Assembly (NCBI RefSeq): GCF_014858005.1
Contig: NZ_JACYOT010000001.1
Location: 124,001-188,000 of the forward strand
Direction: 5' to 3'
From: Propioniciclava soli
GTDB lineage: Bacteria > Actinomycetota > Actinomycetes > Propionibacteriales > Propionibacteriaceae
Length of the DNA stretch: 64,000 nt
Part shown: positions 1 to 64,000 of the stretch, one piece after another
How positions within the stretch are numbered: position 1 is the first letter of the stretch
Layout: every line of letters starts with the position of its first letter
Made by a program: the position numbers and the translations under genes
The notes under the pieces: model-generated
What the model was told of the DNA's origin: nothing
Databases searched by the model: none
The model's input: the letters and a program-made list of their open reading frames with translations, nothing else

Positions 1-22
1 ACCCACGCCGTAGCCTTGTCGC

Positions 23-949
23 ATGGGGGAAGCCGCATTCTGTTACGTCGTCATGGCCCACAACCCGGACGGGGTGGACCGGCTGGTGCGCCGTATCCGG
101 AGCCTCAGCCCCAGCGCGAACGTGCTGGTGCGGTTCGAGCCCCACCAGGGGTTCGACGCCGAGGCGCTCCGTGTGGCGGGCGCACACCCGCTGGCGTCGG
201 CGATCCACGTCCGCTGGGGGTCCTGGGAACTGACCGCGGCGATGATCGAGGCGCTGGCGACCGCCGAGGCGGAGTTCCACGCCGAGCACTACGTGCTGGT
301 CTCGGGCACGGACTATCCCATTCGCTCCCTGGCGGCCTGGGAGCGGGAATGGGTCGACCAGGGTGCCGATGCGCTCGTCGAACAGACGCCCGACCAGCCC
401 GACAACTGGCGCTTCCGGTGGTTTCTGCCCGAGGTGCGCTTCCCGAGCCAGCCGTCGCTGTACCGCGCGGTCCGTCACGTCGGCTGGCGCATCGGCACGC
501 TGACCCGACCGGTCCTGCAGGTGTTGCCCCGGTTCGTCGAGGGCGACCGCCGCTGGTTTGTGGGCGTGCGGCGTCCGGGCGTGAGGCCGCCGGTACCGAT
601 CGTGAAGGCGAGCCAGTGGATGACGCTGTCGGCGCGCGCGCTGCGCCGCGTCCTGGATCGGGACGCGCGCGAGTCGCAGCTGCGCCGCTGGTTCCGCACC
701 GTGCGGATCACCGACGAGATCTACCTCCAGTCGCTGGTGCACGACGACCCGGAACTCCGCGTCGTCCAGGGGCCCACCACGCTGAAGGAGTTCGGTGAGG
801 ATCCCTCCAGCCCGCTGTGGTTGGACGCCGACCGCCTCCGCCGCCTGACCGACGGCGCGCGGGCCCCCTTCGCCAGGAAGTTCGCCCCGGACGCCCCCGC
901 GGAGCTTTTCGCCGCCGCCGACGCCTTGGCCGACGCAGAACGATCCTGA
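23..949 (+). CDS. GT14-like (core-2/I-branching) glycosyltransferase
   Basis: A 308-residue protein resembling the core-2/I-branching beta-1,6-N-acetylglucosaminyltransferase family (GT14, PF02485 type). The N-terminal segment CYVVMAHNPDGVDRLVRRI and the block VLVSGTDYPIRS near residues 92-103 match the family's opening strand and its S-x-x-D-Y-P-I signature. It would move a sugar onto a surface glycan or lipid; the bacterial substrate cannot be read from sequence. No signal peptide is visible. The ATG lies six bases after a TAGCCT -10 box (11-16), so the message may be leaderless. The next gene starts 8 bp after its stop, suggesting co-transcription. Confidence 0.72.
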   Translation: MGEAAFCYVVMAHNPDGVDRLVRRIRSLSPSANVLVRFEPHQGFDAEALRVAGAHPLASAIHVRWGSWELTAAMIEALATAEAEFHAEHYVLVSGTDYPIRSLAAWEREWVDQGADALVEQTPDQPDNWRFRWFLPEVRFPSQPSLYRAVRHVGWRIGTLTRPVLQVLPRFVEGDRRWFVGVRRPGVRPPVPIVKASQWMTLSARALRRVLDRDARESQLRRWFRTVRITDEIYLQSLVHDDPELRVVQGPTTLKEFGEDPSSPLWLDADRLRRLTDGARAPFARKFAPDAPAELFAAADALADAERS

Positions 950-957
950 GAGGCACC

Positions 958-1935
958 GTGGCTGACATCGTCCGGCACTGGAACTCCCCGGCTTGGTTCG
1001 CCGAGGCCTCGACGTGGATCCTGGCCACCTGCGCCCGACTCGGGCTGCGGGTGGTGGCACCGGTGGCACACCATCGGGTGCGGTTCTGGTCGGTGCTGCT
1101 CACGGTGGAGACGGCCGAGGGCCGGGTGTGGTTCAAGGAGAACAATCCGGGGCAGCGGTTCGAGGCCGCCCTCACCATGGAGTTGGTCGGCATCGCCCCC
1201 GGTCAGATCCTGCCGCCGCTCGCGGTCGATCGGGACCACGGCTGGATCCTCACCGCCGACGCCGGCCCAGTGCTCCGCGAGCGCGGGCCGCTGACCGAAC
1301 CGGTGCTGCTCGACTTGGTGCACACCTGCGCCAACGTCCAGCGCCGCGCAGCCGAGCACGGGACCCGGTTGCGTGCCGCAGGGTTGCCGGCGCGACCCAG
1401 CGGCGACGCCGTCGGATACGTGCGCAGGCAGGTCGAGTGGCTGGCGCGGTTGGATGCGACCCACCCACTGCACCTGGATGCCGCCGCGGCGTCCGAGCTG
1501 CTGGCAGGGCTGCCCCGGTTGGACGACGCGGTCGCGCAGGTGGCAGCGCTGGGGCTGCCGGACAGCGTGGAGCACAACGATCTCCACACCGGCAACGTGT
1601 TCGTGGCTCCTGACGGGCGGCTCCTGCTGTTCGACTGGGGTGACGCCGTGTGGGCCAACCCTGTGGGTTCCCTCCTGGCACCGCACCGGATTCTCACCGT
1701 GCACGGTGATCTCGGGGGCGATCCACCCTTGGCGCGCACGGTGGACGCCTACCTCGAACACTGGAGCGATCTCGCGCCGATGGGTGAGCTGCGCGCGGCG
1801 GTTCCGGCGGCCCTGCGCGTGGCGGGAGCGCAGCGTTTCGAGACCTTTCGTCGCCTCATGGACGCGATGGACCCGGAGCATCTCGTCGGCTGGCGCGACC
1901 CGATCCTGTCGTGGCTGCGGTCCACGGTCGCGTAA
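958..1935 (+). CDS. Aminoglycoside phosphotransferase-like kinase
   Basis: A 325-residue protein of the APH/choline-kinase-like fold. The catalytic loop is clear (VEHNDLHTGNVFV, the H-N-D-L-H-x-x-N form of Brenner's motif), followed by the metal-binding LLLFDWGDA. I chose the GTG at 958, 8 bp after the preceding stop; longer in-frame extensions run into that gene and have unnatural Pro/Arg-rich composition. It probably phosphorylates a small hydroxyl substrate in the cytosol. Pairing with a glycosyltransferase hints at a sugar or surface-polymer substrate rather than drug resistance, but that is inference. The gene ends ahead of a 118-bp gap before the convergent DUF222 gene. Confidence 0.7.
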   Translation: MADIVRHWNSPAWFAEASTWILATCARLGLRVVAPVAHHRVRFWSVLLTVETAEGRVWFKENNPGQRFEAALTMELVGIAPGQILPPLAVDRDHGWILTADAGPVLRERGPLTEPVLLDLVHTCANVQRRAAEHGTRLRAAGLPARPSGDAVGYVRRQVEWLARLDATHPLHLDAAAASELLAGLPRLDDAVAQVAALGLPDSVEHNDLHTGNVFVAPDGRLLLFDWGDAVWANPVGSLLAPHRILTVHGDLGGDPPLARTVDAYLEHWSDLAPMGELRAAVPAALRVAGAQRFETFRRLMDAMDPEHLVGWRDPILSWLRSTVA

Positions 1936-2053
1936 CGGCGTGATCCTGCCAAGGCATCTCAGACCCGGTCGCCACCCCCGCCAGCTCAGGACACACCCAT
2001 CACCAGACCCCACCACTCCCAGGGACTCACCTCCTCTCTCGCACCCGGTTGAC

Positions 2054-3400
2054 TCACGTCCGAGTGGGGGTGAGGTAGCGGGTGTGCTGGCGCGGCCGAC
2101 CCGTCGGGTCGATCCGACGCGGTGGGATGACCTGCGCTGGCCCGTGGGCCGGGAGGTAGATACGCCAGCGGTCGGCGAGGGGGTCGTGGCTGGGCTCAAC
2201 CACACCGTGGTGATGCGGGCAGAGGAGAACCAGGTTCGCCAGGGCGGTGCGTCCCCCGGCCCACCAGGGGGTGATGTGGTGGGCGTGACAGTTCTCGGGT
2301 GGTTGTTCGCACCCGGGGAACACGCAACCCCGGTCACGCACGGCCAGCGCCGTGCGTTGGGCGTCCGTGACGAGGCGGCGCTGCCGGCCCTGGTCGAGCA
2401 CCTCCGAGTGCCCGCCCAGCACGATGGGGAGCACCTCGCAGTCGCAGAGCCATTGGCGCAGCGTGCCGGCGTCGATGGGCCTGTCGCTGCCGACCACCCG
2501 GCCGTGGAGCCGTGGTGGCGCGTCGCAGGCTGCTTGGTTCAGCTGGTCGAGCGTCATCGTGATGACGACGCGAGGCCGGTCGCCGCCGTGTCGCGGGGAC
2601 AGGGTGGTGCGCGACAGCGCGTCGACGAGCGCGACGAGGCCGTCCGCTCGGCGCATCGCCGGCGTCAGGAGCGGCGCGGCGGGGTCGAGGGCGTCCAGCG
2701 CGCGCCGCTGCCCCTCGGCCCAGGCGTTCACGGTCTTCACCACGAGCTCGGCCTGGGCCACCGGCAGCGACCCCTTGATCAGGATCGAGCCGCAGTGGTC
2801 GGGAGTGAACGTCAGGTGTCGGGCCCGGGTGGCCTGGGCGCGTTCCCGCTCCAGGCGGGCAGCCTCGTGGGCCTCGGCGACCTCCGGAGCGAGCAATTCG
2901 ACCAGCCGATGGGTGAGCCGGCGAAGCTCGGTGGAGGTGTGTGTGGCGGCAAACCCGACCATCATGTGCTGGGCCTCCTCGACGACCGCCTCCTGCAGGT
3001 CGGCGGGCAGCTGGTCGAGCACTGCGGTGATGGCGTCGCTCTGGGCGGGCATCACGTCGCCGGCGCGCGCGGCATCGCGGACGACGGCGAACCGATCGAG
3101 GCGCTGCCCGTGGCCGATCAGCCGGTGGGCCTCGGTGCGCGTGTGGCGGGTCGCGTCGGTCAACCAGGTCGAAGCCGAGGTGCCGTGAGCCCGCCACGCC
3201 ACGTCGTCGTGGTCGATCGCCGCAGCCAGCCCCGCCTGCCACGCGTGCAGCCGTCCGGTGACCCGCACCGCCTCGGCGAGCAGCGCCAACCGGTCGGCGT
3301 CGGAAGGCAGGCGGAGTCGGTCGTCGGTCAACGCATCGAGAGCGCGACCGATCAACGCCACCAGGGCGGCGTCATCGAGGTGCTCCAAGCCTTCCGTCAT
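2054..3400 (-). CDS. DUF222/HNH endonuclease-domain protein
   Basis: A 448-residue protein of the actinobacterial DUF222 (13E12 repeat-like) family: a long helical N-terminal domain of about 330 residues, then a C-terminal HNH nuclease module. The HNH block has the zinc Cys pair of CVFPGCEQPP, then HAHHITPWWAGGRT and the ending LVLLCPHHH. These proteins are multicopy in many actinobacteria and their function is unproven; some are linked to mobile introns or phage defence. The start was set at 3400 because a TAGCGT -10 box (3408-3413) lies seven bases upstream, which fits a leaderless message. A start at 3430 would add ten residues. The gene is divergent from the DinB gene. Confidence 0.8.
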   Translation of the reverse strand: MTEGLEHLDDAALVALIGRALDALTDDRLRLPSDADRLALLAEAVRVTGRLHAWQAGLAAAIDHDDVAWRAHGTSASTWLTDATRHTRTEAHRLIGHGQRLDRFAVVRDAARAGDVMPAQSDAITAVLDQLPADLQEAVVEEAQHMMVGFAATHTSTELRRLTHRLVELLAPEVAEAHEAARLERERAQATRARHLTFTPDHCGSILIKGSLPVAQAELVVKTVNAWAEGQRRALDALDPAAPLLTPAMRRADGLVALVDALSRTTLSPRHGGDRPRVVITMTLDQLNQAACDAPPRLHGRVVGSDRPIDAGTLRQWLCDCEVLPIVLGGHSEVLDQGRQRRLVTDAQRTALAVRDRGCVFPGCEQPPENCHAHHITPWWAGGRTALANLVLLCPHHHGVVEPSHDPLADRWRIYLPAHGPAQVIPPRRIDPTGRPRQHTRYLTPTRT

Positions 3401-3531
3401 GACCACCACGCTACGATCCGCCTCTGACATTTTTGGCCCGGACAGCCCATCGGGAAGCGATGTCAAGTAACGAATAGATCACAGATTCTATTGAAGGGCT
3501 CGGCGGGGAGGGGTGAGCCTATCCTCGGGTG

Positions 3532-4047
3532 ATGGACACCACACTCGCCCGGACGCTGCTCCGTGACGTCTTCGACCGGTTCGCCGACGCCCTGACCGAT
3601 TCACTCACCGATCTCGACGCCGACGCCCTGCGCTGGCGTCCGGCGCCCGATGCCAACCCGATCGGCTGGATTGCCTGGCACGTCCTGCGCGTGCAGGACG
3701 ACCACCTGGCCGAGCTGGGCGGCGTCGACCAGGCCTGGTTCGCGCAGGGCTGGCAGGAGCGGTTTGCGCTGCCCTACGCCAAGGACGCCCACGGCTACGG
3801 CCAGTCCGCGGACGAGGTGGCGGCCTGGCGCGGCACGGCCGGCGACCTCACGGGCTATGCGGCTGACGTCCATGCGCTGACGCGGCGCGTCCTGGCGGAG
3901 TTGGGCGACTACGAGCGGGTCGTCGACGAGAGCTACGACCCGCCGGTGACGGCAGCGTCGCGCCTCGTGAGCGTCGTCAACGAGGTCAACCAGCACCTGG
4001 GCCAGATCGCCTACCTCCGCGGGCTCTTGCCGGACGCGCCGGCGTGA
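3532..4047 (+). CDS. DinB/DUF664-family protein
   Basis: A 171-residue four-helix-bundle protein of the DinB/YfiT superfamily (mycothiol-dependent maleylpyruvate isomerase-like, DUF664). The conserved HxxH-type metal layout is suggested by WIAWHVLRVQDDH near residues 41-54 and NEVNQHLGQIAYLRG near the C terminus. These three His would bind one divalent metal. Such enzymes often act as metal-dependent thiol (mycothiol or bacillithiol) transferases; the substrate is unknown. The ATG at 3532 lies six bases after a TATCCT -10 box (3520-3525), indicating a leaderless start; the GTG one codon earlier would fall too close to the promoter. Confidence 0.78.
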   Translation: MDTTLARTLLRDVFDRFADALTDSLTDLDADALRWRPAPDANPIGWIAWHVLRVQDDHLAELGGVDQAWFAQGWQERFALPYAKDAHGYGQSADEVAAWRGTAGDLTGYAADVHALTRRVLAELGDYERVVDESYDPPVTAASRLVSVVNEVNQHLGQIAYLRGLLPDAPA

Positions 4048-4084
4048 CGGCGCGCGGGGGGTCCTGACCCGAGAGCAGTGCGGT

Positions 4085-4110
4085 CGGACGCCCCCACGCG
4101 CGTGGGTGCC
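4085..4110. terminator. Possible bidirectional terminator palindrome
   Basis: In the 86-bp gap between two convergent genes lies the perfect palindrome CCCACGCGCGTGGG (4093-4106). There is no T-run, so intrinsic termination is uncertain. Confidence 0.3.
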
Positions 4111-4133
4111 AGCCGGGAGACGCCGGTGCAAAC

Positions 4134-5102
4134 TCACTGCCCCAGGGACGGTGACCCCGCGCCGCCCCGCAGCTCCGCCGCCTCCCCGAGCGCGGTGAGG
4201 ACGGCGTCCCGGGTGGCCTCGGCGTGGCTGCGGCCGTCGTCGGTGCGGGAGTCGGCGTCGAAGTAGCCGCCGTCGCCGTGGTGGCCGAACGGCCCGAGAT
4301 CGACGACCGTGACGCGCCCCTGGCGCCGGGCGCTGTGGAACGTCGAGAACGTGTTGATCGGCCAGCGCCCCGGGCACCACAGCGGCCCCATGAGCCGGAT
4401 GCGGTCGCGGGAGCCGCGGATGTCCCAGAAGTGCTCGACATGGGCGAAGCCACGGTCGTCGGAGTAGACCCCGCCGAGCGAGATCACCGAGCACCGCACG
4501 TGGTGCAGGGTCAACAGCCACGAGACGCCCAGCGCCATCTGTGCGCCGCCCGAGTAGCCAAGGAACGTCACGGGCACCCCACAGCCGCGGCGATAGCCCT
4601 GCTCGGTGAGCTGCGCCCACACCTGGCGGGCGAGGTCGGCGTAGTAGGTCGGGCCGTACCGGGGGTCGGCCGCGATGAGGGCCTGGACGACGTTGCGCAC
4701 CTGCAGCAGCAGCGCGGTGACGACGCGTCCGACCCCCTCGCCGGCCTGCTCGGCGAGCTCGGCCGAGCCGCCGGTCGCCCGCCCCAGAGCGCGGTGGTTC
4801 GTCACCGCGTAGGGAAACACCTCCCGGATCACGGTCGTGTCGGGCCGGGCCCGCTCGATCTCCCCGAGGATCCACTCCTCGTCCTCGTGCGGCTCGGCCT
4901 CCGGATCGATGTCGCCCACCCCCGACAGGTAGACCACGAACCGTTCGGGCAGCCCGTCGACCGGGCACGCCGGCTCGGGCCCCACCAAGAGCTCGCGGGT
5001 GCGGGCGTGCCCCTCGCGGGGCCACCAGCGGGCGGTCTGCAGCGGTGACAGGCACGCCAGCACGAGCACGGCCGCCACGGCGACGCCCACGATCCACCCC
5101 AT
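4134..5102 (-). CDS. Membrane-anchored alpha/beta-hydrolase-like protein
   Basis: A 322-residue protein with one N-terminal membrane segment (GVAVAAVLVLACLSPLQ) and an alpha/beta-hydrolase-like domain. The nucleophile elbow is TFLGYSGGAQMAL (G-x-S-x-G), with a likely His in the C-terminal FGHHGDGGYF region. The strand FVVYLSGVGDI precedes it. It probably faces outside and hydrolyses an ester or amide; the substrate is not identifiable. It follows the gene at 5106-5768 by only 3 bp, so the two are almost certainly co-transcribed and may work together. Confidence 0.6.
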   Translation of the reverse strand: MGWIVGVAVAAVLVLACLSPLQTARWWPREGHARTRELLVGPEPACPVDGLPERFVVYLSGVGDIDPEAEPHEDEEWILGEIERARPDTTVIREVFPYAVTNHRALGRATGGSAELAEQAGEGVGRVVTALLLQVRNVVQALIAADPRYGPTYYADLARQVWAQLTEQGYRRGCGVPVTFLGYSGGAQMALGVSWLLTLHHVRCSVISLGGVYSDDRGFAHVEHFWDIRGSRDRIRLMGPLWCPGRWPINTFSTFHSARRQGRVTVVDLGPFGHHGDGGYFDADSRTDDGRSHAEATRDAVLTALGEAAELRGGAGSPSLGQ

Positions 5103-5105
5103 GGT

Positions 5106-5768
5106 TCAGGCCACCTCCGTCCGGGCGTCCACGGGGACGATCGGCGTCCCGCTGAGGAAGTCCTGCGCGGTGAGGAGGGTGGGATGGCCGTACGCACGCG
5201 ACCACCAGCGGCTTCCCCCGTTGCGGATCGGCTCGGCCAGCAGCCGCGAGGCGACCTGCACCACCAGCCAGGCGACTCCCGCGACCGCGAGCGAGACCCA
5301 GCGCGACACGTCGTACAGCTCGCCCACCAGCGTCACCATGACGAGCAGGCTCCAGGCCTCCAGCAGCCGCCCGAGGAACAGCCCCACGTGCGGGAGCGCG
5401 ATGATGACGGCGAGCACCTGCGGCGCCAGCGAGAGCACCATCAACATGACGATGGTCAGCACGGGAACGACCTGCCCCGTGACCAGGGTGGCCAGCCCCC
5501 AGACCAGCAACGCCTCCAGCGCGCGCAGCACCATGAGCGCCACCGCGCCGGCACCCAACGCCACCGGCCAGCGGGAGGCGGGCACCTTGTTCGCCAGCAG
5601 CACGGTCGCATGCCCGAGCGTGACCGAAAGCAGCGCGATCACCGCGATGGCCACGATCTCGGGCACGGGGGGCCGGCTCGGCAAGGCATGCGCGAGGGCC
5701 GGGTCGAGGAGCAGGTCGTCCTGCAACACGCCGTAGACGCGCACGATGTTCTGCCACACCTCGGTCAC
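5106..5768 (-). CDS. Multi-pass membrane protein of unknown function
   Basis: A 220-residue hydrophobic protein with about five membrane segments (for example VPEIVAIAVIALLSVTLG and VVPVLTIVMLMVLSLAPQ) and a polar C-terminal tail. I do not recognise a family. The GTG start at 5768 was chosen because GGAAGGAGG sits just upstream on this strand. The downstream partner is the alpha/beta-hydrolase-like protein, 3 bp away, so this may be its membrane scaffold or substrate channel; that is inference from the operon only. Confidence 0.55.
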   Translation of the reverse strand: MTEVWQNIVRVYGVLQDDLLLDPALAHALPSRPPVPEIVAIAVIALLSVTLGHATVLLANKVPASRWPVALGAGAVALMVLRALEALLVWGLATLVTGQVVPVLTIVMLMVLSLAPQVLAVIIALPHVGLFLGRLLEAWSLLVMVTLVGELYDVSRWVSLAVAGVAWLVVQVASRLLAEPIRNGGSRWWSRAYGHPTLLTAQDFLSGTPIVPVDARTEVA

Positions 5769-5859
5769 GGGGGTTGCCTCCTTCCGGTGTCCCCACCCTA
5801 GTGACTGGGCAGTGTCGTCCGGCACCGCGTCCTGGCAGGAGCCCCCGACGGATCGCCGG

Positions 5860-6243
5860 TCAGCGGCCGGCCGCGGGCCGGCGGCGCTGGACCCTCCGGA
5901 CGCCCCACCCGACCGCCAGGCCGAGGGCGGCGAACACCGCGTAGAGCAACCCGTAGACCAGCGCGGAGTCGTTGTACACCAGGTACGCGGCCGGCACGAA
6001 CAGCACCGGCACGGCGAGCAGCAGCGGCCAGGCGAACCCGTGGCGGTACCCCGCCAGGCCGGCGACGACGAAGCTGGCCGCCGGGTTGAGGCCGAGCAGG
6101 CTGAAGAAGACTGCGGCCTTCCAGGCGCCGGGGTCCGGCGCGGCGTTCGCCACCGCCGTCAGGGCCGCCGGAATGACGAGGTAGACCACCAGCAGCGCGA
6201 GCGCATGGGGCCAGAGGTTGAGCAGTCGCGTGAGCACGAGCAT
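5860..6243 (-). CDS. Small four-helix membrane protein
   Basis: A 127-residue hydrophobic protein with four predicted membrane helices, the first beginning at LALLVVYLVIPAALTAVA, and a short basic tail (RRVQRRRPAAGR). No family is recognised. It sits downstream of the PadR/DUF1700-like pair on the same strand with a 58-bp gap and is possibly controlled by the same PadR regulator. Upstream start evidence is weak: CGGAG abuts the ATG. Confidence 0.5.
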   Translation of the reverse strand: MLVLTRLLNLWPHALALLVVYLVIPAALTAVANAAPDPGAWKAAVFFSLLGLNPAASFVVAGLAGYRHGFAWPLLLAVPVLFVPAAYLVYNDSALVYGLLYAVFAALGLAVGWGVRRVQRRRPAAGR

Positions 6244-6301
6244 CTCCGATCGGTGAAGGTGGGGCAGGGCGGACGCCCGGGGGCGGGGACGTGCCGGGCC
6301 G

Positions 6302-6640
6302 TCAGCCCGGACCCGCCATCACGGCAAAGGCCAGGAAGAGTGCCCCCCAGATCAGGACGAGAACCGCCACGCCGCCGAGCACCAGGCCCACCACCACGCC
6401 CGGACGCCAACGCGGCCGGTGGGCCTCGCCGATGGAGCCCGCGAGATCGGAGGCGTCCCCCATGGCGCGCAGGGCATCGGCCTCGGCTGCGGCCCCGGGC
6501 ACGCCGCTCTCCCGGGCCGCGGCGTACCGATCCAAGAGGTGGGCGGTGAGTTCCTCCTCGGCGGCGAGGCGGTCACGGCGGTCGTCGATGTCGGCCGTCG
6601 CGCGGCGGGCATAGCGGCGGAAGCTGTCAGGCACGTCCAC
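6302..6640 (-). CDS. DUF1700-like permease-prefix protein
   Basis: A 112-residue protein: an N-terminal helical segment (RRYARRATADIDDRRDRLAAEEELTAHL is its character, residues 7-34), typical of the permease-prefix/DUF1700 families encoded next to PadR regulators, then a C-terminal membrane helix (VVVGLVLGGVAVLVLIWGAL). The GTG at 6640 was chosen because GGAG lies six bases upstream. It overlaps the padR gene by 14 bp, so translation is probably coupled. Such partners are thought to act in envelope homeostasis under PadR control, but the exact role is unknown. Confidence 0.6.
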   Translation of the reverse strand: MDVPDSFRRYARRATADIDDRRDRLAAEEELTAHLLDRYAAARESGVPGAAAEADALRAMGDASDLAGSIGEAHRPRWRPGVVVGLVLGGVAVLVLIWGALFLAFAVMAGPG

Positions 6641-6995
6641 GGGGTTCTCCGTCCACGATGGCCTCCACCGCACGGGTGAAGGCATGCCACTGGTCCAGGC
6701 GGTCGGCCAGGTCGGCGCGTCCGGCCGGGCTGATGCGGTAGTACTTGCGGCGCCGTCCGCCGCCGGAGGCGTCCCATCGGCTGGTCACCAGGCCGTCGCG
6801 CTCCAGGGAGTGCAGCACCGGGTAGAGCGTGCCCTCCGAGAAGGTGAACGCGGCCGCCGAGCGCTCCTCGAGGGCGCGGATCAGCTCGTAGCCGTAGGTG
6901 TCGGCCTCCGAGACCAGCTGCAGGACGAGCAGGGGCAGCGTGCCCTTCACGAGCTCCCGATCGGGGGCTGCCCTCGGTGGCGGATGCATTGGCAT
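6627..6995 (-). CDS. PadR-family transcriptional regulator
   Basis: A 122-residue winged-helix repressor of the PadR family. Diagnostic features are GYELIRALEERSA followed by FSEGTLYPVLHSLERDGLV (recognition helix and wing) and RRKYYRISPAGRADL. Four in-frame ATGs lie between 7019 and 6989. I prefer 6995 because a TACGAT -10 box (7003-7008) lies seven bases upstream, implying a leaderless message. A perfect 8-bp inverted repeat covers this start region, so autorepression is likely. The ligand is unknown. Confidence 0.8.
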   Translation of the reverse strand: MPMHPPPRAAPDRELVKGTLPLLVLQLVSEADTYGYELIRALEERSAAAFTFSEGTLYPVLHSLERDGLVTSRWDASGGGRRRKYYRISPAGRADLADRLDQWHAFTRAVEAIVDGEPRGRA

Positions 6996-7004
6996 GCAAT
7001 GCAT
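6984..7004. promoter_or_regulatory. Probable PadR operator
   Basis: ATGCATTG and CAATGCAT form a perfect 8-bp inverted repeat around a 5-bp centre. It overlaps the TACGAT -10 box and the start of padR. PadR proteins commonly bind dyads containing ATGCAT/ATGTAT-like half sites at their own promoters. Confidence 0.55.
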
Positions 7005-7053
7005 CGTAATCCGAGGCATGCCGGTGCGCGTCCACCCGTGGGTGGACCCGGGG

Positions 7054-7917
7054 TCACCGGTGCCGAGCCTCGCGGAGCTCGCGCAGGAGCCAGGGCAGTT
7101 CGGTCTGCACCGCGTCCACGCCGAGGTCGAGCAGGTGCGACCACGCGGCGGTGGGGCTCTCCAACACCGCCTTCTCGTCGTCGAAACCACCGAACAACGG
7201 GACGCCGGTGGTGAGGGTCTCCGAGTTGATCCAGACGAGCAGGTCGTCGCGGTGGATCGAGTCGAGGACGTCCGGGTCGAACCACGGGTGGTCGGCGTCG
7301 TGGGCGATGAGCTCCACCCCGACCAGGTTGACCGCCTCGTCACCCAGGGGCAGGGCGGCCAATTCCTCGGGGGTCGAGCAGATGGCCAGCACCGGGTACC
7401 GGGTGCGGTGCTGGCGCAGGGCGCCGAGCGCGGAGGTCTCCCAGCCGGGCACCTTGAGCAGCAGCTGATCGGCCATCTGCAGCCCGTCGAGCACCCGCAG
7501 CAGGGTGGGCCAGCGCCACCACGAGCGGTCGAGGGCGAAGATCACCGGCTTGCCGCGGAACTCGCCGAGCAACGAGGCCAGGCGCTCGACCTGGGCTCGG
7601 TGCCCGGGCCGGTTCTTCCAGCGGTAGCTCAACTGGGCGATCTCGGCCGCGGTCAGCGACTGGATGTTGCGTTCCTCGCCCAGCAGCTCGTCCTCGAATC
7701 CGTCGTGGAAGGCGTAGAAGATGTGATCGACGGACGCCGACACATCGATCTTCACCCCGTCCGCCCCGGACTGCAGCGCGCATCGCACCGCCGCCGTCGT
7801 GTTGGACGGGAATGGCCCCACGGCCACCCCGGCGTGCGACACCACCAGCGGTCGTCCGGCGCCGGCGAGGCTGTTTACCAGCCCGTTCACCTGCGCGTGT
7901 GTGGCATGTCCGAACAC
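7054..7917 (-). CDS. Glycerophosphodiester phosphodiesterase-like protein
   Basis: A 287-residue TIM-barrel protein of the GDPD/PI-PLC-like superfamily. The N-terminal SHAGVAVGPFPSNTTAAVRCAL aligns with the family's HRG...ENT opening, although His-Ala-Gly and Ser-Asn-Thr replace the usual HRG and ENT. GADGVKIDVSASVDHIFYAFHD corresponds to GAD-x-x-E-x-D-V...HD, with Lys-Ile-Asp at the metal-ligand site. These substitutions make catalysis plausible but not certain. There is no signal peptide. The GTG start at 7917 follows AAGGAGG. It is divergent from the flavoprotein gene at 8082. Confidence 0.6.
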   Translation of the reverse strand: MFGHATHAQVNGLVNSLAGAGRPLVVSHAGVAVGPFPSNTTAAVRCALQSGADGVKIDVSASVDHIFYAFHDGFEDELLGEERNIQSLTAAEIAQLSYRWKNRPGHRAQVERLASLLGEFRGKPVIFALDRSWWRWPTLLRVLDGLQMADQLLLKVPGWETSALGALRQHRTRYPVLAICSTPEELAALPLGDEAVNLVGVELIAHDADHPWFDPDVLDSIHRDDLLVWINSETLTTGVPLFGGFDDEKAVLESPTAAWSHLLDLGVDAVQTELPWLLRELREARHR

Positions 7918-8081
7918 GTGACCTCCTTGTCAGCGCGGCATGGTCGGGTGGGGGAGCCCTGCCGGACCAGCATAGTCGGCGCCCTTCCGGCTCCCGGGAG
8001 CGGGGCGGTGCCCTGCGTTTCAGGGGCACCCGTCAGGCAGCGCACAGGTCGGTCACAGCCACCGGGTCGACCCTCGGAAGC

Positions 8082-9608
8082 ATGACTTCGACCCTGCCAA
8101 CCGGCACCGAAGCCGGGCCGGCCGGCGCGTCCGCCCCTGCGCCGATGCCCGCATTCCCGGCGCCCGCCCTCCCGGCGCCCGCCCTCCCGGCACCCGCGCA
8201 GCCGACAACCGCGCCCTCGGGGGCCCGGGAGCAGCTCGCTGCCCGCTACGCCGCCCAGCATCGCCGTCGGACGTGGGCCGCCGACACCCTGCAGGTGCTC
8301 GCCTGGATGGTGGTGGTGCTGCCCATCGGCCTGTGGCTCCACGACGGCGGCTGGAGCGCCCTGACCGCCTCGGCCGCCGGCCTGATGCGCGGCGTCGGCA
8401 TCCTCACCGGCCTGGTGGCGACCTCCGCGATGGTCCTCATGCTGTGGCTCGCGGCGCGGGTGCCGTTCATCGACCGCACCCTCGGCCACGACCGCGCCCT
8501 GGCCCTCCACAAGGCGCTCGGCCAGTGGACCTTCGGCGGTCTGGTGCTGCACGGCGTCTACCTCGTCACCGGGTACGCGATGGCCGACCAGCTGAGCTGG
8601 TCCGCCGAGTTCGCCACCCTGTGGGGGGTGGGCGACTTCGTCCTCGCCGTGGTCGCAACGGGCCTCCTCGCCGTGGTGGCGGTCACGTCCGTCGCCGCCG
8701 CCCGCCGCCGGCTGGGCCACGAGGTGTGGCAGGGGATCCACCTGGTCACCTACGCCGCCATCCTCCTCGCATTGCCCCATCAGTTCTCGATGGGTGGGCT
8801 CTTCGCCGAGGGGCCGGCGCTCTGGTTCTGGCTGGCGCTGTGGGGGGCGACCTTCTTCGTGCTACTGACCCACCGCGTCCTCGTACCGCTCTTCGCGTCC
8901 GCCGAGCACCGCCTGCGCGTGTCGGCCGTGACGTGGGAGACCCCCGACACCGTGGCCATCGAGATGACCGGACGCCGCATCGCCCAGCTGGGCATCCGGC
9001 CGGGGCACTTCGCTCACTTCCGCTTCCTGCAGGGCGGGCTGTGGTGGCACCAGCACCCCTTCTCGCTGTCGGCCGCGCCGCACAAGGACACCATCCGCAT
9101 CACCGTTCGCATGCTCGGTGAGGGCACCCGTCGTCTCGCCAGCACCCTGCGCCCGGGCACGCCCGTGCTCATCGAGGGGCCGTACGGCGTGTTCACCGAC
9201 GCCGCCCGCACGGCCCCCGACGTGGTGCTCGTGGGGTTCGGGATCGGCGTCGCCCCGATCCGCGCCCTGCTGGAGGGCACCGACGTCGTGCCGGGCCACG
9301 CCACGGTCATCGTCCGGGCCTCCAGCGAGGTCGAGGTGGCCCACCGGGCCGAGCTGGAGGCGTGGTGCCGGGCCCGCGGCGTCCGCCTGCACGTGCTGAC
9401 CGGCCACCGCGGCGTCCTGGCCGACGGCTCGACATCCTGGCTGCCCGCCTCCCATCTGCACTGGCGCCTGACCGACCTCACCGGCCCGCTGGACGAGGCC
9501 GACGTGTACGTCTGCGGGCCGGCGGGCGCGACCGAGCTGGTGGCCGCCGAGGCGCTCGCCGCGGGCCTGCCCCCCGAGCGGCTGCATCGGGAGGAGTTCG
9601 CCTGGTGA
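8082..9608 (+). CDS. Ferric-reductase-like transmembrane flavoprotein oxidoreductase
   Basis: A 508-residue membrane oxidoreductase. A Pro/Ala-rich N terminus with PAPAL repeats is followed by about six membrane helices of the ferric-reductase-like domain, with haem-candidate His residues in ALHKALGQ, LVLHGVYLV and WQGIHLVTYA. A ferredoxin-NADP+ reductase-like C-terminal half starts near residue 280: FAD-binding HPFSLSAAP, then GVAPIRALLEG and the ending VYVCGPAGATELV for NAD(P)H. It should pass electrons from cytosolic NAD(P)H across the membrane. The natural acceptor could be the FMN-binding protein encoded at 14082, which lies just beyond the thiamin ECF operon. Confidence 0.8.
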   Translation: MTSTLPTGTEAGPAGASAPAPMPAFPAPALPAPALPAPAQPTTAPSGAREQLAARYAAQHRRRTWAADTLQVLAWMVVVLPIGLWLHDGGWSALTASAAGLMRGVGILTGLVATSAMVLMLWLAARVPFIDRTLGHDRALALHKALGQWTFGGLVLHGVYLVTGYAMADQLSWSAEFATLWGVGDFVLAVVATGLLAVVAVTSVAAARRRLGHEVWQGIHLVTYAAILLALPHQFSMGGLFAEGPALWFWLALWGATFFVLLTHRVLVPLFASAEHRLRVSAVTWETPDTVAIEMTGRRIAQLGIRPGHFAHFRFLQGGLWWHQHPFSLSAAPHKDTIRITVRMLGEGTRRLASTLRPGTPVLIEGPYGVFTDAARTAPDVVLVGFGIGVAPIRALLEGTDVVPGHATVIVRASSEVEVAHRAELEAWCRARGVRLHVLTGHRGVLADGSTSWLPASHLHWRLTDLTGPLDEADVYVCGPAGATELVAAEALAAGLPPERLHREEFAW

Positions 9609-9646
9609 GCCAGGGCTGGACGCCGTGACCGAACGCGCGCGAGGGC

Positions 9647-11773
9647 TCACAGCGCGAGCACCGCGACGATCGTGAGCGTGGCACTGGCGGCCAGCGCTGC
9701 GTCGCGCCACCCCCAGCGCACGGGACGCCACACGGTGCGCGGGGAGCGCCCCAAGCCGCGGGCCTCCAGCGCCTCCGCCAACTGCTGCCCACGCCGCAGC
9801 GCCACGACCAGCAGGCTGAAGGCGGCCCGCCGGAACGCGTCGAGGGTGAGCCTGTCCCGGCCGGCGCCCCGCGCCCGGACGCGGTGCGCGGCCCGCAGCG
9901 TCCACCACTCCTCGGGCAGCATCTCCATCAGCCGGTAGCCCGCCATCAGCGCGTACGCGTGGCGCGCAGGCACGCGCGCCTGCTGATGGGCGGCGTTGAG
10001 GAAGGCGATGGCGTCGGTGGTCAGGGCGAACAGCGCGGCCAGGGCGCCGATCGCCAGGGAGCGTGCGCCCAGCGCGAGCCCCCACGTCAGGCCGTCGTCG
10101 GTGATCGTCAGGGGCCCCCACCGTGCCACCGGGACGCCGCCGCTGCGGCTGAGCATGTTGACCAGGAACGCCGACAGCGCGAACCACGCCACGGGCACCT
10201 GGAACAGCAGCAGCCGGCGCAGGGGGACCCGGCCGAGCGTCAGCGCCGCCGCGGCGGCCAGCGCCCAGAGACCCAGCACGGGCGTGACGTCGAGGGTGAA
10301 CAGCAGCGTGATGCTGACGGCGAACACGAGCGCGAAGGTGGTGACCGGAGAGCAGCGGGCCAGGAAGGAGTCCGGCACGCCCGACCGCGCCGGCCGCGAG
10401 CGTCCGGCAGGCTGGGCGCTGAGCTGCACCTCGGCGTCCGCGAGCCGCTCCACCAGGCCCCTGTCGTGGGTCGCGACGAGCAGGGCCACCCCGTCGGCGC
10501 GCAGGCCGGCGAGGACGCCCTCGACCGCGGTGACCCCGGCGTCGTCGAGCCCGAACGTCGGCTCGTCGAGCAGCAGCACGGGTGGGCTCTGGGCCGCGGC
10601 GGCCACCAGCGAGAGCCGGCGTTGCTGGCCCAGGGAGAGCTGGTGGGGGCTCAGTTCCTCCAGCCCGGCGAGCCCCACCCGCTCGAGCAACACCGCGGCG
10701 CGGCGGGCATCGGCGTTCCAACTGATCTCCTCGCGCACGGTGTGGGTGACGAACTGGTTCTCGGGGCGCTGGAACACCAGGCCCACGCGGGGGGCACCCG
10801 ACGCGGCGCGGTGCGCGGGCAGCAGGCCGGCGATCGCCAGGAGCAGCGTCGACTTGCCCGAGCCGTTGGGCCCGGTGAGCGCCGTGAGGGTGCCCGGCCG
10901 CAGCGCGATGTCGACGCCGGGCAGCACGACCGGCCCGTCCGGCGCGCGGCGCACATCGGTGAGGTGCCAGCGGAATGGCGCGGCCGCCGTGGGAGCGGGG
11001 CGCAGCGCCGGGCCGGGTGCCCCCACGGGCCGTGCCGGCGCGGCGCAGCCTCGCCCGAGCGCGACCGTGTGGCTGGCACGGACGCCGGCGCGCGCCAGTT
11101 CCGCCCGGCGGTGCTCGACGATGACCGCCGCGGGGGCCCTGCCGCTCCGCGAGGCACCCTCCGCGACGCCCAGCTCCGTGCCCCGCGCCGTGCCCAGCTC
11201 CGTGCGCAGCAGCGCGGCGACGTCGGCGGCGGCGTCCGGGTCGAGCATCGAGAGGGGCTCGTCGAGCAGCACGACCTCGGGCCCGCCCACCAGGGTCGCC
11301 GCCAGCGCGACGCGCTGGGCCTCCCCGCCGGAGAGTTGCCCGGTCTGGCGTCCGAGCAGGTGGGTGATGCCGCAGCGCTCGGCGATGGCGGCCACACGCG
11401 GGCCGATCTCGGCGCGGGGCACGCCGGCGTTCTCCAGGGGTAGGGCCAGCTCGTCGCGGACGTTGGCCAGGCACAGCGACGAGGCCGGGTCCTGCGCCAG
11501 GAACCCCAGCCAGGCCGCCCGCTGCCAGGGCGGCTGATCGGTGACGTCCGCGCCGTGGTGCAGCACCCGGCCGTCGAGGTCGCCGGCCCGCGTGTGGGGG
11601 ATCAACCCGGCCAGCACCGCCAGCACGGTCGACTTGCCCGACCCCGACGGACCGGTCAGCGCCACCACGTCCCCCGCGGCGAGCGCCAGGTCGAGGCCCC
11701 GGACGACCGGCTCGTCGGTGTGGGTGACGGTGATGCCCTCGGCCCGCAGCGGCTCGGCTGCGTCCCCCGTCAT
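9647..11773 (-). CDS. Thiamin/HMP ECF transporter, fused ATPase-ATPase-T component
   Basis: A 708-residue fusion of three ECF parts. Two ABC ATPase domains come first: Walker A TGPSGSGKST near 36-45 and TGPNGSGKST near 285-294, signatures LSGGEAQRVAL and LSLGQQRRLSL, Walker B VVLLDEPLSML and VLLLDEPTFGL. From about residue 450 follows an EcfT membrane domain whose coupling helices include AHQQARVPARHAYALMAGYRL and the end LAEALEARGLG. It corresponds to YkoD joined to YkoC. It powers uptake of thiamin or its pyrimidine precursor with the S component at 11770 (4-bp ATGA overlap). Control is through the TPP riboswitch at 13105-13190. Confidence 0.82.
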   Translation of the reverse strand: MTGDAAEPLRAEGITVTHTDEPVVRGLDLALAAGDVVALTGPSGSGKSTVLAVLAGLIPHTRAGDLDGRVLHHGADVTDQPPWQRAAWLGFLAQDPASSLCLANVRDELALPLENAGVPRAEIGPRVAAIAERCGITHLLGRQTGQLSGGEAQRVALAATLVGGPEVVLLDEPLSMLDPDAAADVAALLRTELGTARGTELGVAEGASRSGRAPAAVIVEHRRAELARAGVRASHTVALGRGCAAPARPVGAPGPALRPAPTAAAPFRWHLTDVRRAPDGPVVLPGVDIALRPGTLTALTGPNGSGKSTLLLAIAGLLPAHRAASGAPRVGLVFQRPENQFVTHTVREEISWNADARRAAVLLERVGLAGLEELSPHQLSLGQQRRLSLVAAAAQSPPVLLLDEPTFGLDDAGVTAVEGVLAGLRADGVALLVATHDRGLVERLADAEVQLSAQPAGRSRPARSGVPDSFLARCSPVTTFALVFAVSITLLFTLDVTPVLGLWALAAAAALTLGRVPLRRLLLFQVPVAWFALSAFLVNMLSRSGGVPVARWGPLTITDDGLTWGLALGARSLAIGALAALFALTTDAIAFLNAAHQQARVPARHAYALMAGYRLMEMLPEEWWTLRAAHRVRARGAGRDRLTLDAFRRAAFSLLVVALRRGQQLAEALEARGLGRSPRTVWRPVRWGWRDAALAASATLTIVAVLAL

Positions 11774-12408
11774 TCCTGGCCGGCCGGCGCCAGGGCCCCG
11801 CGAGCGCGCTCCGCCCGCTCCGCGCGGCCGGCCGGCAGGTCCCGCAGCACGCCGCTGCGCAGCAGGGCTCGGGCCACCGCCCAAGCCAAGAGCCCGCACA
11901 GCACCACGCCCGAGGTCAGGTGCAGGCCCAGGCGCAGCGCGAACAGGTCTTGGCCCCACCAGCCGAAGCGAATCGTCGCGTAGACGAAGCTGAGGGCCGC
12001 GCCGGTCAGTCCCGAGGCCAGGAAAACACCGAGCCCATAGCGGCGGTACCCGGTGAGCAGGAACGCCACCTCGGCGCCCAGCCCCTGGATGAACGCGCTC
12101 AGCAACAGGATGGGCCCGACGGGGCTGCCGAGGAACACCACCTCGACGACGGACGCCGCCACCTCCGCCAGGATGCCGGTGCCCGGGCGCCGCGTGATGA
12201 AGACGGCCAGGGGAGCCACGACGATCCAGCCCCCGATGAGCACGTTCTGGGCGAGATCGCCGAAGGGGCCCATCAGCACCCCGAGGGCGCGCCAGCCCAG
12301 CACCAGCGCGTAGTAGAGAAAGCCGAACACGACGCCGAGCACGACGACCGAGACGATCTCGGCCAGCGTCAGGGGGTGGGTGCCGGGGGTGCGTGGCGAT
12401 GTGGTCAC
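11770..12408 (-). CDS. ECF transporter S component, YkoE-like
   Basis: A 212-residue membrane protein with about six helices, matching the YkoE substrate-binding (S) component of thiamin/hydroxymethylpyrimidine ECF transporters: LAEIVSVVVLGVVFGFLYYA, LGAEVAFLLTGYRRYG and FGWWGQDLFALRLG. The GTG start at 12408 sits 2 bp after the stop of the YkoF-like gene. It overlaps the ATPase fusion by 4 bp, so the three genes form one tightly coupled operon. The TPP riboswitch at its head makes thiamin or HMP the likely cargo. Confidence 0.8.
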   Translation of the reverse strand: MTTSPRTPGTHPLTLAEIVSVVVLGVVFGFLYYALVLGWRALGVLMGPFGDLAQNVLIGGWIVVAPLAVFITRRPGTGILAEVAASVVEVVFLGSPVGPILLLSAFIQGLGAEVAFLLTGYRRYGLGVFLASGLTGAALSFVYATIRFGWWGQDLFALRLGLHLTSGVVLCGLLAWAVARALLRSGVLRDLPAGRAERAERARGALAPAGQE

Positions 12409-12410
12409 GA

Positions 12411-13034
12411 TCAGACCCCCTGGGTCGGTGAATTGATGGACAGCGACAGGTGGGTGACCACGTGCTGGACGCCGGCCCCCGTGCGCAGCCACGCGGTTGC
12501 CACCAGCGCCAGGATGGCGCCGACGTCGCCGGCCAGGCGGGTCACGAAGTGATCCGACGAGTGGAACAACCCGGACGCCCTGGCCGTGGCGATGGCGTCC
12601 ATGATCGGGGTCATGTGGGCCCCGCCCCCCTGCCCGTCGAGCAGGGGGTAGAGCGACCATTCGGCCCAGGCGCGGACGCCGGCGTCCGGCACCGCGACCG
12701 CCTCGCCGTCGGCCCAGGGCCCGTGCCGCAGCGTGCAGGTCACCTCGCCCGGGCAGCCCCGGGAGAGGAGGACCTGCGCCGCCAGGTGGGCGCCGTCGGC
12801 GCGGTGGGCCGCAGCGGCCACCAGGTCGGCGCAATACCTGACCACAGCGGCATCGGGGCCGCCGATGAACGTGCTGACGGGCGAGGTGGTGAGCTCGAGC
12901 TCCGGCGGCCGCGGGGTGGCGGCGAGAGCTGTGGTGATGATGTCGACGTACCGGTCGGTCATGGGGTGGAGGGCGATCCGGGCCCCGATGCCGTAGGTGG
13001 ACGCCGAGGGTGCGGACGGTGTGGGTGCTGCCAT
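12411..13034 (-). CDS. YkoF-like thiamin/HMP-binding protein
   Basis: A 207-residue soluble protein of the YkoF family (two ferredoxin-like ACT-type repeats that bind thiamin or HMP). The first repeat starts YGIGARIALHPMTDRYVDII and the second is marked by GEVTCTLRHG and WSLYPLL. It is the first gene of the operon. The ATG at 13034 was chosen because GGAAAGG lies just upstream; longer in-frame extensions run into the riboswitch. It should capture the ligand for the ECF transporter or buffer it in the cytosol; the exact role of YkoF proteins is unsettled. Confidence 0.8.
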   Translation of the reverse strand: MAAPTPSAPSASTYGIGARIALHPMTDRYVDIITTALAATPRPPELELTTSPVSTFIGGPDAAVVRYCADLVAAAAHRADGAHLAAQVLLSRGCPGEVTCTLRHGPWADGEAVAVPDAGVRAWAEWSLYPLLDGQGGGAHMTPIMDAIATARASGLFHSSDHFVTRLAGDVGAILALVATAWLRTGAGVQHVVTHLSLSINSPTQGV

Positions 13035-13104
13035 GCCTGCCTTTCCGCCCCTGAGGGTGGTGGCCGGCAACGACGGGTGCGGCGCGACGCCCCACCCAGC
13101 CCGA

Positions 13105-13190
13105 CTCCCTCCGCTGGTATGAACCAGTTCAGGTTCCACGGGTCAGTCAGGATGACTTTCTCAGCGCGTCGCGCTCCCCGGGGGCTTGCT
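13105..13190 (-). promoter_or_regulatory. TPP riboswitch (THI element)
   Basis: Read on this strand the conserved blocks occur in order: GGGGAGCGCG, GCGCTGAGAAAG (CTGAGA core, 13159-13164), GACCCGTGGAACCTGAA (CCTGA core, 13128-13135) and ATACCAGCG (13112-13118). This is the thiamin-pyrophosphate aptamer. It ends about 70 bp before the ykoF-like ATG. No clear terminator was seen, so control of translation start is as likely as attenuation. Confidence 0.93.
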
Positions 13191-13363
13191 GGCATCAGGC
13201 TAACCCATGGGCCCCCCTCCTGCGGCCGGCGTGGGGATTCCGGTGGTCCGGGTGGCCCGGCGAGTGTCCTCCCTGGGGGGACTGGTGAATTGATAGTGAA
13301 GGTGTCTAGCGTGGGAACTGTCTACGAACGGCCACTCCGGTCCCCCGAACAACAGGAGATGCC

Positions 13364-13663
13364 ATGCCCCGCAGTCGCGCCAACCGTTCCCGCAGTGCCG
13401 TCTTCACCGTCGTGGGGCCCTGCCGGGTCCAGGGGCTGCAGGTGCCGTCCTGGTTGGCGTGGGTGACCCGACTGTCCTTGCTCACCCTCGCCGCGATCCC
13501 GGTGCATCAGCTCTTCTACGCGATCCTCGGGCCCCACTACGTCACGCCCTTCGGTGTCATGGGCATCAGCGAGGCGACGTTCGCCGCGTGGTGCGTGGCG
13601 ATGGTCATCCTGCCCGGCTACCTGTGGATCACCTTCGCCGGCTGGCTGCAGCAGCGCAGCTAG
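13364..13663 (+). CDS. Two-helix membrane protein, ends at an amber codon
   Basis: A 99-residue product with a basic N terminus (PRSRANRSRSAV) and two membrane segments, LSLLTLAAIPVHQLFYAIL and AAWCVAMVILPGYLWITFAGWL. It has AGGAG at 13353-13357. It stops at TAG (13661-13663), but the same frame stays open to 13981 with natural-looking protein (see next entry). It is therefore either a small membrane protein or the N-terminal part of a roughly 205-residue protein broken by a nonsense change. No family recognised. Confidence 0.5.
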   Translation: MPRSRANRSRSAVFTVVGPCRVQGLQVPSWLAWVTRLSLLTLAAIPVHQLFYAILGPHYVTPFGVMGISEATFAAWCVAMVILPGYLWITFAGWLQQRS

Positions 13664-13981
13664 TGGCGCGCCTTCCTCACCCAGGCCCGCACCCTGGGCG
13701 CCGACGTCATCCGGGTCGAGTGCGTCGAGGACGTCTCGGGCACCGCATCCACGGTCAACGCCCGCTCGGTGACTGCCCAGGGTGACACCGCGGACGCCCA
13801 CCGCGTCGTGGTGTGGGACTCCGCCCGTGACGTCCGACCCGACACCTGGGTGGCGCTCAGCGAGAGCCGCCGCGTCCTGGCCACGGCCACCTCCGCCGAG
13901 CGTGACGCCGATCTGAAGCTGAAGCGCTGGGGTTTCCGCGACCTCGCCCCCGCGCCGGTGCCCGCCGTCGCCCTGCGCTGA
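13664..13981 (+). pseudogene. In-frame continuation beyond the amber codon
   Basis: Directly after TAG the same frame continues for 105 residues to TGA at 13979-13981. It opens WRAFLTQARTLGADVIRVEC and ends DLKLKRWGFRDLAPAPVPAV, with normal high-GC codon use. No start codon lies within its first 35 codons; the first candidate is GTG at 13769. It thus looks like the soluble C-terminal domain of the preceding membrane protein, separated by one substitution (for example TGG or CAG to TAG), unless the stop is read through. Confidence 0.5.
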
Positions 13982-14081
13982 GCGGACGCACGCTCGGGTT
14001 CGCACCCGTCCGACAGGCCGCCCACAGGACCGCCACAGGTGCGGCGCCGAGGCTGATGCCTGTCCGACGAAAGGAATCAGG

Positions 14082-14633
14082 ATGAGCAGCAGGGCCAGGG
14101 CCGCCGCGGCGTTGGCGTCCCTCGGAATCCTCGGGCTTGGCTGGGGCACGGCGACCGCCCAGGGGCAGGTCGCCCTGGCACTCAACCCGCCCACGACCGA
14201 CACCACGACGCCCTCCGACACCGCGTCTTCCGACACAACGGCCTCCGACACCGCGTCTTCCGACACCGCGTCTTCCGGCTCTGCGGCGACGAGTGGTTCC
14301 GGGGCGTCCTCGTCCAGCGGCGGCACGACCTCCTCCAGCAGCACGGGCTCGTGGGCCGACGGCACCTACACCGGCTCGACGGCGCGGCACCGCTACGGGT
14401 CGGTCACGGTGACCGTGATTGTGGCGAACGGCACGATCACCGGGGTGTCGGAGTCCGTCGTGAGCGATGGCGACCGCAAGTCCAACCAAATCAACGCCCG
14501 GGCCGTTCCGGCCATGCGCAGCGCGGTGCTGAAGGCCCAGGGCGACGACGTGGCGACCATCTCCGGAGCGACCTACACGACGGAGGCCTACCTCACCTCG
14601 CTGCAGTCCGCGCTCGACCAGGCGGCCGCGTGA
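14082..14633 (+). CDS. Secreted FMN-binding (FMN_bind) protein
   Basis: A 183-residue exported protein: signal-like N terminus (AAAALASLGILGLGWGTATA), a Ser/Thr/Asp-rich linker with repeated SDTASSDT units at about residues 45-70, then an FMN_bind domain. The motif SGATYTT (161-167) is the site where ApbE would attach FMN covalently through phosphoester to Thr164. The partner ApbE gene follows with a 1-bp overlap. The protein should be an extracytoplasmic electron carrier, possibly served by the transmembrane flavoprotein at 8082. The linker is coded by 15-bp near-repeats and could vary in length between strains. Confidence 0.85.
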   Translation: MSSRARAAAALASLGILGLGWGTATAQGQVALALNPPTTDTTTPSDTASSDTTASDTASSDTASSGSAATSGSGASSSSGGTTSSSSTGSWADGTYTGSTARHRYGSVTVTVIVANGTITGVSESVVSDGDRKSNQINARAVPAMRSAVLKAQGDDVATISGATYTTEAYLTSLQSALDQAAA

Positions 14634-15367
14634 TGGGCGCCCCGTTCGTCTTCGCCGCCATGGGCACCGTGATCAGTCTGCACAGCGCCCGGCCCGTCCC
14701 CCGCGCCACCCAGGACGCCGTGCTCACCGCCTTCGCCACCCTGGAGGATCGCTTCAGCCTGTGGCGTCCCGACACCGAGGCCGCCCGGTTCGCCCGCGGC
14801 GAGCTGGCCCTGCCCGAGACCACCGAGGCGTTCCGGCAGGTGTACGACGAGGCGGTCACCTGGCGGCTGGCCACCGGCGGCGCGTTCACCCCGCACCGGC
14901 CCGACGGTGTCGTCGACCTCTCCGGCATCGTCAAGGCCATCGCCCTCCGCGACGCCGGCGCGGTGCTGCGGGCCGAGGGCCTCACCGACTGGTGCCTCAA
15001 CGCCGGGGGTGACGTGGTGGCGTCCGGGCACCGGGCCTCCGGGGAGCCGTGGGTGGTCGGCATCGTCGACCCGCTCGACCGGTCCCAGCTGTTCACCGAG
15101 TTCCAGATGGGCCCCGAGCGGTGGGCCGTCGCGACGTCGGGCACCGCGGAGCGTGGCGAGCACGTGTGGCGGCTGGGCGCCGACGACACTTTCGTGCAGG
15201 TGACCGTGTGCGCCCGTGACATCGTGACGGCCGACGTGCTGGCCACCGCGATCCTCGCCGGCGGGCCCGAGGCGCTGGCCCGGGCCCAGGAGCTCGACGA
15301 CATCGACGTGCTCGCCTGCAGCGCGGGGGAGCGCGTCTGGGCCAGCGCGGTGTTCCTCGCGGCCTGA
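14633..15367 (+). CDS. apbE: FAD:protein FMN transferase (ApbE family)
   Basis: A 244-residue ApbE protein, shorter than the usual 300-350 residues but with the core motifs: FAAMGTVISL at the N terminus, VDLSGIVKAIALRDAGAVL (usual form D-x-G-G-I-x-K-G), LNAGGDVVASG, WAVATSGTAERG and the metal-site ARDIVTADVLATAIL. It uses FAD and Mg2+ to put FMN on a Thr of target proteins. The target is almost surely the protein encoded immediately upstream. The ATG at 14633 overlaps its stop (TGATG), giving translational coupling. Confidence 0.88.
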   Translation: MGAPFVFAAMGTVISLHSARPVPRATQDAVLTAFATLEDRFSLWRPDTEAARFARGELALPETTEAFRQVYDEAVTWRLATGGAFTPHRPDGVVDLSGIVKAIALRDAGAVLRAEGLTDWCLNAGGDVVASGHRASGEPWVVGIVDPLDRSQLFTEFQMGPERWAVATSGTAERGEHVWRLGADDTFVQVTVCARDIVTADVLATAILAGGPEALARAQELDDIDVLACSAGERVWASAVFLAA

Positions 15368-15373
15368 CGCTGC

Positions 15374-15410
15374 GGGGTCGTCCCAAGGAACGACTCCTTT
15401 GGTGCGACCC
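15374..15410 (+). terminator. Probable terminator hairpin after apbE
   Basis: An imperfect inverted repeat pairs GGGTCGTCCCAAGGA with TCCTTTGGTGCGACCC just after the apbE stop. There is no clear T-tail. A second CCCAAGGAAT copy follows near 15430. Confidence 0.45.
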
Positions 15411-15502
15411 GGTGGCAGGGTGCGTCCTCCCAAGGAATGAATTTCACCACGGATCGGGTGTTGGGGGTGCGCGACGGGTCTGAGGATTCTTAGGGTGTTC
15501 TC

Positions 15503-15940
15503 ATGCGTGACCCCAGTGCGCTCGACGCGGTGCTGCGTCGACTGGTCCTCACCGTCGCCGGTGCGGCCCTCTTGGTGCTGTTCCCCTCCGGGGCCTTCGG
15601 CGGTGCGGGGTGGCTGCCGGTCACCCCGGTCGCCGACCTCACGGTCGCCCAACTCGCCGGGCTGCTCGTCATCGCGCTGGCCTGGGCCAGCCAGATCGCC
15701 CAACTGGGTGCGCTGCCCGCCGCCCGGCTCGCGGAGCCGGGCACACTCGCGCTGGCGGCGGCAGCGGCAGGATCACTGGCGGCGGTGGTGCTCGCCGTCA
15801 TCCATGCCGAGGCGCTGGCCGTCGTGGCCGCGCTGGTGCTGCTCGTCGGCGCGCAGCTGGGCCTGGCCCTGCGCATCGACCGGGTGCGGCGCCGGACGCC
15901 CGCGGCGTCCGGCCCCGTGGCGCCGGTGGCTCAGAGGTAG
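15503..15940 (+). CDS. Hypothetical four-helix membrane protein
   Basis: A 145-residue hydrophobic protein with about four membrane segments, including VAGAALLVLFPSGAF, LAGLLVIALAWASQIAQLG and ALAVVAALVLLVGAQLGLAL, and a short basic tail (RIDRVRRRTP). No family recognised. It ends convergently with trxA, overlapping by 10 bp at the stops. Confidence 0.55.
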   Translation: MRDPSALDAVLRRLVLTVAGAALLVLFPSGAFGGAGWLPVTPVADLTVAQLAGLLVIALAWASQIAQLGALPAARLAEPGTLALAAAAAGSLAAVVLAVIHAEALAVVAALVLLVGAQLGLALRIDRVRRRTPAASGPVAPVAQR

Positions 15941-16254
15941 TCCTCGAGGGCGCGAATCAGCGACGCCTTCGTCTTGCCGCCGGTCATCGAGGTGACGACC
16001 GTGCCGTCCACGAACAACTGGAGCGTCGGCAGGCCCATGATGCCCTGTTGGGCGGGAACCTGTGGGTTGCTGTTGGTGTCGAGCTTCACGAACGTGACCT
16101 TCTCGCCGTACTCGGCGGCGAGCTCGTCGATGATGGGGGCAATCTGCTTGCAGGGCGAGCACCAGTCGGCCCAGTAGTCCACCAGGACCGGCTTGGACGA
16201 CTGCAACACGACCTCATCGAACGTGGAATCGGTGACCTCGGCGACGGAACCCAT
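15931..16254 (-). CDS. trxA: Thioredoxin
   Basis: A 107-residue thioredoxin: VLVDYWADWCSPCKQIAPI holds the redox pair in a WCSPC active site (Ser in place of the usual Gly), and GIMGLPTLQLFVDG carries the cis-Pro loop. It reduces protein disulfides and is recycled by TrxB, encoded at 18958. The ATG at 16254 has GAAGGAG upstream. A perfect GGAAT-N18-GTT promoter at 16286-16311 indicates control by a sigma-R/sigma-H-type ECF sigma factor responding to thiol stress. Unlike the usual neighbouring trxB-trxA pair, three genes lie between them here. Confidence 0.93.
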   Translation of the reverse strand: MGSVAEVTDSTFDEVVLQSSKPVLVDYWADWCSPCKQIAPIIDELAAEYGEKVTFVKLDTNSNPQVPAQQGIMGLPTLQLFVDGTVVTSMTGGKTKASLIRALEDYL

Positions 16255-16285
16255 GCTTGCTTCTCCTTCGTGTGGGTACCCGTCC

Positions 16286-16311
16286 AACACTATCGGGTGG
16301 CGCGGCATTCC
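16286..16311 (-). promoter_or_regulatory. Sigma-R/sigma-H-type promoter of trxA
   Basis: On this strand GGAAT (16307-16311) and GTT (16286-16288) are separated by exactly 18 bp, the consensus for the disulfide-stress sigma factor SigR of Streptomyces and close to SigH of mycobacteria. It lies about 32 bp ahead of the trxA start. Confidence 0.75.
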
Positions 16312-16354
16312 TCGTCCCGGCCGGGTCCGGGGGCTCAGGCGCTACGGTGGCGCG

Positions 16355-17425
16355 ATGGAGGAGTGGCTGCGCATCGGTGAGGTGGCCCGCCGCACCGGGC
16401 TCACGGTGCGGACCCTGCGCCACTACGACGACCTGGGCCTGCTCGTGCCCAGCGGCCGCTCCGGGGGTGACTACCGGCTCTACTCCGCCGACGACCTGCG
16501 CCGGCTCCTGGCGATCCAGCACCTGAAGAGTCTCGGACTGGCGCTGCCCGAGATCGCCGCGGCCCTCGACGACCCGGCCTTCGACGCCGCGGACGCCCTC
16601 GCCCGCCACATCGCCGTCGTGGAGGAGCGCCTGGCGGCCGAGCGGGCGCTGCTCGCCCGGCTGCGCGGCCTCGTGGGCGTGGCCGACGCGGGCTGGGGCG
16701 ACGTGGTCGACGCCATCGCCCTCACCGAGCGGCTGCGCCACCCCGAGGCGCACGTGCGGTTCCGGGCGGCGCTCGACGCGCCGGCGTCCGCCCCGCTCGC
16801 CACGCTGCTGGCGCAGCTGCGCACCGAGCCCGAGCCGGGCGTCCGCGAGAACCTCACGTGGGCGATCGTGCGGCACCCGGACGCGCTCGCTGCCGTGGTG
16901 CCGCAGCTGGCGGACCGGGACGCCGGCGTCCGGCTGCGCATGACGCACGTGCTGTCCAAACTCGCCGACCCGGCGGCCGTCCCGGCCCTCGTGCCCCGGC
17001 TGGCGGACGCCGACGCCGCGGTCCGCGCCAAGGCGGCCTTCGCACTCGGGCAGGTGGGCGGCCCGGACGCCTTGCTCGCCCTCGTCGGGGCGCTCGGCTC
17101 CGACGACCCGCTGTTGGCCGACGCGGTGGTCTCCGCGCTCGACCGGTTCGGGTCGCGGGCCGTCCCGCTGTTGGAGGCGGCCCTCGCGAGCGGCGGCCCG
17201 GCGGTGCGCGAGCAGGCCGCCGAGGCGCTCGGCTTCGTGGCCGACCCGGCCGCCACGGACGCCCTCGCCGCCGCCCTGGACGACCCCGAGGGCAGCGTCC
17301 GATTCGCTGCGCTCACGGCGCTCGGCGCCCTCGGCACGCCCGAGGCCCGTGCGGCAGCCGGGCAGCGGGCCGACGACGCCGACCCGCACACCCGGCTGCT
17401 CGCCCGGCGGATCGCGGTCAGCTGA
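16355..17425 (+). CDS. MerR-family regulator fused to HEAT repeats
   Basis: A 356-residue two-part protein. Residues 1-70 are a MerR DNA-binding domain (RIGEVARRTGLTVRTLRHYDDLGLL, then DYRLYSADDLRRL). A dimerisation coiled coil with LARHIAVVEERLAAERALL follows. From about residue 120 to the end there are HEAT-like repeats, each with D-x-x-V-R or similar turns (DRDAGVRLRMTHVLSKLAD, DADAAVRAKAAFALGQVG). The effector domain usual for MerR is thus replaced by a protein-interaction solenoid. It faces the stand-alone HEAT gene at 17438, whose promoter has a MerR-type 19-bp spacer and dyad. The ATG lies six bases after TACGGT, suggesting a leaderless message. Confidence 0.85.
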   Translation: MEEWLRIGEVARRTGLTVRTLRHYDDLGLLVPSGRSGGDYRLYSADDLRRLLAIQHLKSLGLALPEIAAALDDPAFDAADALARHIAVVEERLAAERALLARLRGLVGVADAGWGDVVDAIALTERLRHPEAHVRFRAALDAPASAPLATLLAQLRTEPEPGVRENLTWAIVRHPDALAAVVPQLADRDAGVRLRMTHVLSKLADPAAVPALVPRLADADAAVRAKAAFALGQVGGPDALLALVGALGSDDPLLADAVVSALDRFGSRAVPLLEAALASGGPAVREQAAEALGFVADPAATDALAAALDDPEGSVRFAALTALGALGTPEARAAAGQRADDADPHTRLLARRIAVS

Positions 17426-17437
17426 CCAGCGCCGCTT

Positions 17438-18214
17438 TCAGGCCCGCGCCGCCAGTCGCTCCCGACGCGCGGCGAGCGCACCGGCCACGCTGGCGAGCAC
17501 GCCGTCGTCACCGGCGGCCAGCGCGGCCAGGGCCTCGTCGGCCACCGGGCCGAGCTGACCGAGCGCCGTGGCGGCCATGACGCGCACCTCCGCGTCGGCG
17601 TCCGCCGTGGCACCGGTGAGGGCATCCACGGCCGCGTCGGCGTCCGGGCCGAGGTGGCCCAGCGTCTCGGCGGCGTGACGCCGCACCGCCACACGCTCGG
17701 AGGTCAGCGCCTCGACTAGGGCGGGCACGCCCGCCTCGCCGAGAGTCACGAAGGCGTTGGTGAGCGCATCGGTCTGGTGCGCGTCGCCGTCGCCGAGACG
17801 AGCGGCGAGCAGCGGCACGACCGAGGCGTCGCCGGTGTTGGCGGCCGCGCGGTAGGCCTTGATGGCCACCTGGGCGTCGGCGTCCGCGACGAGCGGGGCG
17901 AGGTGCGCGGCGAACTCCGGGCGCGCGGCCTTGCTCAGCACGTGGGCTGCCTGCATGCGGGCCTCGGCGTCCGGGGAGTCCAGCAGGGCCAGGACGGCGG
18001 GCAGCGCGGCGTCGATCACCTGGACGGTGGCCCAGGTGACGCGCTCGCGCACCTGGCAATCGGTCTCGGCGCCGAGGCGCGCGGCGAGGGCGTCCGCGGC
18101 GTCGGTCACGCGGTCGATCCCGATGAGGGACGCCGCGTCAAAGCGCGTCGCGCTGTCGTCGCTGTGGAGCTGCGTCACGAGCAGCTCGGTGGTGTACGTG
18201 GGGTTGTTGGTCAT
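17438..18214 (-). CDS. HEAT-repeat protein, likely target of the MerR-HEAT regulator
   Basis: A 258-residue protein made almost entirely of HEAT/armadillo-like helical repeats (for example LLDSPDAEARMQAAHVLSKA, LTSERVAVRRHAAETLGHLG and DADAEVRVMAATALGQLG). It has no enzyme motif or signal peptide and probably serves as a protein-binding scaffold. ATG at 18214 follows AGGAGGTGGG. Its repeats resemble those of the neighbouring MerR-HEAT protein (the shared AHVLSKA/THVLSKL element), which suggests a common origin. Its promoter (18236-18266) has the geometry of a MerR-activated promoter. Confidence 0.8.
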   Translation of the reverse strand: MTNNPTYTTELLVTQLHSDDSATRFDAASLIGIDRVTDAADALAARLGAETDCQVRERVTWATVQVIDAALPAVLALLDSPDAEARMQAAHVLSKAARPEFAAHLAPLVADADAQVAIKAYRAAANTGDASVVPLLAARLGDGDAHQTDALTNAFVTLGEAGVPALVEALTSERVAVRRHAAETLGHLGPDADAAVDALTGATADADAEVRVMAATALGQLGPVADEALAALAAGDDGVLASVAGALAARRERLAARA

Positions 18215-18235
18215 GGTTCCCACCTCCTGGTCGTG

Positions 18236-18266
18236 AACCTAGAGCCTCACGCAGCGTGAGGGTCAA
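18236..18266 (-). promoter_or_regulatory. MerR-type promoter/operator of the HEAT gene
   Basis: On this strand TTGACC (-35, 18261-18266) and TAGGTT (-10, 18236-18241) are separated by 19 bp instead of 17. The spacer holds the 17-bp perfect palindrome CCTCACGCAGCGTGAGG (18245-18261, plus-strand reading). The over-long spacer with centred dyad is the hallmark of MerR-family activation. Confidence 0.75.
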
Positions 18267-18299
18267 GCGGTGGTCGCCTGGGGCCGATAGCCTGCGCCC

Positions 18300-18986
18300 A
18301 TGACCCCGCGGATCCGGTCCACCAACCTCGCCCGGCCCAAGCCCGACCCGGGCACGCCCCGCCTGACGGGGATCGACAAGCGGTCGGCGCCGGCGATCGA
18401 GGTGTTCGCCCCAGGGTCGGCCGACGGCGACGGGCCTCATTACGGGGACGGCCCCGGCGTGGCGGGGGATCTGGTGGGCGACAGCCAGCACCACGGGGGT
18501 GCCCACAAGGCGGTCTACGCGTTCAGCCGCGAGGAGCTCGACTGGTGGGGCAGCGAGCTCGGCCGCGACCTGCCCGACGGCTGGTTCGGGGAGAACCTCA
18601 CCACCGAGGGCCTCGACCTCGACCGGTTGCTCGTCAACCAGCGGGTGCGGGTCGGGGACGCCGTCGAGCTCGAGGTGTCGATCTCGCGGCAACCGTGCGC
18701 CACGTTCGCCCGCCACATGGGCGAGCGGGGCTGGGTGAAGCGGTTCGCCGCGCACGGCCGGTGCGGGGCGTACTTCAGGGTGGTCGGGCCCGGCACGGTC
18801 CGCCCCGGTGACGCCGTGACCCCGCTCGAGGCCCCCGAGCACGACATCGATCTGGTCACCCTGTTCGCCGCCGAGATGGGCGACGACGACGCCGCCCGCC
18901 GGGTGGTGGCGGCCGGCGTCGTGCCGCCCCATTGGCACGACCGGCTGGCCCGGCGCGTCAGGCGCGGGCGATCGCCTTCTCGGTGA
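18300..18986 (+). CDS. MOSC-domain protein
   Basis: A 228-residue MOSC domain protein (YiiM-like). Typical motifs are [46 protein letters not shown] and [20 protein letters not shown], the last containing the conserved Cys that could carry sulfur. MOSC proteins are linked to molybdenum-cofactor sulfur transfer or N-hydroxylated base detoxification; no moco gene is nearby. The ATG lies six bases after TAGCCT (18288-18293), so it is probably leaderless. Its 3' end overlaps the convergent trxB by 29 bp. Confidence 0.85.
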
Positions 18987-19926
18987 GCACCGCGTCGGCC
19001 AGCGCCTGCAGGTAGCGTTCGGCGTCCAGCGCCGCCTGGCAGCCGGTGCCGGCGGCGGTGATCGCCTGGCGGTAGGTGTGGTCGACCAGGTCGCCCGCGG
19101 CGAACACGCCGGCCAGGTTCGTCTCGGTCGACTGGGGCTTGGTGAGCACGTAGCCCTCGGCGTCGAGGTCGACCTGGCCCTTGACCAACTCCGAACGCGG
19201 GTCGTGGCCGATGGCGATGAAGACGCCCTGCACGGGCAGGTCGCGGGTCGCGCCGGTCTCGGTGTCGCGCAGGGTGATGGATTCCACCGAGCCCTCGCCG
19301 TTGATCGACTCCACGACGGAGTTCCATTCGAACGCGACCTTCGGGTCGGCCTCGGCGCGGGCCGCCATGATCTTGGACGCCCGCAGCTCGCCCCGGCGGT
19401 GCACGAGCGCGACGGAGGAGCCGAACCGGGAGAGGAAGGTGGCCTCCTCGACCGCGGAGTCGCCGCCGCCGATGACGGCGATCGGCTTGTCGCGGAAGAA
19501 GAAGCCGTCGCAGGTGGCGCACCACGAGACGCCGCGGCCCGACAGTTCATCCTCACCGGGCACGCCCAGCCGGCGGTAGCCGGAACCCATGGCGAGGATC
19601 ACGGCCTTGGCGCTGTGGGTGGTGCCGGCGGCGTCCGTCACCGTCTTGACCGGGCCGGTCAGGTCGACTGCCACCACGTCGTCGGCCACCAGCTCGGCCC
19701 CGAAGCGCTCCGCCTGGGCCTGCATGTTCATCATCAGATCCGGACCCATGATGCCCTCGGGGAAGCCCGGGAAATTCTCCACCTCGGTGGTGTTCATCAG
19801 GGCGCCGCCCGCGTCCACCGCACCGGTGAACACCAGCGGCGCGAGGTTGGCGCGCGCCGCGTACAGCGCTGCGGTGTAGCCGGACGGACCCGACCCGATG
19901 ACGATGACTTCGCGGACGTCGCTCAT
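18958..19926 (-). CDS. trxB: Thioredoxin reductase
   Basis: A 322-residue low-molecular-weight thioredoxin reductase: FAD site [19 protein letters not shown], redox-active [12 protein letters not shown] (CATC), NADPH site [18 protein letters not shown] with [10 protein letters not shown], and C-terminal [21 protein letters not shown]. It reduces TrxA with NADPH. AAGGGA precedes the ATG. An exact GGAAT-N18-GTT promoter (19988-20013) lies about 60 bp upstream, matching that of trxA, so the two should be induced together. The leader also holds two copies of GTGTGCGTTGC (about 19945-19970). Confidence 0.95.
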
Positions 19927-19987
19927 GAGTTCCCTTGCTCGGTGCGTGTGCGTTGCGTGTGCGTTGCGTGGACCAATCTAGTGCCGC

Positions 19988-20013
19988 AACGCGACACCCC
20001 CCGCCGCTATTCC
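19988..20013 (-). promoter_or_regulatory. Sigma-R/sigma-H-type promoter of trxB
   Basis: On this strand GGAAT (20009-20013), an 18-bp spacer and GTT (19988-19990) match the SigR consensus exactly. In Streptomyces the trxBA operon is a classic SigR target. Confidence 0.78.
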
Positions 20014-20027
20014 GGCCCCGGGTGGGC

Positions 20028-23000
20028 TCACGGGCCGACGCTGACCTCGAAGATCGAGCCCTGGTGGTTCGGCTCCACGCGCGGCAGCTCGGTGAGGTAG
20101 ACCAGCACGAAGCGCGTGGCCTCGGCCGCATCCAGCGGCAGCTGGACCTCACCGCCGGCGCCGTCGAACCGCGCCACGGTGCGCCAGTCCCGCTCCGAGC
20201 CGAGCGGCGGCACCACCGCCGTCGGATCGTTGGGCACCCGGATCTCCCCGCTGGTGGGGCCACTGCCCAGCAGCACCGACACCCGACCGACCTCCCTGAC
20301 CTCCCCGAGGTCGACGATGACACCGGCCCCCGGCTTGCGGTCATTGAATGTCGCCGTGCGCCCGTAGCGCTCGGTGGTCCAGGCCGTGGTCGGGTCCCCG
20401 TCGACGGCGAGCGAGGCCTGGTCGGGATTCTCGGTGTCGTCACCCCCGTCGCCGGCCGGGTCGAAGTCGCGGGCGGACGCCACCGCGTACGTCGCCGGCT
20501 CCTGGGGCGTCCGTGCCGTCTGCGACAGCCCGTTGCCCACCATCACGAGGCTGACGACCAGCGTGACCGCGAACAGGCCGAGCAGGGCCCCGTACCACCG
20601 GCGGGGCGGATCGGGCGGCAGCGAGCGGGCGTCCGGGCCCCCCGGCCGCGCCGCCTCGAATGCCCGCGCGGACGACGCCGAGCGTTCTGACGACGCCGAG
20701 CGTGCCGACGACGCCGATGTCGCCGTGCCGCCACCCGTCCGTCCCCCGCGGGGCGGCGGGACGGGCGTGATCCGGTCGGTGTTTTCCGGCTCGTCATCGT
20801 GCTCGGCGGCGGGCCGACGGTCACGCGTCGGGCGTCGGGCGTCGCCGTCCTCCGCGTCGAACCAGTAGGACTGCGTGGAGTCCCCGTCCCCGGCGCCGGG
20901 GGCCCACCGCTGCGTGCCGTCCTCGTCGTCGTCCTCGCCTCCGGCGTTCGGAACCACCCGCGGCGGCGGAAGAGCAGGGCGTTCGCTCGGGCCCCGCACG
21001 CCGAGCGGCGTCGCACCCGGGGTGCCCGGCACCTCCGGCGGGAGCGGCACGGCGGGCACGTCGAGGGGGGCGGGGGTGTCGAGGGGGGCAGGGGCGTCCA
21101 GGCGTGCGAGGGGGTCGCCGAGGGCGAGCGGGGTGGCGAGCAGGTTGGTCGGCGGCGGCTTGGGCACGGTGAGCTGCACGGTCGAGACGGGGAAGCGCAA
21201 CCGCCGGTCGAGCACGTGCGACTGGTCCTGCCCACGCAGGAGGTGGGTGAGCGCGTGGTCGATGTCTTGGGCGCTGGTCAGGCGCGAGGCGCGCCCGCGC
21301 GGCGTCCGGGACACGATGCGGTCGACCACGTCGGACAGTTCCGGAGAGACGCGGGCCGTCACCTGGCGCGGCAGGAGCAGCCGCCCGCCCGCGTCCGTCG
21401 GCGCCGCCGCCAGCCCGTAACGGGCGCCACCCGGCCAGCGGCCCACCGTGGCGGCGTACAGCAGGTGGCCGAGGGCGAGGACGTCGGCGCGCTCGCCGTC
21501 CGCGTCGTCGGACGTCTCCGGGTGCAGGGCGTTCTCGACGAGGAAGCCTACGATCTTCACGTTGCCGCTGGCGGTGATGATGATCGTGTCCGGGTTGAGC
21601 TGCCGGTGGTAGAGCCCCTGAGCATGCATCGCGACCAGGCCGGAGGCGACCTCGCGCACCACCCAGGCGGCCTCGAGGTCGCTGAAGTGGCCCTGCCGGA
21701 GCGCCAGCTCCAGCGACTGCCCGGGGGCGTACTCGCACACGATGTAGCTGCCGTGCGCCTCCTCCTCGACGAGCACCGCGTCCCACACCCGCAGGAAGCG
21801 CGAGTCCACCGCCGGGGCGGCGCGCCGGGCCTGGTCGAGGATCTCCAGGGCGCGCGGGTCACCGGGTGCCATGACGTGAACGAGCACGGGCCGGGAGAGC
21901 TTCACGTCGAACCCGCGCCACGTCGAGGTGCCGCCGCGGCGGTGCAGCGGCTCGTCCAACCGGTAGCGGGCGTTCAGGATCTGGCCGGGTACCACGTGGC
22001 CCACCGGGACGTCGGAGGCCGGGAAGGAGGTGGCCGGCGTCCGGTGGGGGTCGTGCGGATCGGGGTAGGAGAGCAGGGGGGCCTCCCCGGTGGGGACCTC
22101 CGGGGCCTCGGCGCGCCCGCCCGCGCCCGGCCCTGCCACCGACCCTGCACCCGGGTCGCCGACCGGCGACGGGCCGCCGGTGACCGGGTCTGCCTCACGG
22201 CCGCCCCCGGCCGGGGCGGGGCCGTCGGCGTGCTCGGCGCCATCGCGTCGGCGGCGCAGCACGGCGAGCAGCTCGCCGGGCTCGGCGATCCGGAGGTGCC
22301 GGGCCGTGACGAAGAACGCCACGAGCACGACGGCGACCGCCCCCAGGAAGCCGGCCACCACGACCGGGAGGGACCCGTCACGCAGCACCCACCAACCGAT
22401 GACGAGGGCTGCGATGCCCCCCGGGGCGGCGGCCAGCAGCAGCCGGGCGAGGTGTTGGACGAGGGTGCCCCCCGAGAGCCCGGGGAGGCGGCGACGCAAC
22501 GCGGCGTGGGTCACGAGGGCGCCGACCGCGTAGGCGACGCCGTACGCCAAGGCCAGCCGGGGGGCGACGGTGGCCGGCGAGCCGCCCAGCCCCACCAGGA
22601 GCAGGCCGACCCCGAGGTTGACCACGGCGATCGCGATCTGGAGCAGGAACGGGGTCCGGGTGTCCTCGAGCGCGTAGTAGGCGCGCAGGTACACGTACTG
22701 CACGGTGAACGGCACGAGCGCCGGGGCGAACGCCACGAGCGTCCAGCCGATGGCGTCCCAGCCCGTGGCGCCGGCGCCGTGGCCGAAGGCGATCCGCGCG
22801 AACGGCAACCCCAGCGCCAGGAAGCCGACGGAGGCGGGCACCAGGAACGCACAGGCGAGCCGCATCGTGCGGGTCGTCTCGGCGGCGACGCCCTGCAGGT
22901 CGCCCGATGCCGCGAGCCGGGACGCCGACGGCAGCATCGCCGTGGCCAGCGAGACGGTCAGCAGCGAGTGCGGCAGGATCCACACCAGGTAGGCGGTGCT

Positions 23001-23891
23001 GTAGGCCGCCAGTCCGGCACCCTGACCGTCCGGCGAGCCCGTCGCGGAGGAGGCCAGCCGGCTCACGACCGCCTGCACAACGGTGGTGAGCAGCACGTAG
23101 CCGAGCATCCAGGACGCCAACCGGAACGTCTCGCCGAGCCCCTGGCCCGCCAGGTCCCACCGCAGGCGGTACCGCAGCCCGATCGACCGCAGGGCCGGCA
23201 GCAACGCGAGCGTCTGCACGATGATCCCGAGCGTCGAGCCGAGGCCCAGCAGGTACACCTGCTCGTCGGTGAACGGCACCGAGCCCGCCTGGTTGGTGCC
23301 CCACAGCGCGACGTAGAGGCCGAGCACGCCGATGCCGACCACGTTGTTGAGGATCGGTGCCCACATCATCGGCCCGAACCGGTCGCGGGCGTTGAGCACC
23401 TGGCCGACGAGGAAGAAGGCGCCGAAGAAGAACAGCTGCGGCATGGTGAGCAGCGCCAGCAGCACCAGCTGGTGCCAGTGGCCGGCCATGGCAGGGGCGC
23501 GCCAGCTCGCGTCCGTCCACAGGCTCATGAGTGGGCCGGCCAGCGCGGTGGCGAGCACGGCGAGCACCGCCAGCACCACGCCGAAGGCCGTCATGATGCG
23601 TTGCACGAACGCCTCGCCGCCGTCGGCGTCGCTGCGCACGTGGCGCACGATCTGCGGTACGAGCACCGTGTTGAGGGCGCCGCCGGCGAAGATCATGTAG
23701 AGGCTGTTCGGCACCAGCGTGGCCACCGCATAGGAGTCGGCGAGGGGGTTGTTGGCGCCGAGCACGATCACGAGCAGCGTCGCCTTCACGAAGCCCAGCA
23801 CGCGGCTGATCGCGGTGCCGGACGCCATCACGGCGGTCGCGTTGACCAGGCGCCGGGACGCCGCGCCGGCCTCCGGTGCCGCCTCAGCCAT
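20028..23891 (-). CDS. murJ: Lipid II flippase MurJ with pseudokinase and discoidin-like C terminus
   Basis: A 1287-residue protein with the three-part build of mycobacterial MviN. Residues 1 to about 540 are the 14-helix flippase (SRVLGFVKATLLVIVLGANN, YMIFAGGALNTVLVPQI). A cytosolic kinase-like domain runs from about 650 to 910. Its loop reads HRQLNPDTIIIT, so the catalytic Asp of HRD is Gln, and DFG is VGF: a pseudokinase. Near residue 1100 one membrane helix (LLGLFAVTLVVSLVMVGNG) leads to an outside F5/8-type, discoidin-like domain (LAVDGDPTTAWTTERYG). It flips lipid II for peptidoglycan synthesis. It overlaps the DUF6049 gene by 8 bp. Confidence 0.92.
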   Translation of the reverse strand: MAEAAPEAGAASRRLVNATAVMASGTAISRVLGFVKATLLVIVLGANNPLADSYAVATLVPNSLYMIFAGGALNTVLVPQIVRHVRSDADGGEAFVQRIMTAFGVVLAVLAVLATALAGPLMSLWTDASWRAPAMAGHWHQLVLLALLTMPQLFFFGAFFLVGQVLNARDRFGPMMWAPILNNVVGIGVLGLYVALWGTNQAGSVPFTDEQVYLLGLGSTLGIIVQTLALLPALRSIGLRYRLRWDLAGQGLGETFRLASWMLGYVLLTTVVQAVVSRLASSATGSPDGQGAGLAAYSTAYLVWILPHSLLTVSLATAMLPSASRLAASGDLQGVAAETTRTMRLACAFLVPASVGFLALGLPFARIAFGHGAGATGWDAIGWTLVAFAPALVPFTVQYVYLRAYYALEDTRTPFLLQIAIAVVNLGVGLLLVGLGGSPATVAPRLALAYGVAYAVGALVTHAALRRRLPGLSGGTLVQHLARLLLAAAPGGIAALVIGWWVLRDGSLPVVVAGFLGAVAVVLVAFFVTARHLRIAEPGELLAVLRRRRDGAEHADGPAPAGGGREADPVTGGPSPVGDPGAGSVAGPGAGGRAEAPEVPTGEAPLLSYPDPHDPHRTPATSFPASDVPVGHVVPGQILNARYRLDEPLHRRGGTSTWRGFDVKLSRPVLVHVMAPGDPRALEILDQARRAAPAVDSRFLRVWDAVLVEEEAHGSYIVCEYAPGQSLELALRQGHFSDLEAAWVVREVASGLVAMHAQGLYHRQLNPDTIIITASGNVKIVGFLVENALHPETSDDADGERADVLALGHLLYAATVGRWPGGARYGLAAAPTDAGGRLLLPRQVTARVSPELSDVVDRIVSRTPRGRASRLTSAQDIDHALTHLLRGQDQSHVLDRRLRFPVSTVQLTVPKPPPTNLLATPLALGDPLARLDAPAPLDTPAPLDVPAVPLPPEVPGTPGATPLGVRGPSERPALPPPRVVPNAGGEDDDEDGTQRWAPGAGDGDSTQSYWFDAEDGDARRPTRDRRPAAEHDDEPENTDRITPVPPPRGGRTGGGTATSASSARSASSERSASSARAFEAARPGGPDARSLPPDPPRRWYGALLGLFAVTLVVSLVMVGNGLSQTARTPQEPATYAVASARDFDPAGDGGDDTENPDQASLAVDGDPTTAWTTERYGRTATFNDRKPGAGVIVDLGEVREVGRVSVLLGSGPTSGEIRVPNDPTAVVPPLGSERDWRTVARFDGAGGEVQLPLDAAEATRFVLVYLTELPRVEPNHQGSIFEVSVGP

Positions 23892-25815
23892 GCTCGCCCG
23901 CCTTCTGTGCTCGTGTGGCCGCCCGGACGCGGTGGATGCGCAGCGCGGTCGTCGTGACCAGCACGACGGCCGAACCAATCACCAGCACCCACCCGATGAG
24001 ACCGAAGTTGGTGGTCTCCACCACGATCGCCTCGTCGGCGGTCAGCCTACGGCCCGCGAGCGACTCGACGTGGATCCGAGCCTCCACCACGCCGCCGCCC
24101 GACGCCTCCGCCCGCAGCAACAGCGCGGTGCTGCTGCCCGGTTCCACCCGCGTCGCCTCCGCCGGGACGAACCGAATCCGCTGCGGGTTGTCGGTGGTGG
24201 CCACCACCCGCACCACCACCGGGTCGACGAGGTGGTTCGTCACGGTGACGGGGTAGTCGCCCGAGGAGCCGGCGAGCGAGAAGCGGGCGGACGCCGACAG
24301 CTCCAGCCCCGCATCGAGCGCCCAGAAGCCCGCCCGGGTGTCGACGGCGTCGAGGTAGGCGTCGCGCCCGGCGGGGTCGTCGGCAAACCAGCGGGACGCC
24401 GCCCGCGCGAGCACGTCCTCGGGCAGACCCGCCAGGTCTGCCTCCGGGGCCGCCTCGGCATAGGCCTGGATGCCCGCCATGAGGTCCTCGACGCGCAGCA
24501 GGGTCGCCTCGTCGAGCCCCGTGGTGGGGTCGGCCGCACCCAGCGTCTGGTCGGGCGGGGTGGTGGCGAGCAGCGTCGCGAGGTCGGTGCGCCTCACCCA
24601 GTCGGGGGTTGCCGCGTCGATCGCCACGTCCTCGGCGCTGCGCAGCACCCGCACCTGCCGGCCGTCGGCGCGGGCCAGCGCCGTCAACACGGCGGTGCGC
24701 GCCAGGGGTTCGTCGGCGAGCGAGGCCGGCAGGGTCAGGTCGGTGGGGGCGAGCGCCGGCACCACCGTGGTGCCGCCCACGTCGACGGGGGCGGCGTCCG
24801 CGTCGAGCCCGGTGGCGAGCACCGGCCGGCCCTGGTCGCTGAGCGCGGCCAGGGTGGTGGCGGCCGGGGCGTCCAGCACGGCGGCGACAGGCAGGTCGAC
24901 GTCGGGGACGGCCTCCCCGGCCGCCGTCGCGGCGGCGACGACCTCGGCGCGGGCGGCGTCCGGTGTGGCGAACAGGCCCGCGTGACCGCGGTCGGGGTCC
25001 AGCTGGTCGTAGTCGCCCAGCCAGGCCTGGGCCAGGTCGGCGTGGGTTCCCTCCTCGGAGACGCCTGGTGCGGTGCGGACGCGGTAGCCGTCGGCCATGT
25101 CGCGCACCTCGGCCAGCAGGGCCGGGTCGACCACCCAGTCGCGGCTGCGCGCCGCGTCGAGGAGGACGCGCAGGCGGCCCTCGAGATCGTCGGCGAGACC
25201 GTCATCGACGAACAGATCGCCCTTCACCTGCCGGGGCGGCGCCGAGAGGTCGACGACGGAGGTCAGCGACACCTCCGCCCCGGCGTCCGGCACCGTGACG
25301 AGGGTGCGGGCGATGGCCACCTCGCCGCTGGGGGCGTCCGGTGCGGCGCGGGCGGTGACGCGGACGCCGACCCAGTAGGAGGCCCCCGTGCGGGTCAGGC
25401 CCAGGCCGCCCAGCGTGCCACTGACCGACCCGGAGACCTCGGTGCCGAACGGCAGGGACGCGTCGGGAGCGGTCAGCGCGGCGGTGTTGCTGGGCTCGAC
25501 CGCCTGGCTGGTGCCGCTGGGCGGCTCCTCGGCCGCGAGGGTGCGGGTGAGCGCCGCGGCCGACCGCAGCACGGCGGTGGAGCGCCACAGCTGGAGTTGG
25601 ACGTCGTGCAGCGGATCGCCGGTGGTGTTGGCGACGGTGGCGGTGAGCACCAGCACGGCGTCCGGCCCGGACCCGATGAGGCTGGCGGCGGTGAGCGCGA
25701 CGGCGGGCCCCTCGGCGGCGGCCGCGCGGGGCGGTGCCAGCGGCCACAGCAGCGCCAGGACGATCGCGACCAGCGCCCCGAGCGCGGGCGCGCGGCGTGG
25801 CTGCGGTCGACTCAC
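23884..25815 (-). CDS. DUF6049 exported protein (Rv3909-like)
   Basis: A 643-residue secreted, C-terminally anchored protein: signal sequence ALGALVAIVLALLWPLAPPRAAAA, a long beta-rich extracytoplasmic part, and a final membrane helix (IGWVLVIGSAVVLVTTTAL) with a basic tail. By position and build it corresponds to the protein encoded ahead of mviN in mycobacteria; its function is unknown, presumably in the cell envelope together with MurJ. The GTG at 25815 was chosen because a TACGAT -10 box (25822-25827) lies six bases upstream, a leaderless layout. It is divergent from pcnA. Confidence 0.8.
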   Translation of the reverse strand: MSRPQPRRAPALGALVAIVLALLWPLAPPRAAAAEGPAVALTAASLIGSGPDAVLVLTATVANTTGDPLHDVQLQLWRSTAVLRSAAALTRTLAAEEPPSGTSQAVEPSNTAALTAPDASLPFGTEVSGSVSGTLGGLGLTRTGASYWVGVRVTARAAPDAPSGEVAIARTLVTVPDAGAEVSLTSVVDLSAPPRQVKGDLFVDDGLADDLEGRLRVLLDAARSRDWVVDPALLAEVRDMADGYRVRTAPGVSEEGTHADLAQAWLGDYDQLDPDRGHAGLFATPDAARAEVVAAATAAGEAVPDVDLPVAAVLDAPAATTLAALSDQGRPVLATGLDADAAPVDVGGTTVVPALAPTDLTLPASLADEPLARTAVLTALARADGRQVRVLRSAEDVAIDAATPDWVRRTDLATLLATTPPDQTLGAADPTTGLDEATLLRVEDLMAGIQAYAEAAPEADLAGLPEDVLARAASRWFADDPAGRDAYLDAVDTRAGFWALDAGLELSASARFSLAGSSGDYPVTVTNHLVDPVVVRVVATTDNPQRIRFVPAEATRVEPGSSTALLLRAEASGGGVVEARIHVESLAGRRLTADEAIVVETTNFGLIGWVLVIGSAVVLVTTTALRIHRVRAATRAQKAGEHG

Positions 25816-25854
25816 CGCTCCATCGTAGGCTCGCCCCCGGTGGGCGCCGACACG

Positions 25855-25914
25855 CACACTCCGGTCTCGAACTCCGGTTCCGGAGCCGGAGTTTGAGCAC
25901 CAAACCGGAGTGTG
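25855..25914. repeat. Nested inverted repeat between DUF6049 and pcnA genes
   Basis: Outer arms CACACTCCGGT (25855-25865) and ACCGGAGTGTG (25904-25914) are perfect 11-bp complements. Inside them AACTCCGG (25870-25877) and CCGGAGTT (25886-25893) form a second perfect pair. Four copies of an ACTCCGG-like unit thus alternate in orientation in 60 bp. Confidence 0.7.
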
Positions 25915-25982
25915 AGCGTCCCTCGCGCAGAGCCGGACGCCGCACGCCCGGCCGTCGTGCCGGCCGCGTAAGCTGACTGACC

Positions 25983-27419
25983 GTGCCCAGCCTGACTCCT
26001 GAACAGCGCCGCGCCCTTGAGGGCGTCGTGCTGGCCGAGCCCGTCATCGGCCGGGTCGCCGCCGCCTTCGCGGACGCCGGTCACGACCTCCACCTGGTTG
26101 GCGGCCCCGTGCGCGATGCGCTGATGGGCCGCGCCGTCCACGACCTGGATTTCACCACCGGCGCCCGGCCCGCGGAGATCGAGACGATCCTGCGGTCTCT
26201 CACGCGCAGCACCTGGGACATCGGCCGCGCCTTCGGCACCATCGGGGCCTCGTTCGCCGCGCAGGGCGGCGAGCTCGTCGTCGAGGTCACCACCCACCGC
26301 GCCGACTCCTACGACCCGTCCTCCCGCAAGCCCACCGTTGAATTCGGCGACACCCTTTCTGGCGATCTCGCCCGGCGAGACTTCACGGTCAACGCGATGG
26401 CCCTCTCGGTCGTGACCGGCGCGTTCACGGACCCCCACGGTGGCCTGGGCGACCTGGCCGCCGGGGTGTTGCGGACGCCGTCAGCGCCGGAGGTCTCGTT
26501 CAGCGACGACCCGCTCCGGATGATGCGCGCCGCACGCTTCACCGCGCAGCTCGGCTTCATGGCCGCTCCCGACGTGGTCGAAGCCATGACCGCCATGGCT
26601 GAGCGCATCGACATCATCTCCGCCGAGCGCGTCCGCGACGAGCTGAGCCGCCTCCTGCTCACCGACGCCCCCCGCCCCGGCCTCGACCTGCTCGTGCGCA
26701 CCGGTCTGGCCGCCCGCGTCGTCCCCGAACTCGCCGCGCTCGAGGCCGAGGTCGACGAACACGGCCGCCACAAGGACATCTACGCCCACACCCTGACCGT
26801 GCTGGAGCAGTCGATCGACCTCGAACGCGCCCGCGGCCACGCCCCCGACCTCGTCGGACGCCTCGCCGCGGTGTTCCACGACGTCGGCAAGCCGCCCACC
26901 AAGCGCTTCGAGGGCGGCGGCAAGGTGTCGTTCCACCACCACGACGTGGTCGGGGCCAAGATGACCGCCAAGCGCCTCACCGCCCTGCGGTTCAGCACCG
27001 ACGACGTCAAGGCCGTCGCCCGGCTCGTCGAGCTGCACCTGAGGTTCCACGGCTACGCCGACGCCGACTGGACCGACGCCGCCGTCCGGCGTTACGTCCG
27101 CGACGCCGGCGACCAGCTCGAGCGTCTCCACATCCTCACCCGCGCCGACTGCACCACCCGCAACGCCCGCAAGGCCAACCGGTTGCGCACGGCGTACGAG
27201 CAGCTTGAGTGGCGCATCGACGAACTCGCGGCCGCTGAGGAATTGGACGCCCTGCGCCCCGATCTCGACGGCACGCAGATCATGGCCATCTTGGGCATCA
27301 AGCCCGGCCGCGAGGTCGGCGAGGCCTACCGCTTCCTGCTGGAGCGTCGCATCGACGCCGGCCCCCTCGGCGAGGAGCGGGCCCGCGAGGAGCTGCTCGC
27401 CTGGTGGGCCGAGCGGTGA
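25983..27419 (+). CDS. pcnA: CCA tRNA nucleotidyltransferase
   Basis: A 478-residue class II CCA-adding/poly(A) polymerase-type enzyme with an HD domain. The N-terminal head has HLVGGPVRDALMG and the metal pair in VHDLDFTT, then RRDFTVNAMAL and DPLRMMRAARFTAQLGF. The C-terminal HD domain shows VFHDVGKPPTKRF and HHHDVVGAKM. It adds or repairs the 3' CCA of tRNAs. A TAAGCT box (25969-25974) lies eight bases before the GTG start, possibly leaderless. In mycobacteria the homologue is also divergent from the murJ-containing operon; here the intervening NUDIX gene is missing. Confidence 0.92.
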   Translation: MPSLTPEQRRALEGVVLAEPVIGRVAAAFADAGHDLHLVGGPVRDALMGRAVHDLDFTTGARPAEIETILRSLTRSTWDIGRAFGTIGASFAAQGGELVVEVTTHRADSYDPSSRKPTVEFGDTLSGDLARRDFTVNAMALSVVTGAFTDPHGGLGDLAAGVLRTPSAPEVSFSDDPLRMMRAARFTAQLGFMAAPDVVEAMTAMAERIDIISAERVRDELSRLLLTDAPRPGLDLLVRTGLAARVVPELAALEAEVDEHGRHKDIYAHTLTVLEQSIDLERARGHAPDLVGRLAAVFHDVGKPPTKRFEGGGKVSFHHHDVVGAKMTAKRLTALRFSTDDVKAVARLVELHLRFHGYADADWTDAAVRRYVRDAGDQLERLHILTRADCTTRNARKANRLRTAYEQLEWRIDELAAAEELDALRPDLDGTQIMAILGIKPGREVGEAYRFLLERRIDAGPLGEERAREELLAWWAER

Positions 27420-27420
27420 C

Positions 27421-28320
27421 GTGGACGCGCCCCTGACCGACCCGGGCCACCCGGTGACGGGAGGACGCGCCCGGTTCGCGGCCTCACCGGTCGTCCTTGT
27501 GCTGATCGCGATCGCCACCGTCCAGATCGGGTCGTCCGCCGCGAAGGACCTCTTCGCCGTCACCGGACCGCTGGCCGTCACGTGGCTGCGCCTGCTGGCC
27601 GGGGCCGTCGTGCTCGGGCTCGTGGCGCGCCCGCGGCTGGCCGGGCGGCCGGCGTCCGACTGGGCGTGGGTCGTGGGGTACGGGCTGGTGATGGCCGCGA
27701 TGAACCTCTCGTTCTACGCCGCGATCGCCCGCATCCCCATCGGCATGGCAGTCACCCTCGAGTTCATCGGACCGCTCGGTGTGGCGGTGGCCACCTCGCG
27801 TCGGCTGCGCGACCTCGGGTGGGTGGGCCTGGCCGGTCTCGGAATCGTGCTGCTCGGCTTCACCCCGGGAGAGCTCGATCCGGTCGGCGTCCTGCTGGCC
27901 CTGGTCGCCGGCGCCTGCTGGGCCGGCTACATCCTGCTCGCGCGGCCGGTCGGCCGGAGCTGGGAGGGCGTCACGGGCGTGACGATCGCGCTGTGGACGG
28001 GGCTGGCCGCCATCTCGGTGCCGGTGATCGCGCTCGGCGCCTGGCCCCCCGCGGCCGCGACCCCCTGGCTGCAGGGCCTGCTCGTGGGGATCCTGGCGTC
28101 GGTCATCCCCTACGGGCTCGAAATGATCGCCCTCCGTCGGATCGAACCGCGGGTGTTCGGCGTCCTCATGAGCCTCGAACCCGCGGCGGCCGCCCTGGCC
28201 GCCCTCGTGCTGCTCGGGGAGGAGTTGCGGCCGGTGGAGGTCGCCGCCCTGGCCTGCGTGGTCGCCGCGTCCATCGGCGTGGTCCACGCGCCCGGACGCC
28301 CCCGGCGCGACGCCGCCTAA
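27421..28320 (+). CDS. EamA/RhtA-type drug/metabolite exporter
   Basis: A 299-residue protein with ten membrane helices in two five-helix halves, of the EamA (DMT superfamily) family, closest in layout to the threonine/homoserine exporter RhtA: ATVQIGSSAAKDLFAVTGPL in the first half, MAVTLEFIGPLGVAVATSRR, and IPYGLEMIALRRIEPRVFGV with SLEPAAAALAALVLLGE in the second. GTG at 27421 is 2 bp after the pcnA stop, so it is probably co-transcribed. It should export an amino acid or similar small molecule. Confidence 0.82.
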   Translation: MDAPLTDPGHPVTGGRARFAASPVVLVLIAIATVQIGSSAAKDLFAVTGPLAVTWLRLLAGAVVLGLVARPRLAGRPASDWAWVVGYGLVMAAMNLSFYAAIARIPIGMAVTLEFIGPLGVAVATSRRLRDLGWVGLAGLGIVLLGFTPGELDPVGVLLALVAGACWAGYILLARPVGRSWEGVTGVTIALWTGLAAISVPVIALGAWPPAAATPWLQGLLVGILASVIPYGLEMIALRRIEPRVFGVLMSLEPAAAALAALVLLGEELRPVEVAALACVVAASIGVVHAPGRPRRDAA

Positions 28321-28495
28321 CGTTCGGCCAGTTCCCGCCCCCGCCCGTTGCCCGGCCGTGGGGCGTGTGTTTGGCTCGGGAGCGAACAGGCCGAAGGGGC
28401 GTCCCCCGTCCCTCCGGGCTCGGGATCACCCACCCACCCCACCCCGGGGTGCCCACACCAGAGCCGGGTCGGCCGGCCGCACAAGGAGCAACGAG

Positions 28496-29278
28496 ATGAC
28501 CAACCAGATCGAAGCCGCGGCGCCCACCGCGACCCGAGGGGCACCGGCCCCTCTCATCGCCGCCCACGACGTCCGCAAGTCCTACCAGGTCGGACGCGAC
28601 TCCGTCGAGATCCTGCACGGGGTCAGCCTGGGCGTCCACGAACAGGAGATGGTCGCGGTCATGGGCCCCTCGGGTTCGGGCAAGTCGACCCTGCTGTACT
28701 GCCTCGCCGGGCTCGAGGCGCCCACCTCCGGCGGCATCATCCTGGCCGGCAAGCCCCTCGATGCCCTGTCCCGCGCCGACCTGGCAAGGATGCGTCGCTC
28801 GCAGGTGGGCTTCGTGTTCCAGTCCTACAACCTCATCCCCACCCTGACCGCCACCGAGAACGTGGCGCTGCCCTACCTGCTCGACAAGGCCAAGCCGCCG
28901 CAGGATCTCATCGCCTCGACGTTGGCCACGGTGGGTCTCGCCGAGCGCGCGGACGCGCGTCCGCCGTCGATGTCGGGCGGCGAGCAGCAGCGCGTGGCGC
29001 TGGCGCGGGTGCTGGCCCAGCAGCCCCAGGTGATCTTCGCCGACGAGCCCACCGGCGCGCTCGACACCCGGACCGGTGAGCTGGTGCTGGCCGAGCTGGT
29101 GCGCATCGCGCACACGCCCGGCCGCTGCGTCCTGGTCGTCACGCACGATCCGAAGGTGGCGGCGTCATGTGACCGGATCCTGTTCATGCGCGACGGCCTC
29201 CTGGTGCGTGAGCTCCACGACGCGTCGGTCGACACGGTCGCCGCGACGCTCGCCGGTCTCGGCTCGCGGGAGGTGTGA
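28496..29278 (+). CDS. ABC exporter ATPase of the lanthipeptide locus
   Basis: A 260-residue MacB/LolD-type ABC ATPase: Walker A MGPSGSGKST (about residues 61-70), Q-loop FVFQSYNLIPTLTATENVALP, signature MSGGEQQRVALARVLA, Walker B QVIFADEPTGALD and H-loop VVTHDPKV. The ATG at 28496 is preceded by AAGGAG. The permease gene follows 3 bp later. It lies about 1.7 kb ahead of the lanthipeptide synthetase in the same direction and may export or give immunity to the peptides. This class of ATPase-FtsX pair is also used for other antimicrobial peptides, so the link rests on position. Confidence 0.85.
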   Translation: MTNQIEAAAPTATRGAPAPLIAAHDVRKSYQVGRDSVEILHGVSLGVHEQEMVAVMGPSGSGKSTLLYCLAGLEAPTSGGIILAGKPLDALSRADLARMRRSQVGFVFQSYNLIPTLTATENVALPYLLDKAKPPQDLIASTLATVGLAERADARPPSMSGGEQQRVALARVLAQQPQVIFADEPTGALDTRTGELVLAELVRIAHTPGRCVLVVTHDPKVAASCDRILFMRDGLLVRELHDASVDTVAATLAGLGSREV

Positions 29279-29281
29279 GCG

Positions 29282-30700
29282 ATGCGCAAGGTCTACGCGG
29301 CGGAGCTGCGTGACTCGTGGCCCGCCTGGCTGGGTGTCTCGCTCGCCTTCGTCATCACCAACCTCTCGTTCGTCAATTCCGCGCTCGTGCTGCGCTCGGG
29401 TTGGGCCGCCGTGGCCGCCGGAAAGATCGACATGATGGACAGCGCCGACTTCACGCTCACCCCGGTGTCCAACTTCGTCTTCTCCGGCATCGTGGGCCTG
29501 ACGGTCATCGCGACCAGCACGTCCATGGTGGTCGACTCGCGGCGCGGCAGCTTGGCGCGCCTGGGCGTGGCCGGCGCCGCGCCGGGCCAGATCGTCAGCT
29601 CGATCATGACGCAGCTGGTGGCGGTCTCCGTCCTGAGCGCCCTGATCGCCAACATCATCGCGGCCGCAACCCTGGACCCGTTCCTCCACTTCCTGACGGT
29701 CGGCGTCGAGTCCGGCCTTGTCCTCGAGCAGCCCGCCCCCGTCTACGACGTCGGGGTCATGGTGCTCGCCAATGCGGTGTGCATCGGGGTGGCCCTGCTC
29801 GGTGGCTACGGCCAGGCGCGGCGGGCAGCGACCATCCCGCCGGTGGAGGCGCTCCGTCAGGCCGTCGCCGCCCCCGGGGAGCGGATGACCGTGCTGCGCT
29901 GGATCGGTGCGACGCTGTGCGTGCTGGTGCTCGTGGCGCTCTTCGCCGGCATCTTCGTGATGATGCAGTTCCGCACCAGCGAGACGGTCAGCACGCTGAT
30001 GCAGATGGCCCTGGCGGCGCTGCTGGTCTTCACGGTGCTCGTGGCCATGGTGGCGCCCCTGCTCATCGGGCCGTTAGCCCGCGGCTGGACGGCGCTCGTG
30101 CCTTTCCGCGGCCCGACGTGGCAGATCGCGAGGAAGAACGTCTACGTCCGCGGTTCACGATTCTCCCGCTCGGTCGTCCCCATCGTGTTCACCATCGCCC
30201 TGATGCTGGGCTTGTTGAGCCTGGGGCCAACCATTTTCGCGACCTCGGCGGCGAGCGGTTTCGAGGGTGGGCCCATCACCCTCGACAAAGCGGGAATGGG
30301 TGCATTCTTGAGTCTGCTCGGGCCTGCGCTGGCCATCGCTCTCGCGGGTGGGGTGGGAAACCTCTTCATGATGAGCAAGCAGCGCGACGCCGAGCTGGCC
30401 CTGTTCGGCATCACGGGGGCGACCCCGACCCAGCGCAGGGTGTTGCCCATCCTGGAGGCGATCATCCTCACCGTGACGGCGACCATTCCCGCCGTCCTCG
30501 CCCTGGCGCTGATGCTGACGTACCTGTACATCTCGTTCACCGGCGCGGGCCTGGTGGCGGTGTTGTCCGTACCCCTGTCCGCCTGGGTGGTCGGCGTCGG
30601 AGCCACCGGCCTGATCATGGTGGCCGCCACGTTCCTGCCCACGCTCTCGGCGCTCCGGTTGCCCGAGCCCCGGGTGGTGGCCCGGCTCGCCGCGGAGTGA
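29282..30700 (+). CDS. FtsX-like ABC permease of the lanthipeptide locus
   Basis: A 472-residue permease with eight or more membrane helices and an FtsX/MacB-type organisation: N-terminal helix (SWPAWLGVSLAFVITNLSFV), a helix after MVVDSRRGSLARLGVAGAAP, and a second half starting RKNVYVRGSRFSRSVVPIVFTIAL with the coupling block LFGITGATPTQRRVLPI. It has no large extracellular domain of the MacB kind. It forms an exporter with the ATPase encoded 3 bp upstream. A strong hairpin (30729-30761) follows, separating this operon from lanKC. Confidence 0.82.
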   Translation: MRKVYAAELRDSWPAWLGVSLAFVITNLSFVNSALVLRSGWAAVAAGKIDMMDSADFTLTPVSNFVFSGIVGLTVIATSTSMVVDSRRGSLARLGVAGAAPGQIVSSIMTQLVAVSVLSALIANIIAAATLDPFLHFLTVGVESGLVLEQPAPVYDVGVMVLANAVCIGVALLGGYGQARRAATIPPVEALRQAVAAPGERMTVLRWIGATLCVLVLVALFAGIFVMMQFRTSETVSTLMQMALAALLVFTVLVAMVAPLLIGPLARGWTALVPFRGPTWQIARKNVYVRGSRFSRSVVPIVFTIALMLGLLSLGPTIFATSAASGFEGGPITLDKAGMGAFLSLLGPALAIALAGGVGNLFMMSKQRDAELALFGITGATPTQRRVLPILEAIILTVTATIPAVLALALMLTYLYISFTGAGLVAVLSVPLSAWVVGVGATGLIMVAATFLPTLSALRLPEPRVVARLAAE

Positions 30701-30728
30701 GCCCCGACCCACCACGCCATTTCCCCAG

Positions 30729-30761
30729 CAAGGGCCTCGGTCATCGTGACCGGGGCCCTTG
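30729..30761 (+). terminator. Intrinsic-type terminator after the ABC permease
   Basis: CAAGGGCCTCGGTCA (30729-30743) pairs with TGACCGGGGCCCTTG (30747-30761), 15 bp with one mismatch and a TCG loop, followed by TTGG. It lies 28 bp after the permease stop and ahead of the lanKC promoter. Confidence 0.8.
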
Positions 30762-30836
30762 TTGGCGTCCGCCTTGATCGTTTTGGCCACATGGTCAGCC
30801 CCAGGCTGTCGAACGGCCACCGGTGCCGGTATTTCA

Positions 30837-30865
30837 TTGACGAGGTGGGGCGCGCGGAGTTGAAT
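30837..30865 (+). promoter_or_regulatory. Candidate lanKC promoter
   Basis: TTGACG (30837-30842), a 17-bp spacer and TTGAAT (30860-30865) form a good vegetative -35/-10 pair in an AT-richer stretch. The implied transcript starts near 30872 and would have a leader of about 80 nt before the synthetase ATG. Confidence 0.55.
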
Positions 30866-30873
30866 GGGGTCAT

Positions 30874-30914
30874 CGGCAGGAAAAAAGAAATGTTCTCACT
30901 TGAAATTCCTGCCG
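30874..30914 (+). promoter_or_regulatory. Leader hairpin upstream of lanKC
   Basis: CGGCAGGAA (30874-30882) and TTCCTGCCG (30906-30914) are a perfect 9-bp inverted repeat around an A-rich 23-nt loop. It lies right at the predicted transcript start, 38 nt before the lanKC ATG. It could be an operator or an RNA stem controlling the synthetase. Confidence 0.5.
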
Positions 30915-30952
30915 GCGAAAGCACCCCCATCCATTCCCACCAGGAGGCCACC

Positions 30953-33595
30953 ATGGGCGTTCGTCCCGAGTACTTCATGGCAGCGCAGCACGGATCGCCG
31001 TACTACGGCCGTCCGCGGCGCGTCGACGAGCTGATCGGGCCCGGCGAGAGCCTCCAGGGCGAGGAACTGCCCGCCGGTTGGCTGCGGCAGACCTGGGGCG
31101 TCTGGGAGGGCTGGACGCCCCGCGACTGGACGCCGCGCCTCCAGGGCTGGAAGATCCACGTGTCGGCCTCCCTGGGCTGCGCGCGGGAGACGCTGGCCCG
31201 CACCACGCGGGTGTGCGCCGCCCGCGGCGTCGCCTTCAAGTTCCTCCCCGTCGAGGGCATGCTGGCCGACAGCAACGGCAAGCAGAACGACCGCGGTGCA
31301 TCGGGCAAGTTCATCACCATCTACCCCGACGACGACGCCCAGCTGGGCGAGCTGCTCGACGAGCTCGACGAGACCCTGACGGGTCAGGAGGGCCCCTACA
31401 TCCTCAGCGACCTCCGCTTCCGCGACGCCCCCGTGTACGTCCGCTACGGCGCCATCATGGCCCTCAACTTCCCCGACCCCACGGACCGGCCCGTTGCCGC
31501 CATCGTCACCGGAGACGCGCTGACCCTCACCGAGGACCACCGCCAGCCGCGGTTCAGCCTCCCCGACGGCGTCCAGCTGCCGGCCTGCCTGGAGGAGTCG
31601 TATGCCCGGTCGCGCCAGAGCAGCCCGAGCCGGTTGCGCGAGTTCAAGGCCATCTCGGCCCTCCACTTCAGCAACGCCGGTGGCGTCTACAAGGCGACCC
31701 TGCCCGACGGCGCGCGCCACGTCCTGCGCGAGGCGCGGCCCCACACCGGGCTCGACGGACGCGGCCGGGACGCCATCGCGCGGCAGCGTGACGAGGAGAT
31801 CACCCTCACCGAGCTGGCTGACGTGCCCGGCGTCCAGCGGCTGCTGGGCAGCTTCAGCGCCTGGGAGCACCGCTACCTCGAGCTCGAGTACGTCGACGGC
31901 CGCACCCTCACCGCGTGGATGGTGCAGAACAGTGCCTGCGACGTGCGCGACGGCGGCGAGAAGAAGCGCGCCTACGTGCAGCGTGCCCACCACGTTGTGC
32001 GGCAGCTCATCGACACGGTTCAGCGGATCCACGAGCGCGGCTGGTGCATCGGGGACCTCCACCCCGGCAACATCATGGTCACCGAGTCCGACGAGGTGGT
32101 GATTCTCGACTTCGAGGACGCCACGCGACGAGGCGAGGACCGGGCCGTCGGCTTCCGCGTCTTCGAGTTCTGCGCCCCCGAGGAGTTCAGCGCCGAGCAG
32201 GCCGACTGGTACGCGGTGTCGCGCTCGATCATGCTGCTCTACTTCGCCGACTGGGAGCTGGAGGTGATCGCCCCCGCGTTCTGGGACCGCGCGCGGAGCC
32301 GGCTCGCCTCCGAGTTCGGGGCCGAGTCCGCAGCCCAGCTGGACGAGGTGATGGCGCTCTTCCCGGCGACCGAACGTCACCTGCTCTCACCGCGCGAGCC
32401 GGTGGGCCTGTGGGACGAGCGGCCCCACCCGGACGCCGCGATCGTCGCCCTCGACGAGGGCATCACCTGGTCGCGCCAGTTTTCCCCCCGGAACTCCTAC
32501 CCCGGGGACTGCTCCCAGCCGGGAGACGTCAGCGAGACCTGGGGCTACGGGCGGGCCGGTGTGGCCTGGGCCCGGGCCCGGATCGGACGGCCCGTGCCGG
32601 ACGACGACATCGCGGCGCTGGAGCGCGCCGCCGAGGGCTGGACGGCGGAGGACGCCCCCGGCCTGGTCGACGGACTCGCGGGCATCGCCCTGGCCCTCGG
32701 CGAGGTGGGGCGACCCGAGCAGGCCGTCGCCGCCGCGCGAACCGCCCTCGCGGGTGCGGAGGCGCGCCGCCGACTGGACCTCCAGGCCGGGTTGACCGGC
32801 GTCCTGCTCGCCGGCTTCGAGCTGGCCGGCGCGACCCGGGACGACGACCTCCTCGAGCGGTGCCGCACCAGCTACGAACGGCTCCACCGGGCCGTGGCGG
32901 CGGGGGGCAGCAGCCTGGCTGCACTCACGCACCGCCGTGGGCTCCACTTCGGCCTCAGCGGGCTCGCGCTGGTGGACCTCTCCGCCCACCGCGCCACCGG
33001 CGAGGCCCCGCTGCTCGATCGCGCCATCGACCGGATCACCGACGAGGTGGCAGCGTGCTTCGTCACGGCGGACGGCGACATGATGGTCCGCGACGTCGAC
33101 AACAACCGCGCCCTGCCCTACCTCGAGTGGGGGAGCGCCGGCGTCTGGGTGGTCGTGATGATCGCGGAGCGGCTGGCCAAGCAGCAGCTCCTGACCGACG
33201 AACAGCGCGCCGCTTTCGCCCGGGCCTGCTCCTCGGACTTCTACGTCTACCCGAGCCTGCTCCACGGTCGGGCCGGGACGCTCGCGGCCCTCGCGGCGGA
33301 CGGGACGGACCACGCGGAGATCCAGCGGCAACAGGACTTCGTGCTCGACACCCTGTTGCATCGCGAGGGCATGGCCTTCACCGCCGGCGACGGGTTCCTC
33401 AGGCTGAGTTCCGATCTGGCCACCGGCGCCGCCGGGGTCGCGCTCGGGCTGCACAGCGTCCGGCGTGGGCGCCCCTTCGACTGGCTGCCGCTCGCCAAGG
33501 GCACGGCGGACGCCCTCGCCGGGCTCCCCACCCCGCAGCCGGTGCCCGGATTTGTCCCGGCCAGCCTGGCCGGCGCGATGGTCGGCCACGGCTGA
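30953..33595 (+). CDS. lanKC: Class III lanthipeptide synthetase (LanKC)
   Basis: An 880-residue three-domain enzyme that phosphorylates Ser/Thr in precursor peptides, eliminates phosphate and closes rings. Lyase domain, about 60-210: LQGWKIHVSASLG, GVAFKFLPVEG, GASGKFITIYPDD, GPYILSDLRFRDAPVYVRYG. Kinase domain, about 230-450: glycine loop HFSNAGGVYKA, VLREARPHTGLDG, catalytic IGDLHPGNIMV (Asp368, Asn373), metal LDFED (Asp386). Cyclase domain, about 550-880, has LanC-type G-x-x-G helices (GLVDGLAGIAL, LHFGLSGLAL). Its zinc Cys are absent: EWGSAG, and LLHGRAG where LanL/LanC enzymes have CHG. This places it in class III rather than IV. ATG at 30953 follows AGGAGG. Four precursor genes follow. 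Confidence 0.95.
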   Translation: MGVRPEYFMAAQHGSPYYGRPRRVDELIGPGESLQGEELPAGWLRQTWGVWEGWTPRDWTPRLQGWKIHVSASLGCARETLARTTRVCAARGVAFKFLPVEGMLADSNGKQNDRGASGKFITIYPDDDAQLGELLDELDETLTGQEGPYILSDLRFRDAPVYVRYGAIMALNFPDPTDRPVAAIVTGDALTLTEDHRQPRFSLPDGVQLPACLEESYARSRQSSPSRLREFKAISALHFSNAGGVYKATLPDGARHVLREARPHTGLDGRGRDAIARQRDEEITLTELADVPGVQRLLGSFSAWEHRYLELEYVDGRTLTAWMVQNSACDVRDGGEKKRAYVQRAHHVVRQLIDTVQRIHERGWCIGDLHPGNIMVTESDEVVILDFEDATRRGEDRAVGFRVFEFCAPEEFSAEQADWYAVSRSIMLLYFADWELEVIAPAFWDRARSRLASEFGAESAAQLDEVMALFPATERHLLSPREPVGLWDERPHPDAAIVALDEGITWSRQFSPRNSYPGDCSQPGDVSETWGYGRAGVAWARARIGRPVPDDDIAALERAAEGWTAEDAPGLVDGLAGIALALGEVGRPEQAVAAARTALAGAEARRRLDLQAGLTGVLLAGFELAGATRDDDLLERCRTSYERLHRAVAAGGSSLAALTHRRGLHFGLSGLALVDLSAHRATGEAPLLDRAIDRITDEVAACFVTADGDMMVRDVDNNRALPYLEWGSAGVWVVVMIAERLAKQQLLTDEQRAAFARACSSDFYVYPSLLHGRAGTLAALAADGTDHAEIQRQQDFVLDTLLHREGMAFTAGDGFLRLSSDLATGAAGVALGLHSVRRGRPFDWLPLAKGTADALAGLPTPQPVPGFVPASLAGAMVGHG

Positions 33596-33675
33596 CCCGT
33601 GGCTCGGGGCAGCACGCCCCGACCGCACCCCCTGACCCCCTGACCCTTCGACACCCGAGAGGAGGTGTATCGCAC

Positions 33676-33801
33676 ATGGCCGAGATCATCGATCTCCAGG
33701 ACGACAGCCCCGAGGTTCCCGACGAGCAGAAGGCGTCCAACCGCAGCTGGGGCTTCTGCCACAACAGCTACCAGTCCTACGTGTTCTGCCTCGTCAAGTG
33801 A
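33676..33801 (+). CDS. lanA1: Class III lanthipeptide precursor A1
   Basis: A 41-residue peptide with strong GAGAGGAGGTG at 33658-33666. The leader begins MAEIIDLQ, the I/L-x-D-L-Q motif recognised by class III synthetases, and is acidic through Pro15 and Lys19. The putative core starts at Ser21. Two blocks follow: Ser21-Asn-Arg-Ser24-Trp-Gly-Phe-Cys28 and Ser31-Tyr-Gln-Ser34-Tyr-Val-Phe-Cys38, each Ser-x2-Ser-x3-Cys, the labionin/lanthionine pattern. It ends LVK. It is the first of four paralogues and lies 80 bp after lanKC. Ring type (labionin or lanthionine) and cleavage point cannot be fixed from sequence. Confidence 0.92.
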   Translation: MAEIIDLQDDSPEVPDEQKASNRSWGFCHNSYQSYVFCLVK

Positions 33802-33851
33802 CGCGAGCAGGCACGTGAACCTATCGAGCACCATGTGAGGAGGTGAATTCA

Positions 33852-33977
33852 ATGGCCGATGTCATCGATCTCCAGGAAGCCTGGGACAACACTCCCCAGG
33901 AGGAGAAGGCGTCCAACTACTCCCTCGCGCTCTGCCACAAGAGCTACAAGTCGTGGGTCGCGTGCTGGGTGAAGTGA
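33852..33977 (+). CDS. lanA2: Class III lanthipeptide precursor A2
   Basis: A 41-residue paralogue of A1 with GGAGGTG upstream. The leader is MADVIDLQ followed by an acidic stretch with Trp11, Pro15 and the EEKA run to residue 20. The core starts at Ser21, with Ser21-Asn-Tyr-Ser24-Leu-Ala-Leu-Cys28 and Ser31-Tyr-Lys-Ser34-Trp-Val-Ala-Cys38, then WVK. Spacing of both Ser-x2-Ser-x3-Cys blocks is identical to A1, while the residues inside the rings differ. The core is basic and hydrophobic. Confidence 0.92.
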   Translation: MADVIDLQEAWDNTPQEEKASNYSLALCHKSYKSWVACWVK

Positions 33978-34026
33978 AGCGCCGACCACGTCGATCCCCA
34001 TCCACCACCCGAAGGAGGTGACACCC

Positions 34027-34152
34027 ATGGCCGAGATCCTCGATCTCCAGGATGGTGCGGAGGACGCACCGCAGGAGGAGAAGGCGTCGCGCCTGAGCCT
34101 GCGGTTCTGCCGCAACTCCTACATCTCGCTCGCGCTCTGCTTCGTCAAGTGA
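34027..34152 (+). CDS. lanA3: Class III lanthipeptide precursor A3
   Basis: A 41-residue paralogue with GAAGGAGGTG upstream. The leader is MAEILDLQ, then an acidic stretch with Pro15 and EEKA. Core: Ser21-Arg-Leu-Ser24-Leu-Arg-Phe-Cys28, Arg29-Asn30, Ser31-Tyr-Ile-Ser34-Leu-Ala-Leu-Cys38, FVK. This is the most hydrophobic second ring of the set and has three Arg in the core. Confidence 0.92.
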   Translation: MAEILDLQDGAEDAPQEEKASRLSLRFCRNSYISLALCFVK

Positions 34153-34197
34153 GCAGCGCGCACCACCCGATTCACACACCGAGGAGGTGACAACACC

Positions 34198-34320
34198 ATG
34201 GCCGACATCATCGATCTGCAGGATTCCGACGAGGTTCCCGCCGAGGAGAAGGGCTCGTTCGTCTCGTACGCGTTCTGCCGCAACTCCTACCGCAGCGAGA
34301 AGTTCTGCTGGAAGTGGTGA
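34198..34320 (+). CDS. lanA4: Class III lanthipeptide precursor A4
   Basis: A 40-residue paralogue with GAGGAGGTG upstream. The leader is MADIIDLQ, acidic, with Pro14 and EEKG. It is one residue shorter than the others. Core: Ser20-Phe-Val-Ser23-Tyr-Ala-Phe-Cys27, Arg-Asn, Ser30-Tyr-Arg-Ser33-Glu-Lys-Phe-Cys37, then WKW in place of the -VK end. It is the most divergent of the four, with a charged second ring (Glu-Lys). A perfect terminator hairpin follows 80 bp later. Confidence 0.92.
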   Translation: MADIIDLQDSDEVPAEEKGSFVSYAFCRNSYRSEKFCWKW

Positions 34321-34400
34321 CAACCGAGCCGGATCACCCGGGGTCCACGCGGGCAGCGCCTATCTGCCCGACCTCGACCCCGCGGTCCGAGTGACAAACG

Positions 34401-34433
34401 CCGCCGCCACCCGTGAGACACGGGTGGCGGCGG
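34401..34433. terminator. Bidirectional terminator after the lanA array
   Basis: CCGCCGCCACCCGTG (34401-34415) and CACGGGTGGCGGCGG (34419-34433) form a perfect 15-bp stem with an AGA loop. It lies between the convergent lanA4 and glycogen phosphorylase genes and could serve both. Confidence 0.85.
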
Positions 34434-34464
34434 TGGTCGTTCGCCGCTCGCGCGGCGGTCGGGC

Positions 34465-37026
34465 TCAGATGACGGGCTGGGTGTGCCAGATCCGCTTGAG
34501 GTAGTCGCGCATCGAGCGGTCGGAGCTGAAGAAGCCGCTGCGGGCGACGTTCAGCACGGCCGAGCGCGTCCAGGAGTCGACGTCGGCGTACTTCTCCTCG
34601 ACCTTCGCCTGGGTGGCGAGGTAGGAGTCGAAGTCGGCCAGCACCATGAAACGATCGTTGTGCACCAGGTTGGTCACGACCGAGTCGAACAGGTAACGGT
34701 CGCCGTCGGAGAAGTGACCCGACCAGATCAGGTCCAGCGCCGCCTTCAGGCGGGGGTTGCTCTCGTAGTACGTCCCCGGGTGGTAGCCCTGCGCGCCCAG
34801 CTGCGCGACCTCCGGCTCGCTCATGCCGAACAGGAAGAAGTGCTTGTCACCCACCAGTTCGCGGATCTCGACGTTCGCGCCGTCGTCGGTGCCGATCGTC
34901 AGGGCGCCGTTGAGCGCGAACTTCATGTTGCCCGTGCCGGACGCCTCCATGCCGGCCAACGAGATCTGCTCGCTCAGGTCGGCGGCGGGGATCAGCTTCT
35001 CGGCCAGCGTCACGTTGTAGTTGGCGGGGAAGGCGACCTTGAGGCGTCCCTCGAGAACGGGATCGTCGTTGACGATCGCGGCCACCTTGTTGATGAGGTG
35101 GATCGTGTCCTTCGCCATCTTGTAACCGGGCGCCGCCTTGGCGCCGAACACGACGGTGCGCGGCGTCAGGTCGGACGCGGCGATCGCGCCGGAGTGCACC
35201 TGCTCGTACAGCGACACGATGTGCAGCAGCTTGAGCGACTGGCGCTTGTACTCGTGCAGGCGCTTGACCATCACGTCCAGCAGGTGCCCGTCGGGCAGCT
35301 CGATGCCGTCGCGCTGGGCCAGCAGGTCGGTGAGCCGCGTCTTGTTCCAGGCCTTGGCCGCGCGGAACCGCTCGCGGAAGTCCGGGTCGTCGGCGTAGGG
35401 CTCCAGCTCACGCAGCCGCTCGAGGTCGGTGACCCAGCCCGAGCCGATGGTGTCGGTGATGAGCTCGGAGAGCTTCGGGTTCGCCATGCGCACGAAGCGC
35501 CGTGGCGTGACGCCGTTGGTCACGTTGGTGAACTTGTCGGGGTAGAGCTCGGAGAAGTCCGGCAGCACCTTGTCGCGCAGCAGCTGGCTGTGCAGTTCCG
35601 CCACACCGTTCACCTTCGTGCCCGCCACGGTGGCCAGGTAGGCCATCCGGACGCCGCGCGAGGGGTACTCCGCGATGATCGACATGCGACGCGCGCGCAG
35701 CTCGTCACCGGGGAAGGCCTCCCGCACGCGGGCGAGGAACTCGTCGTTGATCTGGTAGATGATCTCGAGGTGGCGCGGCAGCAGCCGGCCGAGCAGCTCG
35801 GTCGACCAGATCTCCAGCGCCTCGGGCAGCAGCGTGTGGCAGGTGTACGCGAAGCACTGCTGGGTGACCTCCCACGCCTCGTCCCAGTCGAAGCCGTGGT
35901 CGTCGACCAGGATGCGCATGAGCTCCGGCACCGCGATCACCGGGTGGGTGTCGTTGAGCTGGAAGTGGATCCGCTCGGGCAGCCGGTGGAGGTCGAAGCC
36001 CTCCTCGAGCTCGTTGTCGATGAAGTCGCGCAGCGAGCAGGCCACGAAGAAGTACTGCTGCTGCAGGCGCAGCTCCTTGCCCTGCGGCGTGGAGTCCTCG
36101 GGGTAGAGCACCTTCGAGATGTTCTCGGCGAACGTCTGTGCCCGCACGGCGTCCGCGTAGTCGCCGGAGTTGAAGATCTGGAGGTCGAACGCCTGCGTGG
36201 CCTGGGCGCTCCACAGCCGCAGCGTGTTGACGCGGCCGTTCAGGTAGCCCGGCACCATGTAGTTGTAGGGGACGCCGAGCACGTTCCACTCCGGCACCCA
36301 CCGGGTGCGCGCGGTGCCCGCGGCGTCGGTGTACTTCTCGGTGTGACCGCCGAAGTGCACCGTCACGGACGCCTCCGGGTGCGGGAACTCCCACGGCGAG
36401 CCGAGCGCCAGCCACGTGTCCGGCTGCTCGACCTGGCGTCCGTCGACGAAGGTCTGGCGGAAGATGCCGTACTCGTAGCGGATGCCGTACCCGATGCACG
36501 GCACGTTCATCGTGGCGAGGGAGTCGATGAAGCACGCAGCGAGCCGGCCGAGGCCGCCGTTGCCGAGGCCGGGCTCGACCTCCTGGGCGCGGAGCGTCGC
36601 GAGATCGAGGCCGCAGAGCTCGAGGCCGCGCTGGGCGATGTCGCCGAGGTCGGTGGCCAGCAGCGCGTTGCCGAGCTGGCGGCCGAGCAGGTACTCCGCC
36701 GAGAGGTAGCCGACCGTCTTGGCCTGCGACTCGCGGGTCTTGCGCCCGGTCTCGAGCCAGCGGGCCATCAGGTAGTTCTTCACCGTGCTGGCGAGCGCGA
36801 GGTACTGGTCGTTGATCGAGCTGCGGGACAGCGCCACACCCTGGTTGGTGTTGAGCTCGTGCAGGAACTCCTTGACGAACCCGTCCACCGAGAAGGGCGG
36901 CGGGGAGACGGGCGCCGTCGCCAGCGGGTGGCTCGGCGTGCTGCTGGGGCCGTACACGCGGTGATCGGTCGACGGGGACTCGTCCGCAGTGGGAGCCGGC
37001 CCGGACGTCTGGATGTAATCAGGCAT
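34465..37026 (-). CDS. glgP: Glycogen/alpha-glucan phosphorylase
   Basis: An 853-residue GT35 phosphorylase of the bacterial GlgP type. Motifs: VEPGLGNGGLGRLAACFIDSL (substrate and PLP-phosphate region), QLNDTHPVIAVPELMRIL, TNVTNGVTPRRF, VKRLHEYKRQSL, and the PLP-lysine block EASGTGNMKFALNGA. It releases glucose-1-phosphate from storage glucan. The N-terminal tail of about 55 residues is Ser/Pro-rich. Start at 37026 was chosen from GAGG just upstream, with short spacing. No other glycogen gene is adjacent. It stands between lanA4 and the S9 peptidase and is unlikely to belong to the lanthipeptide cluster. Confidence 0.93.
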   Translation of the reverse strand: MPDYIQTSGPAPTADESPSTDHRVYGPSSTPSHPLATAPVSPPPFSVDGFVKEFLHELNTNQGVALSRSSINDQYLALASTVKNYLMARWLETGRKTRESQAKTVGYLSAEYLLGRQLGNALLATDLGDIAQRGLELCGLDLATLRAQEVEPGLGNGGLGRLAACFIDSLATMNVPCIGYGIRYEYGIFRQTFVDGRQVEQPDTWLALGSPWEFPHPEASVTVHFGGHTEKYTDAAGTARTRWVPEWNVLGVPYNYMVPGYLNGRVNTLRLWSAQATQAFDLQIFNSGDYADAVRAQTFAENISKVLYPEDSTPQGKELRLQQQYFFVACSLRDFIDNELEEGFDLHRLPERIHFQLNDTHPVIAVPELMRILVDDHGFDWDEAWEVTQQCFAYTCHTLLPEALEIWSTELLGRLLPRHLEIIYQINDEFLARVREAFPGDELRARRMSIIAEYPSRGVRMAYLATVAGTKVNGVAELHSQLLRDKVLPDFSELYPDKFTNVTNGVTPRRFVRMANPKLSELITDTIGSGWVTDLERLRELEPYADDPDFRERFRAAKAWNKTRLTDLLAQRDGIELPDGHLLDVMVKRLHEYKRQSLKLLHIVSLYEQVHSGAIAASDLTPRTVVFGAKAAPGYKMAKDTIHLINKVAAIVNDDPVLEGRLKVAFPANYNVTLAEKLIPAADLSEQISLAGMEASGTGNMKFALNGALTIGTDDGANVEIRELVGDKHFFLFGMSEPEVAQLGAQGYHPGTYYESNPRLKAALDLIWSGHFSDGDRYLFDSVVTNLVHNDRFMVLADFDSYLATQAKVEEKYADVDSWTRSAVLNVARSGFFSSDRSMRDYLKRIWHTQPVI

Positions 37027-37184
37027 GTCCTCAAGCCTAGGGGTGTTGTGTGACGGCGAAGTCACGCGAACGCCCCCCGACTGCCGACGTCGGTGTGGGT
37101 TTCCATCTGTTTCCTCCGGAGAGCGGTTGCCACCGGGGGTGAGGACGCCGCGCGCGCCGGCCCGGCGTCCCCCAGGCCCGCGAC

Positions 37185-39314
37185 TCAGCCCTGCGCCGGT
37201 GCCCCCAGGACGTCCGGCAGCGTTGGCGTCCGGCCGTGGACGTGCTCGCCGACGAACCCCAGCACCACCTCGTACCAGACCTTTGCGTGCTGGGGCTGCA
37301 GGATCCAGTGGTTCTCGTCGGGGAAGTACAGGAAGCGGTGCGGGCTCTGGCCGTGGGCGTCGGCCGGCAGGCCGGACGCCGACAGCAGCTCCCACCACAG
37401 CCGCAGCCCCTCGCCGATGGGCACCCGGTAGTCCTTGTCGCCGTGGATCACCAGCATCGGCGTGGTGATCTGCCCGACGAAGCGGTGCGGCGAGTGCGCC
37501 TCGGCGAGGCCGCCCATCTCGCGCGACCAGTAGAAGGGGGCATCGGTGGTGGGGCCGAACTGGTCCAACGCCCACAGGCTGGCGTGGGTCACGATGGCCG
37601 CGAACCGGTCGGTGTGCCCGGCGATCCAGTTGGCCATGTAGCCGCCGAACGAGCCGCCCATCGCCACCGTCCTCGACCCGTCGATGTCGTCGCGCGCCTC
37701 GGTGGCGTCCGTGATCGCCAGCAGGTCGGTGTACGGCGCGTCACCCCACGCGCCCCAGCCGCGCTGGAGGAAGTCGTACCCGTACCCCGTGCTCAGCGCC
37801 GGGTCGGGCAGCAGCACGGCGTAGCCCTGGGCAACGGCGTTCCACGGCGTCCACCGCCAGCTCCAGGCGTTCCACGAGCCCACCGGGCCGCCGTGGATCC
37901 ACAGCAGCAACGGGGCGGGGGCGTCCGCCGAGGCCCCCTCGGGCAGGCAAAGCCAGGCCCGCACCCGGACGCCGTCCGCGGCGGTCGTCTCCACCTCGGT
38001 CAGCGTGCCGGGCAGGTCGGGCCGCTCGACGGGGTTGGGCAGCCGCGTCGCGCCGGCGGCGTCCAGCCGCACGACCTCGCTGGGGTAGGCATAGCTCGAC
38101 CGGACGCCGACGACCGTCCCGTCGGGCCCAATCGCGGCCGCCGAGTAGGCCGCCTCGTCGGTGAGCCGGGTGACCTCACCGGAGCCGGCGTCGACGCGGA
38201 ACAGCGGGCCCCGGCCGTCCTCGTCGGCCTGCACCAGCACCGCGGAACCGTCGGGGTACCAGGCCAGCGGGTGGGGCCACTGGTCCCAGGTCTCGGCGAG
38301 CGGCGTCACGGCGCCCGAGGCCACGTCCAGCAGGGCGAGGTGCACCGTGGTGGCCGTGTCGCGGGTGCCGCGGCGTCCGGTGGTGATGACGGCGCGGGCG
38401 CCGCCTCGGCCAATGGGCCCCGGTGCGTGGTGGACGTCGTCGTCGCCGGCCACGATCTCCCGCGTCGTGCCCGCCGCGACGTCGATCAGCACGATGCCGT
38501 CGTTGCGCGCGCCCTGCGCGACGGCGGTCGTGACACCGGCCAGCGCGAACGACCCGTCGGGCGCGACGTGCAGCCCGCCGCCGCGCAACCGCGCCCCCAG
38601 GCCCCGGGTCAGCAGGCGCAGCCGCTTGCGCGGCCCCGCGTCGACCGTGCCCGGCAGGTCGGGGTCGGTCGGGGGATCGTCCGCGTCGGTGTCGTCTGCG
38701 GCCGGCTGGGGCTCGTCGGCGGGGGCGTCCTCCACCGCGAACACGTGCGGGGCGTCCGGGCCGAGGTCGGCGTCCCAGTACCGCACCTGCGCGTCGGTGT
38801 GCAGGATGGCCGCGACCTTCTTCTCCTTGCGCAGCGCGCGCGCCTGCGCGTCCGTCTTCTCCGGGTCGTCCGACGCCTCGGCGACCGGCAGCAGGCCGGC
38901 GACCACCAGGACGCCACCCTCGCGCCCGGTGTGCACGGACTGGACGCCGCCCGGCCGCGACACCACCAGGCGGGCCTCGCCGCCCGCGGCGGGAATCATC
39001 CACAGGGCGGGCACCGGGTCGTCACCGTCGGCGTCCGGGTCGGGCCGCGCGCTGATGAAGTACAGGTTGCCGTCGGCGTCGTACGCGGCGCCGGACTCGC
39101 CCTTGGCCGAGCGCGTCACCCGGCGCGCGGGCTGCTCCCCGGTGGGGTCCAGCTCCCAGATGGCGTTGGCGTACCGGGTCTTCTTCGCGTCCAGCGTCGA
39201 GACGATGGTGGCGATGCGACGCCCGTCGGGGCTGAGGGCCAGCCCGTTCACCCGCGGGTGGGCGATGAAGTGGTCGAGGTCGTGGAACGGCGTCTGCGGC
39301 CGGCGGTGGCTCAT
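37185..39314 (-). CDS. S9 family (prolyl oligopeptidase/acylaminoacyl) peptidase
   Basis: A 709-residue serine peptidase: an N-terminal beta-propeller (LALSPDGRRIATIVS and further blades) and a C-terminal alpha/beta-hydrolase domain. The domain has WIHGGPVGSWNAWSWRW, the nucleophile elbow TVAMGGSFGGYMANWI (Ser in GGSFGG), the Asp region LVIHGDKDYRVP and His in FPDENHWI. It looks cytosolic. Such enzymes release N-terminal amino acids or cut after Pro in short peptides. Some class III lanthipeptide clusters use a prolyl oligopeptidase as leader protease; here the gene is 2.9 kb from lanA4 on the other strand, so that role is only a possibility. An alternative ATG lies at 39323. Confidence 0.88.
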   Translation of the reverse strand: MSHRRPQTPFHDLDHFIAHPRVNGLALSPDGRRIATIVSTLDAKKTRYANAIWELDPTGEQPARRVTRSAKGESGAAYDADGNLYFISARPDPDADGDDPVPALWMIPAAGGEARLVVSRPGGVQSVHTGREGGVLVVAGLLPVAEASDDPEKTDAQARALRKEKKVAAILHTDAQVRYWDADLGPDAPHVFAVEDAPADEPQPAADDTDADDPPTDPDLPGTVDAGPRKRLRLLTRGLGARLRGGGLHVAPDGSFALAGVTTAVAQGARNDGIVLIDVAAGTTREIVAGDDDVHHAPGPIGRGGARAVITTGRRGTRDTATTVHLALLDVASGAVTPLAETWDQWPHPLAWYPDGSAVLVQADEDGRGPLFRVDAGSGEVTRLTDEAAYSAAAIGPDGTVVGVRSSYAYPSEVVRLDAAGATRLPNPVERPDLPGTLTEVETTAADGVRVRAWLCLPEGASADAPAPLLLWIHGGPVGSWNAWSWRWTPWNAVAQGYAVLLPDPALSTGYGYDFLQRGWGAWGDAPYTDLLAITDATEARDDIDGSRTVAMGGSFGGYMANWIAGHTDRFAAIVTHASLWALDQFGPTTDAPFYWSREMGGLAEAHSPHRFVGQITTPMLVIHGDKDYRVPIGEGLRLWWELLSASGLPADAHGQSPHRFLYFPDENHWILQPQHAKVWYEVVLGFVGEHVHGRTPTLPDVLGAPAQG

Positions 39315-39397
39315 GGGCACCATCTTGGCCGCCGCGGCCCCACAGGCAAGTCGCGAGGCGGGCGAACCGGTCCGCTCGGTCAGGGACGGTGGGTCGG

Positions 39398-40282
39398 TCA
39401 GGCCGGCGGGGCGGGGGGGCGCAACGCCGGTGCGCGGACGCCGGCGCGCCGCAGCGCCTCGGTCGAGCGCTCCAGCAGGTCGCGCTGCACGCCCCACTGC
39501 TGGTTCGGTGCCGTCTTGGCGAAGATGCGGAGGGTGGCGGCCCCGTCGGCGACGGCGTCCACCCCTGCGACCGTGGGCTTCTCCAGCAGGACGCCCTGCC
39601 AGCGCGGGTCGGCGTAGACGGCGTCCACCACCTCCTGCAGGACGTCGATGGCCCGCGCCGCATCCTCGTCCCAGGCGATGGGGACGCCGACGCTGCCGGT
39701 CGACCAGCCCTGGGACTGGTTGCCGATGCGCACGATTTCGCCGTTGCGGACGTACCAGACCTGGCCGGTGGAGTCGCGCAGCCGCGTGACGCGCAGGCCG
39801 ACCTCCTCGACCGTGCCGGTCACCTCCCCGGTGTCGATCAGATCGCCGACGCCGAACTGGTCCTCCAAGATCATCAGGATGCCGGTGATGTAGTCCTTCA
39901 CCAGCGACTGGGCGCCGAACGCGATGGCCACGCCACCGATGCCGGCCGACGCGAGCAGCGGGCCGAGCGGGATGCCCAGGATGCTCAGGATCGTCAGCAC
40001 GATGAGCACGAACACCACCACGTCGAGGGCGTTGCGCAGCACCGAGCCGATCGTTTTCACCCGGGCGACGTGGCGCGCGTCGTTCGCGCCGCTGACCTCG
40101 CGCAGGATCTGCTCGGCCCGCCCCGTGACGCCCTCGCGGCGCCGGTCGGCCGTGTGCAGGGACGCCGCGACCCCCAGTTTGATCGCTCGGGCCACGACCA
40201 GCCGGCCGATCCCGGCGACGACGAGCACGGTGAGGATCTCGAGGGCGGTTTCCGGCCAGGTGAACGTGATGAGCGGCGTCAT
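39398..40282 (-). CDS. Small-conductance mechanosensitive channel (MscS family)
   Basis: A 294-residue MscS-like channel: three membrane helices, the last being the pore helix ASAGIGGVAIAFGAQSLVKDYITGI, then the beta domain starting EDQFGVGDLIDTGEVTGTVEEVGLRVTRLRD and the soluble vestibule. It releases solutes on osmotic downshock. The last 25 residues are Ala/Pro/Arg-rich. It is divergent from the Dpp operon. Confidence 0.9.
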   Translation of the reverse strand: MTPLITFTWPETALEILTVLVVAGIGRLVVARAIKLGVAASLHTADRRREGVTGRAEQILREVSGANDARHVARVKTIGSVLRNALDVVVFVLIVLTILSILGIPLGPLLASAGIGGVAIAFGAQSLVKDYITGILMILEDQFGVGDLIDTGEVTGTVEEVGLRVTRLRDSTGQVWYVRNGEIVRIGNQSQGWSTGSVGVPIAWDEDAARAIDVLQEVVDAVYADPRWQGVLLEKPTVAGVDAVADGAATLRIFAKTAPNQQWGVQRDLLERSTEALRRAGVRAPALRPPAPPA

Positions 40283-40418
40283 GCCCCCATTGTCGGGCCG
40301 GCCAGGCACCCTGCCTGCCGGCGACCGACGCCAAATCGTGATCCGGACGAAACCTCGAGTGTCGGACGCCGCGGCTAGGGTGCCACGCATCCGATTCCCC
40401 GATCCTGAGGTGAACCCC

Positions 40419-42119
40419 ATGAGCACCCTGCACCGCCGGACCCTGTTCGGCATCTCCGCCGTCGCCGCCGCCGGCACCCTCGCCGGGTGCGCCCAGAGCC
40501 AGCGCACCCCGGACTCCGCCAGCACCAGCGCCGGCCAGCCGGGCAGCACCGGCACCACGGCCGAGACGTTCATCTTCGCCGGGTCCTCCGACCCGGTCAT
40601 GCTCGACCCGGCGATGGCGTCGGACGGCGAGACGTTCCGCATCGCCCGCCAGATCTTCGAGGGCCTGGTGACCGTCGAGCCCGGCTCCACCGAGCTGGCG
40701 CCCCTGCTCGCGACGGAGTGGACGAGCTCCGACGACGGCCTGGCGCACACGTTCACCCTCAAGGAGGGCGTGACGTTCCACGACGGCACCCCGTTCAACG
40801 CGGACGCCGTGGTCGCCAACTTCGAGCGCTGGGCCAACTGGAGCGGCATCAACCAGAACGAGAACATCACCTACTACTACGGCAAGCTCTTCCGTGGTTA
40901 CCGCAACCCCGAGGACGGCGCCGAGCCCGGCATCTACGACCGCTGCGAGACCAACGGCGACAACGAGGTGACGGTGCACCTCACCGCGCCGTTCGCGTCC
41001 TTCGTGGACGCGATGACGCTGCCCGCGTTCTCCATGCAGTCCCCGTCGGCGATGGAGCAGTACAACGCCGACAACACCCAGGGCACCGTCGACGACCCGC
41101 GCTTCTCCGAGTACGCGACGGCCCACCCGACCGGCACCGGCCCCTTCACGTTCGAGAGCTGGGACCGCGGCCAGCAGGTGACGCTCGTGCGCAACGACGA
41201 CTACCACGGCGAGGCCGCGCAGGTCAGCCGCGTCGTCGTCCGCATCATCTCCGACGCCCGCGCCCGCACCCAGGAGCTCCAGGCCGGCAACATCGACGGG
41301 TACGACCTCGTGGCCCCCGCCGACATCCAGGTGTTGAAGGACGCCGGCTTCCAGGTGCTCAACCGGCCCGCCTTCAACATCTTGTACCTCGGCATCAACC
41401 AGAACGTGAACCCGGCGATGCAGGACATCCGCGTCCGCCAGGCGATCAACCACGCGATCGACAAGGACGCGGTGATCAGCCAGTCGCTGCCCGAGGGGTC
41501 CATCGCGGCCATCGAGTACATGCCGGACTCGGTGAACGGCTACAACCCCGACGTCACGCAGTACGCCTACGACCCCGACCGGGCGCGCGAACTCCTCGCC
41601 GAGGCCGGTCAGGCCGACCTCACGCTGCGGTTCGCCTACCCGACCGGCGTCTCGCGGCCCTACATGCCCACGCCGGAGGACACGTTCGTCGCGATCCGCG
41701 CCCAGCTCGAGGCCGTGGGCATCACGGTGGAGCCGGTGACGGCCCGCTGGAGCCCCGACTACCTGGACATGGTGCAGTCGGATGCCGGCATCGACCAGCG
41801 CGACGTGCACTTCCTCGGCTGGACGGGTGACTACAACGACCCGGACAACTTCATCGGCGTGTTCTTCGGCCAGCACAGCAACGAGTGGGGCTTCGACAAC
41901 ACCGAGCTGTTCACCGCGCTCGCCGAGGCCCGCCAGCTCGCGACCGCCGACGAGCAGGAGGCCCGCTACGCCGAAATCAACCAGATGATCGCCGACTTCG
42001 TGCCGGGCGTGCCGATCGCGCACCCGGCCCCGTCGCTGGCGTTGGGCCCCGGTGTCGAGGGCTACGAGCCGAGCCCGGTGCAGGACGAGGTCTGGAACAC
42101 GATCACCATCACGCGTTGA
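40419..42119 (+). CDS. Dpp-type ABC transporter solute-binding lipoprotein
   Basis: A 566-residue SBP family 5 protein. The N terminus RRTLFGISAVAAAGTLAGC ends in a lipobox (LAGC), so it is a membrane-anchored lipoprotein, with a Ser/Thr-rich tether. Family marks: VMLDPAMASDGETFRIARQIFEGL, LKEGVTFHDGTPFNADAV, ATAHPTGTGPFTFESW and DIRVRQAINHAIDK. It binds peptides or other oligomers for import. It is the first gene of a complete five-gene operon (A-B-C-D-F). GAGG precedes the ATG and a TAGGGT box at about 40374 is a candidate -10. Confidence 0.9.
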   Translation: MSTLHRRTLFGISAVAAAGTLAGCAQSQRTPDSASTSAGQPGSTGTTAETFIFAGSSDPVMLDPAMASDGETFRIARQIFEGLVTVEPGSTELAPLLATEWTSSDDGLAHTFTLKEGVTFHDGTPFNADAVVANFERWANWSGINQNENITYYYGKLFRGYRNPEDGAEPGIYDRCETNGDNEVTVHLTAPFASFVDAMTLPAFSMQSPSAMEQYNADNTQGTVDDPRFSEYATAHPTGTGPFTFESWDRGQQVTLVRNDDYHGEAAQVSRVVVRIISDARARTQELQAGNIDGYDLVAPADIQVLKDAGFQVLNRPAFNILYLGINQNVNPAMQDIRVRQAINHAIDKDAVISQSLPEGSIAAIEYMPDSVNGYNPDVTQYAYDPDRARELLAEAGQADLTLRFAYPTGVSRPYMPTPEDTFVAIRAQLEAVGITVEPVTARWSPDYLDMVQSDAGIDQRDVHFLGWTGDYNDPDNFIGVFFGQHSNEWGFDNTELFTALAEARQLATADEQEARYAEINQMIADFVPGVPIAHPAPSLALGPGVEGYEPSPVQDEVWNTITITR

Positions 42120-42122
42120 CGC

Positions 42123-43145
42123 ATGCTGCGCTTCGTCGTCCGGCGGCTGCTGCTGCTGGTTCCGGTGCTCTTCGGGCTGAGCCTGCTGCTGTTCGCCTGG
42201 CTGCGCGCGCTGCCGGGTGACCCGGCGCGCGCGCTGCTGGGGGACCGGGCCACGCCCCAGGGCATCGAGCGCCTCAACGCGCAGTACGGGTTCGACCAGC
42301 CGCTGCCCGTGCAGTACGTGCGTTACATGGGCCAGCTGCTGCAGGGGAACTTCGGCAACAGCCCGCGCACCGGCCAACCGGTGCTGGCCACGTTCGTGGA
42401 GCGCTTCCCCGCCACGGTGGAGCTCTCGGTGGCGGCGCTGCTGTTCGCGGTGGTGGTCGGCATCCCGCTCGGGTATTTCGCGGCCAAGCGAGCGGGCGGC
42501 GTCCTCGACCTGGTGGCCGTCGGCAGCTCGCTCGCGGGCGTCGTCATCCCGGTGTTCGTGCTCGCCTACCTGCTGAAGGTGGTGTTCGCGATCGGGCTGC
42601 CGGGCCTGGACTGGCTGGCGGTGCTGCCGCCGTCGGGGCGTCAGGACGTGCGGATCAACGCCACCCACATCACCAACTTCTACGTGCTCGACGGGTTGAT
42701 GACACGGGAGTGGGACGCGGCGTGGGACGCCGTCCGCCACCTCATCCTGCCCGCGCTGGCGCTGGGGTCGATCCCCCTGGCGGCCATCACCCGCATGACG
42801 CGGGCGTCGGTGCTCGAGGTGCTGGGCGAGGACTACGTCCGCACCGCCCGCGCCAAGGGCCTGGCCCGGGGTCTCATCACCCGCCGCCACGTCCTCAAGA
42901 ACGCCATGCTGCCGGTCATCACGATGATCGGCCTGCTCACCGGGCAGTTGCTCTCCGGGGCAGTGCTCACCGAGAGCGTGTTCGCGTTCAACGGCATCGG
43001 CAGCTACCTGTTCGACGCCATCGCGACGCTCGACTACGCCGTGCTGCAGGGCTTCATCCTGTTCATCGCGCTGATCTACGCGCTGGTGAACCTGGTGGTC
43101 GACATCGTGTACGGCCTCTTCGACCCGAGGATGCGTGTGCGATGA
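42123..43145 (+). CDS. Dpp-type ABC permease, DppB-like
   Basis: A 340-residue permease with six helices: LRFVVRRLLLLVPVLFGLS at the N terminus, TGQPVLATFVERFPATVELS, and the EAA loop EDYVRTARAKGLARGLITRRHVLKNAMLP. It ends normally (LFDPRMRVR), which makes a useful contrast to the stop-less paralogue at 50877. It forms the pore with the DppC-like protein, whose ATG overlaps its stop. Confidence 0.92.
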   Translation: MLRFVVRRLLLLVPVLFGLSLLLFAWLRALPGDPARALLGDRATPQGIERLNAQYGFDQPLPVQYVRYMGQLLQGNFGNSPRTGQPVLATFVERFPATVELSVAALLFAVVVGIPLGYFAAKRAGGVLDLVAVGSSLAGVVIPVFVLAYLLKVVFAIGLPGLDWLAVLPPSGRQDVRINATHITNFYVLDGLMTREWDAAWDAVRHLILPALALGSIPLAAITRMTRASVLEVLGEDYVRTARAKGLARGLITRRHVLKNAMLPVITMIGLLTGQLLSGAVLTESVFAFNGIGSYLFDAIATLDYAVLQGFILFIALIYALVNLVVDIVYGLFDPRMRVR

Positions 43146-44104
43146 CCTCCGTGACCCCCGCCTCGTTCACGCCCGACGAGGGCCTGCCCCGGCCGCAGTC
43201 GCTGGTGGACGCCATGGGTCCGGCCCTGGACGCCCAGGAGACCGGCACCAGCCTGTGGGCCGGCGCGTTCCGGCGGCTGCGCCGCGACCCCTCGGCCATC
43301 GTGGGGGCCGTGATCGTGACGATCTTCGTGCTCGTCGCGGTGTTCGCACCCGTGCTCGCGCCCTACGAGCCGGCCCGCACCCAGTGGGCCAACCAGATCA
43401 CCCCGACCACGCTGCCGCCGTTCTCGGCCGAGCACCCGCTGGGGCTCGACTCGTTCGGCTCGGACTTCCTCACCCAGCTCATCCACGGCGCCCGGCAGTC
43501 GCTCATCATCGGCATCGTCTCGACGCTGCTCGGCCTCGCCGGTGGCGCGCTGCTGGGTGGCCTCGCCGGCGCTTTCGGCGGGTGGGTGGACACGCTGGTG
43601 ATGCGGATCGTCGACATCCTGTTGTCCATCCCCGCCCTGCTGCTGGCCGTCAGCGTGGCGGCCATCGTGGGGCGGCGTCCCGAGGCGCTGATGATCGCGA
43701 TCGCAGCCGCCCAGGTGCCGATCTTCGCGCGGCTGCTGCGCGGCTCGATGCTGCGCCAGCGGGGGCAGGACTACGTGCTGGCCTCCACGTCGCTCGGGCT
43801 GCGGCGGCGCACGATCGTGATGGCGCACGTGCTGCCGAACTCGCTGGGGCCGGTGATCGTGCAGGCCACGCTGGTGCTGGCCACCGCGATCATCGAGGTG
43901 GCCGCGCTGAGCTACCTGGGCATGGGCTCGCCCGACCCGACGGTCGCCGAGTGGGGTCGCATGCTGGTGCGCGGCCAGGAGCGGCTGCAGTCCTACCCGC
44001 ACCTGACCCTGTTGCCGGGCCTGTGCATCGCCGTGACCGCGCTGGGGTTCACCCTGCTCGGGGAGGCCCTGCGCGAGGCCCTCGACCCGAAGTCGCGGAG
44101 GTGA
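43142..44104 (+). CDS. Dpp-type ABC permease, DppC-like
   Basis: A 320-residue permease with the DppC N-terminal module (RRLRRDPSAIVGAVIVTIFVLVAVFAPVLAPYEP) and EAA loop QDYVLASTSLGLRRRTIVMAHVLPNSLGP. ATG at 43142 overlaps the previous stop (ATGA). It pairs with the DppB-like permease. Confidence 0.92.
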   Translation: MTSVTPASFTPDEGLPRPQSLVDAMGPALDAQETGTSLWAGAFRRLRRDPSAIVGAVIVTIFVLVAVFAPVLAPYEPARTQWANQITPTTLPPFSAEHPLGLDSFGSDFLTQLIHGARQSLIIGIVSTLLGLAGGALLGGLAGAFGGWVDTLVMRIVDILLSIPALLLAVSVAAIVGRRPEALMIAIAAAQVPIFARLLRGSMLRQRGQDYVLASTSLGLRRRTIVMAHVLPNSLGPVIVQATLVLATAIIEVAALSYLGMGSPDPTVAEWGRMLVRGQERLQSYPHLTLLPGLCIAVTALGFTLLGEALREALDPKSRR

Positions 44105-44108
44105 GGCC

Positions 44109-45170
44109 GTGAGCACCGTGGTGGGTGGGGCGGCGGCGTCCGGTTCGGTCGGTGGCGGGCCCCTGTTGAGCGTGCGTGACCTGAGCGTGGTGTTCGGACG
44201 CCGCGGCCAGCCGGGGTTCACGGCGGTCCACCACGTGTCGTTCGACGTGGCGGGCGGCGAGGTCGTGGGCATCGTGGGGGAGTCGGGCTCGGGCAAGTCG
44301 GTGACGTCGATGGCCGTGATGGGGCTGCTCCCGGCGCGCGGCGTCCGGATCAGCGGCGAGGCGCGTTACCGCGGCCGCGACCTGCTGACGATGCCCGACC
44401 GCGAGCGCGCCCGGTACCGCGGCGCCGAGCTCGCCATGGTGTTCCAGGACCCGATGACCTCGCTCAACCCCGTCGTCACCGTGGGGACCCAGGTGACCGA
44501 GGTGCTGCACGCCCACGAGCGGCTCTCGCGGGCGGACGCCCGCGACCAGGCCGTCGACCTGCTGCGGCGGTGCGGCATCCCCGACCCGGCGCGCCGGCTG
44601 GGGGAGTACCCGCACCAGCTGTCGGGCGGCATGCGCCAGCGGGCGCTGATCGCGACGGCGCTGGCGTGCAAGCCGAAGCTCCTGATCTGCGACGAGCCGA
44701 CCACCGCGCTCGACGTGACGATCCAGGCCCAGGTGCTTGAACTGCTGGTCGAGCTGGTCAGGGATCTGGGGACGGCGATGGTCATGATCACGCACGACCT
44801 GGGGGTCGTCGCCGGGCTGTGCGACCAGGTGAACGTCATGTACGCCGGCCGCATCGTCGAGCGGGCGGGCTGTCACGAGCTGTTCGCGCGCCCCCGGCAC
44901 CGCTACACGGAGGGGCTGCTGGCCTCGATCCCACGGCTGGACGGCGACCGGTCGCTGCCGCTCACGCCGATCCCGGGGACGCCGCGCGACGTGGTGGCGT
45001 GGGATCGGGCCTGCGCGTTTGCGCCCCGCTGCCGGTTCGTGACGGACGCCTGCGTGCGCGGCGACCTGGCCCTCGCCCCCCTGGGGCCGGGCCACGACGT
45101 CCGCTGCGTCCACCCCGCGGGCGGCGCCGCGCCCGGTGCCGTCACCGCCACGATCCAGGAGGCCCCGTGA
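44109..45170 (+). CDS. Dpp-type ABC ATPase, DppD-like
   Basis: A 353-residue ATPase: Walker [14 protein letters not shown], signature [15 protein letters not shown], Walker [15 protein letters not shown], and the C-terminal oligopeptide-transporter extension with [14 protein letters not shown], which in this family can hold an iron-sulfur cluster. The GTG start lies 4 bp after the permease stop; its 3' end overlaps the DppF-like gene by 4 bp. Confidence 0.92.
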
Positions 45171-46237
45171 CCGATCACCTCGTCGAGGCCCAGGATCTCA
45201 AGGTGCACTACCCGATCCGCCGGGGGCTGGTGTTCGACCGCACAGTCGGCCACGTGCGCGCGGTGGACGGCGTCAGCCTGGCCGTGCCGCGCGGCAGCAC
45301 CTACGGGCTCGTCGGCGAATCGGGCTGCGGCAAGTCGACGCTCGGCCGGGCGCTGCTGCGCCTGGAGGAGACCGCGGGCGGGCAGATCGTCTTCGACGGC
45401 GACGACATCACCCAGCTCCGCGGCGAGCCGCTGCGGGTGCTGCGCCGACGGATGCAGATGGTGTTCCAGGATCCGATGGCGAGCCTCGACCCCCGCCAGT
45501 CGATCCAGTCGCTGCTCACCGAGCCGTTGCGCGTCCACGGCTTGGCGGAGGCCGATCGGGAGGAGTTCGGGGCCGACTCGTCGGCGTCCCACCTCGCCAA
45601 GGCGGTGCGCATGCTCGAGCTGGTGGGCCTGCCCCGCGCGACGCTCGAGAAGTACCCCCACGAGTTCTCCGGCGGGCAGCGGCAGCGGATCGGCATCGCG
45701 CGCGCGGTGATCCTGAACCCCGAGCTGGTGATCGCCGACGAGCCCGTCTCGGCGCTCGACGTCTCGGTGCAGGCCCAGGTCATCAACCTGCTCGAGGATC
45801 TGCAGGACGCCCTCGGCCTCACCTACGTCGTGGTCGCCCACGACCTGGCGGTCGTCCGGCACATCAGCGACCGCATCGGGGTGATGTATCTCGGCGTCAT
45901 CGTCGAGGAGGCACCGGCCGACGACCTCTACGCCGAGCCGCTGCACCCCTACACGATCACGCTGCTCTCGGCGATCCCGGTGCCGGATCCGGTCGCCGAG
46001 GCGTCCCGCGAGCGCATCCTGCTCTCCGGCGACCTGCCCAGCCCGGCGAACCCGCCGACCGGATGCCGCTTCCACACCCGGTGCCCCTGGGTGCGCGACG
46101 AGCTGTGCCGCACCGAGGTGCCCGCGCTGCGCGAGATCGCGCCGGGGCGGCGCGTGGCGTGCCACTGGGCGGAGTCCATCGCGGCGGGCCGGCTGGCCCC
46201 GGACGCCGACGCCGTGGTTCCGCCCCGCGGCGACTGA
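45167..46237 (+). CDS. Dpp-type ABC ATPase, DppF-like
   Basis: A 356-residue ATPase: Walker [32 protein letters not shown], signature [15 protein letters not shown], Walker [15 protein letters not shown], and C-terminal [16 protein letters not shown]. It completes the importer. The GTG start overlaps the dppD-like stop (GTGA). Confidence 0.92.
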
Positions 46238-46282
46238 CCCCGGCGATTCACGGGAACACCCGGCGTCGGCCAACAGACGGTC

Positions 46283-46455
46283 CACGTGGCGCACCCGGCA
46301 TTCACGTGGCGCACCCGAGAATGACGTGGCGCAGTGCCGCTCACGTGGCGGCCCGTCCAAGGCCCTCCAGGTGAGCGGCGCTGCGCCACGTGGAACTGAG
46401 GTCTGCCCAGTGGTGTTGAGCTGCGCCGGGTGGAGCTGCGGTGCGCCGGGTGGGC
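46283..46455. repeat. Cluster of CACGTGGCGCA-type short repeats
   Basis: In the 218-bp gap between the convergent dppF-like and nanE genes, ACGTGGCG-type units start at about 46284, 46304, 46324 and 46343. The inverted form TGCGCCACGTGG lies at 46382, and degenerate TGCGCCGGGTGG forms lie near 46430 and 46442. Spacing of the first four is about 20 bp. No gene was seen in the gap. Confidence 0.6.
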
Positions 46456-47136
46456 TCAGGCCGAGGCCACGGCTTCGGTGAACCAGCCCGTGAGGGTCGT
46501 CGGGTGGGTGATGGCGGTGCCGACCACGACGGCCCATGCGCCGTGCCGGATCGCGCGTGCAGCCTGAGCCGGCGTGTGGATCCGGCCCTCGACGAACACC
46601 GGCACGGACGCCAGCGCCACGACCTCGTCGATGCACTCCCAATCGGGGCCGTCCGTCTTGGGTCGCTCACCGGTGTAGCCGGCCAGGGTGGTCCCGAGGA
46701 TGTCCGCGCCGGCGTCCTGCGCGGCGGCCGCGTCGTCGGCCGACCCGCAGTCGGCCATCACCAGCACGTCAGGGAAACGGTTCTTCAGCTCGGTGACGGT
46801 GCGGGCGAACGACAGCCCGTCCGGACGCGGCCGCCGCGTCCCGTCCAGGGCCACCACCTCGACGCCGGTGTCGGCGACGGCGAGGCAGTCGTCGAGGGTC
46901 GGGGTGATGTAGACCCCGGAGTCCCCCACCTTCACCAGCCCGATCAGCGGCACGGACAGCACGGGGCGCATGGCCCGCAGGTCGTCCAGTCCCTTGCCGC
47001 GGATGCCCACCGCTCCACCGGCCACCGCCGCCTGGGCGACCTGCGCCATCGTCCGCGGGTCGAGCATCGGCTCGCCGGGGTAGGCCTGGCACGACACGAC
47101 CACGCCACCGCGCAGGGCCTCGAGATCCACCGTCAT
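46456..47136 (-). CDS. nanE: N-acetylmannosamine-6-phosphate 2-epimerase
   Basis: A 226-residue TIM-barrel enzyme of the NanE family: GGVVVSCQAYPGEPM at the N terminus, GAVGIRGKGLDDLR, LIGLVKVGDSGVYITPTLDDC, EVVALDGTRRPRP, VMADCGSADDA, LAGYTGERP and VFVEGRIHTPAQA. It converts ManNAc-6-P into GlcNAc-6-P in sialic-acid breakdown. It overlaps nanA by 4 bp (ATGA) and is last in the operon. Its product would be handled by NagA and NagB, encoded at 53910-55818. Confidence 0.92.
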   Translation of the reverse strand: MTVDLEALRGGVVVSCQAYPGEPMLDPRTMAQVAQAAVAGGAVGIRGKGLDDLRAMRPVLSVPLIGLVKVGDSGVYITPTLDDCLAVADTGVEVVALDGTRRPRPDGLSFARTVTELKNRFPDVLVMADCGSADDAAAAQDAGADILGTTLAGYTGERPKTDGPDWECIDEVVALASVPVFVEGRIHTPAQAARAIRHGAWAVVVGTAITHPTTLTGWFTEAVASA

Positions 47137-48071
47137 GACGCCACCCCCCGCGGCGACGCCACGAGGCCCACCTCGGCAAGGAGGACGTCGATGCGGGCGA
47201 GCGCCGCGTCCGGCAGCGGCGTGAGCGGTGCGGGCATGGCTCCGGACGCGATCACACCCAGCCGCGCCAGAGCCGCCTTGAACGCCCCGATGCCCGCGGC
47301 GTCACCACCGAGACCCACCGGGGTGAACGCGATCTCGAACAGGTGGGCCAGGCGATCCTGCTCGGCCCGGGCAGCACCCCAGTCGCCCAGGAGGGCGGCG
47401 TCCCAGAGGCGCCGGTACCCGGCCGGATCGACGTTCGCCAGGCCGGGGACCACGCCGTCGGCCCCCAGCAGCGCCATGCCGTCGACCATCACCTCGTGAC
47501 CGGTCGAGATCGACAGGGGGGAGCCGGCGTCCGCGTTGGCCCGCACCAGGCGGCGGAAGGAGACGTCATCGCCGGAGGAGTCCTTGACCCCGGCCAACAC
47601 CCCCTCGCGCCCCAGCTCCACCACGAGGTCGACGCCCAACTTCGCGTTCACCCGCACCGGCACGTCGTACGCGATCACCGGGACGTCGACGGCGCGCGCG
47701 ATCATCCGGAAGTGCTGGGCGACCTCCGCCGCCGACGCGAGCGCGTAGAAGGGCGCGGTCGCCACGACGGCGTCCGCACCCCAGTCGACAACGCGGCGCG
47801 CCAGCTCCGCGACCCGGCGGGCCGTCAGGTCGGGCGTCCCGACGAACACGGGCACTCGGCCCGCAGCACGATCCACCACCCGGCGGACCACCGCCTCGCG
47901 CTCCGCGTCGGTCAGGTAGGCCACCTGGCCGGATGAGCCGAGCACGAACAAGCCGTCCATGCCGCCGGCCACCAAGTGGTCGACCAGACGGTCCAGGCTC
48001 GGCAGGTCAAGCTCGCCGTCGACCGTGAAGGGCGTCAGGACGGGGGGGATGATGCCGGACAACAACGACAT
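47133..48071 (-). CDS. nanA: N-acetylneuraminate lyase (DapA/NanA superfamily)
   Basis: A 312-residue aldolase of the NAL/DHDPS superfamily: GIIPPVLTPFTVDGELD, FVLGSSGQVAYLTDAERE, YDVPVRVN with the catalytic Tyr, and the Schiff-base Lys in LAGVKDSSGD. Clustering with nanE, nagA and nagB points to sialic acid (Neu5Ac to ManNAc plus pyruvate) as substrate. The alternatives (other 2-keto-3-deoxy acids) cannot be fully excluded by sequence. It sits 3 bp downstream of the ATPase gene. Confidence 0.85.
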   Translation of the reverse strand: MSLLSGIIPPVLTPFTVDGELDLPSLDRLVDHLVAGGMDGLFVLGSSGQVAYLTDAEREAVVRRVVDRAAGRVPVFVGTPDLTARRVAELARRVVDWGADAVVATAPFYALASAAEVAQHFRMIARAVDVPVIAYDVPVRVNAKLGVDLVVELGREGVLAGVKDSSGDDVSFRRLVRANADAGSPLSISTGHEVMVDGMALLGADGVVPGLANVDPAGYRRLWDAALLGDWGAARAEQDRLAHLFEIAFTPVGLGGDAAGIGAFKAALARLGVIASGAMPAPLTPLPDAALARIDVLLAEVGLVASPRGVAS

Positions 48072-48074
48072 GGG

Positions 48075-48908
48075 TCACCTCTCCAGGAGGGTCGGGGCGG
48101 CACCGAGCAGGGTGCGCGTGTACGGGTGCTGCGGGTGGGTGAAGAGCGCGTCGGACGGCCCGGTCTCGACGATCTGCCCGGCGTTCATCACGGCCATCCG
48201 GTCGGAGACGTAGCGGACCGTCGCGATGTCGTGGCTGATGAACACCATGCCCAGGCCGAGGCCGTCCTTGAGGTCGGTGAGGAGGTTGAGCACCTGGGCG
48301 CGCACCGACACGTCGAGGGCAGAGGTGGGTTCGTCGGCGACGATGACGTCCGGCTCGAGCGACAGCGCCCGGGCGATCGCGACCCGCTGCCGCTGCCCGC
48401 CGGAGATCTGGCGGGGCAGCACGTCCAGCGCCGAGGCGGGCAGGCCGACCAGTTCGAGCAGCCGGCGCACCCGCGCCTCCCGCTCGTCCTCCGTCCCGAT
48501 GCGGTGGACGACGGGCGGGTCGAGCAGCTGGTCGCGCACGGGCATCCGCGGGTTGAGGGCGGTCGCAGGATCCTGGAACACCACGGAGACCGCGCGACCC
48601 AGCTCGCGCCGGAACCCCGCGCCGTAGCGCAACGGACGGCCCCGGAACAGCACCTCGCCCTGCGTCGGGCGTTGCAGACCCACGAGCACCCGGGCGAGCG
48701 TGGACTTCCCGCAGCCCGACTCGCCCACGATGCCCACCGTCTCGCCGCGGCGCACGGTGAAGTCGACGTCGTTCACGGCATGGACGGTGCCGGGGCGGAA
48801 GAGCCCGCCGGTCCGCGTCCGGTGGATCACGTGGACGCCGCGCAGCTCCAGTGCCGGAGAGTCGTCGGCAGGGCCGGCAGGGCCGGCGGTGGTGGCAGCG
48901 TGGCTCAT
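48075..48908 (-). CDS. Opp/Dpp-type ABC ATPase of the sialate locus
   Basis: A 277-residue OppF-like ATPase: Walker [19 protein letters not shown]-loop VFQDPATALNPRM, signature ISGGQRQRVAIARAL, Walker B VIVADEPTSALDVS, ending NAGQIVETGPSDALF and the family's C-terminal tail. It is intact. It follows the permease-ATPase fusion with a 4-bp overlap and precedes nanA by 3 bp. Confidence 0.88.
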   Translation of the reverse strand: MSHAATTAGPAGPADDSPALELRGVHVIHRTRTGGLFRPGTVHAVNDVDFTVRRGETVGIVGESGCGKSTLARVLVGLQRPTQGEVLFRGRPLRYGAGFRRELGRAVSVVFQDPATALNPRMPVRDQLLDPPVVHRIGTEDEREARVRRLLELVGLPASALDVLPRQISGGQRQRVAIARALSLEPDVIVADEPTSALDVSVRAQVLNLLTDLKDGLGLGMVFISHDIATVRYVSDRMAVMNAGQIVETGPSDALFTHPQHPYTRTLLGAAPTLLER

Positions 48909-50866
48909 CGGAGGGCCTCCAGTTCGGGGTGGGCCGCATACACGTGGTCGGTGCCCGGCACGGTGACCATCGGCGGCCGGACGTCGCGCCCGATCTCCGG
49001 GTGGGAGGAGCGGGGCGCGAAGCGGTCACCGGTGACGAACTCCCGCGGGCTGGGCACCACGCCCGGCACCTGGTGCAGCCGGCCCGCCCCGGACACGATG
49101 GAGAGCACCGATCCGAGCAACCCCCGGGTGTACTCGTGGCGCGGGTCGCGCAGCAGGTCGGCCGTCGCGCCCGACTCGACGACCTGCCCGGCGTACATCA
49201 CGGTGACGCGGTGGGCGACGGACGCGACGAGCGCCAGATCGTGGCTGACGAAGACCATGGCGAAGCCGAGCTTCTCCCGCAGGTCGTTGAGCAGGTCGAT
49301 GACCTGCTTCTGCACCGTCACGTCGAGCGCCGTGGTCGGCTCGTCGGCGATGACCAGGCGCGGGTTGCGCGTCAGCGCCATCGCGATGAGGACCCGCTGC
49401 CGCTGCCCACCCGAGAGTTCGTGCGGGTAGGACGCCAGCGTGCGGGCCGGGTCGAGGCCCACCAGGTCGAGCAAGTCCTCGGCCGACCGCTGCCCCCCGC
49501 GCGACGTGAGCTGCTTCAGCTGGGTGCGCACCAACATCGACGGGTTCAGGGAGCTGAGGGCGTCCTGGTAGATCATGGCGATCTCGTGGCCGCGCAGGGC
49601 GTTGTGCCGGGCCGGGCTGAGCGTGAGCAGGTCGGTGCCGTCGAAGCGGATCGATCCCGACAGCCGCGCCGAGGGCGGCAACAGCCCCATGATCGCCATC
49701 GACGTGATCGACTTGCCGCAGCCGGACTCGCCGACCAGGCCCATCGTCTCGCCGGGGCGCACGGCGAAGCTCACGTGGTCGACCACCGCGACGTCCCCAT
49801 GCTGCTCGGGGAAGCGGATCGACAGGTTGTCGACCTCCAGCAGGGGCGTGGCGTCCTCGGTGTAGACGAGCCGGTCGTTCCGCTCGGCCTCCACCACGGC
49901 GAGCGCGGCCAGGCGCTCCTCCAGCGGCACGGCGGGCTCCCCGGCGGCGGCGAGCTCGGCCGCCACGGCGTCCGCCCCCGCCTCGTCGGCGGCGTCGCGG
50001 ATCCTGACCGGACGCCGCGCCTTCGGCGCGACCATCGCGTCGGTCATCCCCTCGGAGAGGATGTTGAGGCACAACGTGGTGACGAGGATGGCGAGGCCGG
50101 GGAAGAACGTGGCCCACCAGCCGCCGATGAGGAGCAACTGCTTGCCGTCGGCCAGCACGTTGCCCCAGGACGGGTTCGGCGGGCGGACCCCAGCGTTGAT
50201 GAACGACAGGGACGCCTCGAACACGATGGCGTCCGCGACCAGCACGGTGGCGAACACCAGGATGGGCGCGATGCAGTTGCGGGCGACGTGCTTGGCGAGG
50301 ATCCACCACGTCGCGGCGCCCATGACGCGGGACGCGGCCACGTAGTCCTCCCCGAACTGGGCGAGCACATTGGCGCGCACCACCCGGGTGAGCTGCGGGG
50401 TGTAGAGGAACGCGATGGCGAACACGAGCACCGGCAGGGACGCCCCCCACACGGCGACGAACACCGCGGCGAGCGCGATGCCGGGGAAGCTCATGATGAT
50501 GTCGAGGATGCGCATGAGCACCTCGGAGACCCACTTGTGGCTCGTGGCGGCGACCGAGCCGAGGACGGCCGCGGCCACCAGGGCCACCGCGGTCGCAGCC
50601 AGGCCGATCACGAGCGAGCTGCGCGCACCGTGCACGACCCGGCTGAAGATGTCGCGTCCGATCTGGTCGGTGCCGAAGAAGTGCTCGGCGCTCGGCGGCT
50701 GGGCGGGGGTGCCGGTGGCCAGCGGGCTCTGCGTGGCGACGAGCGGCGCGAAGATCGCCATGAGGGCGACCACGGCGAGCAGCACGAGCGCGATGCGGGA
50801 CCCCCACGGCAGGGCGCGCAGGCGCAGGCCGGGCTCGGAGAGGCGTTCGGTGAGGCGGCGGCGCAT
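48905..50866 (-). CDS. Fused ABC permease (DppC-like) and ATPase (DppD-like)
   Basis: A 653-residue fusion. Residues 1 to about 290 are a DppC-like permease (IALVLLAVVALMAIFAPLVAT, HFFGTDQIGRDIFSRVVHGAR, EAA loop EDYVAASRVMGAATWWILAKH). An Ala/Glu linker follows. From about 345 there is a DppD-like ATPase (Walker [14 protein letters not shown], signature LSGGQRQRVLIAMAL, Walker [15 protein letters not shown]). It ends with an extra segment rich in Pro, HPEIGRDVRPP. Such fusions occur in some Opp-type importers, including sialate ones. Its partner permease upstream has no stop and the solute-binding protein is broken, so the importer may be dead. Confidence 0.88.
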   Translation of the reverse strand: MRRRLTERLSEPGLRLRALPWGSRIALVLLAVVALMAIFAPLVATQSPLATGTPAQPPSAEHFFGTDQIGRDIFSRVVHGARSSLVIGLAATAVALVAAAVLGSVAATSHKWVSEVLMRILDIIMSFPGIALAAVFVAVWGASLPVLVFAIAFLYTPQLTRVVRANVLAQFGEDYVAASRVMGAATWWILAKHVARNCIAPILVFATVLVADAIVFEASLSFINAGVRPPNPSWGNVLADGKQLLLIGGWWATFFPGLAILVTTLCLNILSEGMTDAMVAPKARRPVRIRDAADEAGADAVAAELAAAGEPAVPLEERLAALAVVEAERNDRLVYTEDATPLLEVDNLSIRFPEQHGDVAVVDHVSFAVRPGETMGLVGESGCGKSITSMAIMGLLPPSARLSGSIRFDGTDLLTLSPARHNALRGHEIAMIYQDALSSLNPSMLVRTQLKQLTSRGGQRSAEDLLDLVGLDPARTLASYPHELSGGQRQRVLIAMALTRNPRLVIADEPTTALDVTVQKQVIDLLNDLREKLGFAMVFVSHDLALVASVAHRVTVMYAGQVVESGATADLLRDPRHEYTRGLLGSVLSIVSGAGRLHQVPGVVPSPREFVTGDRFAPRSSHPEIGRDVRPPMVTVPGTDHVYAAHPELEALR

Positions 50867-50876
50867 GGCAGACCGT

Positions 50877-51845
50877 CCTGATCCTGGGGTTCACGAGGAC
50901 GTAGAGCACGTCCACGATGATGTTGATGACGATGAACGCGATCGCCACCGTCAAGGTGACGCCCTGGACGAGATAGACATCGTTCCGTGTCACCCCGTCG
51001 AGGATGAGCTGGCCCATGGCGCGGATGTTGAAGATGATCTCGATGATGACGGCACCGCCCATCAGGTAGCCGACGCGCAGGCCGAGCACGGTGATGGGGG
51101 TGATCAGCGCGTTGCGCAGCACGTTGCGGGCGATCACGACCGGCCGGGGGATGCCGGCGCCGATCGCGGTGCGGACGTAGTCGCGGTCGAGCTCCTCCAC
51201 CATCGAGGTGCGCACCACGCGCGTCAGGGAGCCGGCCACGGGCACCGCGAGCGCGATGGCGGGCAGCGAGATGTTGTTCACCCAGATGCCCGGATCCTGG
51301 GTGAACGGCACCCAGCGGGCGATGACGGCCGGGTAGAGCCCGGCGCCCCCGGGCACCGTCGAGAGCCACTGGATCAGCAGGATCGCCAGCCAGAAGGACG
51401 GCGTCGCCAGCGCCGCGATCGACAGGACGCGAATGATCTGGTCGGGCCAGCGGTCGCGGTACAGCGCGGCGGTGATGCCCAGCACGAGCGACAAGACGAC
51501 GGCCAGCACCAGACCCACCAAGGTGAGCTGCAGCGTGATGGGGAATGCCGCGGCGACGTACTCCGTCACCGGCACGTTGCCGGCGCTCATCCCCAGGTCA
51601 CCGCGTAGCAGACCGCCGAGGAAAGAGACGTAGCGCACGAGCAGGGGGTCGTTGAGGCCGTGGGTCTCCCGGTAGGCCTCGATGGCCTCCTGGGACGCCG
51701 CCTCACCGAGGGCGAGACGGGCCGGGTCGGCCGGGGAGAAGGACATCACCAGGAACACCAGCAGCGTCACGCCCAGCACCATGACGGGGAACGCGACGAG
51801 GCGGCGTCCGATGAGTTGGAGCAAGGTGGTCACAGGTGACTCCAA
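50877..51845 (-). CDS. DppB-like permease of the sialate locus, stop codon lost
   Basis: The first 323 residues are a normal six-helix DppB-type permease: RRLVAFPVMVLGVTLLVFLVMS, NVPVTEYVAAAFPITLQL, EAA loop DYVRTAIGAGIPRPVVIARNV, and the usual ending VDVLYVLVNPRIRT. No stop follows; the frame stays open out of frame through the next gene to 49026, giving 616 residues of meaningless Pro/Arg/Ala-rich sequence. The codons after NPRIR read ACG GTC TGC, then C and the ATG of the next gene. One change (TGA to TGC) would explain the loss. I give the end of the conserved part as the boundary. Confidence 0.7.
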
Positions 51846-51938
51846 GGAGATGACGAAAACGGGACCGGCCCCCAGCGGGGTGGGTCGGGGGACGGGTGGC
51901 CGGCCCGGAGGGAGGGGCCGGCCACCCGCGTCAGGGGG

Positions 51939-53098
51939 TCAGGCCTGCGTGGTGCCGACGTCGATGAACGACAGACCCGTCAGGGCGATGGGCTGGAAGT
52001 CGACCAGCGTGTCGGCGTCGTAGCCCGTCGTCGTCTTGCGGTGGAACAGCGGGTACAGCGGCACCTCGTCGCTGAGGAGGTTGAAGATCTCGCTCCACGT
52101 CGCCTCCTGCTCGGCACCGGTCTGCCGGGCGCCCTCGTCGAGCAGCGTCTGCACCTGCGTGTACGACTCCGTGCCCTTCCAGTGCATCCGGGCCTCGGTC
52201 CAGGTGTCCCCGGCGTACCACCAGCGCATGAGCAGGTCGGCGTCCGAGCCGAACACCGACGGGTCGCCGGGGGCGACGAGCACGTCATAGGCGTTCACGT
52301 TCTCGGGCCCGGTGATGGCGTTGTAGGCCTCCGAGCTCTGCCGCTCGTCGAACTCCACGGTCAGGCCGACCGCCTCCAGCGACTCCCTGATGATGGGGGT
52401 GGCGAGCTGCACCCAGCCGTGGTTGGTGCACATCATGCGGAACGAGGTCAGACCGGTCTCGGCGAGCAGTGCGCGGGCGCGGTCGGCGTCCAGCGCGTAC
52501 ACCGTCGACGCCCGCTCGTACGAGGGGTGCGTCTCCTGGAGGAACGAGGTGGCCGGGGTGGCGTTGCCCTGGTAGGCGGTCTGGACGACCTTCTCCATGT
52601 CGATCGCGTAGAGGAACGCCTGCCGGTTGCGCACGTCGTCGAACGGCGCCTTGCCCTGGTTGAACATGGCGAACAGCAGACCGAAGCCCTGCTCGGACGC
52701 CACCGTGGCGTTCTGCTCCAGGGTGGCGATCGAGAGCTCCGGGACGAGGTCCATGGGCCCGTGGCGCATGACCGACAACTCGGCCACGTCGCGCGAGATC
52801 GTCTTCGAGCGGTTCGACGACTACACCGGTTCGCGGCCAGCGTGAGGGCAGCGGTCGTGGTCAGCGGGTCGTAGCCGTTGGTGCCGAGCTCGTAGCTGAT
52901 GCCGGCGGTGATGGTGCCGTCCTCGGCGGCCGTGCCTGCGCCGGGGGTGGTGCCGGCGTCGGTGCCGGTCGTTTCGCGCTGGGCGGGGGTGGTGCCGCAG
53001 GCCGAGAGGGTGCCGGTGAGAGCCGCAGCGGCGCCCATGGCCCCGGCCAGCCCCAGGAAGCGCCGGCGCGTGGTGCCGGGGAAGAGTTCGTTGCTCGT
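51939..53098 (-). pseudogene. Broken solute-binding protein gene of the sialate transporter
   Basis: The N-terminal part (53098 to about 52831) encodes a Tat-type, lipobox-bearing leader (TTRRRFLGLAG ... TGTLSAC) and GISYELGTNGYDPLTTTAAL. The C-terminal part (52754 down to 51939) encodes the SBP-5 end, from DLVPELSIATLEQNA through GFGLLFAMFNQGKAPFDDVR to PLYPLFHRKTTTGYD. Between them about 75-90 bp reads correctly only on the opposite strand (GPWRMTDNSATSREIVFERF, then DDYTGSRPA), and roughly 170 codons are absent. The two coding parts are in different frames. The expected start codon is ACG (53096-53098), five bases after AGGAG, where ATG would be expected. Confidence 0.85.
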
Positions 53099-53111
53099 GG
53101 ACGCTCCTAAT

Positions 53112-53133
53112 GTCGGACGTCCGATGTCTGACG
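53112..53133. promoter_or_regulatory. Candidate GntR/FadR-type operator
   Basis: Between the divergent transporter and gntR genes lies the perfect palindrome TCGGACGTCCGA (53113-53124). Half-sites GTCGGACG (53112-53119) and GTCTGACG (53126-53133) are direct near-repeats. A TATAGA box follows at about 53144. It is probably bound by the regulator encoded at 53178. Confidence 0.5.
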
Positions 53134-53177
53134 TTTGTGCCAGTATAGAGGGACGCAGGGCGAAGGAGCAATCACGA

Positions 53178-53897
53178 ATGGATCACGATCCGCTGCCGGG
53201 GGGGCGCTGGCACACCACCACGGCGATCAAGGAGCTGATGCTCGCGCGAGGCCTCAAGCCCGGCGACCCGATGCCGACGGAGTCCGAGCTCGTGGAGACG
53301 ACGGGCGTGTCGCGCTCCAAGCTGCGCGAGGCCGTCCGGACGCTGACCGCCCTCGACATCCTGCAAGTGCGCCACGGCACCGGCACGTTCGTCGGGCAGC
53401 TGTCGATGCGCCCCCTGGTGGAGGGCATGGTCTTCCGGGGGGTGTTGGCACCCGGGGACGACACGACGATGCTCACCCAGGTGGTCGAGGTGCGCACGGG
53501 GCTCGACCTGGGGCTCGCCCCGCGCATCGTGGAGCGGCTCGCGGGGCGCGACGACCCCGAACTGAGGGCCTGCGTTCGGGCCATGGCGGACGCCGCGGGC
53601 CGCGGCGAGAGCTTCAGCTCCGAGGACCGGACGTTCCACCTCACCCTCGCCGAGCGGCTCGGCAACGATCTCTACGGGGAGATTGTCGCCGCGTTCTGGG
53701 ACATTCACATGACGGTCGCCCCCCGGCTCGGTCTGGCTGGGCCGCGTGACCTGACCGACACCGCGTTGGCGCACGAGCGGATGCTCGATGCCGCGATCGC
53801 CGGCGACATCGACGCCTACCGGGCGGCGGTGGTCGACCACTACACACCCATCCTCCGGATGCTGGGCCAGCACGGGCCCAGCCCCCGGGATCCCTGA
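53178..53897 (+). CDS. GntR/FadR-family regulator of amino-sugar genes
   Basis: A 239-residue FadR-subfamily repressor. The N-terminal winged helix has GDPMPTESELVETTGVSRSKLREAVRTLTALDILQVRHGTGTFV (residues 34-76), and the FCD effector domain has EVRTGLDLGLAPRIVERLAG, DRTFHLTLAERLGN and AHERMLDAAIAGD with metal-site His. ATG at 53178 has AAGGAG upstream. Position between the sialate transporter and nagBA makes it a NanR-like sensor of sialate or an amino-sugar phosphate. nagB starts 12 bp after its stop. Confidence 0.85.
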   Translation: MDHDPLPGGRWHTTTAIKELMLARGLKPGDPMPTESELVETTGVSRSKLREAVRTLTALDILQVRHGTGTFVGQLSMRPLVEGMVFRGVLAPGDDTTMLTQVVEVRTGLDLGLAPRIVERLAGRDDPELRACVRAMADAAGRGESFSSEDRTFHLTLAERLGNDLYGEIVAAFWDIHMTVAPRLGLAGPRDLTDTALAHERMLDAAIAGDIDAYRAAVVDHYTPILRMLGQHGPSPRDP

Positions 53898-53909
53898 ACA
53901 GGAGTTGTC

Positions 53910-54707
53910 ATGGAAGTCATCATCTGTCCGGACGCCGAGGCGGTCGCCCAGCTGGCTGCCGCCAAGGTCGAGCGCGTCGCGCGCGACCGGGGGCCGCAGC
54001 CAGTCATCGGCGTGGCCACCGGGTCGTCGCCCGTCGCGCTCTACGACGCGCTGGCCGCGCGGGTGGCGTCCGGAGAATTGGACCTCTCCGACGCCCACGC
54101 CTTCGCCCTCGATGAGTACGTCGGCCTGCCGCCGGGGCACCCCGAGTCCTACGAAGAGGTGATCCGCCGCACCGTGACCGAGCCGCTGGGCCTCGATCCG
54201 GCTCGCGTCCACGTGCCCGACGGCCGTGCGCAGGATCTCGAGGCCGCCGCGGCGGCGTACGAGGACGCCATCGCGGCCGCTGGCGGCGTCGACGTCCAGA
54301 TCCTGGGCATCGGCTCGAACGGCCACGTCGGGTTCAACGAGCCCACCAGCTCGCTGGCGTCCCGCACGCGCATCAAGACGCTCACGGCTCGCACCCGCTT
54401 CGACAACGCGCGCTTCTTCGCGTCCGCCGACGAGGTGCCCACGCACTGCCTCACCCAGGGGCTCGGCACGATCATGGCCGCGCACGAGGTGGTGCTGGTC
54501 GCGCAGGGCGACGGCAAGGCGGACGCCGTCGCCGGGCTGGTCGAGGGGCCGATCACGGCCATGGTGCCCGGGTCGGTGCTGCAGTTGCACCGGCGTGCGA
54601 CCGTGGTGGTGGACGAGGCGGCCGCCGCCAAGCTGCAGCTGGCCGAGTACTACCGTGAAACCTATGAGCGCAAGCCCGACTGGCAGCGGTTCCGCACCGG
54701 CCTGTGA
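53910..54707 (+). CDS. nagB: Glucosamine-6-phosphate deaminase
   Basis: A 265-residue NagB: GVATGSSPVALYDAL (phosphate loop), FALDEYVGLPPGHPESY with the catalytic Asp, LGIGSNGHVGFNEPTSSLASRTRI, and KADAVAGLVEGPITAMVPGSVLQLH. It turns GlcN-6-P into fructose-6-P and ammonia. AGGAG precedes the ATG. nagA starts inside its 3' end. Confidence 0.95.
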   Translation: MEVIICPDAEAVAQLAAAKVERVARDRGPQPVIGVATGSSPVALYDALAARVASGELDLSDAHAFALDEYVGLPPGHPESYEEVIRRTVTEPLGLDPARVHVPDGRAQDLEAAAAAYEDAIAAAGGVDVQILGIGSNGHVGFNEPTSSLASRTRIKTLTARTRFDNARFFASADEVPTHCLTQGLGTIMAAHEVVLVAQGDGKADAVAGLVEGPITAMVPGSVLQLHRRATVVVDEAAAAKLQLAEYYRETYERKPDWQRFRTGL

Positions 54708-55818
54708 CACCCGCCTCCGGGCGGGGCGGGTCTTCACGGGCCACGAGGTGGTGGCGCCCGGCGTCCTGGACATCGCGGCGGGGCGGGTCGTCGGGGTCTC
54801 AGGTGAGCCGCACGGTGCCGCGGCGCAGGAGGTCGATCTCGGCGACGTGACGCTGGCGCCAGGGTTGGTGGACGTCCACACCCACGGCGGTGCGGGCGCG
54901 GAATTCGCCAACGATCCGGTCACGGCCGCCGCCCACCACCTGCGGCACGGCACCACGAGCGCGGTCGCCTCCTTCGTCACCATGCCGGTGGCCTCCCTGG
55001 CCGAACGCGTCGCTGCTTTGGTGCCGCACGTCGCGGCGAGGACGATCGCGGGCGTCCATCTCGAGGGGCCCTGGATCGCCGAGGAATTCCACGGCGCGCA
55101 CCCCGTCGACCTGCTGTGCGACCCCGACCCGGCCGACGTCGCCCACATCGTCGAGGCGGGCGAGGGGATCGTTCGCATGGTCACCATCGCGGTGGAACGC
55201 CCGGGGGCGATGGACGCCGTCCGCTTTCTTGCCGACCGGGGGGTGGTCGCCGCCATCGGGCACACGGCGGCCACGTTCGACCAGACGCGGGACGCCCTGG
55301 TGGCGGGGGTGAGTGGGGTCACGCACCTGTTCAACGCCATGCCGGGCCTCCACCACCGCCGGCCCGGGCCCATCCTGGCGCTGCTGCAGGACGCCGACGC
55401 GTGGCTGGAGGTCATCGCCGACGGCGTCCACCTAAACCCCGAGCTGGTGCGCTGGGTATTCGGCCAGGCGCCCGGACGCGTCGTGCTGATCACGGACGCG
55501 CTCGCCGCCGCCGGCATGCCGGACGGGCACTTCACCTCGGGTTCGCTCGACGTGGACGTCCGGGACGGCAAGGCGCTGGTCGCCGGCACCGAGACGATCG
55601 CCGGCAGCACGCTCGTGCTCGGCGACGCGGTGCGCAACGTCATCGGCTGGGGGGTGCCGTGGGCCGACGCCGTGCGCGCTGCCACCCTGCACCCCGCGCG
55701 CTACCTCGGCCTGGACGGCGTCGGCGAGCTCGTTCCCGGGGCCCGTGCGGACGTGGTGGCGCTGGCGTCCGACTGGAGCGTGCGCGGGGTGTGGAAGGAC
55801 GGGGCCGCCGTGGCCTGA
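54664..55818 (+). CDS. nagA: N-acetylglucosamine-6-phosphate deacetylase
   Basis: A 384-residue NagA amidohydrolase: LAPGLVDVHTHGGAGAEF, the metal ligand VHLEGPWIAEEFHGAH, AAIGHTAATFDQT, THLFNAMPGLHHR and VLITDALAAAGMPDG with the catalytic Asp. It deacetylates GlcNAc-6-P for NagB. The only good start is the ATG at 54664, which lies 44 bp inside nagB in another frame; the first 15 residues (SASPTGSGSAPAC) are probably not conserved. The overlap suggests translational coupling. Confidence 0.93.
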   Translation: MSASPTGSGSAPACDTRLRAGRVFTGHEVVAPGVLDIAAGRVVGVSGEPHGAAAQEVDLGDVTLAPGLVDVHTHGGAGAEFANDPVTAAAHHLRHGTTSAVASFVTMPVASLAERVAALVPHVAARTIAGVHLEGPWIAEEFHGAHPVDLLCDPDPADVAHIVEAGEGIVRMVTIAVERPGAMDAVRFLADRGVVAAIGHTAATFDQTRDALVAGVSGVTHLFNAMPGLHHRRPGPILALLQDADAWLEVIADGVHLNPELVRWVFGQAPGRVVLITDALAAAGMPDGHFTSGSLDVDVRDGKALVAGTETIAGSTLVLGDAVRNVIGWGVPWADAVRAATLHPARYLGLDGVGELVPGARADVVALASDWSVRGVWKDGAAVA

Positions 55819-55824
55819 CCCGGC

Positions 55825-56577
55825 TCAGGCCACCAGGGCGGGAAGCGCCTCCTCGATGCGGTGCCGGACGACGGCGTCCGCCTGCGGATCGTACGGTGTG
55901 GGCTCGGCGTTGACGATGACGAGCAGGGCGCCGCGACCGACCGCGTGGGGCACCAGCCCGGCCACGGGGTGCACCTGCAGGGAGGTGCCGACGGCGAGCA
56001 CAAGATCGCACCGCTCGGCGAGCGCCACCGCGGCGTCCAGCACCGCCGGGTCGAGCATCTCGCCGAACAGCACCACGGTCGCCCGGGTGATCCCCCCACA
56101 GCGGGGGCAGCGGGGGTCGGGGTCACCCGCCTCGACCAGGGCGAGCATCTCGGCGAGCGGGCCGGTGGCGTCGCACCCCTCGCAGCGCCACGAGCGGGCG
56201 TTGCCGTGGATCTCGTGGACGAGTTCGGGCGACGAACCCGCCGCCAGGTGCAGGCCGTCGGTGTTCTGCGTGACGATGCCGGCCAGGCGGTGCTGACGCT
56301 CGAGGGTGACGAGGGCGTGGTGGCCCGGGTTGGGCTGCGCCGTGCGAGCCGGGGACGTGGCGCGGATCTGCCAGGCGCGGCGGCGGATCTCGACGTCGCG
56401 GCGGTACCAGCTCAGCGTGGAGATGCGCTCGGCGTCCGGGTCGAGGGTCCAGCGGCCGCGGGGGCCACGAAAGTCCGGGATGCCCGAGGCCGTCGACAGC
56501 CCCGCCCCAGTGAGGGCGAGCACGGCGGACGCCCCCGCGACGAGTGCGCGGGCCTGCTCGAACTGCTGATCGGTCAT
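55825..56577 (-). CDS. Sir2-family NAD-dependent protein deacylase
   Basis: A 250-residue sirtuin: ALTGAGLSTASGIPDFRGPRG (NAD site), GIVTQNTDGLHLAAG, catalytic HEIHGNA, a four-Cys zinc site (CEGCD and CPRCGG) and VGTSLQVHPVAGLV. It removes acetyl or other acyl groups from lysines. It is convergent with nagA, 6 bp apart. Confidence 0.93.
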   Translation of the reverse strand: MTDQQFEQARALVAGASAVLALTGAGLSTASGIPDFRGPRGRWTLDPDAERISTLSWYRRDVEIRRRAWQIRATSPARTAQPNPGHHALVTLERQHRLAGIVTQNTDGLHLAAGSSPELVHEIHGNARSWRCEGCDATGPLAEMLALVEAGDPDPRCPRCGGITRATVVLFGEMLDPAVLDAAVALAERCDLVLAVGTSLQVHPVAGLVPHAVGRGALLVIVNAEPTPYDPQADAVVRHRIEEALPALVA

Positions 56578-57025
56578 GCCACCCCCTGGCGGTCCGGCGG
56601 CGTCGCCGGTGGGGAACACCGTACCCAGTCCGCTCCGTCTCTGGCCTGTCGGACGCCCTCGCCGGGCAGACTGCGCCGCGCGGGGCGGGCTGGGGGGCGG
56701 CGGCTCGCGTAGGGCGGCTCCAGGCACGCCGCTTGCCTGCGGCGGGGGCTCGAGGCACGTCGCTCCCCGCCCATCGCCGTGCTCACGTTGCAGCGAGAGC
56801 GGCGCTACGGCCAGGGAGGGGAGTGGCCCGGAAGGGGCCCGCAAGGAGAGCACTCCGGCGCCGGGGGAGCAGCGCTGCGTCCGGGGAGCGAGGTTGGCCG
56901 CGGGGGCCTGTGGACCCCGGTGGCCGTGGGCCCCGGTGATGGTGAGCCCCCGGTGATGGTGAGCCCCCGGTGATGGTGCGGCCCGAGCCTGCCCCGGTGC
57001 CCCCCGACGGGCTAGGCTCCCCACC
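56578..57025. other. Gene-free GC-rich interval with short tandem repeat
   Basis: No convincing gene in these 448 bp. At 56934-56977 a 17-bp unit, CGGTGATGGTGAGCCCC, occurs twice perfectly with a third partial copy. The promoter of the next gene (TAGGCT, 57013-57018) lies at the end. Confidence 0.6.
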
Positions 57026-57430
57026 ATGACCGACCCCTCGCAGGAGCGGCGCGCCGACGCGCAGCGCATGGCCGAGCTGGCGGTGTCCGCGCGCGCCGGG
57101 GAGTCGCGGGCAGCGCAACGGATCGTCGATCGGTTCGTGGAGCAGGCGACCGCGCGGGGCATCGCGCCGGTTCCGCTGGAGGCGACCCAGTTGGACGGCC
57201 GCCGCGTGCGCACCGACCGAATCGGGTGGTACGTCAACAAGAAGCAGACCCTCGCCATCGGCACCGGGGGAGAGTGGTTCGTCCTCCAGGTGCCGACCTC
57301 GTGGATGAGCCGTTTCACCGGCGTGAAGCTGCAGCCGTCGCCGCCGGAGCTGGTGGTGGCCCGCGGTGGACGCGACGGCGAAAGTGGTGACCTGCAGGAG
57401 TTTCTCGACCGTGTTCTCGCCGGCCGGTGA
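57026..57430 (+). CDS. Hypothetical protein
   Basis: A 134-residue soluble protein, with a helical N-terminal half (RRADAQRMAELAVSARAGES) and a beta-rich C-terminal half (VRTDRIGWYVNKKQTLAIGTGGEWFVLQV). No family recognised. ATG is seven bases after TAGGCT, so a leaderless message is likely. Confidence 0.65.
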   Translation: MTDPSQERRADAQRMAELAVSARAGESRAAQRIVDRFVEQATARGIAPVPLEATQLDGRRVRTDRIGWYVNKKQTLAIGTGGEWFVLQVPTSWMSRFTGVKLQPSPPELVVARGGRDGESGDLQEFLDRVLAGR

Positions 57431-57680
57431 GCGTCACAGCCCTGACGTGAGGCACCGAGAGGCTGCGGCACCCCAACCAGCAGCCCCCCGGGCAGTAAAA
57501 GGGTAAGCCAGCCCCGGGTTCAGAGCAATCATCGCCGCCCCTGCTCTCGCTGCTCGGCCCGGTGGGGGCGCCTGCACCACGCCAACGATGAATCCCCCCA
57601 CCCCAGGGTGATCCGGCGGACAACACCGGGGGTGGTTCGGGCAACACTCCTGCCAACACCCGGACGCGAATCTTGCGGCC

Positions 57681-58358
57681 ATGACAGCAGAGCACTGGCA
57701 GGCGACGGCGCGGGCGTGGGATGCGGAGTGGGAGCGCCTCGCGCCCCCGGGGCGGACCGTCCCGACGGCGTGGCTGCTCGCGTGCCCGGTGTTGACGCCG
57801 GCCACGTGGGTGTGTGAGGTTGCGGACGTCGTCCGCACCGATCCGGACGCCGTGCTGCTCGCCCTGCTGCGGCTCCACCGCACCGGGGACACCTTGGCCG
57901 GGCAGGCCGTCCTGCGGGCGATGACACCGAAGGCGGTGCGGATGGCCGCTCGCGACGCCGAGGCGGGCCTGGCCGACTACCTGGCCGCGTTGTGGGAGCG
58001 GATCGCCACCTATCCGGTGGAGCGCCGCCCCACCCGGGTGGCGGCCAACCTCGCACTGGATGCACTGAAAACGGTGAAATCTGCCCGGGCGTGTCGCCCG
58101 ACCCACGCGTGGGCGCCCGTGGCCGAGCAGCACGACCCGTTGGTGGGCGACGCCGTGCTGGACGCAGGCCTGCGGCTCGGTGTCATCGACGCCCAGACGC
58201 GCCGCACCCTGGCCTGCGTGTACGTCGAGGGACACAGCAGCGCGGACGCCGCGCGCGAACTCGGCACCAGCAGCGACGCGGTGCGGTGGCGGTGCAGCAA
58301 GGGGGTGCGCGCCCTACGCGCCCACGCCGGCGACCTCGTCGCCGAGCTCGTGGGGTGA
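57681..58358 (+). CDS. Sigma-70 region-4-like helix-turn-helix protein
   Basis: A 225-residue protein with a C-terminal sigma region 4-like HTH (RRTLACVYVEGHSSADAARELGTSSDAVRWRCSKGVRAL, about 174-213). The preceding part is helical (ARDAEAGLADYLAALWERI, LALDALKTVKSA) and lacks a clear region 2 core-binding motif. It could be a divergent ECF-like sigma factor or a regulator that has kept only the DNA-binding end. No anti-sigma gene lies next to it. Upstream 250 bp hold no other gene. Confidence 0.6.
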   Translation: MTAEHWQATARAWDAEWERLAPPGRTVPTAWLLACPVLTPATWVCEVADVVRTDPDAVLLALLRLHRTGDTLAGQAVLRAMTPKAVRMAARDAEAGLADYLAALWERIATYPVERRPTRVAANLALDALKTVKSARACRPTHAWAPVAEQHDPLVGDAVLDAGLRLGVIDAQTRRTLACVYVEGHSSADAARELGTSSDAVRWRCSKGVRALRAHAGDLVAELVG

Positions 58359-58375
58359 GGGCGGCCGCCGGCGGG

Positions 58376-59035
58376 TCAGCGCCCGGCGAGCCCGTTCTCG
58401 TAGGCGAAGAGAACCAGGCCCACCCGGTCGCGGGCCTGCAGCTTGGTCAGCAGACGGCCGATGTGGGTCTTGACGGTGCCCTCGGCCATGAAGAGCCGCG
58501 CGGCGATCTCGGCGTTGGTGGCGCCGGCCGCGACCTCCCCCAGCACCTCCCGTTCGCGGTCGGTGAGCAGGGCCAATCGGGGATCCTGCGCGTGGGGACT
58601 GGTGTCGAGGGTGGGCACGACGTGGTCCAGCAGGCGGCGGGTCGTGGAGGGGGCCATGACGGCGTCGCCGGCGGCCACGTTGCGGATGGCGTTCAGCAGG
58701 TCGGCCGGGCGGGCGTCCTTGAGGAGGAAGCCGCTAGCTCCGGCCTTGAGGGCGGCGAACGCGTACTCGTCGAGGTCGAAGGTGGTGAGCACCAGCACGC
58801 GCGAGGGCAGGCCCGCCTCGGTGATGCGCCGGGTCGCCTCCACGCCGTCGAGCACGGGCATGCGGACGTCCATGAGCACGACGTCGGCGGGGTGAGCGGT
58901 GAGGGCCCGCAGCGCCTCGGCGCCGTCGGACGCCTCCCCGACCACCTTGAGGTCCTCGGAGGAGTCGATCAGCATGCGGAAGCCGCTGCGCACCAGGGAC
59001 TGGTCGTCGGCCAGGAAGACGCGAATGGGGGGCAC
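58376..59035 (-). CDS. NarL/LuxR-type response regulator
   Basis: A 219-residue response regulator: receiver domain with LADDQ, phospho-acceptor in VVLMDVRMPVLDG, TTFDLDEY and LKDARP; C-terminal LuxR HTH (LTDREREVLGEVAAGATNAEIAARLF, then GTVKTHIGRLL). It works with the histidine kinase encoded 3 bp upstream. Confidence 0.93.
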   Translation of the reverse strand: MPPIRVFLADDQSLVRSGFRMLIDSSEDLKVVGEASDGAEALRALTAHPADVVLMDVRMPVLDGVEATRRITEAGLPSRVLVLTTFDLDEYAFAALKAGASGFLLKDARPADLLNAIRNVAAGDAVMAPSTTRRLLDHVVPTLDTSPHAQDPRLALLTDREREVLGEVAAGATNAEIAARLFMAEGTVKTHIGRLLTKLQARDRVGLVLFAYENGLAGR

Positions 59036-59038
59036 GGG

Positions 59039-60271
59039 TCAGCTCCTTCGGTGGGTGGGATGGGGGCTCGGTGGTGGCGCGGGCAGCGTGGCCAGCACGC
59101 GGAACCCGGGGGAGGAGGTGCGGGGGCCGGCCCGCAACGACCCGCCCATGGACGCCACGCGTTCGTACATGCCGCGCAGGCCGTTGCCGCCACCGTCGGT
59201 CGGATCCTCGACGCCCTCGCCGTCGTCCTGCACATCGATCGTGATGTGCTGCGGGCCGTACGACAGCGAGACCGTCGCGTGGGCGGACGCCCCGGCGTGC
59301 TTGAGGAAGTTGGTGAGGGCCTCCTGCACCACGCGGTAGATGGTGAGGGCCAGGGCCGGAGGCACGTTGCCGGGCTCGCCGTGCACGACGAGGCGCGCCC
59401 GGTCGCTCGTCCGCGCCACCAGTTCGGGGATGTCCTCGAGGGTGGGCGTCGGTGCGTACGTGGGCCGCTCCCCGGCCTCGGGGCCCGCCCGCAGGACGCC
59501 GACGATGCGGCGCATCTCGTGGAGCGCCTCGCGGCCCGTCTCGGCGATCGTGTCGAGCGCCTCGGCGGCCACGTCGGGGTTCCGCGCGGCCGCGGCCCGC
59601 CCGCCCTCGGCCTGCACGATCATGACCGACAGCGAGTGCGCGACGATGTCGTGCAACTCGCGCGCGATCACGGCACGGGCGGACGCCTCCGCCAGCCTGC
59701 CCTGCTGTTCCCGCTCCGCGAGCAGCAGGCGATACCGCTCCTCGGCGATGCGGACCTCGGCGCCCCGAGACTCGGCGACCTCGCGCGCGCGGCGTCCGAT
59801 GGCATAGGGGGTCAGCACCGCGCCGAGACAGGCGCCCCAGGAGAGCACGTCGACACTCGGGTTGCCGGACGTCGTGTTCTCGAACCAGCGCATGGGACCC
59901 AACAGGGAGGCAAAGGTGCCGATGACCAGCACGGAGCGCGACGCGTGGCCGGGCACCCAGCGCGCCACGCTGTACGCGACGATCGGGACGGCGATCAGCG
60001 ACGGCGACGGCACATCGAGGAGCACCAGGTGCAGCGCCCCGGCGACGCTGACGAGCGCGAGCATGAGAAGAGGGGCATGCCGGCGCAGGGTCAGGGGCAG
60101 CAACATGGCGAGCGACACGCCCACGACGCGGGGGTCGGGCTCTTGGGTGCCGCCGAGCCAGACGAACGGCACCGCGATCACGACCAGGGACAGGGACACG
60201 GCGAGGATCCCGTCGGCCATCCAGTCACGTCGGGTGGCGCCGGGCGGGAACACCAGTTCGCTCGCACTCAT
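59039..60271 (-). CDS. Sensor histidine kinase (HisKA_3 type)
   Basis: A 410-residue kinase with four to six N-terminal membrane helices (IPFVWLGG-like region through LIAVPIVAYSVARWV), phospho-His in ARELHDIVAHSLSVMIVQAEGGR, and a C-terminal HATPase with VVQEALTNFLKHAGAS, DDGEGV and GGNGLRGMYERVASMGG. No extracellular sensor domain is evident, so it may sense within the membrane. Pairs with the response regulator downstream. Confidence 0.92.
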   Translation of the reverse strand: MSASELVFPPGATRRDWMADGILAVSLSLVVIAVPFVWLGGTQEPDPRVVGVSLAMLLPLTLRRHAPLLMLALVSVAGALHLVLLDVPSPSLIAVPIVAYSVARWVPGHASRSVLVIGTFASLLGPMRWFENTTSGNPSVDVLSWGACLGAVLTPYAIGRRAREVAESRGAEVRIAEERYRLLLAEREQQGRLAEASARAVIARELHDIVAHSLSVMIVQAEGGRAAAARNPDVAAEALDTIAETGREALHEMRRIVGVLRAGPEAGERPTYAPTPTLEDIPELVARTSDRARLVVHGEPGNVPPALALTIYRVVQEALTNFLKHAGASAHATVSLSYGPQHITIDVQDDGEGVEDPTDGGGNGLRGMYERVASMGGSLRAGPRTSSPGFRVLATLPAPPPSPHPTHRRS

Positions 60272-60357
60272 CGGGCCCCAGCGTACGAGGCGGGACGAAT
60301 CCGCAGTCGCTCGCGCGTGGGACAGCCTGGGGGACCCTTCCTTCCTAAGATGGGGCT

Positions 60358-60477
60358 GTGAAGAAGTTGGGTCTGCTCGCCGTGGTGACCGCCGCCGTCT
60401 GCGCGGCGTGGGCGCTCCGCACGCGACGCGTCCGCCGGGACGCCGCGGTGTGGGCGAACGTCACCGACACGGTGTGA
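60358..60477 (+). CDS. DLW-39-like small membrane protein
   Basis: A 39-residue protein: KKLGLLAVVTAAVCAAWAL (one membrane helix), basic RTRRVRRD, then AAVWANVTDTV. This matches the layout of the actinobacterial DLW-39 family (Lys-Lys start, helix, basic region, D/A-x-W-A-x-x-T-D end). GTG is six bases after TAAGAT (60346-60351), a leaderless layout. Function unknown. Its last codons overlap a possible upstream start (60474) of the next gene. Confidence 0.6.
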   Translation: MKKLGLLAVVTAAVCAAWALRTRRVRRDAAVWANVTDTV

Positions 60478-60659
60478 GCGACCCGGCGTCCGTGCCGGAG
60501 ACGGCACCCGTGAAAACCGGCACGGTGACTCCCGGTGAGGCTCCCACCACCTCCCCCGACATGAATGGTGAAGTATTCGCTACGGTGACCACCTGGGGCG
60601 CCGGCGACCCGCGTCCCGCCTCACCGGGGCGCCCGGGCACGGAAGGGGGTGAAGGGGTC

Positions 60660-61130
60660 ATGGAGCTGTCGCGCTCTCGTGGCCGCAGCATCCTCATTTC
60701 CCCATGGCTGGGGGTGATCGTCCTCTTCGGGGCCCTCTCGTCGGTCGTCTTCATTGTGGCGGCCGTCCAGGCCGAGGATGTGCTGGCGAGGATCGTCGCG
60801 GCGGCGGCGATCGTGACGCTGTTCGGCGTCTTCTGCAATCTGACCGGCGACGCCATCCTGCTGCTCGACCGGCGGGGATTCCGCACCCTGTTCCAACGGC
60901 GCACGCCGTGGGAGGCCGTCACCGCCATCCGCGTGGCCGAGGTGCCCGAGTGGGGCATCGAGACCACCGCCGTGGTGCTCGACGTGGTGCGGGGGGACCA
61001 TCTGCAGCAGCGGGTGCTCAAGGGTTTCGGGCGCCTCGGGCACCTGGTCGACCTCGAGGGCCTGCGTGACCGGCTCGAGGCCGCCCGCGCGGAGGCCCTG
61101 GGCGGGGCGTCCGGCACCGCGACGCACTGA
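60660..61130 (+). CDS. PH-domain-like membrane protein
   Basis: A 156-residue protein with two N-terminal membrane helices (PWLGVIVLFGALSSVVFIVAA and a second through NLTGDAILLL), then a soluble part starting LDRRGFRTLFQRRTPWEAVTAIRVAEV that resembles bacterial PH-like domains. GGAAGGGGG lies before the ATG. An alternative GTG at 60474 would add 62 Pro/Thr-rich residues and overlap the DLW-39-like stop. Function unknown. Confidence 0.6.
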   Translation: MELSRSRGRSILISPWLGVIVLFGALSSVVFIVAAVQAEDVLARIVAAAAIVTLFGVFCNLTGDAILLLDRRGFRTLFQRRTPWEAVTAIRVAEVPEWGIETTAVVLDVVRGDHLQQRVLKGFGRLGHLVDLEGLRDRLEAARAEALGGASGTATH

Positions 61131-61151
61131 CCCGCCCCGGCGCCACCGACC

Positions 61152-61928
61152 TCAGCCCACCAGGGGCCTGCGCGTCCGCATCCGCGCCACGAGCGTTGCG
61201 ACCACCACGACGACCGCGGCGACCGCCGCCGCCACCCCGACCGGCGTGGAGAGCGGGTCGCCGGCGAGCCGGGCCACCGCGATCCAGGCCAACCCCCAGG
61301 CGAGGGCGGCCGTGATGGCGAAGCGCCCGCCCAGGCGAAACGCGAGGAAGACGCCCACCGCCGCGACCACCACCAGCAGCGCCACCCCGGCCCAGTCGGC
61401 CGCCGCGCCGAGGTCGACGCCGGCGTCGACGAACGCGGCGGTGACGTTCGCGCACACCGCCACCGCCACCCAGCCGAGGTAGAGGCCGAACGTCACGTCG
61501 ACGGCGAGCAGTTCGAACCAACCGCGCGGCTGCTCGCGGTGGATCACCACCATGAGACGGGCCAGGACGGCCAGCAGCGCCACGATGACCAGCACGCTCA
61601 CCCAGATCCACCCCACCTGCGTCACACCCAGCCAGGCGCCGTTGAGCAGCATGGACGCCGCCGCGAGCCCCCCGGTCGCGCGGGCGCGGGAGTCGCTCGC
61701 CACGGACGGGAGCCACTGCCAGATCGTGTAGAGCAGCAGGCCGACGTAGATCACCGACCAGATCGAGAAGGCGGGGCCATCGGGGGCGATGAGCGTCGCG
61801 GTGTCCGACAGGGCGCCACCGGCCGACTCCGCGACCCGGTCGCCGACCAGGCCGGTGCCGAAGGCGGTGCCGATGTAGCAGACGATGAGGGAGACGGTGA
61901 CGAGGATGCGGCGCGTGAGGTCAGACAC
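61152..61928 (-). CDS. TspO/tryptophan-rich sensory-like membrane protein
   Basis: A 258-residue protein with about seven membrane helices. The block PDGPAFSIWSVIYVGLLLYTIWQ matches the W-rich TspO/MBR-related family (its W-x-F-x-I-W-x-x-I-Y motif), as does VDVTFGLYLGWVAVAVCANV. GTG at 61928 has GAAAGG upstream. It may bind tetrapyrroles or lipids. Confidence 0.7.
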   Translation of the reverse strand: MSDLTRRILVTVSLIVCYIGTAFGTGLVGDRVAESAGGALSDTATLIAPDGPAFSIWSVIYVGLLLYTIWQWLPSVASDSRARATGGLAAASMLLNGAWLGVTQVGWIWVSVLVIVALLAVLARLMVVIHREQPRGWFELLAVDVTFGLYLGWVAVAVCANVTAAFVDAGVDLGAAADWAGVALLVVVAAVGVFLAFRLGGRFAITAALAWGLAWIAVARLAGDPLSTPVGVAAAVAAVVVVVATLVARMRTRRPLVG

Positions 61929-62069
61929 GTGTCGGCCTTTCGGTCCAGATGGGATGCTGGCCTCCAACCTAGGTGACCGCCGAAGGGCCGGCCGCGGGCC
62001 GCCGGCAGCGGCGTCCGTGTGTGTCGTTTCAACAGTAGGATGGGCGACTCACAGCGAGAAGGGGGCGTG

Positions 62070-63074
62070 ATGGAGCGCAGTCGTGAGCCGCGCCTGGGTG
62101 ACGTCGCCGCACGCGCCGGGGTCTCGGTCGCCACCGTCTCCCGGGTGCTCAACAACCGCGGCTACCTCAGTCAGGCGACGCGCGAGCGGGTGTCCCAGGC
62201 GATCGAGGAACTGGACTACCGCCCCAACCAGGTGGCCCGATCGCTGCTGAGCCGGCGCACCGGCACCGTCGGCCTCATCCTCCCCACGGTCGCCCTCCCG
62301 TTCTTCGGCGAGGTGGCCGTCGCGGTGGAGAACGAGCTGGCCGAGCGCGGCCTGCGCCTGCTGTTGTGCAACAGCTTCGGACGCGCCGATCGCGAGCGCG
62401 AGCACCTCGACCTGCTCGTCCGCAACCGCGTGGACGGCATCATCTCCGGAGCCCACAACGATCCGTTGGCCGAGTACGACACGATCCGTCAGCCCGCGGT
62501 CACGATCGACCGCGAGCTGGCCCCGCACATCCCCAATGTGCGCGCCGACAACGAGGCCGGCGGTCGCCTCGCGACGCAGCACCTGCTGGAGCGCGGTGCG
62601 CGGCGTCCGGTGTTCCTCACCTCGCGTTCGCACGAACGCAACCTGCGCGAGCGCGGGTACTGCGCGGTGCTGGCCGCCGCCGGCATCGAGCCGATCGTCG
62701 TGACTGCGGAGTTCCACACCCCTGAGCCGGAGCGCAGCCAGCGCGTCCATGGCGCGCTGGATGCGCTCGCCGAGGTGGTGGACGCCGTCTTCGCCACCGA
62801 CGACCTGCTCGCCGCGACCGCCCTGGAGTGGGCCGCCCTGCGCGGCCGGCGCGTCCCCGACGAGCTGCGGGTCATCGGCTTCGACGGCACGGCCACCATG
62901 CGGAGCGCCCTGCCCGGGTTGACCACCATTCAGCAGCCGATCGCCGAGATCTGCCGCACCGCGGTGGCCGTGCTCGCCGAGCGGATCGGCACCCCGGACG
63001 CCGCGGCGGCCAGCTCGGACGCCGTCGCCGCGGTCGAGCTGCCGGTCACCCTCGTGGCCGGCCGCACCACCTGA
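62070..63074 (+). CDS. LacI-family transcriptional regulator
   Basis: A 334-residue LacI/GalR regulator: HTH LGDVAARAGVSVATVSRVLNNRGYLS and hinge LDYRPNQVARSLLSRRT, then a sugar-binding core (GLILPTVALPFFGEVAVAVENELAERG, RVDGIISGAHNDPL, VFATDDLLAATALEWA). A TAGGAT box lies at about 62038. It is convergent with the PTS permease gene and is the likely repressor of that sugar system. Confidence 0.92.
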   Translation: MERSREPRLGDVAARAGVSVATVSRVLNNRGYLSQATRERVSQAIEELDYRPNQVARSLLSRRTGTVGLILPTVALPFFGEVAVAVENELAERGLRLLLCNSFGRADREREHLDLLVRNRVDGIISGAHNDPLAEYDTIRQPAVTIDRELAPHIPNVRADNEAGGRLATQHLLERGARRPVFLTSRSHERNLRERGYCAVLAAAGIEPIVVTAEFHTPEPERSQRVHGALDALAEVVDAVFATDDLLAATALEWAALRGRRVPDELRVIGFDGTATMRSALPGLTTIQQPIAEICRTAVAVLAERIGTPDAAAASSDAVAAVELPVTLVAGRTT

Positions 63075-63090
63075 CCCAGCACCACCTCAT

Positions 63091-64000
63091 TCAACGCCAC
63101 TCCACCGCGGCGGCCTCGGCCTCCCGCTCGGCCTGCTCGATCGACTCCCCGACGGCGGCGCTGGCCAGCGAAACCTTGCCGCGGGTCGAGCCGTAGACCA
63201 TCGCGGAGGTGAACGCCAGCACGACGGTGATGCCCTGGACGACCAGGAACAGGGGGATGTCCTGGGGCCGGATCGACAGGAAGCCGACCAGCCCGGCGGC
63301 GCCGAGCGCAATGCCGTTGATCTGGAACAGGGCCACCAGCGCGCCGCCGATCGCGGCGCAGCCGAGGCCGATGAAGAACGGCCACCGCAAGCGCAGGTTC
63401 ACACCGAAGATGGCGGGCTCGGTGATGCCGAACAGGGCGGACGCCGCCGAGGCACCCGAGATGCCCTTGAGCTTCGCGTCCCGCGCCAGGATGAAGACGG
63501 CCAGACACACGGCACCCTGGGCGACGTTGGCCATGGCGGCGATGGGGAAGATGAACGAACCGCCCTGCGCGATGAGCGGCAACTCGACGGCGGGGAACGA
63601 CTGGTGCAGGCCGGTCACCACGATCGGGGAGTACACCAGGCCGAACAGCAGGCCACCGAAGACGCCCGTGTTCGCGTACGTCCAGGCCAGGCCGTCGGTG
63701 ATGCCGGTGGACAGGATGCGGGTCAGGGGGCCGACGACCACGAAGGCCAGGAAACCCGTGAGCAGCAGGGTGAACAAGGGGGTGAGCAGGAAGTCGGCGG
63801 TGCCCCGGAAGATCGTGTGGAAACGCTTCTCGATCCACGCCAGCATGAACGAGACGAACAGCACGGGGATGACCTGGGCCTGGTAGCCGACCTGCTCCAC
63901 CGACAGGCCGAACAGCTGCCATGTCGGGATCGTCTCGCCGGCTTCCAGCATCGCGCCGTAGTCGTAAGCGTTGACGAGGCCGCTGCTCACCATCGCGGCG
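63091..64000 (-). CDS. Sucrose/trehalose-type PTS permease EIIC, 5' end outside window
   Basis: The last 303 codons of a glucose-superfamily PTS permease. Marks: GYQAQVIPVLFVSFMLAWIEKR, TPLFTLLLTGFLAFVVVGPL, GLHQSFPAVELPLIAQGGSF, and the substrate-site motif GITEPAIFGVNLRLRWPF. The sequence resembles sucrose/beta-glucoside (ScrA/TreB) IIC domains; the IIB domain would be upstream, beyond the window. It imports and phosphorylates a disaccharide. The stop is 16 bp from that of the lacI-type gene. Confidence 0.88.
   Translation of the reverse strand, partial: AAMVSSGLVNAYDYGAMLEAGETIPTWQLFGLSVEQVGYQAQVIPVLFVSFMLAWIEKRFHTIFRGTADFLLTPLFTLLLTGFLAFVVVGPLTRILSTGITDGLAWTYANTGVFGGLLFGLVYSPIVVTGLHQSFPAVELPLIAQGGSFIFPIAAMANVAQGAVCLAVFILARDAKLKGISGASAASALFGITEPAIFGVNLRLRWPFFIGLGCAAIGGALVALFQINGIALGAAGLVGFLSIRPQDIPLFLVVQGITVVLAFTSAMVYGSTRGKVSLASAAVGESIEQAEREAEAAAVEWR

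What the first reader, a model, noticed from the sequence alone, without database searches (positions are those of the whole stretch)
28496..34433. Four-peptide class III lanthipeptide cluster with double Ser-x2-Ser-x3-Cys cores
A LanKC synthetase is followed by four short genes, each with its own strong ribosome-binding site and the leader start MA-x-x-x-DLQ. Each core has two Ser-x2-Ser-x3-Cys blocks. In known class III products (labyrinthopeptin, catenulipeptin) that pattern yields labionin or lanthionine rings. Four different cores from one enzyme is unusual and suggests a mixture of related two-ring peptides. I cannot tell whether this exact set has been described.
Basis: partly seen in the sequence, partly recalled or inferred. 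Interest (0 to 1): 0.92.

Follow-up and report, generated by a model that had tools for sequence, protein, structure and literature searches.

The report
Scattered seven-peptide class III lanthipeptide system
The four peptide genes are real and belong to a larger set of seven small ring-forming peptides, spread over three places in the genome and apparently all made by one enzyme, most of whose types recur in related bacteria; it is an unusual layout of a known kind of natural product.

Summary
One LanKC (window 30953-33595) is followed by four precursor genes (33676-34320), each with a ribosome-binding site, an (I/L)DLQ leader and two Ser-x2-Ser-x3-Cys blocks; chance gives about 0.06 such double blocks per window. 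But it is an incomplete picture. The genome has one LanKC and seven precursors at three loci: A-D here; E and F about 70 kb upstream beside a histidine kinase, response regulator, ABC exporter and S9 prolyl oligopeptidase; G on another contig beside two FtsX-type permeases. In all five close relatives these four genes accompany LanKC (in G155 over two contigs). Most precursor types recur across six genomes, with core dN/dS below 1 for six of seven types. A promoter box learned only from relatives ranks the starts of E, LanKC and the ABC ATPase first of 165,862 positions. Most likely one LanKC modifies all seven and the distant peptidase starts leader removal at a conserved proline. Multi-precursor class III clusters are known (paenithopeptin), so this is a new variant of a known kind. 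Chemistry and activity are untested.

The parts
28317..28352 (+). promoter box (CTAACGTTCGGCCAG, then TTGCC at the -35 place) before the ABC operon
   Evidence: third best of 165,862 positions with a matrix built only from relatives; sites before the ABC ATPase in G005, G155 and G008 score 17.4, 23.6 and 21.0, none of them used in training
28496..29278 (+). ABC transporter ATPase (LolD/MacB type)
   Evidence: Pfam ABC_tran 118 bits; a homologue of 61-84% identity lies in the LanKC stretch of G005, G155, G008, G028, G156, G031 and G083, not in the five stretches of G074, G089 and G098, where only 33-35% hits were seen
29282..30700 (+). FtsX-type permease partner
   Evidence: Pfam FtsX 39.8 bits; found next to the ATPase in the same seven genomes
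30806..30841 (+). promoter box (CTGTCGAACGGCCA, 17-base spacer, TTGAC) before LanKC
   Evidence: second best of 165,862 positions with the relatives-only matrix
30953..33595 (+). LanKC, class III lanthionine synthetase (lyase, kinase, cyclase)
   Evidence: NF038151 668.5 bits, cut-off 575; lyase and kinase residues kept, both zinc-ligand cysteines absent
33676..33801 (+). precursor A, SNRSWGFCHNSYQSYVFC core
   Evidence: same type in G005, G155 and, in four copies, G008
33852..33977 (+). precursor B, SNYSLALCHKSYKSWVAC core
   Evidence: type assigned in the five other genomes of the core group
34027..34152 (+). precursor C, SRLSLRFCRNSYISLALC core; the only one of seven above the Pfam RamS cut-off
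   Evidence: 27.2 bits, cut-off 24.3
34198..34320 (+). precursor D, SFVSYAFCRNSYRSEKFC core
   Evidence: type assigned in G005, G155, G028, G156

Best explanation
This is the synthetase half of a dispersed class III lanthipeptide system. One LanKC dehydrates and cyclises seven related precursors (A-D beside it, E and F about 70 kb away, G on another contig), each into a small two-ring peptide. A LuxR-type response regulator encoded at the second locus most likely switches on three operons (ABC ATPase-permease, LanKC with A-D, and E-F with exporter and peptidase) through a shared box placed 17 bases before the -35 element. The exporter and the S9 prolyl oligopeptidase of the second locus export the peptides and begin leader removal at the conserved proline of P-x-E-(E/Q)-K, with trimming by another peptidase. 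The ABC-FtsX pair probably gives self-protection or helps export. Shown from sequence: gene content, a single LanKC, recurring precursor types, shared box. Inferred: modification in trans, cleavage at Pro, regulation, transport. Unknown: ring type and biological activity; a secreted mixture of cationic, aromatic-rich antimicrobial or surface-active peptides is the guess.
For: One LanKC match in the genome and seven precursor matches at three loci. Second locus: histidine kinase, response regulator, E, F, exporter, S9 peptidase. Homologues of these four proteins lie in the LanKC stretch of all five core-group relatives, at 47-61% (kinase), 71-81% (regulator), 73-85% (exporter), 68-74% (peptidase), in G155 over two contigs, and are not in the window's cluster. 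Precursor types are shared: mean core identity 0.63 for same type across genomes (81 pairs), 0.38 for different types (489 pairs); 0 of 2000 label permutations reached it; 60 of 63 reciprocal best hits join the same type. Core dN/dS 0.21-0.53 for types 0, A, B, C, E, F. The relatives-only promoter matrix ranks the three operon starts first of 165,862 positions, scores 30.3, 22.9, 21.5, next 12.7. P-x-x-x-K precedes the core in 32 of 42 tabulated precursors, in all of A-F and in G; cleavage of flavipeptin precursor after Pro(-12) by the prolyl oligopeptidase FlaP is the precedent (PMC10885120, passages).
Against: No chemistry or expression data. Core dN/dS of type D is 1.03, so D shows no clear constraint; all dN/dS values rest on few sites in three genomes. 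The four A copies of G008 and F of G028 lack the proline though a peptidase is encoded there, so cleavage at Pro cannot be the rule for every member. F is frameshifted in G005 and no type-0 gene was recognised in the window's genome, so not every member is indispensable. G fits no type clearly (best core score with E), and the third locus has no box (best 10.6). The box was not recovered at the LanKC start of G156, in G031 or in most of the sister clade. I set the type labels from core similarity and order, so the permutation test is partly circular; the training sites of the box were picked by eye.
Confidence: 0.72

Rival explanations
1. A self-contained four-peptide class III cluster, with unrelated proteases and transporters elsewhere; E, F and G are remnants.
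For: A-D lie directly behind LanKC with strong ribosome-binding sites; the third locus lacks the box, and no LanKC, ATPase, exporter or peptidase match was found in its 16 kb.
Against: E has the best promoter box of all (30.3); E and F have ribosome-binding sites and leaders, and their types follow D in the same order in G155, with E intact and F frameshifted in G005; relatives keep exporter and peptidase with LanKC.
Confidence: 0.12
2. The precursor array is a birth-and-death family in which most copies are redundant or decaying and only one or two peptides matter.
For: G008 has four near-identical A copies and the sister clade has identical tandem copies (L051 four, L049 two); F frameshifted in G005; type D core dN/dS 1.03.
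Against: Distinct types recur across genera with core identity well above that of paralogues, and dN/dS is below 1 for six of seven types; no two of the seven cores in the window's genome are alike.
Confidence: 0.13
3. The peptides are morphogens or biosurfactants of the SapB/AmfS kind, not antimicrobials.
For: The layout resembles the ram cluster as I recall it (response regulator, LanKC, small peptide, ABC exporter); precursor C passes the RamS model and B, A, E, F and G score below its cut-off.
Against: Six of seven precursors fail the RamS cut-off, D without any match; cores are cationic and aromatic; several different peptides and a prolyl oligopeptidase are not part of the ram layout as recalled.
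Confidence: 0.25

Closest known systems
Paenithopeptin (ptt) cluster, class III, Paenibacillus
   Same: One LanKC, seven precursors, one of them (PttA1) apart from the rest within the cluster; products depend on PttKC modification (PMC8960859, passages)
   Different: Firmicutes; M16B peptidase pair cleaving at Q-A-(A/V)-(D/E), not an S9 enzyme; one cluster; no conserved ordered precursor types in the passages I saw
Flavipeptin (Fla), class III, Kribbella flavida
   Same: Class III precursor with prolyl oligopeptidase FlaP in the cluster, cleaving after a leader Pro (PMC10885120 and PMC5719810, passages)
   Different: As recalled a single precursor; here seven, with the peptidase at another locus
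Brevibacterium class III clusters (Bre)
   Same: Actinobacterial LanKC, ABC components, in some a PF00326 peptidase, two Ser/Ser(Thr)/Cys blocks (PMC5719810, passages)
   Different: One or two precursors per cluster; only one of six precursors with Pro in the leader
SapB/AmfS (ram/amf), Streptomyces
   Same: Class III enzyme; as recalled a LuxR-type regulator and ABC export; precursor C matches RamS
   Different: One precursor as recalled; six of the seven here are below the RamS cut-off
Prochlorosins (ProcM), class II
   Same: One promiscuous synthetase, many precursors (search listing with starts of abstracts)
   Different: Different enzyme class; as recalled far more varied cores

Membership tests
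Class III lanthipeptide biosynthesis | Trifunctional LanKC with lyase, kinase and LanC-like domain | tested here: met
   NF038151 668.5 bits (cut-off 575); class IV model 287.1 (cut-off 650); Pfam RamC_N, Pkinase, LANC_like
Class III lanthipeptide biosynthesis | Lyase and kinase catalytic residues | tested here: met
   K67, H69, K96, K110, K119, D153, R164, R197 and D386-F387-E388 stand at the ThurKC positions K65, H67, K94, K108, K117, D152, R163, R191 and DFE; counted by me on the alignment (with an inferred numbering shift of 3), residues named in PMC10604976 (passages), numbering
Class III lanthipeptide biosynthesis | Cyclase without the zinc-binding Cys-Cys-His set | tested here: met
   E725, L770, H771 at the three ligand positions (matched by my counting): both cysteines absent, a histidine present
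Class III lanthipeptide biosynthesis | Leader LxLQ-type motif and Ser-x2-Ser-x3-Cys core blocks | tested here: met
   a relaxed motif ([LIVAF]x[LM]Q) in 41 of 42 tabulated precursors, two exact blocks in 35 of 42; all four of the window have both
Class III lanthipeptide biosynthesis | Lanthionine or labionin in the product | not testable with these tools
   needs chemistry
SapB/AmfS (RamS) precursor family | RamS model score at or above the curated cut-off | tested here: not met
   Pfam cut-off 24.3: C 27.2 passes; B 22.4, G 21.5, F 18.8, A 15.9, E 15.6 below; D no match. NCBIfam SapB_AmfS_lanti: C 25.0 at the cut-off of 25, the other six below or without match
FlaP-type maturation | S9 prolyl oligopeptidase linked to the precursors | tested here: met
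   PF00326 in 8 of 8 proteins scanned for it (G155; G000, G005, G008, G156, G028, G031, G083); tblastn homologues also in the stretches of G074, G089 and G098, one of them a short match. In G000 it lies at the second locus
FlaP-type maturation | Proline in the leader as cleavage site | tested here: inconclusive
   P-x-x-x-K in 32 of 42; absent in the four A copies of G008, F of G028 and the five type-0 peptides; the type-0 peptides have a TPA stretch instead
FlaP-type maturation | Cleavage only of the modified peptide after Pro | not testable with these tools
   needs enzyme assay

The most novel reading that the evidence does not exclude
A many-component class III lanthipeptide: a panel of six to seven distinct two-ring peptides, kept as separate orthologous types across genera, made by one enzyme acting on substrates from three loci and switched on together, whose members act as a set (a mixture with divided tasks) and not as spare copies.
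Probability: 0.27. Interest if true: 0.72.

Novelty: new variant of a known kind. Interest (0 to 1): 0.5.

Why it matters
In the one large survey I saw, most class III precursors are alone in their cluster (PMC7268733, passages). A natural panel with one enzyme and distinct, recurring cores would show which core positions LanKC tolerates and gives a ready test of what decides labionin or lanthionine. It also shows that a class III cluster can be split while its parts keep one predicted promoter box, so cluster-based mining can undercount substrates and miss the peptidase. Six of the seven precursors here fall below the curated Pfam and NCBIfam precursor cut-offs.

Tried and rejected
Considered the S9-like gene at about window 37185-39300 (minus strand; so named by my reading, not scanned) as the leader peptidase: rejected, because the peptidase found with LanKC in relatives has its closest homologue at the second locus (73% identity), and the nearby gene had no match at E 1e-8 in the relatives' stretches. 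Considered chance short ORFs: rejected. Considered that the second locus was an unrelated cluster: rejected because of the E/F types, the shared box, the single LanKC and the order in relatives. The first genome search for the box (two perfect sites in 3.8 Mb, before LanKC and E, among 40 sites with up to 2 mismatches; reversed control 28) is circular because the pattern was read partly off those two sites; the relatives-only matrix replaced it. A genome-contig scan with LanKC found one relative only. Plasmid search: 77 records with a match, all below 60% identity. M1 (AplP-like) trimming: one M1 match in the genome, but M1 rings in 8 of 14 control genomes, so it says little. Whether G is a diverged member of a known type: no clear answer. 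Literature searches that gave nothing on this set: Micropruina with lanthipeptide, 0 papers; lanthipeptide with Propionibacteriaceae, 6 papers, 4 listed, none on such clusters by title and start of abstract; one search was too broad to judge. I saw passages of PMC7268733, PMC8960859, PMC10604976, PMC5719810 and PMC10885120; of all other papers only search listings.
Full report
Observation. The window holds an ABC ATPase (28496-29278), an FtsX-type permease (29282-30700), a LanKC (30953-33595) and four small genes A-D (33676-33801, 33852-33977, 34027-34152, 34198-34320), all on +. Leaders are MA(E/D)(I/V)(I/L)DLQ, and each core has two exact S-x2-S-x3-C blocks with four Ser and no Thr. The double block appears five times in six frames of the window, four of them here; 200 Markov copies gave mean 0.06, maximum 1. 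The LanKC passes NF038151 at 668.5 bits against 575, and fails the class IV model. On the alignment to solved class III enzymes the lyase and kinase residues that PMC10604976 (passages) names are kept, and the two zinc cysteines of LanC are replaced by E725 and L770 while H771 remains (numbering; matching counted by me).

Relatives. Searching the genomes of the family with LanKC gave matches at E <= 1e-40 in 16 of 198 genomes. Five genomes besides the window's (G005, G155, G008, G028, G156) have a LanKC 57-69% identical; I call these six the core group. G031 and four genomes of one more genus (G074, G083, G089, G098; the sister clade) are at 48-52%. G155 contig 103 is the same sequence as the named record JAGPGQ010000177.1, a Micropruina MAG; NCBI puts Micropruina in Propionibacteriales. 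More distant LanKCs of the order (L007-L017, with 1.5 kb on each side) had one precursor-like ORF in 10 of 11 loci and two in the other.

The missing half. In the five core-group relatives the stretch with LanKC also holds a histidine kinase, a LuxR-type response regulator, an ABC exporter and an S9 prolyl oligopeptidase (in G155 the cluster lies on two contigs that both end in LanKC). In the window's cluster none of these was found (one search has only a 30% hit to the ABC ATPase). Their best homologues in the window's genome lie together on the same contig, the peptidase ending 63 kb before the ABC ATPase: regulator 73%, exporter 79%, peptidase 73% identical to the G155 proteins. Reading that stretch (L053) showed histidine kinase C1:82358-83560(-), regulator 83887-84603, precursor E 84841-84966, precursor F 84992-85135 (GTG start), exporter 85297-87129 and peptidase 87126-89108. 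A model of 30 precursors found seven precursors in this genome: A-F and a seventh, G, at C54:151709-151834 with a GAGGAGG ribosome-binding site, followed by two FtsX-type permease frames each 39% identical to the window's permease. One LanKC was found. So one enzyme must serve three loci if all are modified.

Types. Of 42 precursors tabulated from seven genomes, 37 from six genomes were compared (three near-identical A copies of G008 and two of G031 left out; G was found later and is not among them; a model search shows two more matches in G031). Core identity averaged 0.631 for the same type between genomes (81 pairs), 0.376 for different types between genomes (489) and 0.380 within genomes (96); leaders 0.55, 0.46, 0.48. 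None of 2000 label shuffles reached the observed value (mean 0.412, maximum 0.483); 60 of 63 reciprocal best hits were of one type. I assigned types from core similarity and order, so this test is partly circular; the order A-B-C-D-E, shared by G005 and G155 and by this genome with the cut between D and E, is the more independent fact. Substitution counts between G000, G005 and G155 gave core dN/dS of 0.35 (0), 0.49 (A), 0.21 (B), 0.29 (C), 1.03 (D), 0.47 (E), 0.53 (F), from few sites, types 0 and F from one pair each. Losses occur: no type-0 gene was recognised in this genome, F is frameshifted in G005, D or E is missing in G008, A is missing in G028 and G156. G matches no type clearly; its core scores best with E.

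Regulation. Comparing upstream regions showed a box, about TAACCAACGG(G/C)CA, 17 bases before TTGAC, ahead of LanKC and of E. A matrix from eight sites of relatives, none from this genome, was run over the window and L053 on both strands: of 165,862 positions the best three were upstream of E (30.3), LanKC (22.9) and the ABC ATPase (21.5); the fourth scored 12.7. Sites before the ABC ATPase were not in the training set, yet they are among the top three of their stretches in G005, G155 and G008. Against this: the LanKC start of G156 gave no good site, nor did G031; of seven sister-clade stretches only G083 had a site above 20 (20.2), near the start of its ABC ATPase gene; and the third locus has none (best 10.6). 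The likely binder is the linked response regulator; that is inference.

Mechanism. LanKC binds the shared leader, phosphorylates and eliminates up to four Ser per core, and closes two rings. Cleavage after a leader Pro by a prolyl oligopeptidase, efficient only on modified peptide, is known for FlaP (PMC10885120, passages); P-x-x-x-K precedes the core in 32 of 42 precursors, not in four A copies of G008, F of G028 or the five type-0 peptides. Final trimming may fall to another peptidase; the genome has one M1 match, which is common in bacteria. Cores are cationic and aromatic-rich, which fits membrane activity but does not show it.

Known and new. Multi-precursor class III clusters are known: seven in ptt (PMC8960859), 13 identical in Bacillus cereus (PMC7268733), while 57% of class III precursors are alone in their cluster. 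Class III clusters with PF00326 peptidases are known (PMC5719810). What I did not find in the searches, which cover open-licence papers only and of which I saw listings, is a set of class III precursor types conserved in order across genera, or one split over loci with its peptidase and exporter elsewhere. I file it as a new variant of a known kind. The split could still be an assembly error, although both halves lie on one 598 kb contig and each has its own box.

Noticed in passing
L056 (G000:C54) 7710-7835 and 8180-11007: Seventh precursor (G, with an extra Cys in the first block) followed by two tandem FtsX-type permease frames; no match to the window's ABC ATPase at E 1e-3 in the 16 kb, and no promoter box.
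   Followed up: partly
L051, L049, L047, L052: The sister clade (LanKC about 50% identical) has tandem identical or near-identical precursors (L051 four identical, L049 two identical), unlike the distinct panel here.
   Followed up: no
L023 8220-8877: Four near-identical type-A precursors in G008 that lack the conserved leader proline.
   Followed up: no
L024 3965-6781 and L046 4906-7728: G028 and G156 carry two tandem FtsX-type permeases between precursors D and E instead of one before LanKC.
   Followed up: no
G074 (L032, L039, L042, L043): One genome with four LanKC matches at E <= 1e-40.
   Followed up: no
L023 1046 (+): A further box-like site (score 21.1) away from the cluster genes in G008, target unknown.
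   Followed up: no
window 34465-39300 (-): By my reading a glycogen phosphorylase and an S9-family peptidase downstream of the precursors; no match to them in the relatives' LanKC stretches at E 1e-8.
   Followed up: partly
window 42988-43044 (+): A fifth double Ser-x2-Ser-x3-Cys pattern in a translated frame, probably chance.
   Followed up: no
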